A stretch of 64,000 nt of DNA, taken from the NCBI GenBank assembly GCA_016783965.1, contig JADHVO010000003.1, positions 1 through 64,000 of the forward strand, read 5' to 3'. Under the pieces are notes generated by a model. The model was given only the letters and a program-made list of their open reading frames with translations, had not been told where the DNA came from and searched no databases. The position numbers were made by a program, and so were the translations under genes. The number at the start of each line of letters is the position of its first letter. Positions within the stretch are counted from its first letter, which is position 1. The DNA comes from Alphaproteobacteria bacterium. Its GTDB lineage: Bacteria > Pseudomonadota > Alphaproteobacteria > Micropepsales > Micropepsaceae. Below, piece by piece: positions 1 through 64,000 of the stretch.

Positions 1-2114
1 CCGCCGAGATCGAGCCCGCGCGTCCGTGACCGCGGCGCGGCGATGAAGGCGGCGTTGCCCGCGAGCCCCCATTCGGGACGGACCTGCGCCCAGTCGCGGC
101 TACGCGCCTTCACCGCACGATCAACGTCCCTGGTCTTGTCGATTCCGAGCCCCAGCGCGCGTTCGGCGCGCGCCAGCGACGAAGCCTTCGCCAGCGCCCT
201 GCGCAGAGCGGCGAGATCGGCGGCGTGGGACGCGGGGAGATCGTCCGCGTCGAAGATGCGGACCTCGTCGGTTGTGGTGTCGTGCAGGCAGCCCAGGAAC
301 CAGGTGTCCTCGGGGATATCGATTCCCTTGCCGGCGAGACCTCTGCGCACGCCCGGATCGTTGAGGATGGCGGCGGCGACCCGTGCGTTCGCCTCGCCGG
401 TGTGGCCGCCGCACGCGCCGCAATCGAGCCCCGAGGCATGGGGATTGTTGACGGTCGTGCTGCCGTGCCCGGTGAGCAGGACCAGGCGCGCAAAGTCTTG
501 CGTCATCGACATCGCGCGCAGGACGGCCTCGGCCATGGCGACACGCTGCGCGTCGTCGAAGCCGGTGAGCCGGCCAGCCACCGCGCGGGGATCCAGACGC
601 GGGCCCACCCGATCGATGACGCTCTCGTCGAGGCCATCGGTATTGGGGTCGCTGACCGTCCGGGTCAGGCGCGCGCTGTCGCCGACGAGCTTGCCGGCGA
701 ACAGCAACCCCGCCGTCTCGACATAGGTGAAGGAAGACACCGCCGAGAGCTTGAACGCCTTCCACGCCTTCGCCGCGCGGCGGCGCAGCAGGCGCCGGTT
801 GAGGATCTCCGCCTCCTCGGGCTCGGAAGCGCCGGCGACCGCCTCGCAGACGACGAAGGCGGGCTTCAGCAGCACCGGGCATTGCGCGCCGCCGGTGTCG
901 CGGCCGATCGGCACATATTCGATTGGGAAGCCGAAGAAGCCGGCGAAGCCGATCGTCTCGGCGTCGGGGCAGACCGTCTCGAGCGCGCGCCGATAGACCT
1001 CGGAGCGCACGTCGATGCAGAACGCCGCCTGGAACGCCTTGCGCACAGCCTTTGAGGGCACGGGGGATGCGAGGTGCTGCCCGAGCCGCGCCAGTAACTG
1101 GCGCTGATACCCGGCCTCATAGGCTTCGTGCAGCATCAGATCGACGACCAGCTCCGGATCGTCGCCAAGGCGCTCGTCCTCCGGCAGCGCGGTGGCCTCT
1201 GCCATCGCCTTCGACCATGCCGCCCTAAAATCCGGGTCGGCGCGTTCGAGGAACAGCGCATAGCCCCACACCACCCGGATCGCCAGCAGCTGCACCAGCG
1301 TGTCGTCATCGCGCCCGTAGAGCGCGTTGTCCCGGACGCGGTAGCGCGCATAAGCGGCCCAGCCGCCGATATCGATCAGCGCGCGGTGCAGATAATCCTC
1401 GACCGCGCGCTCGGGGATGCCGAGCGCGCTGACGACCGCGGCGATCGCCTCGCGGGGGTCGTCCGGCATGGCCGCGACGGCCTTGCGGAAACCCTTGATC
1501 CCCATCGTTTCGGGGTTGCGGTCGAAGCGCATCGCCGCGCGCCAGGCAGCGTAGGGCGGCAGCACCCGCGACGGCAGTTTCCAGGCGGCCTGACCTTCGT
1601 CGAAATAGGCGGCGCACCACTTCGAGATCTCGTCGATCATGAAGGCCGTGCGCGAGGCCTGACGGTCCCCAGCCGCTAGGCCGTCGAGAACCTCGGCGAC
1701 GGTCGCGACCACCGCCGTCGGCCTCTTTGTCACCCGATCTCGCGTGGCTGACTGGCGCAGCGCGGCGGCATCGCTCGCCAGCGCCGCATGACCGGACGTC
1801 GCGGCGATCGCCGCCTCCAGATCGCGATCCTCGATCCTTCCGGCCGCCAGCGCTTCGCGGTAGAATGTACGCGGCATCAGCATGTCGACGCCGGCGACCC
1901 GGCGCAGCGTCGCGCACGTCGCCGAAAAGCTCTGGTCGCTGAAGCCGAGAAACGGATTGACCGCGACGAAGTGCTTGAGCGGCCAAAGCGGCGCGATCTT
2001 ATTGCACGCCCGGTCGATGGCGGCGTCGATCGCCGGGCGTGGCGGGTTGGCCAATGGCTCCGCATCTTGCGCCCGTCTCGGCGGGTCGATCGCGACGGCG
2101 ACGGCATGGCTCAT
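1..2114 (-). CDS. dabA: DabA, inorganic-carbon uptake subunit (DUF2309), 3' end cut by window edge
   Basis: DabA is the cytoplasmic, carbonic-anhydrase-like half of the DAB (DABs accumulate bicarbonate) complex; it is thought to hydrate CO2 one way while energised by the DabB membrane partner. The frame is open from the ATG at 2114 to the edge, 704 codons. It carries the expected zinc-site residues: Cys366 and Asp368 in CIDVRSE, His550, and Cys565 in a SGLDCGACGG stretch. The C-D and H-C spacings match the characterised family. The start codon overlaps the dabB stop in an ATGA, so the two are translationally coupled and dabA is second in the operon. A divergent LysR gene follows on the other side of dabB. 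Only the extreme C-terminus is missing. Family assignment is secure; the direction and driving ion of transport cannot be read from sequence. Confidence 0.93.
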   Translation of the reverse strand, partial: MSHAVAVAIDPPRRAQDAEPLANPPRPAIDAAIDRACNKIAPLWPLKHFVAVNPFLGFSDQSFSATCATLRRVAGVDMLMPRTFYREALAAGRIEDRDLEAAIAATSGHAALASDAAALRQSATRDRVTKRPTAVVATVAEVLDGLAAGDRQASRTAFMIDEISKWCAAYFDEGQAAWKLPSRVLPPYAAWRAAMRFDRNPETMGIKGFRKAVAAMPDDPREAIAAVVSALGIPERAVEDYLHRALIDIGGWAAYARYRVRDNALYGRDDDTLVQLLAIRVVWGYALFLERADPDFRAAWSKAMAEATALPEDERLGDDPELVVDLMLHEAYEAGYQRQLLARLGQHLASPVPSKAVRKAFQAAFCIDVRSEVYRRALETVCPDAETIGFAGFFGFPIEYVPIGRDTGGAQCPVLLKPAFVVCEAVAGASEPEEAEILNRRLLRRRAAKAWKAFKLSAVSSFTYVETAGLLFAGKLVGDSARLTRTVSDPNTDGLDESVIDRVGPRLDPRAVAGRLTGFDDAQRVAMAEAVLRAMSMTQDFARLVLLTGHGSTTVNNPHASGLDCGACGGHTGEANARVAAAILNDPGVRRGLAGKGIDIPEDTWFLGCLHDTTTDEVRIFDADDLPASHAADLAALRRALAKASSLARAERALGLGIDKTRDVDRAVKARSRDWAQVRPEWGLAGNAAFIAAPRSRTRGLDLG

Positions 2115-3736
2115 GAGGGAACTCCGCTGACAGGGGTCGAAGGAACGATCGCGGGGGGCGGCGGCGGGCTTGGCCAGAACCGCAGCACCAGCCGGTTGGC
2201 GAGCGTGTTGACGTAGAGGCCGTTGGCAAGGTGGACGTAGGCCGCCTGCCAGCGCGGCGCGTCCGCCTTGCCCGGCAAGACGCTCTGGAAGACGGTCACC
2301 GCCGCGAACGCTAGGACGACCAGGACGACGATGACGAGGTCGAGGGGGCCGCGAAGCGCCTGCACCGGGGGCAAGGACCCGGCGAGCACATGCTCCACCG
2401 CCCACTGGAGTCCGAAATAGGCGAGCGACACCACGAGTGCGAGCGCGACCGTCCGGCCGACGACATAGAGACTCGGCCGTTCGTCGAAGGCCTGGGTGAT
2501 GAGGTGCGCGAGACCCAGCATTACCACCGCGCCGAGCGCGAACACGCCGGGTTGCGCGGTGATCGTCGCGCCGAACAGCGTCCCCACGACCAAAGCCGCG
2601 GCCAGGACCAGGCCGACGATCATCGCCATCCGGGCCGGGTGCGGCTGACCGCCGGGGCTCGGCGACCACGACGCCCGCGCCAGGTCGATGACGCTGCCCG
2701 ACGAGAGGAAGGCGTGAGCCTTGTAGAGCGAGTGGGCGACGATGTGCAGCAGCGCGGCGGCGAACGCGCCGAGGCCGCATTGCAGCATCATGAAGCCCAT
2801 CTGGGCGATGGTCGAATAGGCCAGCGAAACCTTGACGCTGGTCTGGGTTAGCATGACGACCGACCCGAACAGCGCGGTGACGCCGCCAACGATGACCAAG
2901 ATTTCCATCGATGGCGACGAGAGCGAGATGACGCCGGCGAAACGCAGCACGAGGAAGCCGCCAGCGTTGATCACGCCGGCGTGGAGGAGCGCCGACACAG
3001 GCGTCGGTGTCTCCATCACCTCGGTGAGCCAGCCATGCAGCGGGAACTGCGCCGACTTGAGCAGCGCTGCGATCACCAGGAACACCGCGACCGCGTGGAT
3101 CGCAGCGGGAATGTCTCCGCCGACGCGCATCGCCTCCGCGCCCGCGAAGAGGACCGCATAGTCGAGACTGCCGAAAGCCTGATGGAGCAGCACCGTCGCC
3201 GCGATCAGGCAGAGATCGCCGAGCCGGCTCGCGAGGAATTTCTTGCGAGCCGCGAGCACCGCTGCCTGACGCTCCGGATAGAACAACAGCAGCTTGTTGA
3301 GCCCGAGGCTGGTCGCGATCCAGGCCAGCGCGAATTGGAACAGATTGCCCGAGATGATCAGCAGCAGCACCGCCGCGAGCGTCAGACACAGCCACTTCGT
3401 GAAGCGGGCCTGCCCGCGGTCGCCGTCCAGATAATTGCGGCTATACAGGACGACGATCAGGCCGACGAAGGCGACCAGCGCGAACATGATCGCCGCCAAG
3501 GTATCGACGTAGAATCCCAGGCCGACACCGGCGACCCCGACCGTGCCGGTCACCAGGGGGCTATTGACCGCGACGCAGACACCCGCGGCGACGGCCAGCG
3601 CCAGGGCGAAGCCGGCGATCCAGGCGGCGCCGCCGCCGACCCGTCGCTGACCCGACTTGACGCTCCCGGTCGCCATTCCGGCGACGGCGAGCGCGAATGG
3701 TCCGAGAGCGAGGCACCAGGTCAGGTTCGGCGTCAT
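2111..3736 (-). CDS. dabB: DabB, NuoL/MrpA-like membrane subunit of the DAB carbon-uptake complex
   Basis: A polytopic membrane protein of the proton-conducting NuoL/MrpA superfamily, expected to couple cation flux to DabA. About a dozen hydrophobic segments fill the length. The antiporter core lies around residues 110-330 and includes the lysine-bearing stretch near KSAQFPLHGWLTEVME and the HAGVINAGG motif typical of NuoL-like subunits. An upstream in-frame ATG at 3766 exists, but I prefer 3736 because GGAG sits seven bases before it and the protein then begins directly with the first membrane helix. That gives 541 aa, a normal DabB length. It overlaps dabA by an ATGA and is divergent from the LysR gene at 3837. 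Isolated NuoL-like annotation would be misleading; the DabA neighbour decides the role. Confidence 0.9.
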   Translation of the reverse strand: MTPNLTWCLALGPFALAVAGMATGSVKSGQRRVGGGAAWIAGFALALAVAAGVCVAVNSPLVTGTVGVAGVGLGFYVDTLAAIMFALVAFVGLIVVLYSRNYLDGDRGQARFTKWLCLTLAAVLLLIISGNLFQFALAWIATSLGLNKLLLFYPERQAAVLAARKKFLASRLGDLCLIAATVLLHQAFGSLDYAVLFAGAEAMRVGGDIPAAIHAVAVFLVIAALLKSAQFPLHGWLTEVMETPTPVSALLHAGVINAGGFLVLRFAGVISLSSPSMEILVIVGGVTALFGSVVMLTQTSVKVSLAYSTIAQMGFMMLQCGLGAFAAALLHIVAHSLYKAHAFLSSGSVIDLARASWSPSPGGQPHPARMAMIVGLVLAAALVVGTLFGATITAQPGVFALGAVVMLGLAHLITQAFDERPSLYVVGRTVALALVVSLAYFGLQWAVEHVLAGSLPPVQALRGPLDLVIVVLVVLAFAAVTVFQSVLPGKADAPRWQAAYVHLANGLYVNTLANRLVLRFWPSPPPPPAIVPSTPVSGVPS

Positions 3737-3791
3737 GGTCGTCTCCAGCGAGAAGCGACCTATCAATTACCGCCACGTGCGGGTTCTTAAT

Positions 3792-3806
3792 AATACAAAG
3801 ATTGCA
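3792..3806 (+). promoter_or_regulatory. 15-bp box shared by the dab and ilvD promoter regions
   Basis: AATACAAAGATTGCA lies in the 100-bp divergent region between dabB and the LysR gene and recurs exactly at 10093-10107 upstream of ilvD. It is a candidate operator for the adjacent LysR regulator. The flanking bases also resemble each other (a TCGTT followed by CTGT). Function is inferred from position and identity only. Confidence 0.55.
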
Positions 3807-3836
3807 GCACTTAGTTCGTTTCTGTAAAACCATGCG

Positions 3837-4724
3837 ATGGCAACCCTCAACTATCACCACCTGCGCTATTTCTGGGCCATCGCGCATGAGGGCAGCCTCA
3901 CCCGCGCTGCCGATCGGCTGAATCTCTCGCAATCGGCCCTCTCGGTGCAGCTCGGCAAGCTCGAGCTGCAGCTCGGCCATCCGCTGTTCGACCGAACCGG
4001 CAAGCGCCTCGTGCTCACGGAGGCCGGTCGGATCGCCCTCGACTATGCAGACACCGTCTTCCAGGCCGGAGACGAGCTGGTGAGCACGATGAAAGGGCGG
4101 CCGGTGGATCGGCGGCAGGCGTTCCGGGTGGGCGCGTTGACCACGCTCTCCCGCAACTTCCAACTGGAGTTCCTGAGCCCGCTCGTGGGTCGGGCCGACG
4201 TCGAACTGATCATCCGCTCGGGCGCCATGCGCGACCTCCTCGCCCAGCTGGAAACGCATACGATCGATGTCGTGCTCGCCAACAGCGCGCCACAGCACGA
4301 TGCGCGGTCCGATCTTCGCAGCCATCTGCTTGCTCAGCAGCCGGTCGCGATTGTCAGGCGACCCAGTGCTGAACCTTTTGCATTCCGTTTCCCGGACGAC
4401 CTGCGGTCGCAGCCCATCCTGTTACCGAGTCTCGACAGCGAGATCCGCATCGGTTTCGATCGGATCCTCGAACTCGCCGGTGTGCGCCCTATTGTTTTTG
4501 CCGAAGTGGACGACATGGCGATGTTGCGGCTACTGGCTCGCGACAGCGATGGACTGGCGCTCGTGCCGCCGATCGTGGTGCGCGACGAGCTCGCCGCCGG
4601 CCTGCTCGTCGAGGTCTGTCCGGTCCCGAACCTCAGCGAGACGTTCTACGCGATCACCCAGAAACGCCGCTTTCCGAATCCCTTGCTCGGGGAGTTGCTC
4701 ACGCGGGCGGCGAACGGAAAATGA
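3837..4724 (+). CDS. LysR-family regulator, NhaR-like, of the dab operon
   Basis: 295 aa. The N-terminal winged helix-turn-helix (residues about 3-62, NLSQSALSVQLGKLE) is of the NhaR-like LysR type, opening with NYHHLRYFW. The C-terminal co-inducer domain follows. It is transcribed divergently from dabBA, the classical layout for a LysR regulator that controls its neighbour. The inducer is unknown; a signal of low inorganic carbon or ion status would fit the neighbours. A second, related LysR gene lies at 18293 and a broken third at 16250, so this regulator type was amplified within the island. The ATG at 3837 is chosen because MATLNYHHLRYF starts the domain exactly. Confidence 0.88.
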   Translation: MATLNYHHLRYFWAIAHEGSLTRAADRLNLSQSALSVQLGKLELQLGHPLFDRTGKRLVLTEAGRIALDYADTVFQAGDELVSTMKGRPVDRRQAFRVGALTTLSRNFQLEFLSPLVGRADVELIIRSGAMRDLLAQLETHTIDVVLANSAPQHDARSDLRSHLLAQQPVAIVRRPSAEPFAFRFPDDLRSQPILLPSLDSEIRIGFDRILELAGVRPIVFAEVDDMAMLRLLARDSDGLALVPPIVVRDELAAGLLVEVCPVPNLSETFYAITQKRRFPNPLLGELLTRAANGK

Positions 4725-4767
4725 TTCCGCTGTTTCGGTCGGTGCAGCTGCGGCGGCGTCAGCCTTT

Positions 4768-6081
4768 TCACCTCGGCCAGGTTTCCAGGTCCATCGCCAA
4801 GACTTCTCCGGCGAGATAGAGCGAGCCGGAGATGACCACATGCGGTGGCGGTCCGGCGTCCGAAAGCGCCAAATCGAGAGCCGACGAAACGTCCGGCCGA
4901 ACCTCCGCGTAAAGGCCCGCACGCCGCGCCACGTCCAACAGGATCGCCCGATCGGCCGCCGCGGTCGCATCAAATCCCACCAGGAACAGCTTTAGGGGAG
5001 CGATCGAACACAACGCCGCGAAGATGCCTTCAAGGTCTTTGTTGGCGAGGACGCCGAGAATGACCGCCAATGGCCGCCCGTCGCTCGCTCTGAGGTCGCG
5101 GAGCGATCGGGCTAGCGATTCAAACGCATGCGGATTGTGGGCGCCATCGAGCCAGAGATCGGCCCCTCGTGCTGCCGCTCGTGTGGCCAGCGGCCCCGCC
5201 GTCAAGGACTGCATCCGGGCGGGCCACGAGGCGCGTCTCAGTCCGTCCTCCAAGGCGGCGTCCGGCAGGCCGAACTTGCGGGCCACGGCGATCGCGAGCC
5301 CGGCGTTGGCGACCTGATGCGCGCCCACCAGACGACCGCGGGGCAAGGCCATGACGCCAGCAGAGTCCTGATAGCGGATGCGGTCGCCTTCCGTCCTTGA
5401 ATCGAAGTCCCGGCCAGCCAGCATGAGCGGCGCTCGCGCGCTCTCCGCCGCTTGCCTGATGACGACCGAGGCGCCCTCGACCTGGCGAGCGGAAAAGCAG
5501 GAAACGCCGGGTTTGATGATGCCGGCCTTTTCCCCAGCGATCTCCGCGATCGTCTCGCCAAGAAACTCGCAGTGGTCCAAGGCGACCGGCGCGATGGCCG
5601 TGATCGCCGGACGCTCGATGACGTTCGTTGCGTCATAACGCCCGCCCAGACCCACCTCGACAAGGCAGAGATCAGCGGGGGTCTCCGCGAACGCCAGCAA
5701 CGCCGCCGCCGTCGTGATCTCGAAGAATGTGATCGGCTCTCCCTCGTTCGCCGTTTCAATCCGCGCCAGCACCTCGGCCAGATGCTCCTCCGAAATCAGT
5801 TCCCCGGCCAGCCGGATCCGCTCCGCGAAACGGACGAGGTGCGGTGAGGTGTAGACGTGCGTGCGCAAGCCGCCAGCTTCAGCGATGGCGCGCAGGAACG
5901 CGATGGTCGAGCCTTTGCCGTTGGTCCCCGCCACATGAATCACCGGTGGCAGACGACGCTCAGGGCCTCCCAATTTCGCGCAGAGACGTTCCATGCGAAC
6001 AAGCGACAAATCGATCAGCTGCGGGTGCAGCGCGCGCAGTCGCTCCAGCGCCGCGTCGTGAGCTCGCAGACCGTCGGTCAC
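4768..6081 (-). CDS. folC: Bifunctional folylpolyglutamate synthase/dihydrofolate synthase
   Basis: ATP-dependent ligase of the Mur ligase superfamily that adds glutamate to dihydropteroate and folates. The P-loop HVAGTNGKGSTIAFLRA is near the N-terminus, followed by the ATP-grasp-unrelated Mur central domain (SPHLVRFAERI) and a C-terminal domain with LDGAHNPHAFESLARSL, all characteristic of FolC. It is last in the ilvD-pyrC-DUF6671-folC operon, 148 bases after DUF6671. The frame is open to a GTG at 6168, but the GTG at 6081 gives the normal family N-terminus a few residues before ALERLRALHPQ, so I use it (437 aa). Probably a second, island-borne copy in the genome; that cannot be checked here. 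Confidence 0.88.
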   Translation of the reverse strand: MTDGLRAHDAALERLRALHPQLIDLSLVRMERLCAKLGGPERRLPPVIHVAGTNGKGSTIAFLRAIAEAGGLRTHVYTSPHLVRFAERIRLAGELISEEHLAEVLARIETANEGEPITFFEITTAAALLAFAETPADLCLVEVGLGGRYDATNVIERPAITAIAPVALDHCEFLGETIAEIAGEKAGIIKPGVSCFSARQVEGASVVIRQAAESARAPLMLAGRDFDSRTEGDRIRYQDSAGVMALPRGRLVGAHQVANAGLAIAVARKFGLPDAALEDGLRRASWPARMQSLTAGPLATRAAARGADLWLDGAHNPHAFESLARSLRDLRASDGRPLAVILGVLANKDLEGIFAALCSIAPLKLFLVGFDATAAADRAILLDVARRAGLYAEVRPDVSSALDLALSDAGPPPHVVISGSLYLAGEVLAMDLETWPR

Positions 6082-6229
6082 GAGGGACAGTCCACCGGGA
6101 CCGGCGGTGAAGTTCGGGCTTCGGCAGTCCTGACCAAAGCCGGCCACCACGTCCGCCCTTTGCACCACGCCGTCCGAGCAGCATCACGCCGCGACGACGA
6201 TTTGGAATCGGAACAAGCCGGCCGCTGCC

Positions 6230-7114
6230 TCATGGATTGCACTCCGGGCAATACTGCGCCGGCGCACGAAGCAACCCGTCGGACCGAGGCCGTTCCTCAC
6301 GACAACCGCACGCCGAACAGCCGTATTCCTCGGCGAGCACCATCTCGGTGGGTGTGCCGCAGGCCTCGCACGTCAATCCGACCCGCGACCCCGTACGGCC
6401 GAAGCCGGGCGCGGCACACGCAGGGCACGGTGTCACGAGCCGGCGAGCGAGGCGATCCGACAGCGCCGCGAGGCTCTTCATTCGCGTCGGATTGAGGTGG
6501 GCGCGCATGTCGGTCTCGAGCCGGGCACGGCGATCCGAGGATGCGGCAGCGGCCGTCGCGATCGCGCGCGCGAGGCTTTCCCGGTCGGTGATGCCTTTGG
6601 CGAGAGCGGCTGTCACCGGACCCTCATTCGCCCGCACGATCAGGGCGTGGCTCGGGAAGCCGACCCTTTCGAGGAACGCGTCCAGGGCGTCGCCTGGCGA
6701 GACGACGAGATGGCCGAAGTTGGTCGCGTCGGCGATGAGGCTTTCGCTGACGACGATCCCCCTCTCGTCATCGATGAACACCAGGAGCTCCATGCCCGCG
6801 GCGAAGAACGGGATCGCCGGATGAGGACCGAACGAGCCTTCGCTGGCGAGCCCAAGCGGTAATCCAGCGCCGCGCATGCCCAGCCTCGCCTTACGCACCG
6901 CAACCTCGAGCATCGTCCCCTGCCGGGCGATTTCGCCCGAGAACGTCCCGAGTTGATCGGTATCGAGACCGGACGCGGGTACTACGGCCAGATCAAGGGT
7001 CGCGTTCAGGGCCGGCGCGATCGCCTCTTCCTTGCGATGCATGGTAGCGAGAACGGCGCTACGACCTGCGTAAGGACGTCGTTCATCAATCGCGGCTCGC
7101 TCATGTCGGCGCAT
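6230..7114 (-). CDS. DUF6671 family protein with C-terminal zinc-ribbon cysteines
   Basis: 294 aa, unknown function. The body (residues about 15-235) starts YAGRSAVLATMHRKEEAIAP and matches the DUF6671 type; the C-terminus carries paired CxxC-like motifs (CPACAAP, CEACGTP, CSACGC, CPECNP) that look like two zinc ribbons. The ATG at 7114 overlaps the pyrC 3' end by 14 bases; a further ORF upstream to 7393 is only pyrC read in another frame. Tight overlap means co-translation with pyrC, hinting at a metabolic or regulatory role with the biosynthetic enzymes. No catalytic function can be assigned from sequence. Confidence 0.75.
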   Translation of the reverse strand: MRRHERAAIDERRPYAGRSAVLATMHRKEEAIAPALNATLDLAVVPASGLDTDQLGTFSGEIARQGTMLEVAVRKARLGMRGAGLPLGLASEGSFGPHPAIPFFAAGMELLVFIDDERGIVVSESLIADATNFGHLVVSPGDALDAFLERVGFPSHALIVRANEGPVTAALAKGITDRESLARAIATAAAASSDRRARLETDMRAHLNPTRMKSLAALSDRLARRLVTPCPACAAPGFGRTGSRVGLTCEACGTPTEMVLAEEYGCSACGCREERPRSDGLLRAPAQYCPECNP

Positions 7115-8210
7115 CGATCGATCCCCGATACGTCCAGGCCATGGACGCGCCGGCCTGGAACGGCACGACTTGGTCGCCAGCAGCGGCGAAGACCGATGGC
7201 GCCCGCCATTGTGTCCGTTCAAGGACGATCGAGCCTGCGTTGAGCGGGAGGCCGTAGAAGCGGGCGCCATTTTCGGACGCGAACCCTTCGAACCGGTCCA
7301 GCGCCCCTTCCTCATCAAACACCGTTGCGTAACTCTGCAGGGCGACGGGCGCGTTGAAGATGCCGGCGCAGCCGCAGGCGGACTCTTTGTCACGGACCGC
7401 GTGCGGCGCTGAATCGGTGCCGAGGAAGAACTTCGGATTTCCCGAGGTCGCCGCGCGGCGCAGCGCCAGACGATGCCGCTCCCGCTTCGCCACCGGCAGG
7501 CAGTAGAGATGCGGTCTGATGCCGCCCTCGAACATCGCGTTGCGATTGATTATCAGGTGGTGTGGCGTGATCGTGGCGCCGACGTTCGGCCCGGCGGCCT
7601 CGACGAAGGCCACGGCTTCGGCGGTGGTGATGTGTTCGAGGACGATCTTGAGAGCGGGGAAGCCTGCGACGACCTTCGCAAGCACACGGTCGATGAAGAC
7701 GGCTTCGCGGTCGAAAACATCGACGTCGTGGTCCGTAACTTCGCCGTGCAGCAGCAACGGCATCCCCAGGCGCTGCATCACCTTCAGCACAGGGGCGATG
7801 CGAGCCACGTCCGTCACACCGTGCGCGGCGTTGGTGGTCGCATGCGCAGGGTAGAGCTTGGCCGCGGTGAATACGCCCGACTTGAAGCCGCGCTCGATTT
7901 CCGCCGGGTCGATGTCGTCGGTCAGATAGGCCGTCATCAACGGCGTGAAGGCGAGGCCCGGCGCGACGGCTGCCTGAATGCGGGTGCGATACGCTTGCGC
8001 CGCGGCCACCGTCGTCACCGGCGGATCGAGGTTCGGCATGATGATTGCCCTGGCGAACTGACGGGCGGTCTCGTTGACCACGGCCGCGAGCATCGCGCCG
8101 TCGCGCAGATGCACGTGCCAATCGTCGGGCTGGCGAAGGACCAGGCGTTGCGCGGTCGACGATTCCCTAGTCGTGGCTCCGGCGCCTGGATCAGATATCC
8201 GCATAGACAT
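7101..8210 (-). CDS. pyrC: Dihydroorotase, class II (PyrC)
   Basis: Zinc amidohydrolase interconverting carbamoyl aspartate and dihydroorotate in pyrimidine synthesis. 369 aa, somewhat longer than typical because of a 20-residue N-terminal extension before [15 protein letters not shown]. The metal ligands HxH in DWHVHLRD, the carboxylated lysine in FTAAKLYPA, the histidine segments ([14 protein letters not shown]) and the catalytic aspartate in LGTDSAPH are all present. The gene overlaps ilvD upstream by 20 bases and DUF6671 downstream by 14, so it is embedded in a coupled operon. A truncated relative lies at 10715-11365. Appears fully functional. Confidence 0.94.
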
Positions 8211-9927
8211 GCTCTTCCGCCGCCGCGCCGGGATGGGTCACCGCCCCCTTGCCCGCCGGTCCGACCGTCTGAGCGTAACGCCACAGCGCCCCCGACTGGA
8301 AGGCATGCCGGCGCGGCTGCCACCGCTCGCGGCGCGCCGCCAGCGCGTCGGGATCGAGGCGGAGCGAGAGCGTCCCTCGCTCCGCGTCGATGTCAATCAC
8401 ATCGCCATCCTCGATTAGCGCGATTGGACCGCCGACCGCGGCTTCCGGGCCGACATGACCGACGCATAGGCCGCGCGTCGCGCCCGAGAAGCGGCCATCG
8501 GTGATCAAGGCCACGTCCTCGCCCATGCCCTGGCCATAAATGGCCGAGGTGGTGGACAGCATCTCGCGCATGCCGGGCCCGCCCCGCGGCCCCTCATAGC
8601 GGATCACCAGCACCTCGCCCGCCTGGTAGCGCCGCTGCATGACAGCTGCGAAGGCGTCCTCCTCCCGGTCAAACACGCGCGCCGGACCGCTGAAGACAAG
8701 CGTGCGCAGGCCCGCCACCTTTACGATCGCCCCTTCAGGCGCAAGATTTCCGGAAAGGCCGACCAGGCCGCCGGTCGGCGACAGCGGCTGCGTTGCCAGG
8801 CGGACGACGTCCTGATTGTCAGGCACACGCACGCCTTCCAAATTCTCGGCCAGGGTGCGGCCGGTCACGGTCAGACAATCCCCGTGCAGGAAGCCGCCGT
8901 CGAGGAGGGCTTTCAGCACCACCGGCACGCCGCCAATGTCGTGCACGTCCTTGGCGAGATAGCGTCCGCCGGGTTTCAGATCGGCGATCAGCGGCGTGCG
9001 CCGGAACACCGCGGCGACATCGAAAATATCAAAGGCGATGCCGGCCTCGTGCGCCATGGCGGGCAGGTGCAGCGCGGTGTTGGTCGATCCCCCCGTCGCC
9101 GCCACGACCGCCGCTGCATTCTCGAGTGACTGGCGCGTGACGATGTCGCGCGGCCTGAGGCCCCGTTCGAGGAGTGCCATCACCGCGCGACCGGACGCGT
9201 CCGCGAAGCGGTCACGCGACTCGTAAGGCGCAGGCGTGCTGGCCGAACCCGGCAGGGCGAGACCGATCGCCTCCGACACATAGGCCATGCTGTTGGCGGT
9301 ATACTGACCACCGCACGAACCTGCTGATGGGCATGCGACCATCTCCAGCTCGGCGAGGTCCGCATCACTCATAGTTCCAGCGGCGTTGGCTCCGACCGCC
9401 TCAAACACGTCGAGCACCGTCACGTCCTTTCCGCGGAACCGTCCCGGCAGGATCGAGCCGCCGTAGAGGAATACCGAGGGGACGTTGAGGCGCAGCATCG
9501 CCATCATAAGTCCCGGCAGGGTCTTGTCGCAGCCGGCGACCCCGACGAGGGCGTCGTAGCAATGACCGCGAACGGAGAGTTCGACCGAGTCGGCGATGAC
9601 TTCCCGGCTGACCAGCGACGCCTTCATGCCGGCATGGCCCATCGCGATGCCGTCGGTCACGGTGATTGTGGTGAACTCGCGCGGCGTGCCGCCGGCCGCC
9701 GCTACGCCCTTCTTGACCGCCTGCGCCTGGCGGGACAGCGAGATGTTGCAGGGAGCCGCCTCATTCCAGGTCGTTACGACGCCAACGAACGGTTGGGAAA
9801 TCTCGCGCTGGGACAGGCCCATGGCGTACAGAAACGAGCGATGCGGCGCGCGCTCGGGACCTACCGTCGTATGCCGGCTCGGCAGTCCTTTTCGGCTCTT
9901 TCCAGCTCCTTCAGAATGATCGTCCAC
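8191..9927 (-). CDS. ilvD: Dihydroxy-acid dehydratase
   Basis: Fe-S dehydratase of branched-chain amino acid synthesis, converting 2,3-dihydroxy-acids to 2-keto acids. 578 aa. Iron-sulfur cysteines appear in GCDKTLPG (about residue 130) and CPSAGSCGG (about residue 200), and the catalytic serine loop [15 protein letters not shown] near residue 480. It heads the ilvD-pyrC-DUF6671-folC operon and is the gene next to the shared 15-bp box, 166 bases upstream. Its co-occurrence with pyrC and folC in an island carrying a carbon-uptake operon is unusual; these enzymes have no direct pathway connection. Confidence 0.95.
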
Positions 9928-10092
9928 GATTTTACCCCTGCGTTAGGTACGCCCAGGGGTCCTGCGGCTTGATTGTGTGCCGAAAACGACCAGCCCGAAC
10001 GTCTTGAGGTGCGAGCAATCCATGCCGGAGCAGGCCAAATCAGCTCGTAGCCTGATCTGCGCCGAGGGTAGACAAATTCGTGCCTTCTGTTG

Positions 10093-10107
10093 AATACAAA
10101 GATTGCA
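10093..10107 (+). promoter_or_regulatory. Second copy of the 15-bp dab-region box, upstream of ilvD
   Basis: Exact copy of the box at 3792-3806, lying in the 268-bp gap between the terB-like gene and ilvD. This gap holds no credible gene. The surrounding bases are more AT-rich than the neighbours, as expected for a promoter. It suggests that the same LysR regulator acts on the ilvD operon. Confidence 0.5.
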
Positions 10108-10195
10108 AGGCATCGTTCTGTTTATGTGATCGTCAAAGCTCGGCCGGTCAGCCCCTTCAGACGTTGAGCACCCGTTTGATGCCGACACAGCCGAT

Positions 10196-10678
10196 CTAAG
10201 GCGCGTCAGCGATATCGAATTCGGCCGGATCGAGCTCAAGCACCTCGCAGATGCGGATAGCCGTTCTGCGCTCCTCGGCATCGAAGCCGCCATCGGCGGC
10301 GGCGATCGCGCAGCAGGCCTCGACCAGCAGCGCGGGGTAGCGCGCCGCGCCCTTGAGCCGTGCGACGGCCTCGAACGCAGCCGCCTCGCCATCCCTCTGG
10401 TCGGTAGCGAACCGCTTGGTCAACGCTTCGAAGGTCGCGATGACATCGTCGAGCCCGAACGCGGCGATCGGATCGAAGCCGCGGATCAATCCGAGCATCC
10501 GATCATGCTCCTCCGCCGTCACCCAGCCATCGGCGTAAGCGACGAGCGCGCAGCCCGCGATGATACCTTCCATAAGGTGCTCGTTCTGAGCGCGGTGAAC
10601 CTCGTCTGCGAAGTCTTCCCAGGAGCGTTTGGAGAAGCGGCGAAGGGAACGACGATAGGGCACGGTTTGTCCTTTCAT
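10196..10678 (-). CDS. TerB-like (tellurite-resistance fold) cytoplasmic protein
   Basis: 160 aa, all-helical TerB-type domain with paired acidic metal-binding loops, visible as CALVAYADGWVTAEEHDRML and ACCAIAAADGGFDAEERRTA. TerB domains are associated with stress islands and membrane-linked metal sensing; the specific role is unknown. A DUF533 protein with the same fold (12986) and a TerC protein (13913) are in the same minus-strand gene set, so the three may act together. Confidence 0.78.
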   Translation of the reverse strand: MKGQTVPYRRSLRRFSKRSWEDFADEVHRAQNEHLMEGIIAGCALVAYADGWVTAEEHDRMLGLIRGFDPIAAFGLDDVIATFEALTKRFATDQRDGEAAAFEAVARLKGAARYPALLVEACCAIAAADGGFDAEERRTAIRICEVLELDPAEFDIADAP

Positions 10679-10714
10679 TTTGGGGTCTTCGTGGCTCGGC
10701 TTAGGTCCGCCGGA

Positions 10715-11365
10715 TTAGTCAAGGATGGTCGAACATGCTTGAGCGCCGCTTCTTGCGCCGATAATCGTGGTCATCGTCATTCCACTTGCGCCGGCCTTCG
10801 GGCCGCAGCGACCGTCCCGGATTGAATGTGTCGCGCCCAGTTGTGCCTGGGCTCGAGGGTCGCTTGGGTCGACCTCGCGCGCCACTCGCAACTGAACAAG
10901 ACCCCTGTCTATAATGCCTTCTCCCTGTCGAAAACGTCTGTGTTCCTGGTCGGCCGCCTGTATCAGGAGCAGCATGCCAATGGCCTGCATCCTGCCCAAT
11001 ACCCGGCAGACCCGGCGAACGTCTGTCACGCCGGCGGCAGACTTCGTGGTGCTGCGCGCCGGGTACATCTTGACCGCCGTGACGATCCCGTCGGCAAAGC
11101 CTTGAGCTATGTCCTTCGGCTCCGTCTCATCGGTCAGGAAACATGTCATGAGCGGTTCGAATCCGGATCCACTTGGCAAGACGCGCCGGATACGATCGCA
11201 ATAGGCAGCCGCCCGCGCGGCCGTCCTCAACGGTGGATCGAGGTTCGGCATGACGATGGCGCGTCCGAACGTGCGCGCCGTCCAGGGCAGCGCCATGTGC
11301 AGCATCGCATCATCCCGAAGGTGTACGTGCCAGTCGTCGGGTCGACGGAGCGTTATCTCATTCAC
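10715..11365 (-). pseudogene. Truncated, degenerate second pyrC (dihydroorotase remnant)
   Basis: From a GTG at 11365 the product reads [18 protein letters not shown] and keeps good similarity to PyrC through the lysine region (VTAVKMYPARSTTKSA) and GVTDV. After about residue 130 the family sequence breaks down: the second histidine is gone (LLLIQAADQ instead of LLLHGEVTD), and the remaining dihydroorotase half including the catalytic aspartate is absent. It overlaps nothing essential and sits between terB and the pyruvate-kinase-like gene. It is a decayed duplicate of the pyrC at 7101 or of a common ancestor. Not expected to be active. Confidence 0.8.
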
Positions 11366-11396
11366 ACCAGGGTCACGTTCGCCCCGCTTCACGAGT

Positions 11397-12947
11397 TTAA
11401 CGCGCACCTTTCGGTCCGATCCAGAGCGCCAGCGGCTCGAGTCTCGCCGTCTTCTTCGAATGGTGGCGATCCATGCGATGGAGCACATTGTCGAGAAAAC
11501 GCACTGCCTCGACGATGAATGGTCCTTTGTTGAGCATCACGCATTCAGCGCGCTGCGCCATCGCCGCATCGGTTACTTCCGCCCGGCTGGGTGCTCCTTC
11601 TTCAACCATGCCGGCCAAGACCTGGGTCGCCCAGATGACCGGCACATGGGCTGCCTCGCAGAGCCATAAGATATTCTCTTGGACTTCGCTGATTCGCTCG
11701 AAACCAAGTTCGACCGCCAGATCTCCTCGCGCGATCATGACCGCCAGTGGCTGTTGCCCGGCGCCCTGCACGACCAGACCCGGAAGGCTCCTAACGGCAA
11801 GCGCGGTTTCGATCTTGATCACTAAGGGCTGCACGGGACGTCCGCCGCGTCGTGCTGCCAATTCTCGCTGAATAAGTGTGATGTCCGACGGACGCTGAAC
11901 GAAAGAGAACCCGACGAGGTCGGCATTCTCTGCAACGAAATCGAGATCGCGGAAATCCTTCTCGGTCAGAGGTGGAAGATCGAGCGCGGTATCCGGGAAG
12001 TTCAGTCCCTTGTTGAGCCTGAGCTTCACTCCCTTGCTGCGCGTCTGCTCGACGCGAAGCATCGCGCCGTCCGGCTCGAGCCTTTCGACACGCGTTGCGA
12101 TGCGGCCATCGTCGATGAAGATCCGTGCTCCGACCTCAAGTTGATCAAGAATCGCCGGGAACGTCATCCGGATGACGACGGCGCCAGTCTCCACCTGAGC
12201 CGGCATTCGACCTACCAACAGGAGAAGGTCACCGCGGTAGAGCCGCGTCTTCTTCGGCGCGAAGACTTCAGCGATCCGGCATTTGGGGCCGGCTACATCC
12301 ATGAGGATCCGGCAGCCCCTATCTTGATCGGTCGCCGCAGCGCGGCTGTTCTCGATCATGGCCGCCCAGATCTCTGGCCCATCATGCGCGCAGTTGATGC
12401 GCAGGCAATCTGCCCCGGCGCGAATGATATCGGCGACCAGGGCGCGATCTTGACCGGCCCTGGTCGGCAAGGTCACCATGATCCGCGTGCCGGGACCGTG
12501 CGGATCGTCTCCGAAAATCCTAGCTTGCTCTCGCCTCAAAATTCGCTTTCCGTTCAGGAAGTCTAAGGGGGTGGGATCGGACACCGCGGGCTGACCGGCC
12601 AACTCGGCCAGCCTCGCGCAGACGGCGTCAAGTGTTGCCATAACGCGTCCCTCACTCCGTCCGAGCGACGTCAGTCCAAGCGCCGAGAGCTGATGCTGTA
12701 GACCGCTCAAATCATGGCGCCGAAACGCCAGATACTGCGCGAGATTGATCGCTCCGGGCAGAAAGCTCCGCCGCGCCACCTTGGGGGTCCAGTCCTCCAC
12801 AATGGTTTGGCTCTCCCGAATGACGACAGCTCGGATGCGAACCATCGTGGACAGGAGGCGCTTCGCGGATACCTTCCGGTCTGCCTCACGGGAGCGGCGC
12901 GCAGAAGGACCTTTCAAGCTCGAACGTTGGTTCGCATTCAGCGTCAT
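11397..12947 (-). CDS. Pyruvate-kinase-like protein lacking the regulatory C-domain
   Basis: 516 aa. The pyruvate kinase barrel begins near residue 155 (RIMVTLPTRAGQD, then CLRINCAHD for the usual ARINFSHG), with DVAGPKCRI, the Mg/phosphoryl region VIKIETALAVRSLPGL, and MIARGDLAVELG. The normal allosteric C-terminal domain is missing. About 150 extra residues precede the barrel. Key positions such as the lysine in VIKIET are kept, but several loops differ from orthodox enzymes, so a specialised or altered activity is possible. ATG at 12947 preferred to the one at 12971 because GGAG precedes it. It may produce ATP and pyruvate locally for the island's pathways; that is inference. Confidence 0.75.
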   Translation of the reverse strand: MTLNANQRSSLKGPSARRSREADRKVSAKRLLSTMVRIRAVVIRESQTIVEDWTPKVARRSFLPGAINLAQYLAFRRHDLSGLQHQLSALGLTSLGRSEGRVMATLDAVCARLAELAGQPAVSDPTPLDFLNGKRILRREQARIFGDDPHGPGTRIMVTLPTRAGQDRALVADIIRAGADCLRINCAHDGPEIWAAMIENSRAAATDQDRGCRILMDVAGPKCRIAEVFAPKKTRLYRGDLLLLVGRMPAQVETGAVVIRMTFPAILDQLEVGARIFIDDGRIATRVERLEPDGAMLRVEQTRSKGVKLRLNKGLNFPDTALDLPPLTEKDFRDLDFVAENADLVGFSFVQRPSDITLIQRELAARRGGRPVQPLVIKIETALAVRSLPGLVVQGAGQQPLAVMIARGDLAVELGFERISEVQENILWLCEAAHVPVIWATQVLAGMVEEGAPSRAEVTDAAMAQRAECVMLNKGPFIVEAVRFLDNVLHRMDRHHSKKTARLEPLALWIGPKGAR

Positions 12948-12985
12948 CAGTTCTCCGATCGCGCGGCTCAAGCCGCCTGCTCGAG

Positions 12986-13738
12986 TTATCCGCGGCCGAC
13001 GGCCTCGATGTTCCTGCGCAGGGCCGGATCAAGTTCAAGCTTGCTGGCAAGATCATCGAGCCATGCCCTCTCTGTCGGTGTATCGGCATCGATGGCGACA
13101 AACGCCGCCAGGTAGACTTGTGCGGCCGCCTCTGGACCTCTCGCGGTCGCCGCGAGCTGGTCCGGTGTGTCGGGGCGCGCGATCAGGGACTCAAGATAAC
13201 TTCGTTCCTCGCTTGAGAGGCCGCTGGCTTCGACGCGCTCGACCAGACGGGCGCGCTCGGTTTCGTCAAAGCGACCGTCGGCCATAGCCGAAGCGATCAT
13301 CGCGCGTAGCAAGAGAGTGACGGTGCCATCCCGTGGCATCGCATCCGGAGGTGAGAGAAAGCCGCGCGAAGCTTCTTGCGGCGCATCGGCCTGACCCGGA
13401 ATGAGGCCACCAAGCATGTCGCTGACGCTTTGCGGTATCAGCGGCTTGCCGGCACGGTAATTGCTGTACGCCTTGTAGGCGAGCCCACCGAGCAGGGCAG
13501 CACCGCCGATTTGCATAGCGCCGCCGGCAAACTTCCGCGCGTGCTTCGAGGTCAAGAGCGTACCGGCCAAACCGCCTGCGAGCGCGCCGGTGCCGAGCGC
13601 ACCCACATTGGCACCGAAGAAATCGCCGAGGCCCGCTCGTCCGCCTCGATCGGCCGGTTGAGCACCTTCCACGCCGCTTTGACCTGTCGTCGGGCTTCCC
13701 GACAGCACGGTGGTCAACAGCTTGTTCACATCGATCAT
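12986..13738 (-). CDS. DUF533 (TerB-like) membrane-associated protein
   Basis: 250 aa. N-terminal about 100 residues are glycine-rich with a hydrophobic stretch (LGTGALAGGLAGTLL, GGAALLGGLAYKAYSNYRAG), as in YebE/DUF533 proteins; the C-terminal half is a TerB-like helical domain (ADGRFDETERARLVERV, AAFVAIDADTPTERAWLDDLA). AGGAG precedes the ATG. Function unknown. Neighbouring TerC and TerB-fold genes suggest a shared stress or metal-related role. Confidence 0.82.
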   Translation of the reverse strand: MIDVNKLLTTVLSGSPTTGQSGVEGAQPADRGGRAGLGDFFGANVGALGTGALAGGLAGTLLTSKHARKFAGGAMQIGGAALLGGLAYKAYSNYRAGKPLIPQSVSDMLGGLIPGQADAPQEASRGFLSPPDAMPRDGTVTLLLRAMIASAMADGRFDETERARLVERVEASGLSSEERSYLESLIARPDTPDQLAATARGPEAAAQVYLAAFVAIDADTPTERAWLDDLASKLELDPALRRNIEAVGRG

Positions 13739-13912
13739 ATCGTTCTCCTGTGATGGACTGGCAGGTTCGCGCCTATCGGCATCCTGCGGGTTACCGTCGA
13801 GCGCGCTGCGGCGGGCGATGACGTTTCATGAGTGTCGGCATCGATGCACCAGGCGGGGGCGGCGAAGGGTGCAATGATGTGCGCGACAGAGCAGGCGGAA
13901 CATCAATGGTCA

Positions 13913-14974
13913 TTAATCGTCTCCTGCAGGGCGAGTGGAGGGCCGTGTTCCAATGGTATCCGGGAGCGGAGACGTCGGGCCGTGGATGGCGGCTTCGTCT
14001 GTCGCGGCCGTGCGGGTTTTCCATAGCGAGAACAGGACGCCGCCCGCGATGAGGGACAAGGTCACGCCGAGCGAGATCGCGGGGTCGGCCTTGCCGACGA
14101 TCTGGTTCCAGAAAATCTTGGCGCCGATGAAGACGAGGACGATGGCGAGCGCGTATTTCAGATACTCGAAGCGGTGCACCATGGCGGCGAGGGCGAAATA
14201 GAGGGCGCGCAGCCCGAGGATCGCCATGATATTGGCCGTGAACACGATGTAAGTGTCGGTCGTGATGGCGAAGATCGCCGGCACCGAGTCGACCGCGAAC
14301 ACGAGGTCGGCGATGTTGATCACGACGAGCGCCAGGAACACGGGCGTCGCGAAGCGCGCGAGCTTACCCGTCTCCGGATCGAGCTTGCGGACGAAGAAGT
14401 GCGAACCGTGCAACTCGGCCGAGACACGCATGCGCTTGGACAGGAAGCGCACGATCGGATTCTTCGACACGTCCTGCTCGCTCTCTCCCATGACGAGCAT
14501 CTTGATCCCCGTGGCGATCAGGAAGGCGCCGAAGATATAGAGCACCCACTCGTACTGCTGCACGAGCGCCGCGCCGAGCCCGATCATGATGCCGCGCAAG
14601 ACCAGCACCGCGAGGATACCCCAGAGCAGCGCGCGGTATTGGTACTTTGCGGGAATGGCGAAGTAGCTGAAGATGAGCGAGATTACGAAGACGTTGTCGA
14701 TCGAGAGCGCCTTCTCGAGGGCATAGCCCGTGAAATACTCCATGCCCGAGGTCGGGCCCATGGACCACCACAGCCAAGCGCCGAACACCAGCGCGATCGC
14801 GATGTAGAACGCGGACAAGATCAAGCTTTCGCCGACACCGAGTTCTTTGTCTTGCTTGTGAAGAACGCCGAGGTCGAAGGCGAGCAACGCGCCGACGATG
14901 CCGAGGAAGGCGAACCAGAGCCAGACAGACTTGCCGAGGAAATCGCTGATCAGGAAGTCGGCGAGCAGTTCCAT
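13913..14974 (-). CDS. TerC/Alx-family integral membrane protein
   Basis: 353 aa with about nine hydrophobic segments. The TerC signature acidic helices are visible (LLAFDLGVLHK, ALSIDNVFVISLIF, NIADLVFAVDSVPAIFAITTD); these conserved aspartates and asparagines bind metal, and several family members export manganese. The ATG at 14974 has AAGGA five bases upstream and is preferred to one at 15007. It is flanked by DUF533 and a universal stress protein on the same strand. Substrate cannot be read; manganese efflux is the best-supported family function. Confidence 0.9.
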   Translation of the reverse strand: MELLADFLISDFLGKSVWLWFAFLGIVGALLAFDLGVLHKQDKELGVGESLILSAFYIAIALVFGAWLWWSMGPTSGMEYFTGYALEKALSIDNVFVISLIFSYFAIPAKYQYRALLWGILAVLVLRGIMIGLGAALVQQYEWVLYIFGAFLIATGIKMLVMGESEQDVSKNPIVRFLSKRMRVSAELHGSHFFVRKLDPETGKLARFATPVFLALVVINIADLVFAVDSVPAIFAITTDTYIVFTANIMAILGLRALYFALAAMVHRFEYLKYALAIVLVFIGAKIFWNQIVGKADPAISLGVTLSLIAGGVLFSLWKTRTAATDEAAIHGPTSPLPDTIGTRPSTRPAGDD

Positions 14975-15181
14975 GGTAATCCTTACTTTTCGGGTGTTTA
15001 GGAGCACCCGTTGAATGCGTCACAGGCCTAAGATTGCGTCCATGCTCAATTGCCAGCAGGGCCCGAACCTTTCGGGAGCGCCTGAGACGGTGGCGAGCGG
15101 CCCCAATTGCGATTGCGCCAATGGCTCTTGTTGGCGTTGTCGTCCTGGTTCTCGCCGTTGCGCAGCGGTGAAGGCAGCATC

Positions 15182-16030
15182 TCAATGCGAGAGCAGCACT
15201 GGCAGCGGCGGGTTGGCGACAATGGTCTTTGTCGCGCCGCCCAGGATGAAGTCGCGCATGCGCGAGTGCCCGTAGGCTCCCATCACGAGCAGGTCGAGGC
15301 TGCGCGCGGTTGCATAGTCTTCGAGAGCCTGCCCGATTGTCCGGCCGGCGGCCTCTTCTTCCTCGAGAACAATTTCGATGCCATGACAGGCGAGATGCTT
15401 CGTCAGTTCCGCGCCTGAGCTCTTCGTGTCCATCGTTTTTATTGGGGTGATCGTCACCACCCGCACGGTTTTGGCGCGCTGCAGGATCGGGAGGGCATCC
15501 GCCACAGCCCGTGCCGCGGGCCGGCTGAAATCCCACGCCACGCCGACGATATCGAGGGAAAGGGAGTTGCTACGTTTGGGCACTTCCGGGAAGACGATCG
15601 TCGGTCGTCCGGAGCCGAAGATCACGCACTCGGCGACATATTGCTGTTGCTCTGCCTGCTCGCCGATCGGGATCATCGTGACGTCGTGCATTCTGGCGCG
15701 TGCAGTCACGATGCCCGGGATCTGCAAGGTGGTGCATGACACCATGATCGGCGGGTGTACAATGCCGCGCTTCGTCGCCATGCCTTCGAACGCACCGATC
15801 AGATCCCGGGCATTCGCCACACTTTTCTGCCGCTCGGCCGCAATCATCCCCGGGATGTCGAGCAGCTTGTTCGCCAGCACGTTGCCGACATTCGGAATCT
15901 CTATTTTGAAAGTCAGCGCCGAGATACTCGCGCCCAGCGCCCCAGCAAAGTCGACCGCTTGCTCGACCGCCGCAACTGCGGTGGGTTCGGGATAGCTGCT
16001 CAATGGAAGCATGACGTCGGTGAAAGCCAT
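15182..16030 (-). CDS. Tandem universal stress protein (UspA, two domains)
   Basis: 282 aa carrying two Usp repeats, residues about 1-145 and 155-282. The second retains the ATP-type loop LLVMGAYGHSRMRDFILGG; the first is degenerate. Tandem Usp proteins bind nucleotides and are induced by stress or growth arrest. GGGAG precedes the ATG by nine bases. Same-strand neighbours are TerC downstream and a LysR remnant upstream on the other strand. Confidence 0.9.
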   Translation of the reverse strand: MAFTDVMLPLSSYPEPTAVAAVEQAVDFAGALGASISALTFKIEIPNVGNVLANKLLDIPGMIAAERQKSVANARDLIGAFEGMATKRGIVHPPIMVSCTTLQIPGIVTARARMHDVTMIPIGEQAEQQQYVAECVIFGSGRPTIVFPEVPKRSNSLSLDIVGVAWDFSRPAARAVADALPILQRAKTVRVVTITPIKTMDTKSSGAELTKHLACHGIEIVLEEEEAAGRTIGQALEDYATARSLDLLVMGAYGHSRMRDFILGGATKTIVANPPLPVLLSH

Positions 16031-16249
16031 TCTCTCAACTCCCAGCGGGGTGTCCTGATGGTTCGGGACGGCACCGCCCTGTTGTGCCGTCGTTGTTCGT
16101 CAGCCCGCATGGTGTCTGTTCCTCCCCGTCCCTTTGGCCATGCGCGGATTGCTGAGCATGTGCGGAATGTGGGCTCAATTGATCATCAAAAAAAGCAGAT
16201 TATTCGTAGTGCTTTGATCCAAAAAAACTGCGGGTGGGAATGGCCGGTC

Positions 16250-16430
16250 GTGTTGAATTACAGGTAGCTGCATTATCTCTGGAGGGTCATTAAAACTGGC
16301 AGCGTCGCGCGCGCAGCCAACCATCAGCGTCCAGATCGGAACGCTCAAAGAAGCGCTCGGAACCGCGTTATTCCGCCGCGCGAGGCGACGACTGGAGCTG
16401 ACCGTGCTGGGCCAATTGGCTCTTGAACCG
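16250..16430 (+). pseudogene. Broken NhaR-like LysR gene, partial copy of the one at 18293
   Basis: Aligns with the first 190 bases of the LysR gene at 18293, together with about 65 bases of its upstream region. Codon 6 is TAG (16265-16267), about two dozen bases are missing in the helix-turn-helix, and similarity stops near 16430, where the htpX remnant begins on the other strand. Clearly dead. The intact copy is 2 kb away in the same orientation, so the pair forms an imperfect direct repeat around htpX, the membrane protein and hpf. Confidence 0.85.
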
Positions 16431-16447
16431 AGTCTTCGATTCGATAC

Positions 16448-17227
16448 CTACGACCACCTCATCGAGGGAAGAGGGCCCGGGTGCAGCGCCGCCAGGCGAT
16501 GAAGAGCGGCGATCATGTGCCGCCGGCCGGCGAGCTCGGCGCCGCCCCGGTCGGCGCGGAATTTTCGGTGGCGGGAGAACCACACGACGATGATGGATGC
16601 GAGGATGCCCAGCATCAGTTCAGCGACGATCATGGTGACGAAAAAAGCCGGGCCGTGGCCGCGTTCGGTCTTGAACACCACCCGATCCACCATGTGGCCG
16701 ATGACCCGGGACAGGAACATGACGAAGGTGTTCACCACGCCTTGGATCAGCGCCATTGTCACCATGTCGCCGTTGGCGGCGTGCGACACCTCGTGCCCCA
16801 GCACCGCCTCGGCCTCTTCCCGGCTCATCTGCTGCAGCAGCCCGGTGGACACCGCGATGAGGGAGGCGTTCTTGTTCATGCCGGTGGCGAAAGCGTTGAC
16901 CTCCGGCGACTCGTAGACGGCAACCTCCGGCATCCTGATGCCGGCGGCCTGGGCCTGGCGGGCGACGGTTCGCACCAGCCATTGTTCCGTCGGCGTGCTC
17001 GGCTGGGTGATGACTTGGGCGCCGACTGCCCTCTTGGCAGTCCATTTCGAGAGGGCCACGGAAATGAAGGCGCCGCCGAAGCCGAAGACGGCAGCGAAGA
17101 TGAACAAAGCGTTGAGATTGAGGCCCTGTTCATTGAGGTAGGGCTCGACCCCCAGCAAGCGCAGGGTGACCGACAGCACCAGCACCACGGCCAAGTTTGC
17201 TGCTAGAAAAAGCGCTGTGCGTTTTAC
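16448..17227 (-). pseudogene. htpX: Decayed htpX (M48 membrane metalloprotease)
   Basis: Over 230 residues this reads as HtpX: N-terminal membrane helices, [20 protein letters not shown], the zinc motif in [12 protein letters not shown], and two further helices. Three defects point to loss of function. The family start position has a GTA codon (17225-17227) behind a good GGCGAGGAG ribosome site, so only a TTG eleven codons inside remains. The third zinc ligand, glutamate in the family's RHREF motif, is lysine (RHRKF, AAA codon near 16565). The C-terminal 45 or so residues are replaced by an unrelated tail at the junction with the LysR remnant. A damaged membrane protein might still be made from TTG, but it should not be a protease. 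Confidence 0.78.
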
Positions 17228-17248
17228 GCGGTACTCCTCGCCGAATTC

Positions 17249-17839
17249 CTACTGAGCCAGAACCTTCAATCGAACTTCCACGCGCCCTTCCGCTTGGCGC
17301 AGCAGCGAGAGCTCGATCGACTCTTGGCCGGCCCTGAAGCTGTGATGTTCAGCTTCCAGCGTTGCATCCGTTACCTCCTGGGCGTATCCCGCCGCAGCGA
17401 AGCCTTGAACGTAATGCGCGCGCACGGAGTCGAACGCCCCGCGCCCCGCGTAGCGGACCTCCACCGTCTTCTCCCCCCGCGCAAAATGGCTGCGCACCAA
17501 ACCGGGAAAGCGCGGTACCGGCCCAACATCGGCGCCACTCACGTCGCTCGCCGGCGGTTCTCCGACGAGACCCGGCACCCACTGGCCGACCTGTTCTTTC
17601 ACGCCGGGCGCCATCTGTTCGATCTGCGTCATAGCCTCGCCGGCAAGGCGCTTGCCCGCCTCGGTCGCCGTCGGAAACTGCCCCCACAACCAGGATAGGA
17701 GCGCGATCCCGGCCCAGGTAAACACACCGAGGATTCCGAGAACGGCCGCACCAAGGATCAGCCAGGTGCGCGCACGCACCTTGCGCAGAGCCGAGGCGGC
17801 CCGCGCCGAGAACTGGTGCTCATGGAGGGGTCTGCGCAT
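17249..17839 (-). CDS. Membrane-anchored protein of unknown function
   Basis: 196 aa from the ATG at 17839, chosen because GAGG precedes it. One strong hydrophobic segment (WLILGAAVLGILGVFTWAGIALLSWLWG) near the N-terminus, then about 140 residues predicted outside, with a final mixed sheet/helix part. I do not recognise a family. The gene begins immediately after hpf (overlap or a few bases), so it is probably co-transcribed with it, and precedes the htpX remnant; a membrane stress function is a guess. Confidence 0.6.
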   Translation of the reverse strand: MRRPLHEHQFSARAASALRKVRARTWLILGAAVLGILGVFTWAGIALLSWLWGQFPTATEAGKRLAGEAMTQIEQMAPGVKEQVGQWVPGLVGEPPASDVSGADVGPVPRFPGLVRSHFARGEKTVEVRYAGRGAFDSVRAHYVQGFAAAGYAQEVTDATLEAEHHSFRAGQESIELSLLRQAEGRVEVRLKVLAQ

Positions 17840-17846
17840 CACTACC

Positions 17847-18173
17847 TCACGGAGCCCGGTCATTAAAGGTTTCGCGCACGCGCAGCAGGCGTCGGGCCAG
17901 AGTCCGCTTGGCCCGAGCCGCGGCGCGATTTACCGCGACATGGAAGTCCGCTTCGGTTTCCTCGACGACGATATCGGGCAGCCCGTTCAGACGAACTCGC
18001 AGATTGCAGCGTTGGTCTATGCCGCCCTTCGGTCCGTTGACATCCGACAGGCGCACGACCACGCCGCGAATGCGGTCCTGAAATTGGGACAATTCGAAGC
18101 CCAGCCGATGCTCGACATGCCCGCGCAGGCCGTCGGTGAGTTCGACGCCATGCGCCTGAATATCGATCTTCAT
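17847..18173 (-). CDS. hpf: Ribosome hibernation-promoting factor/sigma-54 modulation (HPF/S30EA) protein
   Basis: 108 aa, short-form HPF fold: MKIDIQAHGVELTDGLRGHVEHRL, then VVVRLSDVNGPKGGIDQRCNLRV and a basic C-terminal helix (RAAARAKRTLARRL). These proteins dock on the 30S subunit in stationary phase or stress and promote inactive ribosomes. GGAGG lies just before the ATG at 18173; an in-frame ATG at 18230 lacks such a site. The long-form dimerisation domain is absent. Its place beside universal stress and TerC genes fits a stress island. Confidence 0.87.
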   Translation of the reverse strand: MKIDIQAHGVELTDGLRGHVEHRLGFELSQFQDRIRGVVVRLSDVNGPKGGIDQRCNLRVRLNGLPDIVVEETEADFHVAVNRAAARAKRTLARRLLRVRETFNDRAP

Positions 18174-18216
18174 CAATCCTCCACCGACCCGGATCCTGAG
18201 CGTGTGCAGAATATGG

Positions 18217-18292
18217 GCTTGATTGATCACCTAAAAAATCAGATTATTAAGTGTGCTTTGATCGAAAAAACCTGCGGATTGGATAACCAGTC
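18217..18292 (+). promoter_or_regulatory. Regulatory region upstream of second LysR gene, duplicated at 16177-16249
   Basis: AT-rich leader between hpf and the LysR gene, with two TTGATC repeats and CAGATTATTAAG between them. The same arrangement is preserved in front of the dead LysR copy, with far fewer changes than in the copied coding part. It is the likely autoregulatory LysR site and shared hpf promoter. Confidence 0.5.
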
Positions 18293-19216
18293 GTGTTGAA
18301 CTACAAGCAGCTGCACTATTTCTTGAGGGTCGCGAAGGCGGGCAGCATCGCGCGAGCCGCCGAGCAACTACGCCTCGCGCCACAGACCATCAGCGCGCAA
18401 ATCGGCACGCTGGAGGAAGCGCTCGGAACAGAGCTGTTCCGCCGCGCCGGGCGGCGACTGGAACTGACCGCGGCGGGGCAGTTGACCCTCTCCTACGCCG
18501 ACGAGATCTTCCAGATCGGCAGAGAGCTGGAAGAAACTGTGCGCAATCGCCCCGGCAGCAGCGACATGCTGTTTCGGGTGGGGGTGGCCGATGTGGTTCC
18601 CAAGTCGGTAGCCTATCGGCTGCTGGCCCCGGCACTGGGTAGTGCCGGGCGCGTGCGGCTTATCTGCCGGGAGGACAAGCTGGAACGGCTGTTCGCGGAA
18701 CTCGCCATTCACAAGGTGGATCTCGTGATCGCCGACCGGCCGCTGCCCTCCGAATTGGGCGTGAAAGGCTACAGCCACTCTCTCGGGCGCACACCTATCG
18801 CCTTCTATGCCGTGCCCGGACTTGCCGCGCGGTACCAGGAGGGCTTTCCGCGATCGCTGGACGGCGCACCCATGCTGATCCCAAGCGACGGCGCAACAAT
18901 GCGGGGGGCGCTCACGCGGTGGTTTAGCGAACATCAGATCGAGCCGCGCATTGTCGGCGAATTCGACGACACCGCGCTGATGAAGGCCTTCGGCAAGGCG
19001 GGCGCAGGCATTTTCCCTGCACCCGCGATATTGGCCGACGAGATCCGAGAACAGTACGGAGCCGAGATCATCGGCCGTGCCGACAGCGTCGCAGCGAGGT
19101 ATTACGCCATCTCGGTTGAACGCAAACTGACCCATCCTGCCGTCGTTGCGATCAGCGAAGCAGCGAAGACGGACCTGTTCGTCGACGACAGAGTTCCGCT
19201 CCCAGCAGGGGGCTGA
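18293..19216 (+). CDS. LysR-family regulator, NhaR-like, second island copy
   Basis: 307 aa. N-terminal helix-turn-helix (QLHYFLRVAKAGSIARAAEQLRLAPQTISAQIGTLE) and a LysR co-inducer domain, NhaR-like as at 3837 (both share ELFRRAGRRLELT-type segments and the following YADEIFQIG helix). GTG start. Divergent from hpf and its partners, which it probably controls. The effector is unknown. Confidence 0.87.
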   Translation: MLNYKQLHYFLRVAKAGSIARAAEQLRLAPQTISAQIGTLEEALGTELFRRAGRRLELTAAGQLTLSYADEIFQIGRELEETVRNRPGSSDMLFRVGVADVVPKSVAYRLLAPALGSAGRVRLICREDKLERLFAELAIHKVDLVIADRPLPSELGVKGYSHSLGRTPIAFYAVPGLAARYQEGFPRSLDGAPMLIPSDGATMRGALTRWFSEHQIEPRIVGEFDDTALMKAFGKAGAGIFPAPAILADEIREQYGAEIIGRADSVAARYYAISVERKLTHPAVVAISEAAKTDLFVDDRVPLPAGG

Positions 19217-19672
19217 TCTTCGCGATCGTCATCGCGAAGACGAAGGTGAGTGCTGCCCGTCAAGGCGAGCACCCTTCTCGGGAACAGTCGAGTTGAGCAT
19301 ACGCCATCCGATCTTCCGCCGTTCAATTCCGAAAGCTGGAAGTGGCGCCGAGCACGAGCGCTGCTTCGGTCGCTGCGAGGCGATTTAGGTTTACCGGCAC
19401 ATGCTTGTCCTCGCCAGCAAATACGGCGAGGAGCGGCCTCAAGATCAGACATCCATAGGAGGGCATATCCCCCGCGCAACTACCTGCCGCCAATAACAAT
19501 GGGAAATTTCGAATACGCAACAATTTGAGCTGACGCACAACTTCCTTTTAATGCCTACAGATTAAAGTTGTTTCTTGTTAAATCGGACTAGGATCAAGGA
19601 AAATTTTCGGCTACAAAGATGACGCGCGTGGCAAACTTTAGCGTTCGATCTCGCCTAGGCCGCGCGCCGTCA
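19217..19672 (+). other. 456-bp gene-free stretch after the second LysR gene
   Basis: No convincing gene. Positions 19520-19620 are AT-rich and contain an imperfect inverted repeat (CAACTT and TTTTAAT paired with ATTAAA and AAGTTG) followed by a T-rich run, which could end transcription of the LysR gene. The rest shows only short shadow frames. Confidence 0.5.
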
Positions 19673-20560
19673 TCATCGGCGCGGATCGGCTCCGGGCTTG
19701 TCGCCAAGCTGCGCGACTTCCAGCCGAAGCGCACGCAATTCGCTCATGATTTCCGACCGTTCGCTCCGGAGTTCCTCGGCCGTGGTTTCCTGCGCATCCG
19801 GCTCTCCCGCCTCATGCTGACGCTGCATCGCATCGACCACGATTCCGATGAACAGATTCAGCACCGTGAACGAGGTGATCAGAATGAACGGCACGAAAAA
19901 CGCCCATGCCAGGGGATAGGTTTGCATCACCGGGCGGACGATGCCCATCGACCAGCTTTCCAGCGTCATGATCTGGAACAGCGAATAGGCCGATGCGCCG
20001 ATCGTGCCAAACCATTCAGGAAAATCAGCCCCGAACAGCTTGGTCGCCATCACCGAAAATACGTAATAGACCAGCGACAACAGCCCTAGGATCGAGGCGA
20101 TTCCGGGCACGGCGGCCAAGAGGGCCCCGACCACCCGCCGCATCGAAGGCACCGCAGACACCAGCCGCAGCACTCGCAGAATCCGCAGCGCCCGCAGCAC
20201 TGCAAGGCCCCCGGTCGTCGGCAGTAGCGCAATTGTCACGATGCCCAGATCGAACAGGTTCCACGGATCCTTGTGGAACCGCAAGCGGTAGACAACCAGC
20301 TTAGCCAGCAGTTCTGCGACGAATACCCCAAGGATGAGCCGGTCCAACAACAGCAACAGCGGTCCGACCGTAGCCATGACCCTGGAGCTTGTCTCGAGGC
20401 CCAGCGTGATGGCGTTGAGCACAATCAGCGCGATGATGGCACGCTGGAACTGCGCCGATTCCAGCACCCCCTGCATCTTGCCAAGAAATCCGCCCTGGCG
20501 CGGCTCAATGTGGCGCAGGTAGGTTTCCTGGCTGCGCTTCTTCTTGTTGGTTGCGGTCAC
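19673..20560 (-). CDS. Bacterial voltage-gated sodium channel (NaChBac/NavAb family)
   Basis: About 295 aa, single six-helix channel subunit that would assemble as a tetramer. The S4 voltage sensor has regularly spaced arginines (ALRILRVLRLVSAVPSMRR). The pore carries the sodium filter TLESWSM, identical to NavAb, with the S6 helix ending in SFTVLNLFIGIVVDAM and a C-terminal coiled coil (TTAEELRSERSEIMSELRAL). I prefer a GTG at 20560 since the frame upstream to 20605 lacks a ribosome site. Native roles are motility or ion homeostasis; in this island its companion is MgtC-like. Confidence 0.93.
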   Translation of the reverse strand: MTATNKKKRSQETYLRHIEPRQGGFLGKMQGVLESAQFQRAIIALIVLNAITLGLETSSRVMATVGPLLLLLDRLILGVFVAELLAKLVVYRLRFHKDPWNLFDLGIVTIALLPTTGGLAVLRALRILRVLRLVSAVPSMRRVVGALLAAVPGIASILGLLSLVYYVFSVMATKLFGADFPEWFGTIGASAYSLFQIMTLESWSMGIVRPVMQTYPLAWAFFVPFILITSFTVLNLFIGIVVDAMQRQHEAGEPDAQETTAEELRSERSEIMSELRALRLEVAQLGDKPGADPRR

Positions 20561-20702
20561 TAATCTTGATCCTTCGCGCTTGTTCTGGAATGGTTGCCAG
20601 CACATCCCCCGACATGGTCAATGCAAACCCGTTCCCGTCGCCCGGACGTCCGTCCGCGTTCGCCAAGCTGCGACCGCGTCTTGCCCGGTGCGGCAGACCC
20701 GG

Positions 20703-21206
20703 TCACGGTGTCGGACCATTTTGATCGGTATTGGTCCGTTTGGTAGACGGCAAGATGTAGGGCATCACCGCCAGGACGATCAGCACGATCACCGTCGACA
20801 GGGCTGCGGTGGCCTCCAGCCCAAGCCCCGCGGCCATACCGATTCCCGCTGTTGCCCAGATGCTTGCCGCCGTGGTCAGCCCTTGGGTTCTTTGCTGCAC
20901 GGTGCCGATGATGATCGCACCGGCCCCAAGAAACCCAATGCCCTGGACCACACCTTGCAGGACCCGCGACATGTCCGACAGCAGCATGCCGCTCTGCAAT
21001 GGGCCGATGACGAAAAGCGCGGTGCCGACGGCCACCAGCATATGGGTCCGCACGCCGGCGCTTTTTGCCTTCAGTTCGCGTTCGTATCCGAGGATTGCGC
21101 CCAGGATCGCGGCCATCAACAGGCGCAGCGTGATGCGGGTCATGGTGGACAGATCGGGAATGTCGGAAAATTCGCTGGCGATAGTTGTCCAGATATCCTG
21201 CCACAT
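20703..21206 (-). CDS. MgtC/SapB-family membrane protein
   Basis: 167 aa with five hydrophobic helices and the family signature GAILGYERELKAKSAGVRTHMLVAVGTALF followed by GIGFLGAGAII. MgtC proteins affect magnesium stress and, in pathogens, ATP synthase. The ATG at 21206 has AAGG upstream; the longer frame to 21281 lacks one. No extended cytoplasmic C-domain, so the SapB-like short form. Sits upstream of the sodium channel on the same strand, 142 bases away. Confidence 0.9.
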   Translation of the reverse strand: MWQDIWTTIASEFSDIPDLSTMTRITLRLLMAAILGAILGYERELKAKSAGVRTHMLVAVGTALFVIGPLQSGMLLSDMSRVLQGVVQGIGFLGAGAIIIGTVQQRTQGLTTAASIWATAGIGMAAGLGLEATAALSTVIVLIVLAVMPYILPSTKRTNTDQNGPTP

Positions 21207-21261
21207 GGTCGATTTCCTTGTGCTGTCGATTCCGCCAGGGCTTTTCTCTACGCTGCCTCCA

Positions 21262-21513
21262 TCATGCTCCTTGTTCGACACATCGCCAGAGCTTCATGAG
21301 TTTCGAATCCGGCTCTAAAGGAGCGGGGGTGCGGTCACGGCGAGCTTTTCCTTGCAGGTGCAGGAAGTTTGTGCGGCCTCGCGACACCGTCTCAATTAGT
21401 TCGGCGATCTGGCCTGCTGCCAGTTTCACGGACGCCGAGTCAAGGTGGTAAGATCGGAGGTGGTGGAGGCCCAACAGCAGCGACGGCGAGAACGCATAAG
21501 TAATGTCACGCAA
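21262..21513 (-). CDS. Possible small protein, unassigned
   Basis: 83 aa, uncertain. The stretch LLGLHHLRSYHLDSASVKLAAGQIAELIETVSRG looks like a plausible helical protein rather than noise, and the frame lies 55 bases upstream of mgtC on the same strand. No family recognised and no strong ribosome site seen. It may be a fragment of a degraded gene. Confidence 0.3.
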   Translation of the reverse strand: MRDITYAFSPSLLLGLHHLRSYHLDSASVKLAAGQIAELIETVSRGRTNFLHLQGKARRDRTPAPLEPDSKLMKLWRCVEQGA

Positions 21514-22118
21514 TCACACAGCGGCCGCTCTCGTCCGCAACATCGCCGCTCAGTGCCCCACCACCAACTACTGGTCTCCACCTACATCTCGCCCATCGCG
21601 GATCAGCAAAGGTTACGTTTTCCGCTGATATAGCTGATATAGTTGCAGGCGTAAACACCATGGGTTGGGTTCGACCGACCTTCATCTAATCCGCCCAGCC
21701 GAAGGGCGAATTTGCCGGTATCATCAGTCGTAGTAGCTTTGGTGAGTCTCGGATGCTTTCGGCGGGGCTCGCAGATTGACGGCTAGATTTTCAGAGTGCT
21801 CCAGCGGAAACGTAGTTATCACTTTCATCTACGCTGGGGCGCCATCTACGCTAGGCTGCGACCGCTAACCCTACGATGCGATACCGTGCGCATCTGCATC
21901 CAGTCGTCTTCCCACGAAGCGCCGCGCCCGACACGATTCGAACTTGTGACCTTACCTTCGGAGCCGCATCTTTTAGGAGATGAGTGCATCGATCACCGGC
22001 CAGACAACCTTCTTTCTGTACGCCACAGTATCCTGCTATCCGACGTCTGAATTTCTGCCCTTCCCTTTCGGGGCCTATCGCGCTCATTTCCTCAATAGGA
22101 GGAGTTGAGGAGACGAAG
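21514..22118 (-). other. Gene-free stretch with remnants, between mgtC region and alpA
   Basis: About 600 bases without a credible gene. Contents: a tandem nine-base repeat (GCTGATATA twice at 21624-21641), a repeated CATCTACGCT near 21829-21852, and the half tRNA-Arg described separately. The patchwork looks like debris from earlier insertions. Confidence 0.5.
21924..21964 (-). repeat. 3'-half tRNA-Arg(CCG)-like sequence, likely old attachment site
   Basis: Read on the minus strand, CTCCGAAGG resembles an anticodon loop with CCG, followed by a variable region, a T-arm with TTCGAAT (stem with one mismatch) and CGGGCGC as the acceptor 3' strand. The 5' half is absent, so it is not a working tRNA. 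A 3'-half tRNA is what integration into a tRNA-Arg gene leaves at the far end of an element. Confidence 0.55.
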
Positions 22119-22415
22119 ATGGCTCAGCGGAATGACGGCCCGATCAAGCGGACTATCCGTCGACACCAACTACACGAAATGGTGCCGCTCGCTGACAGCA
22201 CCATTTACGAGATGGAACAGCGCGGGGAGTTTCCCCGGCGCTTCGCTCTCTCGCCGCGCTGCGTCGTATGGGATCTGGCGGAGGTCGAAGCCTGGCTGGC
22301 CTCGCGCCGATCAACTCCTATTGCCCGCGCGCAATCGCCCGATGTCAGGCACCGGCGGTCGCGGCCTGTTCGAGAGCTGGGTCGGGCTCAAACAGCGGCA
22401 TCGAAGGCGGGATGA
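22119..22415 (+). CDS. AlpA-family excisionase/regulator
   Basis: 98 aa. MerR-like helix-turn-helix for AlpA proteins (IRRHQLHEMVPLADSTIYEMEQRGEFPRRFALSPRCVVWDLAEVEAWL). AlpA regulators activate or direct excision with P4-type integrases. The ATG at 22119 follows a GGAGGAGTTGAGG tract. Its 3' end overlaps the 3' end of the convergent integrase gene by about 70 bases. Confidence 0.88.
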   Translation: MAQRNDGPIKRTIRRHQLHEMVPLADSTIYEMEQRGEFPRRFALSPRCVVWDLAEVEAWLASRRSTPIARAQSPDVRHRRSRPVRELGRAQTAASKAG

Positions 22416-23625
22416 GTACTGGCATGCGCTTCTTGCCTTCGGCCCAGGCGTCGATGATATCCGACCACTCCTGCATCATATGGCGGCGCTGCACTTCGTA
22501 CTCCGCCTTGTTGTAGACTCCGCGTGATGAACGGCCGTCCTCATGCGCCAGGCATTTCTCGATCCAATCGCTGTTGAAGCCCAGTTCATTGAGCAGCGTG
22601 GATCCCGTCCTTCGAAGATCGTGAACCGTGAACGGCTCCAGAGGCAGACCTTCCTTCTTCGCCTGCTCGACCACCGCATACGTAACGCGATTGAAGGTCG
22701 CGCGCGACATCGGGGCGTCTGCGTCATAGCGCGACGGCAACAGGTATCTCGAATTCCCGGCGCAGGTCTTCAGCGCGATCATGATGTCGAGGACCTGGCG
22801 CGACAGGTAGACGTTATGTGCTTTCGAGCGCTTCATCCGCTCCTTCGGGATCGTCCAGACGGCGTTCTCGAAATCGACCTCATCCCAGGTCGCGTCCTGC
22901 AGTTCGCTCTTGCGCACCATCGTCTGCAGGTAGAGACGCATGCCGAGCCGGATAGTCGGCAGCGTCGCCACCTTCTCGAGCAGCTTGAGCATGATCCTGA
23001 TCTCGGTCGGCGAGAGCGACCGGTCCTTCGGCACGAAGGTCGCGATGGAAGACGGCCCCACATCGTCAGCGGGGTTGGCGACCTTCTCGCCGTGCAAGAT
23101 CGCGAAGCCGTAGATCTGCTTGACGATGTCGCGGACGTGAATTGCCGTCGCCGGCGCTCCGCGCTCGACGATGGCGCCGCAATGCGCTCGAAGATCGTCG
23201 GGCGTGATCTCGGTCAGAAGCCTATTACGCCATTTGGGTAGCAGATCGCGCTCGAAGATCGATCGGCGCATCGCCCGCGTGCTTTCCGCCATCGGCGCCG
23301 CGGTCAGCCATTTCTCGCCGAACTCGCCAAAGCTCTTCGCTTCCAGAAGCCGGCGCTTCTCCCGCTGCTTTTCGATCGCCGGCGACCGCCCTTCGCTGAT
23401 GGCTCGCTTGGCGTCGATGCATAGCTCGCGAGCGCGAGCGAGCGACAGGCCGGCCGGGCCGTACTTGCCGAACGTGACGGTCTCACGCCGCCCGTTCATC
23501 CGGTAATCCAGCCGAAAAGTGAGGGTCCCCGATGGCTTCACAAGCACATACATGCCGTCCCGGTCCGTCACCTTGTAAATTTTGTCTTTTGGTTTCAGGT
23601 GTTTAAGGGCTGCATCCGTCAGCAT
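22345..23625 (-). CDS. P4-type tyrosine integrase, guaA-side island
   Basis: 426 aa. N-terminal DUF4102-type arm-binding domain (MLTDAALKHLKPKDKIYKVTDRDGMYV), central SAM-like core-binding domain, catalytic domain with arginine in QTMVRKSELQDATWDEVD, HDLRRTGSTLL, LAHEDGRSSRGVY and the tyrosine in the following NKAEYEVQRR region. It starts 295 bases beyond the guaA stop and reads in the same direction as guaA, the normal layout for an integrase next to its target. The guaA 3' end is a known hotspot. The island lies to its left. Confidence 0.92.
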   Translation of the reverse strand: MLTDAALKHLKPKDKIYKVTDRDGMYVLVKPSGTLTFRLDYRMNGRRETVTFGKYGPAGLSLARARELCIDAKRAISEGRSPAIEKQREKRRLLEAKSFGEFGEKWLTAAPMAESTRAMRRSIFERDLLPKWRNRLLTEITPDDLRAHCGAIVERGAPATAIHVRDIVKQIYGFAILHGEKVANPADDVGPSSIATFVPKDRSLSPTEIRIMLKLLEKVATLPTIRLGMRLYLQTMVRKSELQDATWDEVDFENAVWTIPKERMKRSKAHNVYLSRQVLDIMIALKTCAGNSRYLLPSRYDADAPMSRATFNRVTYAVVEQAKKEGLPLEPFTVHDLRRTGSTLLNELGFNSDWIEKCLAHEDGRSSRGVYNKAEYEVQRRHMMQEWSDIIDAWAEGKKRMPVLIPPSMPLFEPDPALEQAATAGA

Positions 23626-23919
23626 TTGAGCCGCCTCCGCGAAAAAAGACCGTCAGGCTGTTTTCGGGCGCCATCTGAACAAAATCTCTTTTTTATACAG
23701 CTAGTTAGATCAAAAAAAAAGACCGTCAAGGGCGCTCAGACCCTGACGGTATCGGACAAATTCCGCTTTCGCAAGAGAGAGGCGTACCGTCAGCGAGTAC
23801 GTCAGCCGCCATCTCTGCCGGCCGATAGACCCTGAACGTCTATGGATGATTATGTTTTGGTTATCAGCGTGTTACGTCGTATTCTGGCGTGTCGCCGGAT
23901 ACTCCCGGCAGGGCCAAAA
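23626..23919 (-). other. Attachment region between guaA and its integrase
   Basis: 294 bases with no gene. AT-rich, with runs of A. AAAAAGACCGTCA occurs near 23642-23655 and again at 23715-23728; GACGGTAT is at 23745-23752. These are candidate integrase arm sites, and GACGGTAT recurs beside the other integrase. The crossover site itself is expected in the guaA 3' end. Confidence 0.55.
23722..23750. promoter_or_regulatory. Imperfect hairpin ACCGTCA-GGG / CCC-TGACGGT
   Basis: ACCGTCAAGGG pairs with CCCTGACGGT across an eight-base loop, with one bulge. An A-run precedes it on the plus strand, so read on the minus strand (away from guaA) it is followed by a T-run and could serve as the guaA terminator. 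It may also be an integrase site; both are possible. Confidence 0.45.
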
Positions 23920-25467
23920 TCATTCCCACTCGATCGTGCCGGGCGGTTTGCTGGTGATGTCGTAGACGACGCGGTTGATGCCGCGGACTTCGTTGACGAT
24001 GCGGGTGGCGACGCGGGCGAGGAACGCATGCTCAAAGGGGTAGTAGTCGGCGGTCATGCCGTCGCTGCTGGTGACGGCGCGCAGCGCGCAGACGTGGTCG
24101 TAGGTGCGGCCGTCGCCCATCACTCCGACAGTCTTCACGGGGAGCAGCACGGCGAAAGCCTGCCAGATGGTGTCGTAGAGGCCGGCCTTGCGGATCTCGT
24201 CCAGGTAGATCACGTCGGCCTTGCGCAGAATGTCGAGCTTCTCGCGCGTGATCTCTCCGGGCACGCGGATGGCGAGGCCAGGGCCGGGGAACGGGTGGCG
24301 GCCGACGAAGGCGGGCGGCAGGCCGAGCTCGCGGCCGAGCGCGCGCACCTCATCCTTGAACAGCTCGCGCAACGGTTCGACCAGCTTGAGCTTCATGTAA
24401 TCGGGAAGGCCGCCGACATTGTGGTGGCTTTTGATCGTGACGGAGGGGCCGCCGGTGGCGCTGACGCTTTCGATCACGTCGGGGTAGAGCGTGCCCTGCG
24501 CCAGGAATTCGGCGCCGCCGACCTTGTGGCTCTCGGCGTCGAACACGTCGATGAAGGCAGCGCCGATGATCTTGCGCTTCTTCTCCGGATCGGTGACGCC
24601 GGCGAGACGGCTGAGGAACAGCTCCTGCGCCTCGGCATGGATCAGCGGGATGTTGTAGTGGTTCTTGAAGAGCGAGACGACCTCGTCCGCCTCGCCCGCA
24701 CGCATCAGGCCGGTGTCGACGAAGATGCAGGTGAGCTGGTCGCCGATCGCCTCGTGGATCAGCACCGCGGCCACCGAGGAATCCACGCCGCCGCTGAGGC
24801 CGCAGATCACCTTGCCCTTTCCGACCTGGGCGCGGATCTTGGCGATCTCGTGTTCGCGGAAGGCGCGCATGTTCCACTCGGGCTTGATGCCCGCGATGTC
24901 GAGCACAAAGTTCTTCAACATCGTCGCGCCGCGCGGCGTGTGCGCGACTTCGGGATGGAACTGGATGCCGTAGAGGCCGCGCTTTTCATCTGCGATCACG
25001 GCATAGGGCGAATGCTCCGACGTGGCGACGATGGAGAAGCCGGGAGGAATGGCGGTGATCTTGTCGCCGTGGTTCATCCACACCGGCTCCCTGTCGCCGA
25101 TCGCACCGAGGCCGGCGAGAAGCGGGGACTCCTTTTCGATGCGGATGTCGCTGCGGCCGAATTCGCGGTGATGACCGCCTTCGACCTTGCCGCCGAGCTG
25201 CTGCGCCATCGCCATCTCGCCGTAGCAGATACCGAGCACGGGGACGTGCGCGTCGAACACCGCCTGCGGGGCTTTGGGGGCGCCCTCCTCCATCACCGAC
25301 GCGGGACCACCGGAGAGAATGATCGCCTGCGGCTTCGCGGCGATCGCGGCTTCGGACTTGTTGTAGGGGACGATCTCGCAATAGACGCCGGCTTCGCGCA
25401 CGCGGCGCGCGATCAGCTGCGTCACCTGCGAGCCAAAGTCGATGATGAGGACGGGGGGAGTAGCCAT
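23920..25467 (-). CDS. guaA: GMP synthase (glutamine-hydrolysing)
   Basis: Amidates XMP to GMP. 515 aa from the ATG at 25467 (a longer frame reaches 25512). Class I glutaminase domain: the catalytic cysteine in GICYGEM, an unusual sequence where most enzymes have GICYGMQ or GICYGQQ, then FHPEVAHT. The ATP pyrophosphatase domain has [13 protein letters not shown], and the dimerisation domain closes with KPPGTIEWE. It is intact to the last residue although a mobile element abuts the 3' end, as expected when integration rebuilds the target. 65 bases downstream of rsmB. Confidence 0.96.
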
Positions 25468-25532
25468 GACGGGATTTACGGGACGGGGGGCGAGCGAGTC
25501 CAGAGAAACCACGGCCTATCCACGCATTGCTG

Positions 25533-26783
25533 CTAGGCGCGCTCCATAATGGCGGCGAAGAAGCCGTCGGTGCCGGTCTTGTGCGGGCTGGCGGTGAAGA
25601 ATTCGGCAAGGCCGAGCGGTGGGTCGGCGGTGATCGATTCGCGCCAGGCGAAGGTGGCCGGGATGACTCCGAAATTGCTGTGGCGGGCAAGGAAGGCGGC
25701 GACGCGGTCCTCGTTCTCGCGCGGCAGGATGGAGCAGGTAGCGTAGACCAAGCGGCCGCGCGGCTTGGTGTGCCTCGCGGCCTGGTCGAGGAGCTGGTCC
25801 TGCGTGGCGTTGAGTTCGTCGAGGCGTTCGGGCGTCAGGCGCCAGCGCTGTTCGGGCTGGCGGCGCCAGGTGCCGGTGCCACTACAGGGCGTGTCGAGCA
25901 GGACGATGTCGAAGGTCTCGTTGCGCAGTTCGCTGACGAGGCGTGGGGCAATGATGGAGGCGCCCGCTCGCTGGCCGCGGTCACGAAGCTGATCGAGGGC
26001 GCCCTTGCGGACGTCGCAGGCGACAAGCTTGCCTTCGTTCTGCATCGCCGCGGCAAGCGCGAGCGATTTGCCGCCAGCGCCGGCCGCAAGGTCGAGGACA
26101 TGCTGGCCGGGCCGCGCGTTGCACAGCGCAGCGGCGATCTGGGCGGCTTCGTCCTGGAATTCGAAGGCGCCTTCTTTGAACAACGCGTTCTGCTGGAGCG
26201 CGGCAGCGCCTTTTCCTGACGCGATGCGAATGCCGTGCGGGGCAAAGGACGCCTGTTCTGCCTCGAAACCTTCGCCGCGAAGGATAGGGAGGATGTCGGC
26301 GCGCCTCGCTCTGAGTATGTTGACACGCAGGTCGACGCTGGCGCGTTCGGTAAGCGCGCGCATGGCGTCGGCAAGCTCTTCGCCGAACCGCCGCGTGAGT
26401 TCGGTCTCGAGGAAATGAGGGTACTCGCCGCGGATGTGCGCGGGCGGTTCTTCGGTGGGGCGGTTGGCGATGGCTTCGCTTTCGGCGGCGGTGAGCGGCC
26501 CTGGCCCGTAGCCGCCGGTGAAGAGGGCGGCGGGGTCTTCGCCCTCGCGCAACAGCGAGGCAATGACGGCGGCGCGGTTGGTTTCGCCGCGCATGCGCCA
26601 GCGGTATTCGGAACGATGACGGAAGATGTCGAACACGCGTTCGGCGATTGCGGCGCGGTCCTTCGATCCGGCATAGCGGCGGGCGCGGAAGAACTCGCGG
26701 ATGAAGCGGTCGGCGGGAAGGCCGCTTTGTTCGAACCCGTCGAGGATGTCGATGGCGGCTTGCGCGCGTGCTGCGGGTGTCAT
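25533..26783 (-). CDS. rsmB: RsmB/NOP-family 16S rRNA cytosine-5 methyltransferase
   Basis: 416 aa. SAM-binding LDLAAGAGGKSLALAA, the two catalytic cysteines in LLDTPCSGTG and VYATCSILPRENE, and an N-terminal NusB-like helical region as in RsmB. Modifies ribosomal RNA in the cytoplasm. Upstream of guaA on the same strand; the pair is common in alphaproteobacteria. Confidence 0.9.
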   Translation of the reverse strand: MTPAARAQAAIDILDGFEQSGLPADRFIREFFRARRYAGSKDRAAIAERVFDIFRHRSEYRWRMRGETNRAAVIASLLREGEDPAALFTGGYGPGPLTAAESEAIANRPTEEPPAHIRGEYPHFLETELTRRFGEELADAMRALTERASVDLRVNILRARRADILPILRGEGFEAEQASFAPHGIRIASGKGAAALQQNALFKEGAFEFQDEAAQIAAALCNARPGQHVLDLAAGAGGKSLALAAAMQNEGKLVACDVRKGALDQLRDRGQRAGASIIAPRLVSELRNETFDIVLLDTPCSGTGTWRRQPEQRWRLTPERLDELNATQDQLLDQAARHTKPRGRLVYATCSILPRENEDRVAAFLARHSNFGVIPATFAWRESITADPPLGLAEFFTASPHKTGTDGFFAAIMERA

Positions 26784-26850
26784 TCCCGGCAGTCTAACAG
26801 CGTTCTGCCGGTAAACAGAGTGTTGACGCTTCGCGCGCTAGGTTGCGCGC

Positions 26851-28236
26851 ATGCGCCACGTTTCGCCCTTCGCCCTGTTCGCCGGACTTGCCGCGTTTGC
26901 GCTCGCCGCGTTCGCGCCCGCCATCCTGAACGATGGCGACACCTATTGGCATATCCGCGCGGGCGAGTGGATGCTGGCGCATCATGCGGTGCTGCGCGCC
27001 GACGTGTTTTCCTACACCGTTGCCGGCATCGCGTGGCACACGCAGGAATGGCTGGCCGAAGTGCTGATGGCGCTGGCGTGGCAGGGAGGCGGCTGGGCAG
27101 CAATTCATCTGTTGTTTGCGGTTGCTGCCGCCGCGACAGCGGGCGTTGTTGCCGGGTTCGTCGAAAAGCGCGCGGCATTCGTCCCTGCTCTCGTGCTGGT
27201 GGTCCTGGGACTTGGATGCATCACAGGAAGCCTTCTGGCGCGGCCGCACACACTTTCCTTACCGCTGCTCGCGATCTGGACAGCCGGATTGGCTGCAGCG
27301 CGCGAGCAGAACCGCGCGCCGCATTGGGCGCTGGTGGTTGTCATGCCGCTGTGGGCGAACCTGCACGGCAGCTTTGCCTTCGGCCTGGCGCTGGCCGGCG
27401 CGCTTGCGATGGAAGCCGTGCTGGAGAACGAGCAGCGCGGCAGGGCTCTTCGCGACTGGGGACTGTTCCTTCTAGCAGCCACGCTGTCGGCGATGCTGAC
27501 GCCGTTCGGATTTCATGCGCTGCTGTTCCCGATCCAGCTCAGCGGGATGAGCGCGCTGGGACACATCGGTGAATGGCAACCGTCCGATTTCGCGCGGCTG
27601 TCGCCTTTCGCAGTGGCGCTGCTGGCGGCGTTCTTTTTCTTCGGTCGAGGCATCGTCCGGGTTCCGACGCTCCGCCTTCTGATGACCGTCGGCATCGTCT
27701 GGCTGGCACTCAGCCACGCGCGGCATCAGATGCTGTTCGGCGTCACGATGCCGATCCTTCTCGCGCCGTCGTTAGGTGCCGCTTGGCCGGCGGCCGGTGA
27801 CACGCGTTTCAGGACGATATTCGCCAGCATCGCCGCGTTCCTGCTCGTCGCGATGGTCACTTTGCGCCTTTCGATTCCCGTCGCCCGACCGGAGAACCCG
27901 GCGACACCGGCGGCGGCTTTGGCCCACGTTCCCTTGGAGCTTCGTGCCGGTCCGGTGCTCAACGAGTATGCGTTCGGTGGCTACCTGATCTGGCAGGGCG
28001 TGAAGCCCTTCATCGACAGCCGAGCCGATCTCTACGGTGACCGGTTCGTCTCGGATTATGCCCGGATCATCGCGCCCGATCCCGAGGCGCTAAAGGCGGC
28101 GTTGAACAAGAACCGCGTGCGCTGGACGATGTTCGCAGCCAATTCGCCTGTAGCACTCCAGATGGATTCCCTGCCCGGATGGCATCGCATCTATGGAGAC
28201 GGCATCGCCGTCGTTCATGCGCGAGCGGCGCGCTAG
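26851..28236 (+). CDS. Polytopic membrane protein, GT-C-like
   Basis: 461 aa, about ten hydrophobic helices; the first luminal loop after helix 1 contains NDGDTYWHIRAGEWM and Asp/His residues typical of GT-C glycosyltransferase-like proteins (DxD-type loop), followed later by a soluble C-terminal domain with IDSRADLYGDRFVSDY. No specific enzyme named. Convergent with the VC0807-like gene, sharing four bases. Confidence 0.7.
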   Translation: MRHVSPFALFAGLAAFALAAFAPAILNDGDTYWHIRAGEWMLAHHAVLRADVFSYTVAGIAWHTQEWLAEVLMALAWQGGGWAAIHLLFAVAAAATAGVVAGFVEKRAAFVPALVLVVLGLGCITGSLLARPHTLSLPLLAIWTAGLAAAREQNRAPHWALVVVMPLWANLHGSFAFGLALAGALAMEAVLENEQRGRALRDWGLFLLAATLSAMLTPFGFHALLFPIQLSGMSALGHIGEWQPSDFARLSPFAVALLAAFFFFGRGIVRVPTLRLLMTVGIVWLALSHARHQMLFGVTMPILLAPSLGAAWPAAGDTRFRTIFASIAAFLLVAMVTLRLSIPVARPENPATPAAALAHVPLELRAGPVLNEYAFGGYLIWQGVKPFIDSRADLYGDRFVSDYARIIAPDPEALKAALNKNRVRWTMFAANSPVALQMDSLPGWHRIYGDGIAVVHARAAR

Positions 28237-28910
28237 GTCTTCTGGAATGAGGCCATCACGGCATCGCGGTGGCGCATCATCCGGGTGATCGAAAAGCGGA
28301 TGGTCCACCACACCAGCGAGATGTTGGCCCCGATGCTCATAATGGGCGCGACGAGCAGATAGGCGGCATGGTCGATCGTCGCCGCCAGTGCAGCGCTGAC
28401 GAGGCTCACGATGATGAGGCCGATGGCCCAGACATAGGTCGCGATCTTGAAGGTGCGGCCCTTGTCGAGTTTGTAGGCGCGCTCGAAACCTTCGGCGCGT
28501 TCAGGGTTCATGCCGACCGTGAACTGGCGCGAGATGTAATACATCACCGGTCGGTCGATCATCGCGGTGAAGGCAAAGACGAGGCCGACGATCGAGCCCT
28601 GCAAGGCACGGGCGATCAGCGCCCAGCCGACGTTCTTGGCGAGCAACGTGACCGCGATGGTCGCAACGGTCTCGCAGATGGCGATGATGGCGATGGCGTC
28701 GACGGCACGGCTTCGGATCGTGTTGAAGGCGAGCCACAGCGCGGGAACCACGGTGGCGTAGAGCAGCGGGATCACGCTCTCCGCCGGATAGTGCGGCGCG
28801 CTCAGGCGATAGATCGCGAACGGGATGGCGGCGTTGACGAGACTGGCGCCGACATTGCGGAGGATCTGCGCCCGGTCGGGGCCGCCTTGTGGTTCCGTGG
28901 CCGTGGTCAT
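28233..28910 (-). CDS. VC0807-like membrane protein
   Basis: 225 aa with six hydrophobic segments and a QFTVGMNPERAEGFERAY loop, matching the VC0807 family of unknown function. Between guaB and the GT-C-like gene; 48 bases downstream of guaB's stop on the same strand, so may be co-transcribed with guaB. Confidence 0.7.
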   Translation of the reverse strand: MTTATEPQGGPDRAQILRNVGASLVNAAIPFAIYRLSAPHYPAESVIPLLYATVVPALWLAFNTIRSRAVDAIAIIAICETVATIAVTLLAKNVGWALIARALQGSIVGLVFAFTAMIDRPVMYYISRQFTVGMNPERAEGFERAYKLDKGRTFKIATYVWAIGLIIVSLVSAALAATIDHAAYLLVAPIMSIGANISLVWWTIRFSITRMMRHRDAVMASFQKT

Positions 28911-28958
28911 GCCGCTCTCCGGCGCTCACGTGGGCATGGGCACGCGAACGTTCAAGCC

Positions 28959-30467
<1,509 letters not shown>

Positions 30468-30652
30468 TTACCCGAGGTCCGCCGATTCGGCAAGCGTCAC
30501 AAAAAAGCCGGAAAACCTGCATTCCTTAATGTGCGCCTCGGCGTGAAACAGGGAACTATTTTGCCCGCCCCCCGTTTCAAGGGGCGGCGGGCGTGGTATG
30601 CCCTTCGCCCTACGATGGGCTTTTTCGGTACGAAACCAGGAGAATTGCAGAG

Positions 30653-31141
30653 ATGACGAAATTTCGCCTGATGATCGGTGCGGCTGCTCTCGCGGCCGGC
30701 GCGGTTGCCTTCGCCGGTTCCGCTGATGCGGCGCCGCATGGCGTCAAGGTCGGGTCCCTGACCTGCAACGTGGCCAGTGGCTGGGGCTTCGTGTTCGGTT
30801 CCTCGAAGGACCTGCACTGCACGTTCCGCGGCAACAGAGCGGGCGCCGGCGAGCACTATGTCGGCACCATTTCCAGGTTCGGCGTGGACATCGGTTACAC
30901 CGATGGCGGTGTCCTGGTGTGGGGCGTGTTCGCTCCGTCGTCGGATATTCGTCCGGGCGCCCTCGCGGGCGACTATGCCGGTGCGACCGGCCAGGCGACG
31001 GTCGGCGTGGGCCTCGGCGCCAACGTGCTGATCGGCGGCCTCGACAAGTCGGTCGCTCTTCAGCCGCTTTCGATGGAAGGCAGCAAGGGCCTGAACGTGG
31101 CGGCCGGCATCGGCGCCATCTCGCTCAAGTCCGCGCCGTAG
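30653..31141 (+). CDS. Secreted DUF992 protein
   Basis: 162 aa. Signal peptide (residues 1-26, cleavage after ADA), then the DUF992 body beginning VKVGSLTCNVASGWGFVFGSSKDLHCTF. AGGAG precedes the ATG; an earlier in-frame start at 30593 is unlikely. Periplasmic, function unknown; restricted mostly to Alphaproteobacteria, which supports the taxonomic reading. Followed by a good terminator. Confidence 0.88.
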   Translation: MTKFRLMIGAAALAAGAVAFAGSADAAPHGVKVGSLTCNVASGWGFVFGSSKDLHCTFRGNRAGAGEHYVGTISRFGVDIGYTDGGVLVWGVFAPSSDIRPGALAGDYAGATGQATVGVGLGANVLIGGLDKSVALQPLSMEGSKGLNVAAGIGAISLKSAP

Positions 31142-31877
31142 TCCTTACGACGCCTTCGAGTTGACGAAAGCCCCGCGAGCCATCGCGGGGCTTTTGTTTT
31201 GCTAGCCCTGGGACATGCGTCGGCCGAGCAGCCAGGCGAGAACGGCGCCCAGCACAGCGGCGAGCACCTCGGCTGCGGCCGCCGGCAGCGGATGATGGGC
31301 GTACCACTGGCCATAGACGGCCCAGATCGTCGCCACCGTGAGAACCAGAAGGCCCATCGTGCGACGCCCCGCAGGTGGCGCGACACCAATCGCGGCGATC
31401 GCGCCCGCGAAGGTGCCGGCGAACAGCGCGATGCTGAGCAGCACGACGGAACGGCCCGTGTCTTCCGGTGTAACGACCGTGTGGAGCGCCATGGCAAGGA
31501 CGCCGAGCGTCAGGAGCAGGCCGACCCAATAGGCGGTCACACCGGCGATGACGGCAAGTATCCAGCGTAGAACGGTCATCCGTGCCCTCCGTGTACATAA
31601 GCAACCTAGCGCGGCGGACCAGAGCCGGACAGCCAATGTTCTGCAAAGCCTGGGCTCGGAGGTCACCGGATTTCTGATGCCTGGAATGCTCGTCGTCCTC
31701 GCGGGCCTCGGCGGTCTTTTCCTGGGACGGATTGTAGAGCCCGAACCCGAGGAACAGGGCAGAAGCAACGGCGAACGCTTTCCTGTTCTTGCGAACCGGC
31801 GCGGTCAGCCAGATCGACAGCGGCGCACCGATCGCCAGCGCCACGAGCAGAACCGCAACCGTGAGCCAGATGGACAT
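31125..31877 (-). CDS. Possible membrane protein, uncertain 3' end
   Basis: The first 60 residues look genuine: two hydrophobic helices (SIWLTVAVLLVALAIGAPLSIW) and a charged tail. Beyond that the frame runs antisense-like through the neighbouring gene in another phase, so the true protein is probably shorter or interrupted by a frameshift. Treat only the 5' part (about 31680-31877) as supported. Confidence 0.35.
   Translation of the reverse strand: MSIWLTVAVLLVALAIGAPLSIWLTAPVRKNRKAFAVASALFLGFGLYNPSQEKTAEAREDDEHSRHQKSGDLRAQALQNIGCPALVRRARLLMYTEGTDDRSTLDTCRHRRCDRLLGRPAPDARRPCHGAPHGRYTGRHGPFRRAAQHRAVRRHLRGRDRRDWCRATCGASHDGPSGSHGGDDLGRLWPVVRPSSAAGGRSRGARRCAGRRSRLAARPTHVPGLAKQKPRDGSRGFRQLEGVVRTTART
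31169..31200 (+). terminator. Rho-independent terminator after DUF992
   Basis: GCCCCGCGA, a four-base loop, TCGCGGGGC, then CTTTTGTTTT. The nine-base perfect stem and T-run match the consensus. Confidence 0.9.
31202..31579 (-). CDS. Small four-helix membrane protein
   Basis: 125 aa with four hydrophobic helices and a short basic tail ending RRMSQG. Start at 31579 gives MTVLRWILAVIAGVTAYWVG. I do not recognise a family. Ends opposite the DUF992 terminator. Confidence 0.65.
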   Translation of the reverse strand: MTVLRWILAVIAGVTAYWVGLLLTLGVLAMALHTVVTPEDTGRSVVLLSIALFAGTFAGAIAAIGVAPPAGRRTMGLLVLTVATIWAVYGQWYAHHPLPAAAAEVLAAVLGAVLAWLLGRRMSQG

Positions 31878-31929
31878 CGGCCCTCGCTGCCCTCCTAGCT
31901 AGGGAGCCGCACCGCGCGCTGCAAGCGCG

Positions 31930-32610
31930 TCAGCCGCCGCGAAAGCCGGTGGCGACGAGATAGAGCTCGACGGATTCGGACCGGCTCGCCGGCGGCTTCA
32001 CATGCTTGACGCTGGTGAAGACCTTTTTCAGCCGTTGCAGCAGATCGCTGGCGGCACCGCCCTGGAAGGCCTTGCCGACGAAGATGCCGCCGGGCCTGAG
32101 CGTCTCCTCCGCGAGGTCGAGCGCGGCTTCAAGCAGCGCGCTCGTGCGCAGATGATCGGTCTGGCGATGGCCGGTGGTCGGCGCGGCCATATCGGTGAGC
32201 ACGACATCGGCGGGACCGCCAAGCGCCTCCTTCAGAAGGTCGGGCGTTTCGGGCGCGAGCATGTCGCCCAGGAAAATCGCGACGCCGTCGAGCGGCTCCA
32301 TCTCGAGAATATCGAGCGCGACGACCTTGCCCGTGGGACCGACGCGTTGGGCGGCAATCTGGCTCCAGCCGCCCGGCGCGGCACCCAGATCAAGCACGCG
32401 CGCGCCCTCCCTGAAGAAATGGAACTTGTCGTCGAGCTCGATGATCTTGAAGGCGGCGCGGCTGCGGTAGCCTTTGGTCTTGGCGGCGGCGACATACGGG
32501 TCGTTGAGCTGCCGCTCCAGCCAGCGCCGCGAGGACGCGGTGCGCCCGCGGTTGCTCTTCACCTTCACATGCAGCTTGCCACGCCCGGAGTCGCGCTTCT
32601 CGTCGGCCAT
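31930..32610 (-). CDS. rlmE: 23S rRNA uridine-2'-O-methyltransferase RlmE (FtsJ)
   Basis: 226 aa. Rossmann methyltransferase with LDLGAAPGGWSQIAA and the K-D-K-E tetrad at K55, D140, K180 and E215. Modifies U2552 of 23S rRNA. A GTG/ATG extension to 32955 overlaps ppx in another frame and is unlikely; the ATG at 32610 starts MADEKRDSG, normal for the family. Directly downstream of ppx, 17 bases apart. Confidence 0.93.
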   Translation of the reverse strand: MADEKRDSGRGKLHVKVKSNRGRTASSRRWLERQLNDPYVAAAKTKGYRSRAAFKIIELDDKFHFFREGARVLDLGAAPGGWSQIAAQRVGPTGKVVALDILEMEPLDGVAIFLGDMLAPETPDLLKEALGGPADVVLTDMAAPTTGHRQTDHLRTSALLEAALDLAEETLRPGGIFVGKAFQGGAASDLLQRLKKVFTSVKHVKPPASRSESVELYLVATGFRGG

Positions 32611-32627
32611 GGCGCGAAAATGCCCCG

Positions 32628-33653
32628 TCAGTGCCGGGCGAGCAACTCGCGCAGGATGCCCTCGCGCAGGCCGCGGTCGGCGACGCGGAGCTGTAGGCAC
32701 GGCCAATGGTGGTGGATGGCCGCGAAAATGGCACAGCCCGGCACGATCAGATCGGCGCGATCCGGCCCGACGCATCCAATGGCGGCGCGGCCGGGAACGT
32801 CGAGGCTCACGAGGCGGTCGATCACCGACTCGATGTCGGCGCAGTCGTGCCAGCTCCCGTCGACCTTGCCGCGGTCGTACCTCGCAAGACCGAGCGCGAT
32901 GCCGGCAAGCGTGGTGACAGTGCCGGAGGTGCCGAGCAGGTGATGGGTGGGGCAATCGAAAACGCCCTTGCCGTCCATCTGCGCCTTTACGGCGGCGAAC
33001 AGGGAGATCATGTCGGCGCGCATACGCTCATAGCCGGCACGATCGATGACGCCATGCGCGGCTTCGGCCAGGGAGACGACGCCGACGGACGTGGAGATCG
33101 CAGCGACCGCACTGAGCGCGCTGCGCCCGTCGCGCTTCATCCAGATGGTCTCGGTCGAGCCGCCACCGATGTCGAAGATCAGACTGCCCGCAGCCTCGGG
33201 ATCGACGAGCGGAGCGCATCCGATGGCTGCGAGACGGGCTTCCTCCTCGGGGCTGATGACTTCGAGCGCGATCCCCGCCTCTTCCTTCGCGCGCGCGAGA
33301 AGGAGGTCGATATTTGCGGCGCGGCGGCATGCCTCGGTGCCGACAGCGCGGACGCGGACCCGGGGATGGTTGCCGATGTGCTGCGCGCACATCTTGAGCG
33401 CGGCGACGGTGCGGCCGATGGCGGCCTCGGAGAAATGACCGGTCGCGGCAACGCCCTCGCCCAGACGCACGATGCGGGAAAAGGAATCGACGACGCGCAA
33501 TTGGCCGTTGCGCGCCGCAGAGGCGATTAGCAGCCGGCAATTGTTGGTGCCGAGATCGAGTGCGGCGACAAGCGGCCGGCGACCGTCCTTGCCGCGTCCG
33601 CCCCGCCGCGAACCGCGTTTACGCCCCTCAGACACAGTATCTCCCTGGGCCAA
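32628..33653 (-). CDS. ppx: Exopolyphosphatase/guanosine pentaphosphatase (Ppx/GppA)
   Basis: 341 aa, actin-like ATPase fold: ALDLGTNNCRLLIA, then IFDIGGGSTETIW and LGTSGTVTTLAG. Degrades polyphosphate or pppGpp. Basic N-terminal 25 residues are an extension. Typical partner of rlmE in alphaproteobacteria. Confidence 0.93.
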   Translation of the reverse strand: MAQGDTVSEGRKRGSRRGGRGKDGRRPLVAALDLGTNNCRLLIASAARNGQLRVVDSFSRIVRLGEGVAATGHFSEAAIGRTVAALKMCAQHIGNHPRVRVRAVGTEACRRAANIDLLLARAKEEAGIALEVISPEEEARLAAIGCAPLVDPEAAGSLIFDIGGGSTETIWMKRDGRSALSAVAAISTSVGVVSLAEAAHGVIDRAGYERMRADMISLFAAVKAQMDGKGVFDCPTHHLLGTSGTVTTLAGIALGLARYDRGKVDGSWHDCADIESVIDRLVSLDVPGRAAIGCVGPDRADLIVPGCAIFAAIHHHWPCLQLRVADRGLREGILRELLARH

Positions 33654-33795
33654 CCCTCGGGCGGCCTGCTTGGCGCGAGGCTAACATGGGAGCACGGCGC
33701 CGTTGAGCCTTCTGGCGGGTAGAACCCGCTGCTTCCCGGAGAAAATTCCCGTTCTTGCAATGTTAAGGACGCTCCTTTAGAGGGACGGCCTCCGT

Positions 33796-33869
33796 TGGGG
33801 GATCGTCTAACGGTAGGACCCCAGACTCTGACTCTGGTTGTCTAGGTTCGAATCCTAGTCCCCCAGCCA
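33796..33869 (+). tRNA. tRNA-Gln(CTG), attachment target of the right element
   Basis: Full cloverleaf: acceptor TGGGGGA/TCCCCCA with discriminator G and encoded CCA at 33867-33869, D-arm with AACGGTAG, anticodon stem CCAGA/TCTGG around loop CTCTGAC with CTG at 33828-33830, and a T-arm with GGTTCGAATCC. The integrase gene starts 165 bases downstream on the same strand, as is usual at a tRNA 3'-end target. Confidence 0.95.
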
Positions 33870-33980
33870 ATCTCTATCCGAAACTGCGATTGCGTTTCCG
33901 ACGGGCTTGGCAAGTCTCTGAAATCGCTGAATATCGTACTCTGGCTTCGCCCAAGGTACCCCGCCCTACGCGGTATGCGT

Positions 33981-34031
33981 GACGGTATTTTTGACGGTAT
34001 CCGTAGCGACAGAAAATAACAGGATACCGTC
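33981..34031. promoter_or_regulatory. Clustered GACGGTAT repeats beside the second integrase
   Basis: GACGGTAT at 33981-33988 and 33993-34000 and its complement ATACCGTC at 34024-34031, just before the integrase ATG. The same octamer lies beside the guaA-side integrase. Likely integrase arm-type sites, and possibly the gene's own operator. Confidence 0.55.
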
Positions 34032-34033
34032 AA

Positions 34034-35227
34034 ATGCCGCTGACAGCCCTCGGCGTGAAAAACGCAAAATCGAAAGCCAAGCCCTACAAGCTTGCCGATG
34101 AAAAAGGCCTGTATCTGCTCATCACTCCTGGCGGTGGAAAGCTCTGGCGTTTCGATTACCGCCATGACGAAAAGCGCAAGACCTTGGCGATGGGAAAGTG
34201 GCCAGATATCGAGTTGGCGGTAGCGCGAGAGCGCCGCGACAACGCTCGCAAACGATTGGCCAACGGCGAGGATCCCACCGCAGCCGACAAGGTCGAAGCC
34301 CTGGCGATCGCAAGTGCCTTCGAGACGGTCGCGCGAAATTGGCACGCAAGCGCGAAGACCGCGTGGACGCCGCGCTATGCTCGGTTGGTGCTTGGCCGCC
34401 TCGAGGCGGATATCTTCCCGCACATCGGCAAAGACAACATCGACAGCATCGAGGCGCCCCGCCTGCTGGAGGTGGTTCGCAAGGTTGAAGAGCGCGGCGC
34501 CATCGAGATGGCAAAGCGGATCAAGAACTACTGCAGCGAGGTCTTTATGTACGGCATTGCCGAGGGCAAGTGCCGACGTGATCCAGCAGCCGATATTCGC
34601 CGCGCGCTCAGGAAGCCTAGGCCCAAAAAACACATGGCCGCTGTCTCTCCGCCAGAGTTTCCGACGCTCGTGGCGCGCATGCATGCCTACGACGGCGACG
34701 AGATCACAAGACTGGCTTTGCACTTCACGCTTATAACGATGGTTCGCACTCAGGAAACGCGGTTCGCACGAATTGAAGAGTTCGAGGACCTAGATGGTTC
34801 GAGCGCTCTTTGGCGCCTCAGCCCCGAACGCATGAAAATGAGCCGGGAACACCTCGTGCCTCTGCCCCATCAAGCAGTAACAATCATTAGACGCCTGCGA
34901 GAAATATCGCCGGACAGCCAACACCTATTTCCTGGAAGCACCAAGACCGGCGTCATCAGCGAGAACACCATGCTGTATGGTCTCTACCGCATGGGATACC
35001 ACAGCCGACAGACGACACATGGCCTACGCCGTTGCGCCTCAACGATATTGAACGAAACTGGCAAGTTCGAGTCGGATTGGATCGAGACCCAGCTCGCCCA
35101 TGCCGATGATGATAAAGTTCGTGGAGCGTATAACGCCGCCCTCTATCTGTCGCACCGTCGCCGCATGCTTCAGTGGTGGGCCGACTTCGTGGAAAAGCCC
35201 ACGAGTGTCTATCGAATTGCAGCTTGA
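34034..35227 (+). CDS. P4-type tyrosine integrase of the tRNA-Gln element
   Basis: 397 aa. DUF4102 arm-binding N-terminus (MPLTALGVKNAKSKAKPYKLADEKGLYLLITPGG), core-binding middle, catalytic arginine in TMVRTQETRFARIEEF, HGLRRCASTILNE, LAHADDDKVRGAY and the tyrosine in AALYLSHRRRML. Reads away from tRNA-Gln into the element, so the element extends to the right past the window's edge. Different family member from the guaA-side integrase. Confidence 0.93.
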   Translation: MPLTALGVKNAKSKAKPYKLADEKGLYLLITPGGGKLWRFDYRHDEKRKTLAMGKWPDIELAVARERRDNARKRLANGEDPTAADKVEALAIASAFETVARNWHASAKTAWTPRYARLVLGRLEADIFPHIGKDNIDSIEAPRLLEVVRKVEERGAIEMAKRIKNYCSEVFMYGIAEGKCRRDPAADIRRALRKPRPKKHMAAVSPPEFPTLVARMHAYDGDEITRLALHFTLITMVRTQETRFARIEEFEDLDGSSALWRLSPERMKMSREHLVPLPHQAVTIIRRLREISPDSQHLFPGSTKTGVISENTMLYGLYRMGYHSRQTTHGLRRCASTILNETGKFESDWIETQLAHADDDKVRGAYNAALYLSHRRRMLQWWADFVEKPTSVYRIAA

Positions 35228-35398
35228 CATCAGCACTCTTGAACCGGTGACCCGGGCTTCAGGGAGGAAGACGGCCCAAAACGCTAGCATTTTCGTTCAA
35301 TCGCGTTGAATTCCTGTCAACGCAATTTCGATGAGTTACGCGAGGTCTCGTACCTCTCGGATAGCTACGAAACCATCCGCCATTGATACGAGCCTGCG
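35228..35398. other. Gap after integrase
   Basis: No gene seen. AT-richer than the defence genes; contains a CGTTGAATTCCTGTCAACG inverted repeat near 35305 (CGTTGA/TCAACG). Confidence 0.4.
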
Positions 35399-35611
35399 CT
35401 ATCTCGTTTCCGCTGTTCCACATCTAGCGCACCATCGCGGGCGTAGCGGCCCCAAGCTGTCCCACCATTTTCTGACTTCTATCCGCTCAACGAGAAAGAC
35501 AGTCCTTCTCGGATTCCATGTCCATCTGACCACTTTGAAGGGCAGCTTCTCTCGATTGTCTTTCCAGAGCTGGAAGACGTTCTTGTTGCATTGTGAGTCG
35601 GGGAAGGTCAT
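35399..35611 (-). CDS. Possible small trailing protein of the defence operon
   Basis: 70 aa, beginning three bases after the stop of the nuclease-NTPase gene on the same strand, so translation could be coupled. Sequence such as QLWKDNREKLPFKVVRWTW and VFLVERIEVRKWW reads like real protein, with a CxxC near the end. No family named. Confidence 0.4.
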   Translation of the reverse strand: MTFPDSQCNKNVFQLWKDNREKLPFKVVRWTWNPRRTVFLVERIEVRKWWDSLGPLRPRWCARCGTAETR

Positions 35612-35614
35612 CGC

Positions 35615-38600
35615 TCACGCAGCCATGCCAAGTAGCTCACGCTCAATCACGGTCGCGGCAGATACGCCGAGACGGATCAGATCAGATATGATTTTCTCGA
35701 TTGCAGCACGAAGACCTTCCTCTTCAATCGATGCGAAACCGTCTCTGCGCAACACGCCGGCGAGCCAACCGCAAAATTTGTCGCCCGCGCCGTAGTCGAC
35801 CCACAATTTAACATCATTCGGATAAGCGGCCATGCACGCCTCAATGGCTTTGACGGCATACGCCACGAACGGAAATTCCGGCGACACGTTCACCGTGCTC
35901 AACACTGCCAGCGCCACGAACAAGCTCGGCGTCGCAATCGCGAGCTCTGTCAGCAGGGGAATGAAGGGCGCCGTCCGCTCCATTCCAATCGCGGTGACAT
36001 AGCATTCCGGTGGCGTGCGAAAGCCATTTTGACAGAGGAAGATCGCGCCCAGAGCACCGTCCAGGTGATAAGGAATTCCGTAGCCCGGGTTGGCCGCAAA
36101 GCGCTGCCATTGCGATGTCGTCTTCAGCCGTTCCGTAAATCTGGTCCGAATTCGCAACAAATCAGCAGCGGCCAGACCTTTGTCATCGAAATAGACGACA
36201 TCGAGCGGGAGTAAGAGAGCCGCAGCCACGTCTAGAAACGGTTCATCCGGCAAACCCATGACCGGTTCGAGGCAGAGCGCGTCGATTGCGGCCGGGTCGT
36301 GGCCCGACAAGCTGCGCGCGACCAGTCGATAGTAAGCCCTGTTCCACTCGTCAGGCGCGTGCGACAGTTCCAAGTCCACCTCGCGCCCGGCACCATTCAA
36401 ATTGGAAGTCCAAGTGCGATAGTGATGTGCGATGCCCTGCAGCCATTCGGGTGCAGCCCATCCGGCTCCCATGAGCTTTGATAGCCACACCGCATTCGCT
36501 TGATGGTCCGCATAATATTCCGCTTCCGCGCGAGGTTGTCTCCGCCGGTTCGGACCGGCACCGCCGACATAAGTCTTCGCGCGGACACCAAGCTCCGCAT
36601 CGGGGAAATCCGGCCATGCTGATTCTGGCCCTTGGCCCTGGAGCCAACTCCATTCAGCGCTAAGGGCCGCGTCACGCCACTCCGCAACCTGCCGCCTGCG
36701 GACCTCGTCCTCGTTGCCCTTTGCATCGTAATGCTTCAAGCGCGGACGGATGTTTCCGACAAACGCGCAGCGGATCACCGCTTTTGGCAAGCGAGGATCG
36801 ATCGCCGCAAGATCATCAAGGAATGCACCGAAACCATGCGCCGCGGCGGGATCACCTTTGACAGCCAATTCGAGCAATGGTCTCGCATCAGCGAGCCCGG
36901 CGCCATGCCGGGCTGCCAGCACCAAGCCGGCCGTGGCAAGCCCAAGCGGATTGAACTGCAAACCATTGCGCATGCGATGGACTGGGTCCTCACGCTGAAC
37001 CGCAGCGGCATCAAACTGCGCCCGCGCCCACGCACCATGCTTGGTGCGCTGCGTGTCGTCTCCATCCCGCATCAACAACAGCGCGGCGATCAATATCGAA
37101 TGGTCGAAGTCTTGCTGCTCTTCGCCACGGGCTTGCGCGTCCTGCGCCCACACGGCGGCCCGGCCTGCCAAGTCGGCCGATTGCTTCGATCGATCATTAA
37201 GGACAAGCGCAATCTCAGCGCGGATGTTGGCATCTCGCATGCGCGGGGCGGCCCGCGCTTGCATCGCCGCGAGGTGTTCGGCCTCGTCCCGCGGTGACAC
37301 ATATGCGTAGATGGTCTGGTCGTTCCCCTCGTGATCCTTCAGGGTTCGGGCTTGATAGTTCGCTCGATCGATCTGATTCAGAGCGACTTGCACCATGAAA
37401 TGCGGATCGCCGAAGTCGGCATCCGGCCCATAAGGGCCAAGCCGCGTTCTGGCCCCTTCCAGCCGCTTGCGCACAGCTTCCGTGTCAAGCTGCTTGCCGA
37501 ACGCGTAATGTGGTAACACTTGTTCCAACAACGTCCCGCGGGATGCGCGCTTCTTCAGGCTCGCACGATTGACCTTTCCGGTCGGCTCCTTCTCACCGAA
37601 CAGAGCCATATCGCCCATGCCATCGTAGGTTTGTCGCGACCGGTCCCAGGCCAACAGTTCAGGGCTCCCGACGAAGGGGCGCGCCGCGGTGCGTGACTTC
37701 GGCCAATGCGATAGTATCAAGTCGACGATCACCAACAGATATGCGGCCGGTACTTCCTCATCGCCCAGCACATCAGCGATTACCGCCCCGACGTCTTCAC
37801 CTGCATCGATGCGCAGATGGGCCCATGCTTCCAACGCCATCAGGGCAGTGACCACGGAGTAGTAATGGCCTTGGCGCGACCAGAAATACGACTGGACAAA
37901 CGGGAACCGGCGCGGCCCGGACTCGAGCTCGATGTCAACGGCATCATCATTTGTCGCGGCGGTGTGGCGGCTGCCGAACGTGCACGCGTGCAATACCAGC
38001 CGCCGCACCAGCGCGAGCCCTTCTTTGGGATCCGCCATCAGCAGTTCCAGAAAGGGGCCTCTTGCTGGCGACGGTGAAAGAAATTGCCTATCTGCATGCG
38101 TAAAGGCTTCCGGCTTGGCAAAAGTGGCAAAACTACCGCGTCGGCGTTCCGGCATCTTGATAAGCGTGCTGGCCGTCAGTTCGGCGAGCGCTTTGGGCGC
38201 CGCCTTGGCGAGATTGCCGGGCGAAGTGATTACGCTTTCCGCGCTGTGTTCGCCGCTGCGTCCTGCCGCCAAGAGAAAGCGGACATACTGGTCTGCCAAT
38301 TCCGGCGTGACACTGCTGAACACCAGAAAGCTGGAGCGCAAATATTCGCGGAGCGGTTGTTGACGGTCGTAAGCCAATCCGCCGCCGAACAGAGCGCCGC
38401 GCGCACCATCATCGCTGATGCGAGCGCCCTCGATCTCCATCAGCCAAGTGTGCAACTGCGCGACAATCTCGGGTACGATGGGATCAAGCGCCCACATGGC
38501 CGACGCGTAGTCTGTAAGAAGCTCCGCGATGTCAGGAATTGCCGCACCGGGCAGCCGATCCGCTCTCGCGAGGGTCCACAGAATCAATCGGCGCCAAGCC

Positions 38601-40735
38601 GGTCCGACTGGGATAGAGAGATGGGCAATTGCTTCCGGCACGGCAACGCCGGCTCCACTGAAAATCTCACCGGCCGATTTTTTGTCTAGCGCCATCAATG
38701 TGCGCACGAGTTCACGCAGGAGCTTGCCGTGTTCGGCAAGCAAGGCGGTTTCAGCGCGGGTGAGGATATCCGCACTTAACTCGGATCGAATCAGGGCGAC
38801 GACTGCCGCGCGGCGCCAAGATCCGTGGATTCCCGGTTGGCTCAACCGACTCAACAACGATGTCCAAGAGTCCGCGTTGTCACTGTCTTCGATGGCGAGA
38901 CGCGCCGACAGTTCTACGCCGCGGAATAAACTTGCCGGCGCCGGCCGCGAAAGTGGCAGCGCGGAAACCTTGTTGGCATCTTCATGAAGCAAATTGGCGA
39001 CCGCCCAATCGCGGAAGACGTCGTGGCGAAACGTCATTCGCTCGCCTTCTAGGTCCCGCAGCGTGCCGCTTTTCACGAGACCCTCGAGCGGTTGGCTGAG
39101 ATAGCCCGACGTCGGCAAGGGGCCGATCTCTCCCGAGAGCGACTTCTCCGCGAGTTCACGCAGTATTCGCGTGCGATCACGCGCGCCAGCGGACGTTCCA
39201 TCACCGGTGCGCCACCAAAGTCGCGCCATTTCCGTTTCGGTTCGCGCCGCTTCGGCCCCCTGTCCGAGCTGCACCAGCCAATCAAGACGAAACAGGTTGC
39301 GCACGACTTCGCGCGCGGGATGACCGTCCGCTAGAAGCGGACCGAGTTGTGGTGCTGCACTTCGTAGCTCTACAATTTCAGCGTCCGTCAATTCATCAAT
39401 CGTGACAACAGGGGCGCGACCAAGCGTGTTCAGCGCGTCGGCTGGCAGCCAACTCGGCTCCTCCGTTCCGAAGGAACGCCGTGCGGTAACCACCACCTTG
39501 AAGCCCGGGATCGACGCGGCTTCCTGTATCAGATCGCGGGCAGTCGCTTGTGCAGGCGGCTCGAAGAAATCGACGCCGTCGAGAAACAGCACAGCCCCGC
39601 CTGATGCGGCAACATCGCTGAGCAATTCCCGGGCGCTGCCATCGAAACCCAGGACATCGCGCATGGCCACCCAACCGCGCGGGATTGTGCGAACCGGAGA
39701 TAATGCAATGACATGGGCTTCGATGCCGATCTGATCCGCCAAGGCCCGCAGGATGCCGGATTTGCCGACGCCGCCATCGCCGCGAATCTCCACATAGCGG
39801 CCCGCGTCCAGACTTGCGTTGACCAGTGCCAACCTGCTGTGACGGGCGAGCTTGGCTTCACCAACCCGATCGCGGATATCGTTCAACGCATGGCGCGACG
39901 CTTCAAAGAGGACCGCGCGTGCAGCGTCGTGCCGGCGCACCCCTGCCAATCTCAGGCCGTGCTTGCTGACCAATCTCTCCCGCAACGTATCGGCGGTGAT
40001 CTCGCCGCCATGCGTCGACAGTTCCTGGGCGGTGTCGCATAGCACCGACCACAACGCTCCAGCCTTCCCGCGCTCGCTCGCGTCGAGTGCCTGCGCGCAG
40101 CGGTCCCGGACCAGAGTCTCGGTTTGCCCTCCAACGGTGAGGAAATCAAAGGCGAGGATCTGCAGCTTGCGCAATATCCGCCACACCGTCACATCATCCG
40201 CCGGCGCCTCAGATTCTGCGAGGTGGCCGCGCAATGTCTCGACAAAGGTCCGCATCGCCTCGTTGGATGTCCCGGCGCGATTGAGTTTGCGGAAGAACGT
40301 GTCAGCGCTTTCGCAGTCCCTGGCCCACAGCAATACCTCCTGATACGCCCCGTCGATTTTCCAGGACGTGCGCGCTGTCGCAATCGCCATCACATAGTCG
40401 TCGGCGGTGTCCAACTTGCCGGCTTTCACAGCATCGGCGATTTGCGACGCCACCTTGCGAAACACCGCGTCGCCAGGGCTGAAAGAAACTGTCCGCTTGA
40501 CCTGAATGTCAGCGATGGCACCGCGCCCCGTGGCCAGCGCCGCGTGCACGATTACATCATCGAGCGGAAACCCCTCCCCGGCACCTTGAAACTGGACGCC
40601 CGCAATTCTTCCGCCAGGCAGACCTCGCGGTTCGCTGTCCAAGAGCAAAGCGAGCAGGTAGTAGCCGCCCACCTTGGCTTCAAAGTGCGCGCCCGCAGGT
40701 CCGCTCCCGCTGGGGCTTGTGGGGGTGTTCGTCAT
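35615..40735 (-). CDS. Avs-like antiviral protein: N-terminal PD-(D/E)xK nuclease plus STAND-type NTPase
   Basis: 1706 aa. Residues 1-110 are a restriction-endonuclease fold of the Cap4/DUF4297 kind: FEAKVGGYY (E19), DD59-60 and IQVK (Q78, K80), the D-QxK catalytic pattern. A STAND/AAA-type NTPase follows, Walker A GDGGVGKS at 319-326 and Walker B VLFLDGVD at 382-389, then a winged-helix-like segment near 560-600 (MTFRHDVFRDWAVANLL). About 1100 helical residues complete the protein without recognisable TPR motifs. This plan (effector, NTPase, long sensor) is that of Avs proteins, which detect phage proteins and cut DNA. No cyclase is present, so it is not CBASS. Minus strand with the TM protein and SIR2 gene upstream. 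Confidence 0.72.
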   Translation of the reverse strand: MTNTPTSPSGSGPAGAHFEAKVGGYYLLALLLDSEPRGLPGGRIAGVQFQGAGEGFPLDDVIVHAALATGRGAIADIQVKRTVSFSPGDAVFRKVASQIADAVKAGKLDTADDYVMAIATARTSWKIDGAYQEVLLWARDCESADTFFRKLNRAGTSNEAMRTFVETLRGHLAESEAPADDVTVWRILRKLQILAFDFLTVGGQTETLVRDRCAQALDASERGKAGALWSVLCDTAQELSTHGGEITADTLRERLVSKHGLRLAGVRRHDAARAVLFEASRHALNDIRDRVGEAKLARHSRLALVNASLDAGRYVEIRGDGGVGKSGILRALADQIGIEAHVIALSPVRTIPRGWVAMRDVLGFDGSARELLSDVAASGGAVLFLDGVDFFEPPAQATARDLIQEAASIPGFKVVVTARRSFGTEEPSWLPADALNTLGRAPVVTIDELTDAEIVELRSAAPQLGPLLADGHPAREVVRNLFRLDWLVQLGQGAEAARTETEMARLWWRTGDGTSAGARDRTRILRELAEKSLSGEIGPLPTSGYLSQPLEGLVKSGTLRDLEGERMTFRHDVFRDWAVANLLHEDANKVSALPLSRPAPASLFRGVELSARLAIEDSDNADSWTSLLSRLSQPGIHGSWRRAAVVALIRSELSADILTRAETALLAEHGKLLRELVRTLMALDKKSAGEIFSGAGVAVPEAIAHLSIPVGPAWRRLILWTLARADRLPGAAIPDIAELLTDYASAMWALDPIVPEIVAQLHTWLMEIEGARISDDGARGALFGGGLAYDRQQPLREYLRSSFLVFSSVTPELADQYVRFLLAAGRSGEHSAESVITSPGNLAKAAPKALAELTASTLIKMPERRRGSFATFAKPEAFTHADRQFLSPSPARGPFLELLMADPKEGLALVRRLVLHACTFGSRHTAATNDDAVDIELESGPRRFPFVQSYFWSRQGHYYSVVTALMALEAWAHLRIDAGEDVGAVIADVLGDEEVPAAYLLVIVDLILSHWPKSRTAARPFVGSPELLAWDRSRQTYDGMGDMALFGEKEPTGKVNRASLKKRASRGTLLEQVLPHYAFGKQLDTEAVRKRLEGARTRLGPYGPDADFGDPHFMVQVALNQIDRANYQARTLKDHEGNDQTIYAYVSPRDEAEHLAAMQARAAPRMRDANIRAEIALVLNDRSKQSADLAGRAAVWAQDAQARGEEQQDFDHSILIAALLLMRDGDDTQRTKHGAWARAQFDAAAVQREDPVHRMRNGLQFNPLGLATAGLVLAARHGAGLADARPLLELAVKGDPAAAHGFGAFLDDLAAIDPRLPKAVIRCAFVGNIRPRLKHYDAKGNEDEVRRRQVAEWRDAALSAEWSWLQGQGPESAWPDFPDAELGVRAKTYVGGAGPNRRRQPRAEAEYYADHQANAVWLSKLMGAGWAAPEWLQGIAHHYRTWTSNLNGAGREVDLELSHAPDEWNRAYYRLVARSLSGHDPAAIDALCLEPVMGLPDEPFLDVAAALLLPLDVVYFDDKGLAAADLLRIRTRFTERLKTTSQWQRFAANPGYGIPYHLDGALGAIFLCQNGFRTPPECYVTAIGMERTAPFIPLLTELAIATPSLFVALAVLSTVNVSPEFPFVAYAVKAIEACMAAYPNDVKLWVDYGAGDKFCGWLAGVLRRDGFASIEEEGLRAAIEKIISDLIRLGVSAATVIERELLGMAA

Positions 40736-40812
40736 GCCCTCATCCAGGGACGCTCGACGATGAACTATTCGGCCATCGCTCCTCTGCGCATGCAGCGATC
40801 TTTCTGCACATC

Positions 40813-41379
40813 CTATCCCAATCTGATTGGCTGGAGGACGGGAGGCTCGGCGAAGATCGTATTCGGACCCTCCCCGACGGGACTCACGGTGTAAGTGCGG
40901 TTGAGAAGAATACGGCCGCCAGCGGCGACGGCGACTTCAACTTGGGCCTCCCGCAACACCCACTCGCCCGTGCCGTCCGGCACGAGAAACATCACACCGA
41001 TCAAAGCATCCTGACCGTCCGCTGGTATCAGCTTCACCGGGCCCGAGCCGTCGATGTAGTAGCCATCGAATTCCCATCGGACGTAGCCGCCGCTGACCAT
41101 GGGCGCGGGGTTGATCGCGGGACGTCCTGGAATCAGGCGGACACTCAGCGTCTTGACCGTGACCTGGACGTTTACAGCCTGATGCGTGAATTCCGGCGCG
41201 TAGTGGAATTCGAGACGCAAAGCGTTCGGCATCCAGCGCGACGTGACGATCCGCAGGCGCGCCAACGCTGCTTGTTTGCGCTTCTCCAGCCGTTTCCAGA
41301 CCGGTCCGCCGACCGCGATCGCTATAGTGGCAAGCACACCCAATGCCCCGACAAGTACTCCTGCCCATTCCGCACTCAT
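40813..41379 (-). CDS. Small membrane-anchored protein between two defence genes
   Basis: 188 aa. One N-terminal transmembrane helix (AGVLVGALGVLATIAIAVGGPVW), a short basic stretch (KRLEKRKQAALARLRIV) and a beta-rich cytosolic domain (VRWEFDGYYIDGSGP, WVLREAQVEVAVA). Start at 41379 with AAGGAAAAGGCC before it. No family known. It lies 77 bases upstream of the nuclease-NTPase and 215 downstream of the SIR2 gene, on the same strand, so may be a third part of the system: anchor, effector or regulator. Pore formation cannot be inferred from one helix. Confidence 0.6.
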   Translation of the reverse strand: MSAEWAGVLVGALGVLATIAIAVGGPVWKRLEKRKQAALARLRIVTSRWMPNALRLEFHYAPEFTHQAVNVQVTVKTLSVRLIPGRPAINPAPMVSGGYVRWEFDGYYIDGSGPVKLIPADGQDALIGVMFLVPDGTGEWVLREAQVEVAVAAGGRILLNRTYTVSPVGEGPNTIFAEPPVLQPIRLG

Positions 41380-41594
41380 GGCCTTTTCCTTCGTATCCGC
41401 CGAGACGCCGGCAACCCGCGGCAACGCAGCCTAACCAAAACGGAACAGACTGGGAACTATCGCCGGAAACCCGCATCGGAAAACCTCGTAACCTCTTGAT
41501 ATAGAAAGGGGCCTGCCGAGAACCGGCGGGCGGTCGCAAGGTCACTTTCGGAGACGGCTACAGCAAACCTAATGGGACTGCTCCCGGCGGCGAT

Positions 41595-44500
41595 TTAACC
41601 GTTCATGTCGGGATCGTCGTTCCCGTCGTCGGCGGCAAAACGCACTTCGGGCAGCGGGTCTTGCCGGGCATCGCGCAGCCAGTCGGTTATCGTGCCGTGG
41701 TCCAAGCCCATGGCCTTCAATTGGCGGACCAACTTCACGCACTCCACCCGCACCAAGGAGGCTGACACCGCTTTTCGACTTTCCAAATCGATGTCCGCGT
41801 ACCGCGTGCTGAGTCTTAGATCTTCGAGAATTTGCAATAGCCGCGCCTTGTCGCGGTCTTGCAGCACTCCGGCCCGAAGCAAGCGCCGCATAGCATCGAG
41901 CAAGGGATGCACGCTGTCCTTTTGCCCAACCTCCAAAATGGAAATCACGCGCTCGATCAGAAGCGGAGGGATGGCTTGCGTTTCTGATGTGAGTTCAGAC
42001 CAACGCTGGATTGCGCCACAGGCGCCTGCGACATGTTCAAAATTCGAGGCGGCAATCCCGCGCCGGATGACAGCAACGATGTCATCGGTGCAGATGCCGG
42101 CAGCACCCAGCCGCGCAAGACCGGCGATGGCGTGCCAAGATTTTGTTCTCTCGATGAAATCGAGCAGTGTTTGAGCCGTTGTCTCCGTCAGATCCGTTCT
42201 CGGCAATGCGGGCACAATGGCGTAGCCCAACACATCCCCAAGCCGCACCCGCATGCCATCGGTATAACTCTGGACAAACATGGCGTTGAAAGGGTCTTGC
42301 CGCGCGCTTTTCCACGGAGTCCAACTGGTCGCTTCCGCGAAAAGTTTTTGCGCCTCAGCCGCGGTCAACGGCAAGCCACTCACCGCGGCAACCTGCAGCG
42401 CCAGGACGTAGTTTTGGCGTTCCGAGATCGCGAGCGTGTCCAGTGGTGCCGGTGCGGTCACCACAGGGGCCAGTCCTGCTTCGTAATATCTGGCGCGAAG
42501 TCGAGACGCGACGTCGACGCTCTCCGGCGCGGGTATCTTCATGATGATGTTCGGCAGCAATCGCATACGTGCCGGCAGCGCAGGATTGCCGGTATCGACT
42601 TCTGACCACAGCGCACGCCCGAAGGCGGCGGCCTCTTCGTTCGTCAAAGCACGCCGCGTGACAAGATAGGCCAGACGCAGAACCGCTTCCTCGCGCGCCT
42701 CGCTATTCGCGGCTGCTATCAAATCCGCAATGCGATGGTCCCATTTCGCATCAGCGGCCGGGCGATTAGGGTCTGCCGGCCAAAACATGGTGATTGTGCT
42801 CGGCCAAAATCTCTCCGGGACGCCGATCTCGGACGCTAATGGAAAATCCAAAGCGTCCCATGCCAACGCGCCGCGCGCCGAGATCGGGACCGCCTCAGCG
42901 GAAAATCTCAGAAGCTCTCCGATGGCTTCCGTCAGCCAATAGTGACGAAGAGCCGGTTCTCGCGCCAGAACAACTGCACGCCGGAAGAGCGATGCTCCGA
43001 CGTCCGCGCGCATGCGCGGCGTCAACCGAGACAGCACCATGATCTGCAGACGAAGCTCGTCGATGGCGTTGCCCCTATCCCGTTCGGGATCCTGATCGGC
43101 AGATTTAAGGGCGTCGCTCCAATAGTCTACGGCGCTACTAACCGCTGTCAGCAACAGACTCCACGCCGGTTCGGACATCTGTGCAACGGCAATTCGACTG
43201 AAATAACGACGAAACGGATTGTCGAAATGGCTGTGCAGCGCGCGGATCAACCACACGTACCAAAAAAAACTCCCATCAAACGCCGCCCTTACGACATTGG
43301 TAGCGGCCCCGGCGGCAATGCTGACACTGTTGAGGCGAAGCGGAAGTCCAACCGTCTCTATGAGCTGATCTAACTCGTAAAAGGCAGCGAAGGCGCCTTC
43401 CGTCGTTCCGGTTTCGCGCGGTGGGCTCTCTCTATAATGCCCCGGTTCGAACATCGGAATGGCTTCAACAGATTCCTCCAAGCGTTTCGAAACGATGCTA
43501 TGGGCTGCTGCGTCGATCGCTTCGAGTTCTTCCGCGGGGTCGATGCTCGCCTGCTCGAACTCAGCCATGTCCGCCGGGTCGGGAATATTAAAATGGTAGT
43601 CGCGATCGATGACCCGGGACAGCCACTTGGCCCAACCGCGCTGTGACCGGATCGACAGCGAACTTCTGTCCAGCCTCTGCCGTCTTTCAAGATTCTGAGC
43701 CGCATCACTGATAAGCTTGTTGGCCAGCTTGAATTCGCCGATTTCGCTCAACAATGCAGCCCGCCGCAGCCACCAGATCGGCTCATCCGACTCCAACTGG
43801 GGCAGCAGAGCCTTTATGGTTTGGGGTTCAAAGCGATCGCGCGCGCGCAAGCAAAGCTGATATGACGCTTCCAGCTTGTGTTCTGTCGATGCGTCCGCGG
43901 TGGCGAGGATTGCGTCATGCCATTTTGCAAGGGCTTCGTCATCTTCGCCGATGCGCGCGGCACGCATCAGAGCAATTGCCATCTCGCAGCGCGTTGCGCC
44001 ATCAATGTCGGGAGAAGCTGATGAGGCCGCGTCCGCCAGAAGGGTCTGCAAAGTTTCGTCGAGGGGGACAAAGGCGGTCCTGCGGCGCCATAACAATTCC
44101 CGCAAGACCTGCACGCGACGGGGCGGGCTGAGTTTTTCAAGAACGGTCTTGCGAAGCAGCCAGTTCTCATCAACCGCAAATTTGAGTTGTTGACGAAACC
44201 GCCTCGGGCACACGAGCCAGCCCGGATACGTTTGCCGGTCCGCCTGCCAGACGTCGACGGTTTTGTTCAAAAGGTCCGCCGCGAGATCATCGTTCTTATG
44301 GACTTGTTCGTGCACCTCTAGTCCAGCGGACCCCATCGGATGCGCCGAAAGCGGTTGTGTGCGCCATTCATGCAGCGGCGGCGGCTTGAGATCCCGAAGC
44401 GCTCTAAAGAACAGCGCCGCCGCTGCCGCATATCGCTTTGGTTCGCTCACCTCGCGGACGGCCGGCGCCAGGTCGATGGGCGCTATGTTGTGCAACTCGA

Positions 44501-45254
44501 GAAAGCGGCGCGTAGCAGGCGCCAAATCCAAATTGTCTACGAGATAGATACGACGCGCACTGCCCCCCAGTTGGTCGCGAACCCAGCCCGCCCATTGCAA
44601 GAAGTTGGGATCATTGCCCGAGAACCCAATCAGACACAGTTCATTTTCGATGAACACCTGGCGCGCGAAATTGACAAAAGCGGCGTGCTTGGCCGGATAG
44701 GTGCGGTAGTCCTCTTCGGCGAAAATGAGCTGGCCGCCATGCCCCAGTGTTCCGTGCAACTTCACGATTCGCGGTGACCGCGCCCTGGGCAGATCTGACT
44801 CGGACCGCACGACTTCGTAAGATTGGCTCGACGCGCGATCTGCTGTGCGTTCCAGCAATGTGTCCCAATTGGTGGTGAGCACATCGGCCCAGGGCAATTC
44901 CATCAATTCGCCATGCAATACGCCGGGCTGCCAAGCCGCATCGGGAAACCGCTTGAGGATGAAATCATCCAATGCCGCCTGGCCCAAATAGCTGCGATAC
45001 TCTTCAGCCACACGAAGCGCATTTGCCGGTGCCTTGGTGGTGGTGTCACCGCGATATAGCTGCGCGGCCATGGCATCGATGAGCTCCGGCCACAATGGCG
45101 GCCTCGGCGTATCTGGCGCCGCGCACTCGGCATATTTGCTGAATCCGGCACCCACCAGAACCGCCGCTCCACGGGCGGTACCGTTTCGCCATAGTGCCCG
45201 GGCAAGCTGCTGTAAGAGCGGAAAGTCCGGAAGATCTGTAAGGCTGTCACTCAT
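41595..45254 (-). CDS. SIR2-domain defence protein (DSR-like NADase)
   Basis: 1219 aa. N-terminal SIR2 domain (residues about 20-290): GAGFS at 35-39, TTNWD with N129, and KLHG with H167, the residues that hydrolyse NAD in defence-associated sirtuins, then GFSGNDPNFLQW. The remaining 900 residues are helical with no named domain, as in DSR1/DSR2, where the C-terminal part senses a phage protein and activates NAD depletion. Starts 58 bases after the AbiEii gene. Whether its sensor recognises tail-tube or other phage proteins is unknown; overall similarity to DSR1/DSR2 outside SIR2 is not evident by eye. Confidence 0.78.
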   Translation of the reverse strand: MSDSLTDLPDFPLLQQLARALWRNGTARGAAVLVGAGFSKYAECAAPDTPRPPLWPELIDAMAAQLYRGDTTTKAPANALRVAEEYRSYLGQAALDDFILKRFPDAAWQPGVLHGELMELPWADVLTTNWDTLLERTADRASSQSYEVVRSESDLPRARSPRIVKLHGTLGHGGQLIFAEEDYRTYPAKHAAFVNFARQVFIENELCLIGFSGNDPNFLQWAGWVRDQLGGSARRIYLVDNLDLAPATRRFLELHNIAPIDLAPAVREVSEPKRYAAAAALFFRALRDLKPPPLHEWRTQPLSAHPMGSAGLEVHEQVHKNDDLAADLLNKTVDVWQADRQTYPGWLVCPRRFRQQLKFAVDENWLLRKTVLEKLSPPRRVQVLRELLWRRRTAFVPLDETLQTLLADAASSASPDIDGATRCEMAIALMRAARIGEDDEALAKWHDAILATADASTEHKLEASYQLCLRARDRFEPQTIKALLPQLESDEPIWWLRRAALLSEIGEFKLANKLISDAAQNLERRQRLDRSSLSIRSQRGWAKWLSRVIDRDYHFNIPDPADMAEFEQASIDPAEELEAIDAAAHSIVSKRLEESVEAIPMFEPGHYRESPPRETGTTEGAFAAFYELDQLIETVGLPLRLNSVSIAAGAATNVVRAAFDGSFFWYVWLIRALHSHFDNPFRRYFSRIAVAQMSEPAWSLLLTAVSSAVDYWSDALKSADQDPERDRGNAIDELRLQIMVLSRLTPRMRADVGASLFRRAVVLAREPALRHYWLTEAIGELLRFSAEAVPISARGALAWDALDFPLASEIGVPERFWPSTITMFWPADPNRPAADAKWDHRIADLIAAANSEAREEAVLRLAYLVTRRALTNEEAAAFGRALWSEVDTGNPALPARMRLLPNIIMKIPAPESVDVASRLRARYYEAGLAPVVTAPAPLDTLAISERQNYVLALQVAAVSGLPLTAAEAQKLFAEATSWTPWKSARQDPFNAMFVQSYTDGMRVRLGDVLGYAIVPALPRTDLTETTAQTLLDFIERTKSWHAIAGLARLGAAGICTDDIVAVIRRGIAASNFEHVAGACGAIQRWSELTSETQAIPPLLIERVISILEVGQKDSVHPLLDAMRRLLRAGVLQDRDKARLLQILEDLRLSTRYADIDLESRKAVSASLVRVECVKLVRQLKAMGLDHGTITDWLRDARQDPLPEVRFAADDGNDDPDMNG

Positions 45255-45312
45255 CTCGGGTCTAGCCTACCGATAGGTCCCACTCTTGAGCATTTGCAGT
45301 GTCGCGATAAGG

Positions 45313-46170
45313 TCACCCATCTTCGAACCCGTATTTTTTGAGCAGCTCAGGCGTCGTCGCCCAAGCTTTCCCCGGTATCTTGCCAATCACCGTCTCGAAG
45401 ACCCGCGCAAATGCACGTCGACCTGCCACATCGTCGAAACGTGCCCGTTCGTCGGCTGCCAGAAGCGGTTGAACGTCCGCCAAAAATCCGCGGCGCTCCA
45501 ATTTCTCGAACATGCGCTTTTCGGCTTCCCATCGCGGAATGGGCTTCTGCTTGACGTATTCGCCGAACATATCGACGGTTCGCTGCACATCGAGCTTTGG
45601 AAAAACGTCGAGCGCATGCGCAAGGTCGACCAGATCGCGTCCCTTGTTGCGTTGGAGTAAAGCCCGGAGCTTCGTTGATAGGACTTCCTCCTTCGAGAAG
45701 GTCGGAATATCGGCTGAGCCGGAGAACCATGGATTGTCGACTTTGAATGGCAGCGTCTGAGGAGCGTCAAACGGCGCAATCTCGACTTCATTGGTTTCGA
45801 TTTTCAAACGGATCGTGGATGAGCCGTCCTCCGCCGCGACCGTGTATCGGAGGGCCGGCGCGACCCGACTACGGAAATACTCGGGCTCGCCGAGCCACGA
45901 ATTCAGCAAATCGTGGACACGGTCCCATATGGGCTTCGATGGCCCGTCTTTGGTGCGCGTGAGATCGATGTCTTCGGAGTAGCGCAGCGGTTTTGGGAAA
46001 TGCAGCTTGTTGAGCGCGGTGCCGCCGCGGAAGCGCAACTCGTCACGCAAGAGCGGATCGCCAAAAAGCTCGACGAGCGCGCGCGCAATAATTAAGTCTT
46101 GCTCCACCTGCCGCGGTTCTGCCCAAGGTGCGACCTTCGACCAGGCGACGATGTTCTGCGTGGGAATCAT
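45313..46170 (-). CDS. abiEii: AbiEii-family nucleotidyltransferase toxin
   Basis: 285 aa. Nucleotidyltransferase motif RFRGGTALNKLHF followed by RYSEDIDLTRT, with a helical C-terminal domain. AbiEii toxins act by nucleotide transfer and cause growth arrest or abortive infection. Starts ATGA-overlapped with the antitoxin gene. Common on mobile elements. Confidence 0.9.
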   Translation of the reverse strand: MIPTQNIVAWSKVAPWAEPRQVEQDLIIARALVELFGDPLLRDELRFRGGTALNKLHFPKPLRYSEDIDLTRTKDGPSKPIWDRVHDLLNSWLGEPEYFRSRVAPALRYTVAAEDGSSTIRLKIETNEVEIAPFDAPQTLPFKVDNPWFSGSADIPTFSKEEVLSTKLRALLQRNKGRDLVDLAHALDVFPKLDVQRTVDMFGEYVKQKPIPRWEAEKRMFEKLERRGFLADVQPLLAADERARFDDVAGRRAFARVFETVIGKIPGKAWATTPELLKKYGFEDG

Positions 46171-47018
46171 TCGTCCGTCTCTGGCTGGCGCAGGACGTTT
46201 ACGCGCCAGCGCTCATTGCGTTCGATCGGTGTCACCGACGTCCCGGCTCCGCGCTTCGACGGTTCAAGCGCCACCCACGGCAAAGCTTTTGCTGTGGTCA
46301 GGCGATTGTGCAGCGCCTGCGCCCGCTCGGCATGTCCCAGGCGGTCGAGCAGATATCCCAGCCGTTGCGCACAAGCGCGATCAAAGTGCGCTGCCAGGAT
46401 TGCGAGCTTTTCGCCGTCGATGTTTGCGCCGAGATCAGCGATAGCCGTAGCGACGGCATCGATGCCGCCTGCGACATGAATATAGCGAAGCAGGTCGAAC
46501 GCCGTTAACTCGGGCGACGACACCTTCATGGTGCCGGTATCGGTCTTGCGCTCAACAACGCCGTCCCGCACAGACCGCGCGTCCTTACGGAAGTGAAAGG
46601 TGATCCACGAACGTCCCGCCCGGATCTTCGGCAATTGTCGATCCGTGATGACCTGAAATTCCATGACGGCATGATGCGTGGCGCCATGCAGCTCCGCAGC
46701 CTTGAGCAGGCCCACATAGTAGAACCTCCGCTCTTGGCGCATCAGGGCATCGATATACCAGGACGGCGGCGGCGCTTCCCACGAAAGGAATTGGGGCGGG
46801 ACGGTCACATAGAAGCCTTGGCGCGGATTGAAGAGCAGATGCCGCTTTTGCAGCCGCGCCGCCGCCTTCAAAAATCCGGCCTCCGTGATTCCGAGCGCCG
46901 CGATCGCCTCGTTGCGTGTGAACGCGACCCGGCCCTCCGATTGGAGAGTCGTCAGATACGCGGCGAGGCTGGAACGGGGGCTCTGCACCATATGAAAAAA
47001 TAGCCCAATAGTGTCCAT
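46167..47018 (-). CDS. abiEi: AbiEi-family antitoxin and autorepressor
   Basis: 283 aa. N-terminal winged-helix (SLAAYLTTLQSEGRVAFTRNEAIAALGITEAGFLKAAARLQKRH) and a C-terminal domain that counters AbiEii without direct binding (type IV). The ATG at 47018 lies inside a 24-bp repeat; an alternative start is M10 at 46991. Repeats upstream fit negative autoregulation. Confidence 0.88.
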   Translation of the reverse strand: MDTIGLFFHMVQSPRSSLAAYLTTLQSEGRVAFTRNEAIAALGITEAGFLKAAARLQKRHLLFNPRQGFYVTVPPQFLSWEAPPPSWYIDALMRQERRFYYVGLLKAAELHGATHHAVMEFQVITDRQLPKIRAGRSWITFHFRKDARSVRDGVVERKTDTGTMKVSSPELTAFDLLRYIHVAGGIDAVATAIADLGANIDGEKLAILAAHFDRACAQRLGYLLDRLGHAERAQALHNRLTTAKALPWVALEPSKRGAGTSVTPIERNERWRVNVLRQPETDE

Positions 47019-47096
47019 TTTTCAATATGATGCGGTCCTCGCAAAAGCGGCATATTCGAAAAGAACCCGAAACTGTCGATATTTCAATATAATGCG
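47011..47096 (-). promoter_or_regulatory. Two near-identical 24-bp direct repeats, abiEi operator
   Basis: TTTCAATATGATGCG at 47020-47034 and TTTCAATATAATGCG at 47082-47096; the match extends over 24 bases (47011-47034 and 47073-47096) with five differences. They are 62 bp apart, near six helical turns, and the first overlaps the abiEi start codon. AbiEi proteins repress their own promoter at repeats. Confidence 0.6.
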
Positions 47097-47118
47097 TAAC
47101 CCACGCAGTGCCGGCGTC

Positions 47119-47313
47119 GCCCGCTTCGCGGGCCGGGCCGTTGGCTACGCGCGAGACCAGTCGGTCTCGCCCCTGACGGGCGGCCGTCCCTGACGCAAAT
47201 CCGATTGAAGGTTTCGACCACCACGGAACGCGGCGGCGTGCAATCGAGGCAGAGGAAAGTTCCGCGCTCCGCGACGGGTTGGAGGTCGAGAGAGAGTCTG
47301 TCGGCCGCCCGTC
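47119..47313 (+). promoter_or_regulatory. Structured leader before the ParB-like gene
   Basis: Two perfect short hairpins (GCCCGC-TTC-GCGGGC at 47119-47133; GCGAGACC-AGTC-GGTCTCGC at 47151-47170), then a 12-bp inverted repeat GACGGGCGGCCG (47175-47186) with CGGCCGCCCGTC (47302-47313). The whole 47019-47326 gap is gene-free. A possible centromere-like site, terminator or leader. Confidence 0.5.
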
Positions 47314-47326
47314 CGGAGAGACTGCC

Positions 47327-49399
47327 ATGACAAAGTCAAAGCCCAAGCTCGTGCTGAGCAACACGCGGCTCGTTCCCTTCAACAAGCTCGTTCTGTCCCA
47401 GGCCAACGTCCGCCGCGTGAGCAACGGCGTCTCGATCGAAGATCTTGCCGACGACATCGCTCATCGCGGGCTTTTGCACAATCTCAACGTCCGGCCAGTG
47501 CTGGATGACGCCGGCGCGGAAACCGATATGTTCGAGGTCCCTGCTGGCGGACGGCGCTATCGCGCGCTGGAGATTCTCGTCAAGCAGAAGCGCTTGCTCA
47601 AGACGGCCGAAATTCCCTGTAACGTCAAATCGGCGGATGATCCGATCTCGGCGGAAGAGGATTCGCTGGCGGAGAACACCTTCCGCGAAGCGCTGCATCC
47701 GCTCGACGAATTCCGTGCAATCCAGGAGCTTTCGTCCAAAGGCATGGGCGACGACACCATTGCGGCACGACTGAAGATCACCCCGGCCGTGGTCAAGCAG
47801 CGCAAGCGCCTCGCCAGCGTTTCCGAAAAGCTGCTCGCGATCTATGGCGCCGACGGCATGACGCTCGAACAGCTCATCGCGTTCGCTGTCACCGACGACC
47901 ACGCCCGACAGGAGCATGTCTGGGATTGCATCGCCGATCAGATCTACGATGCCGATCCCTACACCATCCGCGCCATGCTGACCGAGGATACCGTGGAAGC
48001 GTCCGACCGGCGCGCACGTTTCGTCGGCATCGAAGCCTATGAAGCGGCAGGCGGTATCGTGATGCGCGATCTGTTCGACACTGAGGACGGCGGTTGGTTA
48101 CAGGATCCGGGCTTGCTCGACCGTCTCGTGACCGAAAAGCTCAAGGCTGTAGCAGCAGATATCGCGGCCGAAGGCTGGAAGTGGATCAATGTCGCGGTGA
48201 GCTTCCCCTACGGGCATGACACCGGCATGCGCCGCCTCGCCGGCACGCCGTCAGATTTGAGCGAGGAAGAGTACGCGCGTCGCCAAGCCCTTCGTGGCGA
48301 ACACGAGCAAATCGAGGGGCAATATGCCGAGGCCGAAGAGCTTCCCGATGACGTCGACCAACGCCTCGGGGCGATCGAGGCAGAGTTGGAAGCCTTCGAG
48401 AACAGGCCGCTTCTCTACCTGTCGGAAGACAAATCTCGCGCGGGGGTCTTTATCAGCCTCGCCAACGGTGGATCGCTCAGGATTGAGCGCGGCCTTGTCC
48501 GCCGCGAAGACGAAACACCAGAGACGCCGGATCAGAACGAGAAGGATGATACCAACGGTGACGCAGATACCACGGCCGAGCCGGCGACGCAGAGCACGGT
48601 TATCACGCTTGGCAACGGTGAGGATGACGAAGCCGAGGAGGAGAATGTTGTAAGACCTCTGCCTGACCGGCTTGTGACCGAACTCACGGCCCACCGCACG
48701 CTGGCGCTGCAGGATGCAGTCGCAAGCCATCCGCACATCGCGATGACCGCTCTCCTGCACAAACTCTGCCTAGATTGCTTCTATCACACCAGTTACGGCG
48801 CGTGTCTGGAAGCGTCGGTGCGCCACGTCTATCTGCCGATTCAGTCGCCGGATCTGAAAGACAGCCCATCGGCCGTCGCAATCGCCGAACGCCAAGAACG
48901 CTGGAAGGCGCAGATGCCCGACAGCGGCGAGTTGCTGTGGGATTGTATCGCCGGCCTTGACGATGAGACCCGCGCGGCGCTGCTAGCGCATTGCGTGTCG
49001 CTGGGTGTCACCGCGCTATACGAACGCGCCGACCGTTCCGGCGGATCGGGTCCGTCGCGCGGCACCATCGACCGGCGCATCGGGCAAGCCGATCGACTCG
49101 CCGATGCCGTCGCGCTCGACATGGTGACCGCAGGATGGAAGCCCACGGTCGAGAACTATCTCGGTCGGGTGACCAAACCCCGGATCCTCGAGGCGGTTCG
49201 CGAGGCCAAAGGCGAAGCGTCCGCCCAGCTGATCGATCATCTCAAGAAAGGCGAGATGGCGAAAGAAGCCGAACGGCTGCTGAACGGTACCGGCTGGCTG
49301 CCCGAACCGCTGCGCTCGTTCGATCTCACGTCGGAAGCGCAAGAACCGGACGCGTTACCGGCCTTCCTCTCGGAAGCACCGGCAGAGGCCGCGGAATAG
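47327..49399 (+). CDS. ParB/RepB-like nuclease-domain protein
   Basis: 690 aa. ParB N-terminal domain (FNKLVLSQANVRR, PAGGRRYRALEIL, AENTFREALHPLDEFRAI) with an HTH (DDTIAARLKITPAVVKQRKRLA). A long helical and acidic C-terminal part follows, with DETPETPDQNEKDDTNGDAD as a linker. ICE and plasmid relatives of this length are not canonical partition proteins. GGAG precedes the ATG at 47327. First gene of the backbone after the defence cargo. Confidence 0.82.
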   Translation: MTKSKPKLVLSNTRLVPFNKLVLSQANVRRVSNGVSIEDLADDIAHRGLLHNLNVRPVLDDAGAETDMFEVPAGGRRYRALEILVKQKRLLKTAEIPCNVKSADDPISAEEDSLAENTFREALHPLDEFRAIQELSSKGMGDDTIAARLKITPAVVKQRKRLASVSEKLLAIYGADGMTLEQLIAFAVTDDHARQEHVWDCIADQIYDADPYTIRAMLTEDTVEASDRRARFVGIEAYEAAGGIVMRDLFDTEDGGWLQDPGLLDRLVTEKLKAVAADIAAEGWKWINVAVSFPYGHDTGMRRLAGTPSDLSEEEYARRQALRGEHEQIEGQYAEAEELPDDVDQRLGAIEAELEAFENRPLLYLSEDKSRAGVFISLANGGSLRIERGLVRREDETPETPDQNEKDDTNGDADTTAEPATQSTVITLGNGEDDEAEEENVVRPLPDRLVTELTAHRTLALQDAVASHPHIAMTALLHKLCLDCFYHTSYGACLEASVRHVYLPIQSPDLKDSPSAVAIAERQERWKAQMPDSGELLWDCIAGLDDETRAALLAHCVSLGVTALYERADRSGGSGPSRGTIDRRIGQADRLADAVALDMVTAGWKPTVENYLGRVTKPRILEAVREAKGEASAQLIDHLKKGEMAKEAERLLNGTGWLPEPLRSFDLTSEAQEPDALPAFLSEAPAEAAE

Positions 49400-49424
49400 G
49401 TCCCTTCACTCTTCCACCAACATC

Positions 49425-49456
49425 GAGCCCGGCCTTGCGCCGGGCTCTTTTCTTTT
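49425..49456 (+). terminator. Rho-independent terminator after ParB-like gene
   Basis: GAGCCCGGC, five-base loop, GCCGGGCTC, then TTTTCTTTT. It ends just before the next ribosome site. Confidence 0.85.
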
Positions 49457-49468
49457 GGAGATCCATCA

Positions 49469-49861
49469 TGTCCACGCAATGTCGCGAACGGCCAGATTTT
49501 TTCGACTTCCGCAAATCCGTCGCCTATGACGATATTCGCCAAGCGCGCGTTTCATCGTCTGGCGCGACACCAGCTCGGGCTTCTCGCCAAGGTGCTCGAT
49601 CTACCATCCGGCAGCTTCGATCTGCGCTCCAACATGGCTGGCATCGCGGTCTCAGGCGAAATCACCCTGCACGCCGAGCATATCTATGTGCAGGCAAGCC
49701 AGCCTTTCGGCGGCTTCGACACGGGCATCCTCATCCGTGCCTGCAAGGGCCGTAAAGACTATACGGGCGGTCCCAACAACTTCACCTCGCTCGATCTTCT
49801 GCGCGAACCGAACAAACTTGCGCGCATGGTGCGGATGGTCCTCGAAAGGGATCGCCCATGA
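49469..49861 (+). pseudogene. Small conserved ICE protein with an apparent frameshift
   Basis: From the ATG at 49469 (GGAG seven bases before) the frame reads RPDFFDFRKSVAYDDIRQ, then runs out of sense. The continuation FHRLARHQLGLLAKVLDL to the stop at 49861 is in the +1 frame. I judge from memory of related ICE proteins that the two parts form one protein of about 125 aa. An ORF starting at 49526 lacks a ribosome site. The join is within a GCGCGCG tract near 49543-49550; it could be an indel, sequencing error or programmed shift. Function unknown; end overlaps the next gene by ATGA. Confidence 0.55.
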
Positions 49862-50136
49862 AAAACTCTGAGCTATTGACGACCAGGCCGCAGGACCTCG
49901 ATCACGCCGAGAAACGCCGCCGTTACGTCCTGCGCTGTCTGGTGCAGAACAATCCCTGCCCCCATTGCGGGCAGCTGTTGAACTTCTTCGAAGGTGCCAA
50001 CATTGCCATCGACGATTGGCAGAGCGAACCGGCACGCACGCCCTGCCGATGCCGCGCCTGTGGGGACGCGCTTCAATATGTCGTTCCCCGCCGCAATGGT
50101 GGCTGGCATTGGGAGCTGCCCGATCCCCAAAAGTGA
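49858..50136 (+). CDS. Small zinc-ribbon protein
   Basis: 92 aa. Two CxxC pairs (CPHCGQLL, CRCRACGD), a zinc-ribbon pattern. Overlaps the preceding gene by ATGA. Typical accessory gene of this ICE family; role unknown. Confidence 0.65.
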   Translation: MKNSELLTTRPQDLDHAEKRRRYVLRCLVQNNPCPHCGQLLNFFEGANIAIDDWQSEPARTPCRCRACGDALQYVVPRRNGGWHWELPDPQK

Positions 50137-50210
50137 GAGGACGGCCGGGACGGGTTTGGACCGGGTGAAGCCAAGAGAGCGCTCGCCGGTTCGCCCGTCC
50201 TCGCTCTCTT
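50137..50210 (+). promoter_or_regulatory. Competing inverted repeats before the helicase gene
   Basis: GGACGGG (50148-50154) pairs with CCCGTCC (50194-50200), GAGGACG (50137-50143) with CGTCCTC (50196-50202), and AAGAGAGCG (50173-50181) with CGCTCTCTT (50202-50210). The first two compete for the same bases, so alternative folds are possible. Attenuator-like arrangement; unproven. Confidence 0.45.
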
Positions 50211-50222
50211 GAAGGCCTTCTC

Positions 50223-53200
50223 ATGAACTCGATGATTTCTCCGGCTGCGCTCGCGGCCGCTACCTCTTTCTCCCTTTACGCCCGCGCCGCCGAACCCCTT
50301 CTCGCCGCCTCTGCGCGCGGCGAAGCGATTTCCACCGAGACGCTGCGAACCGCCATGGTATCGGCGTTCGGCGGCACCGACGCCGAAGGCGCGTGGGACT
50401 GGAAGACCGCTTACGACGTCTGCGAGATCGTGCAGGTCCAGTTCCTGCACAAATTCGGGGGCGCCATCCGCGCGCGTTCCGCCTCTCCCGCCGCCGCGCT
50501 CGCCATGCACGCGCGCATCGCGTCGCTCTTTCCCTCCCACACACGGCGTTCCGAAGAGAGCCAGGCGCTCCAGCAGTTTTCGACACCGATGCCGCTGGCG
50601 TTCGTGGCGGCTGCCGCCGCCGCGATGACGCCAGCCGATGTCGTGCTGGAGCCATCCGCCGGCACGGGGTTGCTGGCGATACACGCCGAATTGGCTGGCG
50701 CGCACCTCGCGCTCAACGAACTCGCCGACAACCGTGCCGCAATCCTGTGCGGACTGTTTCCCGAAGCCCCGATTTCGCAACATGACGCCGCGCACATCCA
50801 TGACTTTCTCGATCCGGCAGTCGCGCCCAGTGTCGTGCTGATGAACCCGCCATTCTCGGCCGCGGCCCATGTCGAGACCAAAGTCACCGACGCCGCGATG
50901 CGGCACATCGCATCCGCGCTCGCGCGCCTTGGTGATGGCGGACGCCTCGTCGCCATCACGGGCGCCAGCCTCGCGCCGGAAAGCCTCGCCTGGCGCGACG
51001 CCTTCACGCGCTTGCAGGAGAGCAGCCGCGTGGTTTTCTCCGCAGCCATCGACGGCCGTGTCTATGCCAAGCATGGCACAACCACCGACACACGCATCAC
51101 GGTTATCGACAAGCGCCCTGCGGAAGATGCGGATCATTTCCCGCCATCGCGCGGCATGTCGCCCAATACCGCCACGCTACTTAACTGGATCGCAGAGCTG
51201 CCGCCTCGTCAGAGCATTGCCAACGCGCGCGCAGTTTCATCCATCGCGCCGCGTGCCGTCGCGCGACGTTCTGCGGCGCGTGCCGCGCCCGCGCAACCGG
51301 CAACGACCATCGGCAGCGTTGAACTGGCCTACGAGATCGTCGATCAAGCTCCTATCGATCGCGGACATCTCAGCGATGCGATCTACGAGACCTATGCGCT
51401 GCAGTCGATTTCCATACCGGGCGCGCTGCCGCATCCCACCAAGCTCGTGCAATCGGCGGCCATGGCCTCGGTCGCACCGCCCAAACCCTCCTATCGTCCG
51501 CTCCTGCCGCCACACGTACTTCGCGATGGCCTGCTCTCCGACGCTCAACTCGAAAGCATCATCTATGCGGGCGACGCGCACAAAAACTGTCTCGCGGGCG
51601 CGTGGACGGTCGACGACACCTACGATGTTGTTTCGGCCGCGCCTGACGATGCGGAGGCCTCAGTTCGGTTTCGCCGGGGATGGATGCTGGGCGATGGCAC
51701 CGGCGCGGGCAAAGGCCGGCAGGTCGCCGGCGTTCTGCTCGACAATTGGTGCCAGGGCCGCACCCGCGCGGTATGGATCTCCAAGTCGGACAAGCTGATC
51801 GAGGATGCGCAGCGCGACTGGTCGGCGCTCGGCCAGGAGCGTTTGCTGGTGACACCGCTGTCGCGTTTCCGGCAAGGCGGCACGATCCGGCTGGCGCAAG
51901 GCATCCTATTCACCACCTATGCCACGCTGCGCTCTGACGCCAAGGAGGATAAGGCTTCCCGCGTCCAGCAGATCGTGGACTGGTTGGGCCGCGACTTCGA
52001 CGGCGTGATCGTGTTCGACGAATCCCATGCCATGGCCAATGCCGCAGGCGCGACCTCCGAGCGCGGCGACAGCGCGCCATCACAGCAGGGCCGTGCCGGT
52101 CTGCGCCTGCAACACGCGCTGCCCAACGCCCGTATCCTCTATGTCTCTGCCACCGGCGCCACCACGGTTCACAATCTGGCCTATGCCCAACGTCTCGGCC
52201 TTTGGGGCGGCACGGATTTTCCGTTCGCGACGCGCGCGGAATTTGTCGAAGCCATCGAAGCCGGCGGCGTCGCGGCCATGGAAGTGCTGGCGCGCGACCT
52301 GAAAGCGCTCGGTCTCTACGCCGCCCGCTCGCTCTCTTACGAGGGCTTCGAGTACGAACTGGTCGAGCACCAGCTCACACCCGAGCAGACCCGCATCTAT
52401 GACGCCTATGCGGGCGCCTTCCAAGTCATTCACAACAATCTCGATGCTGCGCTGCAGGCATCCAATGTCACCGGCGTGTCAGGCACGCTCAACGGCCAAG
52501 CCAAGTCCGCCGCGCGCTCGGCCTTCGAGTCCGCCAAGCAGCGCTTCTTCAATCACCTGATCACGGCGATGAAGACGCCGACCCTGATCAAATCCGTGGA
52601 GCGCGATCTGGAACAAGGCCATGCGGCCGTGATCCAGATTGTATCGACCGGCGAAGCGTTGATGGAACGGCGTCTCGCCGACATCCCGACCGAGGAATGG
52701 AACGACGTCTCGGTCGACATCACGCCGCGCGAATACGTTCTCGACTATCTGAGCCATTCCTTTCCGACGCAGCTCTATGAGCCCTTCACCGACGACGAGG
52801 GCAACCTCGCGTCCCGGCCTGTATTCGACAAGGATGGCAATCCTGTCCAGTCGCGCGAAGCCGTCCGTCGCCGCGACCGCATGATCGAACATCTGGCAGC
52901 GCTCGCACCTGTTCAAGGTGCGCTCGATCAGATCGTCCAGCGCTTCGGTACCGATCGCGTGGCCGAAGTGACCGGGCGGAGCCGCCGCATCGTGCGCAAA
53001 GGAGACCGGCTCTGCGTCGAGAACCGCGCCGGCTCGGCCAACCTCGCCGAAGCGCAAGCCTTCATGGATGATGTGAAGCCGATCCTCGTCTTCTCGGACG
53101 CTGGCGGCACCGGGCGCTCCTATCACGCCGATCTTGGCGCAAAGAACCGTCGCCTGCGCATACATTATCTATTGGAGGCGGGGTGGAAGGCCGACACCGC

Positions 53201-54518
53201 CATCCAAGGGCTGGGCCGCTCCAATCGCACCAACCAGGCACAACCGCCGCTGTTCCGGCCCATCGCCACCAATGTGAAGGCGGAGAAACGGTTCCTGTCC
53301 ACCATCGCAAGGCGATTGGACACGCTCGGCGCCATCACCAAGGGCCAGCGGCAAACGGGCGGCCAAGGGCTTTTCCGCGCTGACGACAATCTGGAATCGC
53401 CTTATGCGCGCGCGGCGCTGCGCCAGCTCTACCTGCTCATCTATAATGGAAAGGTCGAAGCCTGTTCGCTCCAGACTTTTGAAGCAGCGACGGGCCTCCA
53501 TCTGACGGACAATGATGGCAGTCTGCGCGAAGAGCTGCCGCCCATCACGACCTTCCTCAACCGGCTGCTAGCGCTGACCATCGACATGCAGAACCACCTC
53601 TTCGAGGTGTTCGAAAGCCTGCTGCGCGCCAAGATCGAAGGCGCGATCTCCAGCGGCATCTACGATCGTGGGCTTGAGACCATCGCCGCCGAGAGTCTGA
53701 TCGTCACTAACCGGCGCACGCTCTACACCCATGCCGTGAGCAACGCCGAAGCGAAAGTCTTCACGATCAAGCGCCGCGACCGCAATCAGCCTCTGACATT
53801 GGACGAAGCGCTGGAGTACTCCCGCGAGCCGCGGGCGCTCTTGATGATCAACAGCCAGTCGGGCCGCGCCGCGGTGCAAGTCACTGCATCGAGCCTGATG
53901 CTGGACGACGGCTCGGTCGAACGCCGTGTCCGGCTGCTGCGGCCGATGGAACGCCCCGCCATCGCGATCGAGGCGCTCGATCACACCCATTGGGAAGCCA
54001 CCGATCGCGAGACCTTCGTCCAAGCCTGGAATGCCGAACTCGCCGAGGTGCCGCCTTACACGGAAAGCGACATGCACATCGTTACCGGCCTGCTTCTGCC
54101 GATCTGGAAGCGCCTGCCCAATGAGCATTGCCGTGTCTATCGGCTGCAGACCGACGACGGCGAACGCATCATCGGCCGTCCTGTCTCGCTGGCCTGGGTA
54201 GCCAGCGCCACCAATACCGGCATGGCCGCGATTTCGCCAAACGAGGCGTGGACCGCCGTGCTCGACGGGCGCTCAACCCTAAAATTGCAGGATGGATTGC
54301 AGCTGCGCCGCGTGAAGGTGATGGGTTCGCATCGCGTCGAACTCATGGACTTCAGCGACGGCATGGTCGACCGGCTGAAGACGCTCGGCCTCATGTCCGA
54401 AATCATCGCCTGGAAGCTGCGGCTTTTCGTGCCAACAGGACCTAACGGCGCCGAGGTGTTGGCTGCTCTATTGGCGCGCCATCCGCTCACCGGTATCGAA
54501 AATCGGAGCGCGGTATGA
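50223..54518 (+). CDS. N6-methyltransferase-like domain fused to a strawberry-notch helicase
   Basis: 1431 aa. N-terminal Rossmann methyltransferase: LEPSAGTG at 142-149 and NPPF at 208-211, the N6-adenine motif. Then a strawberry-notch NTPase/helicase: GDGTGAGKGRQ at 490-500, FDESHAM at 598-604, and the helicase C domain with GGTGRSYHADLG and GLGRSNRTNQAQ. Frequent on ICEs and large plasmids, where it may remodel or modify incoming DNA. Ends in an ATGA overlap with the Toprim gene. Confidence 0.85.
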   Translation: MNSMISPAALAAATSFSLYARAAEPLLAASARGEAISTETLRTAMVSAFGGTDAEGAWDWKTAYDVCEIVQVQFLHKFGGAIRARSASPAAALAMHARIASLFPSHTRRSEESQALQQFSTPMPLAFVAAAAAAMTPADVVLEPSAGTGLLAIHAELAGAHLALNELADNRAAILCGLFPEAPISQHDAAHIHDFLDPAVAPSVVLMNPPFSAAAHVETKVTDAAMRHIASALARLGDGGRLVAITGASLAPESLAWRDAFTRLQESSRVVFSAAIDGRVYAKHGTTTDTRITVIDKRPAEDADHFPPSRGMSPNTATLLNWIAELPPRQSIANARAVSSIAPRAVARRSAARAAPAQPATTIGSVELAYEIVDQAPIDRGHLSDAIYETYALQSISIPGALPHPTKLVQSAAMASVAPPKPSYRPLLPPHVLRDGLLSDAQLESIIYAGDAHKNCLAGAWTVDDTYDVVSAAPDDAEASVRFRRGWMLGDGTGAGKGRQVAGVLLDNWCQGRTRAVWISKSDKLIEDAQRDWSALGQERLLVTPLSRFRQGGTIRLAQGILFTTYATLRSDAKEDKASRVQQIVDWLGRDFDGVIVFDESHAMANAAGATSERGDSAPSQQGRAGLRLQHALPNARILYVSATGATTVHNLAYAQRLGLWGGTDFPFATRAEFVEAIEAGGVAAMEVLARDLKALGLYAARSLSYEGFEYELVEHQLTPEQTRIYDAYAGAFQVIHNNLDAALQASNVTGVSGTLNGQAKSAARSAFESAKQRFFNHLITAMKTPTLIKSVERDLEQGHAAVIQIVSTGEALMERRLADIPTEEWNDVSVDITPREYVLDYLSHSFPTQLYEPFTDDEGNLASRPVFDKDGNPVQSREAVRRRDRMIEHLAALAPVQGALDQIVQRFGTDRVAEVTGRSRRIVRKGDRLCVENRAGSANLAEAQAFMDDVKPILVFSDAGGTGRSYHADLGAKNRRLRIHYLLEAGWKADTAIQGLGRSNRTNQAQPPLFRPIATNVKAEKRFLSTIARRLDTLGAITKGQRQTGGQGLFRADDNLESPYARAALRQLYLLIYNGKVEACSLQTFEAATGLHLTDNDGSLREELPPITTFLNRLLALTIDMQNHLFEVFESLLRAKIEGAISSGIYDRGLETIAAESLIVTNRRTLYTHAVSNAEAKVFTIKRRDRNQPLTLDEALEYSREPRALLMINSQSGRAAVQVTASSLMLDDGSVERRVRLLRPMERPAIAIEALDHTHWEATDRETFVQAWNAELAEVPPYTESDMHIVTGLLLPIWKRLPNEHCRVYRLQTDDGERIIGRPVSLAWVASATNTGMAAISPNEAWTAVLDGRSTLKLQDGLQLRRVKVMGSHRVELMDFSDGMVDRLKTLGLMSEIIAWKLRLFVPTGPNGAEVLAALLARHPLTGIENRSAV

Positions 54519-55576
54519 ATGCGCACAGTCCGGCCGGCAGATTGGCGCAACAGCTCGCGCAAAATGCCGAAGCGGTGTGCCGGCACTATCTATCCCGCGG
54601 CCACAGGCAGGGCCGCTATTGGCTTGTCGGTGACATCGACAACAACCCCGGCCGCAGCCTTTATGTCCGACTCAAGGGCGCAGATAGCGGCAAAGGTGCG
54701 GCCGGCAAGTGGACCGATGCTGCCACCGGCGAGCATGGCGATCTTCTCGATCTGATCGCACGCACCCATCATCTCACACGCTTGCGCGATGTGCTGGACG
54801 ACGCCCGCGCCTTTTTGCGCCTACCGCACCCCGCGCTGTCGGTGTGGTCGCGGCAGAACTCTCCAGCACCGGAAGGCTCGCCGGATTCGGCACGGCGGCT
54901 GTTTGCCATGTCGAGACCGCTCGCGGGATCGCTCGCTGAGACTTATCTGCGCGCGCGTGCGATCACGCAACTGGCCCATCTGCCAGCCTTACGATTTCAT
55001 CCGCGATGTTACTACCGGGCAGACGTTGAGGCCGAGACACAGACCTGGCCAGCACTCATCGCGGCCGTCACCGATCTCTCCGGCACGATCACCGGCGTGC
55101 ATCGCACTTGGCTCGATCGGGCCGGCGTCGACAAAGCGCCGCTCGAAACGCCACGCCGCGCGATGGGCCACCTTCTGGGTAATGCCGTGCGGTTCGGGAG
55201 TGCCGACGATGTTCTCGCAGCAGGCGAAGGCATCGAGACGATGCTGTCACTGCGCGACGCGTTGCCGGGTCTCGCGATGGCAGCAGGCCTTTCGGCCAAT
55301 CACCTCGCCGCCATGCTGCTCCCATCCACCTTGCGTATTCTCTACGTCGTCCGCGACGCTGATCCGGCTGGCGATCGCGCGACGGCCACGCTGTCACAGC
55401 GCGCGCAGAGCCAAGGCATCGAGGCACGCATGTTGTCGCCGCGCTTGGACGACTTCAACGACGATCTGCGCAAGATCGGCCTTACACATCTGCGCCAGCA
55501 TCTTCGCACGCAGCTCGCGCCCGAGCATGCCGAACGCTTTCTGAATCGTTGCGCATCGAGCATGGCTGTCCCCTGA
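54515..55576 (+). CDS. Toprim-domain primase-like protein (DUF7146)
   Basis: 353 aa. N-terminal zinc-less DNA-binding part (RGHRQGRYWLVGDIDNNPGRS), then a Toprim domain with the acidic motifs EGIETMLSLRDALP and YVVRDADPAGDRA. Such proteins are primase-like factors on conjugative elements. Start overlaps the helicase stop. Confidence 0.82.
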   Translation: MNAHSPAGRLAQQLAQNAEAVCRHYLSRGHRQGRYWLVGDIDNNPGRSLYVRLKGADSGKGAAGKWTDAATGEHGDLLDLIARTHHLTRLRDVLDDARAFLRLPHPALSVWSRQNSPAPEGSPDSARRLFAMSRPLAGSLAETYLRARAITQLAHLPALRFHPRCYYRADVEAETQTWPALIAAVTDLSGTITGVHRTWLDRAGVDKAPLETPRRAMGHLLGNAVRFGSADDVLAAGEGIETMLSLRDALPGLAMAAGLSANHLAAMLLPSTLRILYVVRDADPAGDRATATLSQRAQSQGIEARMLSPRLDDFNDDLRKIGLTHLRQHLRTQLAPEHAERFLNRCASSMAVP

Positions 55577-55587
55577 ACATGCACGGC

Positions 55588-55810
55588 CCGCGCACTCGGC
55601 CTTCTGAAAGGGCGATCCGGCCAGAAGCGCGATAGGCCTGCAACAGTCGGGCCCGGCTATTTTCCGCCGGCGCTGACGCGCCTTTGCATCGCCAAACAAA
55701 ATAGCCGGGCCCTCCTGTCCTTCGGCCGCCGGCCGCGACTGCGGCCCGCGGTTCCGGCCCATCGCGCTTCTGGCTGAGGGATCGCCGAAGGCCGCGCTTC
55801 GGTAGCGCGG
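55588..55810. repeat. Large nested inverted repeat before the DUF2493 gene
   Basis: Five collinear arms: CCGCGC/GCGCGG (55588-593, 805-810), CGGCCTTC/GAAGGCCG (597-604, 787-794), GGCGATC/GATCGCC (611-617, 780-786), GCCAGAAGCGCGAT/ATCGCGCTTCTGGC (620-633, 761-774) and GGGCCCGGCTATTTT/AAAATAGCCGGGCCC (649-663, 698-712). Fifty bp pair perfectly. Inside are GGCGC-TGAC-GCGCC and, on the 3' side, GGCCGC-GACT-GCGGCC. No coding sense. Candidate structured RNA or DNA. Confidence 0.75.
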
Positions 55811-55831
55811 TCCCTTTGTCAGGAGACAGCC

Positions 55832-56755
55832 ATGACACACGATTACGATTCAGAACCCGATCACAGCTCGTCGGCGACGGACGAAGCCGTCACGCAGCTT
55901 CAGCTCCATGGTTACAGGCCCTTCTACGATGAGCCGGACATGCGGCCTTCGCCCGATAGCGATGAAATCGCCGGAACGATTTCCGACATGTTCGACGCGC
56001 TTGCCAGCACACTGACGGATACCCGTCTCGAGCCGGACCTCGCAGACTTGCTCTGGTCTATGGTGCACGCCTTCCATCGCGCCATCGATCGCGTGCAACG
56101 CAAGCTCGACGACAACGAAGACGCGCAGAAGCGCAGCCAGCGCGAGCAGGACGGCTCCGAAATCCGCTCGGTCGAACTGGAACGCCTCCTCGCCGAGGGC
56201 GAAGTGTTACTCGACCGCCGCGACAGCATCGAAGCCTTTCGCGATGCCGCGGCCGACCGTTACGAGCAGATCACCGGATCGGTCTGGCGTCCGCACACAG
56301 GCTCGATGGTCAACCGCCGCGCCATGACGGCGGCTGTCATCGATAGCCGCGATTTTCTCAACGCCAAACGCCGCAGCGAGACCGAAATCGTCTTTCCAGC
56401 GGGTGCTCGCATCGCTTTTACGGGTGGACCGGACTGCAACGAGCACGACCGCATCTGGACCGCGCTCGACAAGGTGCATGCCAAGCATGCCGACATGGTG
56501 CTCCTGCATGGTGGCACACCCACAGGTGCCGAGCGCATCGCTGCCCGCTGGGCCGATGCCCGCAAAGTTCCACAGATCGCCTTCCGGCCCGATTGGAACC
56601 GGCATCACAAGGCCGCGCCCTTCAGGCGCAACGATCAGCTGCTCGACGCCATGCCGATCGGTGTTGTCGCCTTTCCAGGTTCCGGCATCTCCGCGAACCT
56701 TTGCGACAAGGCCCGCAAGCTCGGCATACCAGTCTGGCGGGACGGCGGCGCGTGA
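55832..56755 (+). CDS. DUF2493 (SLOG-like) domain protein
   Basis: 307 aa. Helical N-terminal half, then DUF2493 near residues 190-300: IAFTGGPDCNEHDRIWTALDKVH, LLHGGTPTGAERIAARWA and VVAFPGSGISANLCDKARKLGIPVW. The family shares the Rossmann-like SLOG fold that binds nucleotide ligands. Standard in this ICE backbone. GGAG precedes ATG. Confidence 0.85.
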   Translation: MTHDYDSEPDHSSSATDEAVTQLQLHGYRPFYDEPDMRPSPDSDEIAGTISDMFDALASTLTDTRLEPDLADLLWSMVHAFHRAIDRVQRKLDDNEDAQKRSQREQDGSEIRSVELERLLAEGEVLLDRRDSIEAFRDAAADRYEQITGSVWRPHTGSMVNRRAMTAAVIDSRDFLNAKRRSETEIVFPAGARIAFTGGPDCNEHDRIWTALDKVHAKHADMVLLHGGTPTGAERIAARWADARKVPQIAFRPDWNRHHKAAPFRRNDQLLDAMPIGVVAFPGSGISANLCDKARKLGIPVWRDGGA

Positions 56756-56761
56756 GCGCCG

Positions 56762-56809
56762 CCTTGCACGTCGCGCAAGGTGCGTTGCGCCCGCCGCAAC
56801 AGCGGCGGG
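56762..56809 (+). promoter_or_regulatory. Two hairpins before the membrane-protein gene
   Basis: CCTTGC/GCAAGG (56762-56767, 56775-56780) and CCCGCCGC-AACA-GCGGCGGG (56790-56809). No T-run follows, so not a typical terminator. Confidence 0.45.
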
Positions 56810-56924
56810 CTGCGACTTTCACGGCACCGATTCCGCTATCCGGCTCGCCCTGCTACGATGGCGGTTGCGCCGTGGCGGCAGGTGGAGGCGTGCATCGTCA
56901 CCCTTGCATCTGGAGACCACCGCC

Positions 56925-57401
56925 ATGATCATTCTCGGCATCATCCTCAGCGTATTCGCCATCGGATTCTTCTGCTGGCTTCTGTTCACGCTCGCCGTCT
57001 ACGCGCTGCCCTGCTTTGTCGGTATGAGCGCCGCCTTCGCCGCGTATCATCACGGCGCTGGCGTCTTCGAAACCGGTGTCATCGGCCTGCTTGCCGGTGT
57101 TGCCACACTGATCGCAGGCCAGCTTTTGTTTGCCGCTATCCGGATCCCCATACTGCGCGCAGCCATCGCACTTCTGTTCGCAATTCCGGCAGCCGTCGCG
57201 GGGTATCACGCGACCCTCGGGATCGCGCATATCGCTCTGTCGCAGGGTGCGCTCGCCACCACACTCGCCTACATTGGTGCAGCGCTGGTGGGTGCCACGG
57301 CGTGGTCGCGCATGGCCTTCTATCTCCCGCCCGTCGCCGGACAGGGCCTGCAAGGAGACGATCCGTCACCGCAGTTTTCTTCTCCGGTCCACGGCAGCTA
57401 G
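56925..57401 (+). CDS. Small polytopic membrane protein
   Basis: 158 aa, about four hydrophobic helices (LGIILSVFAIGFFCWLLFTL, CFVGMSAAFAAYHHGAGVF, and two more). GGAG nine bases before the ATG. No family recognised; a common ICE backbone position. Confidence 0.6.
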   Translation: MIILGIILSVFAIGFFCWLLFTLAVYALPCFVGMSAAFAAYHHGAGVFETGVIGLLAGVATLIAGQLLFAAIRIPILRAAIALLFAIPAAVAGYHATLGIAHIALSQGALATTLAYIGAALVGATAWSRMAFYLPPVAGQGLQGDDPSPQFSSPVHGS

Positions 57402-57710
57402 ATCACGTTGGCGCTTGCAATCCGTCTTGACCACGTCGGCGCCACGCAGAGTGCAGCATGACGCGTGCTCGGCGAGCTACTTCCCATCTTCTCCGACTTG
57501 GACCAGGCACGGCCTCGCGCGACCGACATCGCGAATGTGGAAGCTGCGTGCACGATTGGGCGCACCGGTACGAGCCTTTCTTATTGCGCGCCAATGCTTC
57601 TCTTGCTTCGATCTTTCCGTTCGCGGTCTTGTCTGTGCCGCTGAACGCTCGCCATGAGTCTCCATGGGATGCTGTTTGGCACGCGAGTCCATGCCGCCTC
57701 TCTTGGCTTT
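57402..57710. other. Gene-free stretch before DUF736 leader
   Basis: No credible gene; only low-quality frames. The next 165 bases are the nested repeat listed separately. Confidence 0.45.
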
Positions 57711-57875
57711 GATCGGGCCAAAGACCGGCTGCGCCTCGATCGCCTAGACGCAAGGGGGCCGTCAGACTTTCTTCCCCTGGGCTAATGCCCATTCCTCGCG
57801 AGGCAAGAAAGTCTGCCGTCCTCCCTCAAGCCCGCAAGTGCGGGTGCGTCGTCGATCGCCTTCGGCCTTCCGATC
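57711..57875. repeat. Nested inverted repeat before the DUF736 gene
   Basis: Arms: GATCGG/CCGATC (57711-716, 870-875), CGATCG/CGATCG (737-742, 853-858), GACGCA/TGCGTC (747-752, 845-850), CAGACTTTCTT/AAGAAAGTCTG (763-773, 805-815). Apical hairpins GGGC-TAAT-GCCC and CCTCGCGAGG, and a 3'-side hairpin CCCGCA-AG-TGCGGG (831-844). The layout matches the element at 55588-55810, with different sequence. Confidence 0.7.
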
Positions 57876-57927
57876 GCCATCGAGGCCGCGATGGTCGCGG
57901 GCTCGAAACAGCAAACGGAGAACAGAC

Positions 57928-58254
57928 ATGGCTATCATCGGCACATTCAAGAAGGTCGCAAACGGGTTCGAAGGCGAGTTCGCAATGCTGGCGCTGCAGG
58001 CAAAAGGCGTTCGCATCGTCGCCGAGACCAATCGCAGCAACGAAGACGCTCCCAGCCATCGCATCTTTGTCGGCCGCGCGGAGATCGGCGCCGCCTGGAC
58101 CAAATCGTCGGAGAAGAACGAAGAATATCACTCGCTCAAGCTCGACGATCCGAGCTTCACCGCTCCGGTCTATGCCAACCTGGTCAAGGACAAGGACGGC
58201 GACACCTATAACGTGATCTGGTCCCGCCGGCCCGGCAAGCGCAACGGCAACTGA
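57928..58254 (+). CDS. DUF736 protein
   Basis: 108 aa: MAIIGTFKKVANGFEGEF, the family start, then FVGRAEIGAAWTKSSEKNEEY. Function unknown; highly conserved in alphaproteobacterial ICEs and plasmids. CGGAG ribosome site; preceded by the nested repeat and followed by a terminator. Confidence 0.9.
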   Translation: MAIIGTFKKVANGFEGEFAMLALQAKGVRIVAETNRSNEDAPSHRIFVGRAEIGAAWTKSSEKNEEYHSLKLDDPSFTAPVYANLVKDKDGDTYNVIWSRRPGKRNGN

Positions 58255-58271
58255 AGGAACCCTCCCACAAG

Positions 58272-58301
58272 CCCCGTCCGGTCCGCCGGACGGGGTTTCT
58301 T
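58272..58301 (+). terminator. Terminator after DUF736
   Basis: CCCCGTCCGG, four-base loop, CCGGACGGGG, then TTTCTT. Ten-base perfect stem. Confidence 0.85.
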
Positions 58302-58409
58302 ATTGCCCCGCGCAACCAAGCCGTACCGCGCACCAACCGTCGCGATGAGATCAATGACGTTCTCTTCTCACGCGACCACAGTGGCGCTCCAGATCGAAGT
58401 ATTCTGCGA

Positions 58410-58440
58410 TTGTCTCGACCAAAGGCGACTATTATAGTCG
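58410..58440 (+). promoter_or_regulatory. Promoter with palindromic operator before the XRE gene
   Basis: TTGTCT at 58410 and TATAGT at 58433 are 17 bases apart, a fair sigma-70 pair. The -10 lies within the perfect palindrome CGACTATTATAGTCG (58426-58440). An XRE repressor bound there would block its own promoter. Confidence 0.6.
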
Positions 58441-58482
58441 TATTTCTGGCGTCTAAATGCCCGCCTGTCGGACGTGATCGTC

Positions 58483-58752
58483 ATGATCACTGGCCGACAG
58501 ATTCGGGCTGCACGGGCGCTGCTGCATTGGACGCAGGAAATGCTGGCCGAAAAGTCTCTCGTTGCACTGACCGCCCTCAAACGCCTGGAATCGGAACGCG
58601 AACTGGACGTGCATGAAGGAACACGTGACCAGGTGCGCCGTGCGCTGGAAAATGCCGGCACGGTGTTCATCGACTCGCCGCAAGGCCGTGGCGTCATGGT
58701 TCTCAATAAGCCGCCAATGCGCGCTCCGCGTGCTTCACATTCGCGAGATTGA
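58483..58752 (+). CDS. XRE-family regulator, QseC-like position
   Basis: 89 aa. Helix-turn-helix: TGRQIRAARALLHWTQEMLAEKSLVALTALKRLESER. A GTG at 58474 is an alternative start. Precedes the small DUF2285-like gene, as qseC accompanies qseM in ICEMlSymR7A. Probably binds the palindrome at 58426. The analogy is positional, so the name is not applied. Confidence 0.72.
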   Translation: MITGRQIRAARALLHWTQEMLAEKSLVALTALKRLESERELDVHEGTRDQVRRALENAGTVFIDSPQGRGVMVLNKPPMRAPRASHSRD

Positions 58753-58792
58753 GTGCTGCACTTACTGCCTCTGCGCCATTCGGAGACAACAA

Positions 58793-59071
58793 ATGTCAGT
58801 TCCACACTCCGAACCACCGGTAGCTGACACGGCACCCACGGATCCGATTTTGACCGGCTATGACGAGCAGCACAAAGTCACCTATCTTCGCCTGCTCGAT
58901 GCCGCCGCCGAGCACGCTGATTGGCGGGAAGTGGCGCGGATCGTGCTCAAAATCGACCCCGATAAGGAACCCGAACGTGCACACCGCGCCTGGGAAACCC
59001 ACCTGGCTCGCGCCCGTTGGATGACAGAAGCAGGATACAAGTTCTTGCTCAAAGGCGGCGCACCGAACTGA
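58793..59071 (+). CDS. Small DUF2285-like protein, QseM-like antiactivator candidate
   Basis: 92 aa: YDEQHKVTYLRLLDAAAEHADWREVARIVLKI then ARARWMTEAGYKFLLKGG, a DUF2285-type helical domain alone. In ICEMlSymR7A the small DUF2285 protein QseM blocks the activator FseA. GGAG precedes the ATG, and the fseA-like gene follows. Inference from family and order. Confidence 0.65.
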   Translation: MSVPHSEPPVADTAPTDPILTGYDEQHKVTYLRLLDAAAEHADWREVARIVLKIDPDKEPERAHRAWETHLARARWMTEAGYKFLLKGGAPN

Positions 59072-59189
59072 CCGCACTCGTTCCTTGCTTTCGCTGCAAC
59101 TCCTCTTGCGCTCCAACCATCTTTGTTATCACCAGACTTTGCGACATCGTGCCTTGTGCGCGGCGGGGAAAGGTCCGGAGACCTAAAGC

Positions 59190-59967
59190 ATGCCGCAAGG
59201 CGATTGGCGGTCGCTCGCCGCTTACGAAGGCAAATATGCGCTCGATGCTCCGGGCTTTGCGTTCGAGTATCTGCGCCGCAATGCCGAGTTCATTCGCCAT
59301 CATCGGCGCCTCGACGGCCTCCTAAAGCGCGGCAAGCTTACACGCCGGCTGCGCGAAGCCTATGCGCTGCGCTGGGGGTTGCGATTTCGCGAAGTCCGTC
59401 CTCGACGCAAGAAATCCTGTGGTCCTGTGGACGATGACGGCTCTTCCAACTGTCATCCCGCTCGGATCCCTGCCGGCTGCACTCGGAGCGCCGCGTACCC
59501 ATCCAACAACATTCCAGCGCAGCTGGATCAGAGCACAAGACGGCTCCGAATTGCAGATCGTCTGCAATGCAACGGCACTTCGGGTACATGCACTAGATAG
59601 TCTCGAATCTCAACCAGTCTGCGCCATCCTGCCGGTCGACGTGCTGTTTGACGTCCGCCTGGCTGCGGCCCGGCGGCTCTGGCTCGCCGCCAGCGGACGC
59701 AATCCTGGGCCTGACCCGGCAACGCTCTCCCCTTCTCAGCGCGACCGCCTGGTGAAGGCTTTGCGCGCGCTCGATGGCAGGCTCGAGGGCGCCACCTATC
59801 GCGAGATCGCAGTGGCATTGTTCGGTACCAAGCACGTGCATGGCCGCGGTTGGAAAACCCACGATCTGCGCGACCGCACCATCCGGCTCTGCGATCTGGG
59901 TGCCAATCTCATGGCAGGCGGCTACCGGCAGCTTCTTCTCCATCCCTTCCGGCAACGTCTTTACTAA
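59190..59967 (+). CDS. FseA-like excision activator, coded in two frames (+1 shift)
   Basis: The first frame (59190 to about 59378) encodes a DUF6499-type domain, DWRSLAAYEGKYALDAPGFAFEYLRR to ALRWG. The second, +1, frame continues CDFAKSVLDARNPVVLWTM and a DUF2285 domain (LVKALRALDGRLEGATYREIAVALFG, GGYRQLLLHPF) to 59967. Slippage of a glycine tRNA at TGG-GGG-T (59373-59379) would join them. In ICEMlSymR7A the two-domain activator FseA is made from two ORFs by programmed +1 frameshifting, and it turns on the excisionase gene rdfS; the gene order here is the same. A sequencing error in the five-G run is the alternative. Confidence 0.7.
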
Positions 59968-60125
59968 CCCCTTCGCGCGACGTCGCAGGCGCGCCGTTCG
60001 AACGCGGGCGCGGGTGGCGATCTCGTTCTGCCCTCACATCACCATCCCCTTCCGGCAGGTCGCTTCGCCATTCTGCGTCACGACAGTCGCCGCTATCCGG
60101 CGCTTGTCCGATGACGAGGACTGAA

Positions 60126-60410
60126 ATGGCCGAACAAAACAAAGACCTGCCGCCGCGATATTTGCGCACCCAGGAAGCTGCTCGCTTTCTTGGGCTCTCA
60201 CCGCGCACGCTGGAAAAGCACCGCACCTACGGCACGGGGCCGCGCTATACCAAGCTCGGAGGCCGCGTCGTTTACCGCCCTGAAGATCTACAGGAATGGG
60301 CCAATCGGGGTGTCAAAACCTCGACGTCCGATCCGGGCCACGGAACAGTCCTGCCGGCGAAGCGTCACGCCGCCGTTGCGCCTGCCTACGCGCCGAAGTC
60401 GCAGCGCTGA
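60126..60410 (+). CDS. Excisionase-like HTH protein (RdfS/AlpA type)
   Basis: 94 aa. MerR-like helix-turn-helix: YLRTQEAARFLGLSPRTLEKHRTYGTGPRYTKLGGRVVYRPEDLQEWA. In the R7A-type module this is RdfS, which directs excision and activates transfer genes. The ATG at 60111 is an alternative. Followed by DUF2840 and traF. Confidence 0.82.
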   Translation: MAEQNKDLPPRYLRTQEAARFLGLSPRTLEKHRTYGTGPRYTKLGGRVVYRPEDLQEWANRGVKTSTSDPGHGTVLPAKRHAAVAPAYAPKSQR

Positions 60411-60419
60411 GGCATCGAG

Positions 60420-60977
60420 ATGTCACAGGCACAACATTCGCCCACACGGCAAACCGCCACATTGCGTGCGACCGGCGCTCAGCAGTTGAACGTCGATCCT
60501 GCCCACTCTGCTGGCGCTGGCCTCACGCAGATCGAGTTGATTTGGGACGAAGGCAAGGTCGAGCGCTGGATTCGGTTCGGTCGTCCCGTCGATGATCGCA
60601 TCATCGATCGTCAGCGCCGGATGCTCTCTTTTGCACCAGGCAGCATCTTCGCCTTCGTGCGTTGGCAGGCCAACGATTTCGGTACGGTGCTCTCACGCAT
60701 CGACATCTTGCGAGCGCTGGAGCCGCACGAAGCGACGACCAGCATCGGCTTCATGCGCCCCGGTGGAGAAATCCTCCTGCGCATGAGCACCTGGCCCAAG
60801 GTCCAGCGCGTGCTGCAGTTGATCGACGCCATCGAGCAGGCTGGCTTCGATCCGGCCGACATCTGCCCGGATCATTGGCGCCACGTCCACAACCGCTTGA
60901 GCGCCAACCAAGATCCGCGTGGCTACACGCTTGCGCGCCACGCCGTGTGGCTGGCGCGCAGGGCATTGTCGTCATGA
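60420..60977 (+). CDS. DUF2840 protein
   Basis: 185 aa: LIWDEGKVERWIRFGRPVDDRIIDRQRR, FAPGSIFAFVRWQANDFGTV, matching DUF2840 proteins next to traF in ICEs. Function unknown. Stop overlaps the traF start. Confidence 0.82.
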   Translation: MSQAQHSPTRQTATLRATGAQQLNVDPAHSAGAGLTQIELIWDEGKVERWIRFGRPVDDRIIDRQRRMLSFAPGSIFAFVRWQANDFGTVLSRIDILRALEPHEATTSIGFMRPGGEILLRMSTWPKVQRVLQLIDAIEQAGFDPADICPDHWRHVHNRLSANQDPRGYTLARHAVWLARRALSS

Positions 60978-61531
60978 ATCCCCGCGCGACGGTTCTTTCC
61001 TTCGCGGCCGTGGCTGTCGCGGCGCAGCTTGCGAGCGTGCCATTAGCCACGCCGTCACGGAGCAGCCCTGGCGCGGCAATACAACCGGTTATGCGCAAGC
61101 TCTTCCTTTGGAATGCGAGCGGCAGCGCCCCGCGTGGTCTCTATCTGTTACGTCCCGCAAAGCCCCTGCGCGGCGGCGAACTCGTCGCGGTGCTGCCGCC
61201 CGAGCCGCTCGCGCGCTTCGTGGCGCTGCGCGGATATCTGCCGCTTGGCACTCCGCTTCTGAAACACATCGCAGCACTGGGTGGGCAGACTGTCTGCCGC
61301 TTCGGTGACCGTGTAGCGGTCGATGACCACGACGCCGTGCTGGCGCGCGAACGCGATACAAGCGGTAGGCCCCTGCCGCGCTGGCAGGGGTGTCGCACGC
61401 TGCGCAACAGCCAGGTTTTTCTCCTGAACCCGGCCGTCCCCGACTCATTCGACGGCCGGTATTTCGGCGTGCTGTCCGCCGACACCGTCACCGCACGGGC
61501 TGAGCCCCTCTGGATCATTTCGGAGCACTGA
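60974..61531 (+). CDS. traF: TraF-type conjugative signal peptidase (S26)
   Basis: 185 aa. N-terminal membrane helix, catalytic serine in NASGSAPRGLY (Ser51) and lysine in LLKHIAAL (Lys97). Processes the mating pilin in conjugation systems. ATGA overlap with DUF2840. Confidence 0.88.
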   Translation: MNPRATVLSFAAVAVAAQLASVPLATPSRSSPGAAIQPVMRKLFLWNASGSAPRGLYLLRPAKPLRGGELVAVLPPEPLARFVALRGYLPLGTPLLKHIAALGGQTVCRFGDRVAVDDHDAVLARERDTSGRPLPRWQGCRTLRNSQVFLLNPAVPDSFDGRYFGVLSADTVTARAEPLWIISEH

Positions 61532-61533
61532 CC

Positions 61534-62349
61534 ATGCACGATCCCCGCATCCGCAATACCCGCCTAGTCCTCGCCACAGGTACCAGCTCTCTTTCCCTTC
61601 CGGCCTCTCTCCTGTCGCTGGCTTGTGCTCCTGTCCGTCGCTTGTGGTCTCTCCATGCGTCGGGTGCCTGCATGGCAATTGTGCTCGCTCTGCCAATCCA
61701 CTGCGGTATTGCCTCCGCGCATACGGCAGATACGGTTCCGGAAATTGTCACCGACCGCTACGGCTCTTTCATCGCCGAGGCGTCCCAGCGCTTTGGGCTT
61801 CCTGCATCCTGGTTGCGCGCCGTCATGCAGGTTGAGAGCGGCGGCAATCCAAAGGCCGTGTCGCCCAAGGGTGCGATGGGCCTTATGCAACTGATGCCGG
61901 ATACCTGGTCGACACTGCGGCTCCAATATCATCTGCGCGGCGATCCCCTCGACCCGCACGATAACGTCCTGGCCGGCGCCGCGTACCTGCGTGCACTCTT
62001 CGACCGCTTCGGCGCACCGGGATTTCTTGCCGCCTACAATGCAGGTCCGAAGAGGTTTCAAGACTATCTGGCTGGCCTCCAGCCATTGCACGACGAGACC
62101 AAGCGATACCTTTCGACATTGGCGCGGATGTTGCCAGACTTGCCGGTCAATGGTGCGACACTGACGGTGGCCACTGTCAGCGATTGGCGTAGCGCTGGGC
62201 TATTCGCCGAACACAGAACGGATTCGCGGCCATCCACGCCGACGCCTTCCAGTTCTCCACTTGAGAACACGTCGTCTGCACTGCACTTTGCGTTGGCGCC
62301 GCAATCGAACGGACTGTTCGTGCCGGTCCACATGACGGATCGACCGTGA
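61534..62349 (+). CDS. Lytic transglycosylase of the conjugation system
   Basis: 271 aa. SLT domain: MQVESGGNPKAVSPKGAMGLMQLMP with catalytic Glu101, then NVLAGAAYLRALFDRFG and AAYNAGP. Opens the cell wall for the transfer channel. A hydrophobic N-terminal stretch acts as signal; ATG at 61672 gives a shorter form beginning MAIVLALPIHCGIASAHTA. Confidence 0.88.
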   Translation: MHDPRIRNTRLVLATGTSSLSLPASLLSLACAPVRRLWSLHASGACMAIVLALPIHCGIASAHTADTVPEIVTDRYGSFIAEASQRFGLPASWLRAVMQVESGGNPKAVSPKGAMGLMQLMPDTWSTLRLQYHLRGDPLDPHDNVLAGAAYLRALFDRFGAPGFLAAYNAGPKRFQDYLAGLQPLHDETKRYLSTLARMLPDLPVNGATLTVATVSDWRSAGLFAEHRTDSRPSTPTPSSSPLENTSSALHFALAPQSNGLFVPVHMTDRP

Positions 62350-62598
62350 CTGCATTGGCCGCCATCAACACCAGCCGCCGCCACTCGACAGAGGGTTTGA
62401 TCGGGAGATCTATCCACCCAAACCACCGAACCAACGGAGGGCGAGATAAAAGCGTCCTTGGCGGTGCGTGGTTTGTCGTTGTCGTACAGAGGCTTACAGG
62501 CATCCCCAGACGAAGGTCGGCCAGCCGTCCGACACACAAGCAGCAGATAATCAACGACTTAGACGCCAGCCATCCATCCGAACGCACGCGTTTGCACG
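62350..62598 (+). other. Gap before relaxase, likely to hold oriT
   Basis: 249 bases without a gene. Relatives carry oriT directly upstream of rlxS. I see no convincing nick consensus, only short imperfect repeats (GTCGG/CCGAC near 62515). Position is the only support. Confidence 0.35.
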
Positions 62599-64000
62599 AT
62601 GTCTCGCCGGGATGACGACCTGCGCGTTCGGCCCGGCCGCATTCGCGACGGCAACAAGGGTGCACGCAAGTCAAAGAGCTATGTCGCGCAGGTCATGCGG
62701 GCCGCGAAGAAGGCAGGACATACCGGCGCGCATTTTGGTAGTGCCGGCCGCAGCGGAGGCCGCTCGACTTTCGGCCGCGGCGGCAAGGCCGCCCGCTCTC
62801 TCGGCCTAAAGTCGCCCTCGCGGCGTGTCGTAATTAAGGCCCGTGTGGTCCGGCACAAAGGCTCGAAGTTTCGCTCCGCACCACTCGCCAAGCACATCAG
62901 TTATCTGAAGCGCGAAGGCGTTACCCGCGAGGGCCAAGAGGCCCAGCTGTTCGACGCGCGGTCGGATGAAGCAGACGTCAAGGCATTTGCCGAACGCTGC
63001 GAAGATGACCGCCATCACTTCCGCTTCATCGTCTCGCCCGAGGACGCACCCGAGATGGCGGACCTCAAGACCTTTACCCGCAAGCTCGTGAAGGAGGCCG
63101 AGCGGGATCTCGGCACAAAGCTCGATTGGGTCGGAGTCGACCACTGGAACACGGATAATCCGCACATCCATGTCCTGGTGCGAGGCAAGCTCTCGACCGG
63201 CAAGGATCTCGTCATCAGCCGCGACTACATCAGCCGCGGTTTCCGGCTGCGGGCGGCCGAGCTCGTGGAATTGGAACTCGGTCCACGCACCGAACAAGAA
63301 ATCCAGGTCGCATTGGAGAAAGACGTCCAAGCCGACCGCTGGACAAGCTTCGACCGCAAACTCCAGGACGCCGCCGACGACAATGCCGGTGTTGTCAATC
63401 TCAGGCCGGTCGCATCCGAGGAAGAGCCCGAGTTGCGCCGCTTGTTGGTGGGGCGGGTGCAAAAGCTGGAACGCCTTGGCTTGGCCGCACAGGATGCTTC
63501 GGGACAGTGGACGCTGAAGCCGGGTCTGGAGCAGACACTCCGAGATCTCTCCATCCGCGGCGACATCATCAAGACCATGCATCGGGCGCTATCCGACACC
63601 GGTCGCGAACCTGACGTTTCCGGCTTTGCCCTGCACCTAGGCACGCCCTCAGAACCCATCGTTGGTCGGCTCGCGGCGCGCGGCCTGCATGACGAGTTGA
63701 ACGGCACTGCCTATGCGATCGTCGAGGGCATCGATGGCCGCTCGCATCATCTGAGGTTCTCCGATCTGGAGATGACGGGCGATGCGTCTCTCGGCACGGT
63801 CGTTGAGACGCGCGCCTATCAGGACGAGAAGGGTCGCACGCGTTTCGCGCTGGCTACACGCTGCGATCTATCGATCGAGGCGCAGATAACAGCAGCCGGT
63901 GCGACCTGGATCGATCGTCAGTTGCTGGCCGACACGCCGATCAGCCACGCCGGTTTCGGCGCCGAGGTTCGTGCGGCAATGAGCGAACGCCGAGACTATC
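62599..64000 (+). CDS. rlxS: DUF3363-type relaxase (RlxS-like), cut at right edge
   Basis: First 467 codons. Basic serine/glycine N-terminus, then the relaxase domain: HHFRFIVSPEDA (139-150), then VDHWNTDNPHIHVLVRG with H182, H189, H191 as the metal-binding histidines; the DUF3363-like part starts beyond. ATG at 62599. Nicks oriT and leads the strand into the recipient. The rest lies outside the window. Confidence 0.88.
   Translation, partial: MSRRDDDLRVRPGRIRDGNKGARKSKSYVAQVMRAAKKAGHTGAHFGSAGRSGGRSTFGRGGKAARSLGLKSPSRRVVIKARVVRHKGSKFRSAPLAKHISYLKREGVTREGQEAQLFDARSDEADVKAFAERCEDDRHHFRFIVSPEDAPEMADLKTFTRKLVKEAERDLGTKLDWVGVDHWNTDNPHIHVLVRGKLSTGKDLVISRDYISRGFRLRAAELVELELGPRTEQEIQVALEKDVQADRWTSFDRKLQDAADDNAGVVNLRPVASEEEPELRRLLVGRVQKLERLGLAAQDASGQWTLKPGLEQTLRDLSIRGDIIKTMHRALSDTGREPDVSGFALHLGTPSEPIVGRLAARGLHDELNGTAYAIVEGIDGRSHHLRFSDLEMTGDASLGTVVETRAYQDEKGRTRFALATRCDLSIEAQITAAGATWIDRQLLADTPISHAGFGAEVRAAMSERRDY

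Follow-up and report, generated by a model that had tools for sequence, protein, structure and literature searches.

A long branched hairpin (element 1) fills the 255 nt that separate a DUF7146-Toprim gene from a DUF2493/YAcAr (SLOG) gene. It is conserved through compensatory changes and belongs to a family, mainly alphaproteobacterial, that stands before certain mobile-element genes. Our preferred reading, which we consider probable though far from settled, is that the element is a Frpo-like promoter that would act on single-stranded DNA in the leading region of an ICE. The computed basis for this consists of the conserved structure, DNA-like changes in the stems, directed and repeated placement, and the geometry relative to the relaxase gene and the nick motif.

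The hairpin and its conservation

To judge by gene content, the surroundings of element 1 in the window (the whole stretch of DNA analysed, 64,000 nt) look like an ICE (Table 1), with HTH, RovC-type DNA-binding protein and DUF2840 genes in addition to those tabulated. The window also carries, as cargo, an AbiEi/AbiEii-type toxin-antitoxin pair (45313-47018, minus strand) and, near it, a 1219-aa protein with a SIR2-like domain (41595-45254, minus strand), a possible defence gene.

Table 1. Positions of the hairpin elements and neighbouring features in the window
Feature	Position	Strand	Basis or remark
tRNA	33796-33866
Integrase	34034-35227
ParB-like protein	47372..49399	(+)	ParB_N match under curated cut-off
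Strawberry-notch-type helicase with methyltransferase domain	50223..54518	(+)
DUF7146 + Toprim (primase-like) gene, directly before element 1	54515..55576	(+)
Hairpin element 1, full extent	55561..55834	(-), inferred transferred strand	Repeats, DNA fold, covariance model
Outer arm pair	55561-55576/55819-55834		16 nt, 94%; repeat search; missing from the original prediction
Arm pair	55597-55604/55787-55794		8 nt, 100%; repeat search
Arm pair	55611-55618/55779-55786		8 nt, 100%; repeat search
Arm pair	55620-55638/55756-55774		19 nt, 95%; repeat search
Arm pair	55643-55663/55698-55718		21 nt, 90%; repeat search
DUF2493 / YAcAr (YspA, cpYpsA-related SLOG) gene, behind element 1	55832..56755	(+)
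Hairpin element 2, diverged copy upstream of DUF736	57704..57888	(-) as drawn	Model match on + strand, 39 bits
DUF736 gene, behind element 2	57928..58254	(+)
TraF-type S26 signal peptidase	60974..61531	(+)
Lytic transglycosylase, position of msi107 in ICEMlSymR7A	61534..62349	(+)
Putative nick region of oriT	62440..62452	(-)	Reads CTTTTATCTCGCC; variant of MOBP motif, not exact
Relaxase with DUF3363 (RlxS/VirD2-like)	62599..64000	(+)	Runs past window end

The nested palindrome holds up and greatly exceeds what chance would give. The original prediction, which covered 55588-55810, described nested arms in the right order and of a quality not expected at random; a repeat search finds the arms where they had been placed, in correct nesting order, and none of 200 shuffles was as stable in either the RNA fold (-142.4 kcal/mol, z -8.1) or the DNA fold (-85.6, z -8.5) of that span. 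That the structure ends near the ribosome site of DUF2493 also holds, as the outer arms carry it as far as the start codon. With these arms included, the DNA fold of the minus strand (55556-55836) reaches z -10.8, and in a G+C regression over 220-nt windows across 33-64 kb, element 1 ranks first in stability for its G+C. The covariance-model core spans 55597-55794. Where a single inverted repeat had been described, this one stands but is not alone: element 2 lies 40 nt before DUF736, with a minus-strand DNA fold (57690-57905) of z -7.6 and a weak value (-1.9) in the G+C regression.

Among 598 stretches, at least 576 DUF2493 relatives came from genome contigs, and the best 80 of these, 63-89% identical in DUF2493, were retained. 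A covariance model (R1) built from 31 sequences matches before DUF2493 in all 80, with the hairpin at the same place, and also matches the window and a second locus of its own genome (contig C2). A simple search shows a Toprim gene as the near upstream neighbour in 73 of the 80 loci, across a gap of 228-372 nt. In the alignment of 31 sequences, 38 of 70 pairs have changed on both sides; none of 500 shuffles matches this (shuffled mean 22.0), and when partners are slid out of register, the number of double-changed pairs is 11-22. The covariation score is 0.261 versus 0.096. Altogether 90.8% of cells are paired, a percentage that favours the structure because the structure was derived from the same alignment, so that the double changes are the stronger evidence. 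Covariance across homologous ICEs, which the original prediction had proposed as the check, thus finds the structure conserved, with compensatory changes. Conserved bases are also present in the loops and junctions of the element. An Rfam search gave only sub-threshold matches on either strand.

The own genome (4.29 Mb) contains 4 copies at E <= 1, two before DUF2493 and two before DUF736. This weighs against the suggestion, made at the outset, of a MITE- or RIME-like element, i.e., a mobile palindrome that is there by chance. The element is indeed palindromic and repeated within one mobile element, but the copies are few, every one precedes DUF2493 or DUF736, and the hairpin keeps its place in the best 80 of at least 576 loci despite their divergence. 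Copy number and placement rule out this reading in the main, and we give it next to no credence. Contig C2 of this genome (approximately 156800-167100) holds a second element of the same kind, with two hairpins of its own, a relaxase and an exact nick motif, TATCCTGC.

Copies before gene starts

R1 matches before DUF736 in 38 of the best 80 of at least 576 DUF2493 loci, many of which end early. Sampling by structure alone found copies in 20 genomes out of 289 from the class and in 28 out of 299 from the phylum, 2 of those 28 being outside the class. Counted by hand, with mirror-strand rows and one repeat excluded, this gives 79 distinct copies outside the own genome, all of which were inspected. 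A gene start on the same strand lies 25-82 nt downstream in 75 of the 79 (kinship uncorrected), and the median distances from element end to start codon are about 34-41 nt. Behind these 75 copies are 39 DUF736 genes, 31 DUF2493 genes, 4 small ORFs (two of an 'MSWDEY' family, L105 and L114, and two others, L202 and L219) and 1 ardC; for L103, L105 and L114, the reference protein was taken from the locus itself. The remaining four copies have no intact gene just behind them: in L204 and L217, no clear ORF follows the hairpin, while L224 and L227, both from genome G315, appear broken by insertion (by eye, one has an unidentified ORF, the other a cut-off DUF736-like start and then a break). Locus ends account for two further matches (L023, L036). 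Of the 26 copies on 15 plasmids, 24 stand before DUF2493 or DUF736, and the other two are followed by genes of 57 and 61 aa. The DUF736 copies in the traF-transglycosylase operons of L128, L144 and L147 have no element match. A copy in G455 (228996, plus strand) has the opposite orientation and precedes its own DUF736, which suggests a joint move of element and gene.

Two tiny protein families occur behind the hairpin, one of 76-81 aa with 'MSWDEY' (L105 from 1771, L114 from 1736) and one of 57 aa with 'MPRPTS..LPAHAR' (L202; L148, 17883-18056). The tiny proteins of L105, L114 and L148 have no Pfam match, and we regard both families as candidate early-entry proteins. In L223 (334-1239; G105, contig C23), the hairpin stands 39 nt before an ardC gene (ArdcN, E 3e-40, plus zincin-like peptidase). 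A region of G436 (contig C203, 120-187 kb) has five copies on one strand within 66 kb, a number that no sampled genome exceeds and that G455, with five matches, equals. The DUF2493, DUF736 and ArdC proteins are not covered by any PADLOC model, and a search of viral contigs found no DUF2493 relative.

Probable folded DNA and the inferred direction of entry

The stems of a sense RNA tolerate G-U pairs but not A-C pairs. We counted both in the stems with a pipeline common to all sets, at three filters (every predicted pair, those at least 50% Watson-Crick and those at least 80% Watson-Crick; kinship uncorrected). For the element, GU:AC is 44:58, 28:57 and 16:32, compared with 283:24, 171:24 and 42:12 for an RNase P control from the same class (29 of 30 loci; 54 of 58 genomes matched). 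Copies aligned with the covariance model give 50:59 (43 sequences, mainly of the DUF2493 type) and 55:53 (29 lower-scoring copies). The G-U excess expected of a structured sense RNA is therefore absent from the element at every filter, which points to folded DNA over sense RNA. Eight copies of F-plasmid Frpo give 76:17, 16:17 and 7:6; as a positive control Frpo is small and only partial, since its excess is gone when filtered but present over all predicted pairs, where it is nearer to RNase P than the element is.

These counts bear on the possibility of a cis-acting RNA leader, in which the DUF2493 or DUF736 mRNA would fold, hide its ribosome site and switch translation in the manner of a riboswitch or attenuator. 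The short distance to the start codon and the strong RNA fold would suit such a leader, as would the 25 nt around the ribosome site, whose pairing with upstream sequence is stronger than the shuffled average in 61 of 66 relatives (mean z -1.6; z below -2 in 20 of 66). But the stems behave opposite to RNase P, no Rfam family is matched, and the fixed direction relative to the relaxase, described below, would be left unexplained; we therefore consider a leader unlikely, and the structured RNA offered in the original prediction is disfavoured for the sense strand. When the minus strand is counted, G-U moderately outnumbers A-C (123:33, 66:32 and 32:15 at the three filters). This is expected if the minus strand folds, but a structured antisense RNA from that strand across each gene start would give the same. 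The ratio is weaker than for RNase P (66:32 versus 171:24 at the 50% filter), neither strand has an above-threshold Rfam match, and the direction relative to the relaxase would again lack an explanation, making an antisense RNA highly improbable. Similar G-U and A-C counts would also suit a requirement for duplex DNA, i.e., a double-stranded binding site or cruciform for a regulator encoded by the element. Approximately 200 nt of branched, covarying pairs are, however, far beyond a dimer site, and the conserved loop and junction bases suggest that the folded form is read, so that we hold a duplex site to be very unlikely.

In all 22 elements where a relaxase gene is seen within 25 kb, it lies downstream of the hairpin, and in 21 it is on the same strand (kinship uncorrected; window, L125, L128, L143, L144, L146-L148, L188-L191, G077, G082, G093, G095-G097, G138, G168, G275 and G522). 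The relaxase gene of the sole strand exception, G077, is interrupted. No relaxase is present within the fetched stretches of L129, L145, L149, L150 and L192; elsewhere the nearest relaxase on the same contig is 29 kb (G465) and 80 kb (G189) behind the element, and that of G548 is 183 kb away.

According to PMC3772185, MOBP relaxases cut (C/T)ATCCTG(C/T) and remain on the 5' end. We searched the regions upstream of the relaxase genes in 19 distinct elements for (C/T)ATC(C/T)TG(C/T), one base looser than published. The motif is found opposite to the gene strand in 12 of the 19 (L125, L128, L144, L146, L188-L191 and L197-L200); 3 carry it on the gene strand (L147, L188 and L195), L188 having both. 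Five regions have it on neither strand (the window, with a variant only, L143, L193, L194 and L196), so with L147 and L195, where it is on the gene strand only, the expected-strand motif is missing in 7 of the 19. At the aligned place in the window and in L147, TATC(C/T)TGC is replaced by the variant TATCTCGC. In L148, which has a Ti-type traA, the minus strand of the traC-traA gap carries ATAAGTGCGCCCC, which we take to be the RSF1010/Ti-type nick sequence. In ICEMlSymR7A, a mobile element of the same kind, oriT is reported downstream of rdfS-traF-msi107 and adjoining rlxS (PMC11963761), a place upstream of the relaxase gene and not that of the hairpin. By analogy, the oriT of the window would lie near its relaxase gene. 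The palindrome itself is probably not an oriT, and 62350-62598 is the better candidate.

With the relaxase downstream and the nick motif mostly opposite the genes, it is most likely the minus strand that is transferred, its entry running leftward; for the window itself, the nicking of the minus strand is extrapolated from the motif of its relatives. This would put the DUF2493 and DUF736 genes into the leading region, with the entering strand probably serving as their template, as in F.

A proposed promoter on the entering strand

In our proposal, a nick near 62440 would make the 5' end, and the minus strand would enter the recipient travelling leftward. On this incoming strand, 55561-55834 would fold into the long branched hairpin, whose stem could give RNA polymerase a double-stranded place to land and begin copying the minus strand toward DUF2493; element 2 would play the same part for DUF736. 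Both genes could thereby be expressed ahead of second-strand synthesis. Polymerase binding, transcription from single-stranded DNA and early expression are what we infer from the computed features, and a role of the DUF2493 and DUF736 proteins in establishment or anti-defence would follow by the same reasoning. ArdC is a known anti-restriction protein, and the copy before its gene fits an early role, although it is one of 79. The original prediction had listed a single-strand DNA signal used in transfer among three options; this is now the best supported of them, by the DNA-like wobble pattern, the fixed direction and the leading-region position.

The F plasmid shows the same layout, and there, according to PMC9849209, deleting Frpo1 or Frpo2 abolishes early recipient expression of the tested genes behind them. 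As in the Frpo/ssi promoters of F, ColIb-P9 and other enterobacterial plasmids, the element is a long branched hairpin of the leading region, with genes read toward oriT, a relaxase downstream (22 of 22), stable predicted minus-strand DNA hairpins at both elements of the window and more than one copy per mobile element. An A+T tract, judged by eye, close to the tip of the hairpin and well-paired positions without G-U excess are further likenesses. The resemblance is one of geometry, and membership of the Frpo family by sequence is not supported, R1 giving no match at E <= 1 on F 48-70 kb. The element differs from Frpo in having no recognisable -35/-10 boxes (best score in the stem 6.68 of 12 versus 6.41 in shuffles, by a naive consensus scan that also misses Frpo, at 7.12 versus 7.35), and Frpo has a G-U excess over all predicted pairs that the element lacks. 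The genes behind it are mostly DUF2493 and DUF736 rather than ssb, psiB and ardA, and it occurs mainly in Alphaproteobacteria, with a putative promoter role, whereas Frpo/ssi are enterobacterial. With Rfam structured RNAs, the element shares a covarying, multi-branched fold, but it belongs to no family above threshold and its wobble pattern is unlike that of RNase P.

The sso of ICEBs1 is reportedly a structured single-stranded DNA site on a conjugative element, and single-strand origins (sso/ssi) resemble the element in this respect. The element might be a single-strand initiation site that primes the complementary strand, perhaps by way of the neighbouring DUF7146-Toprim protein. A primase-like gene lies directly upstream of the DUF2493 copy, the hairpins are on the inferred entering strand, and Frpo itself reportedly makes primers as well (title of Masai and Arai, 1997). 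Unlike such origins, the copies keep to gene starts, and a short distance to the start codons of several gene families is not needed for priming; moreover, among 20 genomes with the element, taken mostly from the lower-scoring of the 46 found, 11 have no DUF7146 match. We regard a priming site as distinctly unlikely.

Returning to the promoter reading, the foot of the hairpin, which by the predicted pairing reaches the ribosome site, suggests that read-through mRNA may be kept untranslated, and 61 of the 66 relatives tend in that direction, 20 of them below z -2. Tentatively, and with considerable doubt, the element could be a two-way entry switch, i.e., a promoter on single-stranded DNA during entry and a translational lock once double-stranded and integrated. 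Transcripts beginning inside the hairpin would not contain the left arm, and their ribosome site would stay accessible, whereas read-through mRNA from the toprim operon would have both outer arms (Table 1), fold and bury the ribosome site. DUF2493 and DUF736 would then be made during entry only.

In the open-licence literature on DUF2493, DUF736, Frpo or single-stranded DNA promoters in Alphaproteobacteria and ICEs, and Rhizobium leading regions, we found no description of the element. In PMC11541004, single-strand promoters were sought on chosen islands by BLAST with five Frpo/ssi sequences and a -35/-10 search, and its main text does not contain 'Alphaproteobacteria', 'Rhizob' or 'DUF'. PMC8627217 reports that every Mesorhizobium element in its comparison has DUF736 genes, often duplicated.

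The carriers are mainly alphaproteobacterial ICEs and plasmids, including Mesorhizobium and Bradyrhizobium plasmids. If the promoter reading is correct, a family unrelated in sequence would make expression from entering single-stranded DNA a general strategy, and its structure would provide a handle for finding more such promoters. DUF2493, DUF736 and some tiny proteins would be marked as early establishment or anti-defence factors. The entry switch, if true, would represent a new class of single-stranded DNA promoter outside Enterobacteria and would cast both DUFs as factors of establishment or anti-defence, which the copy before ardC would fit.
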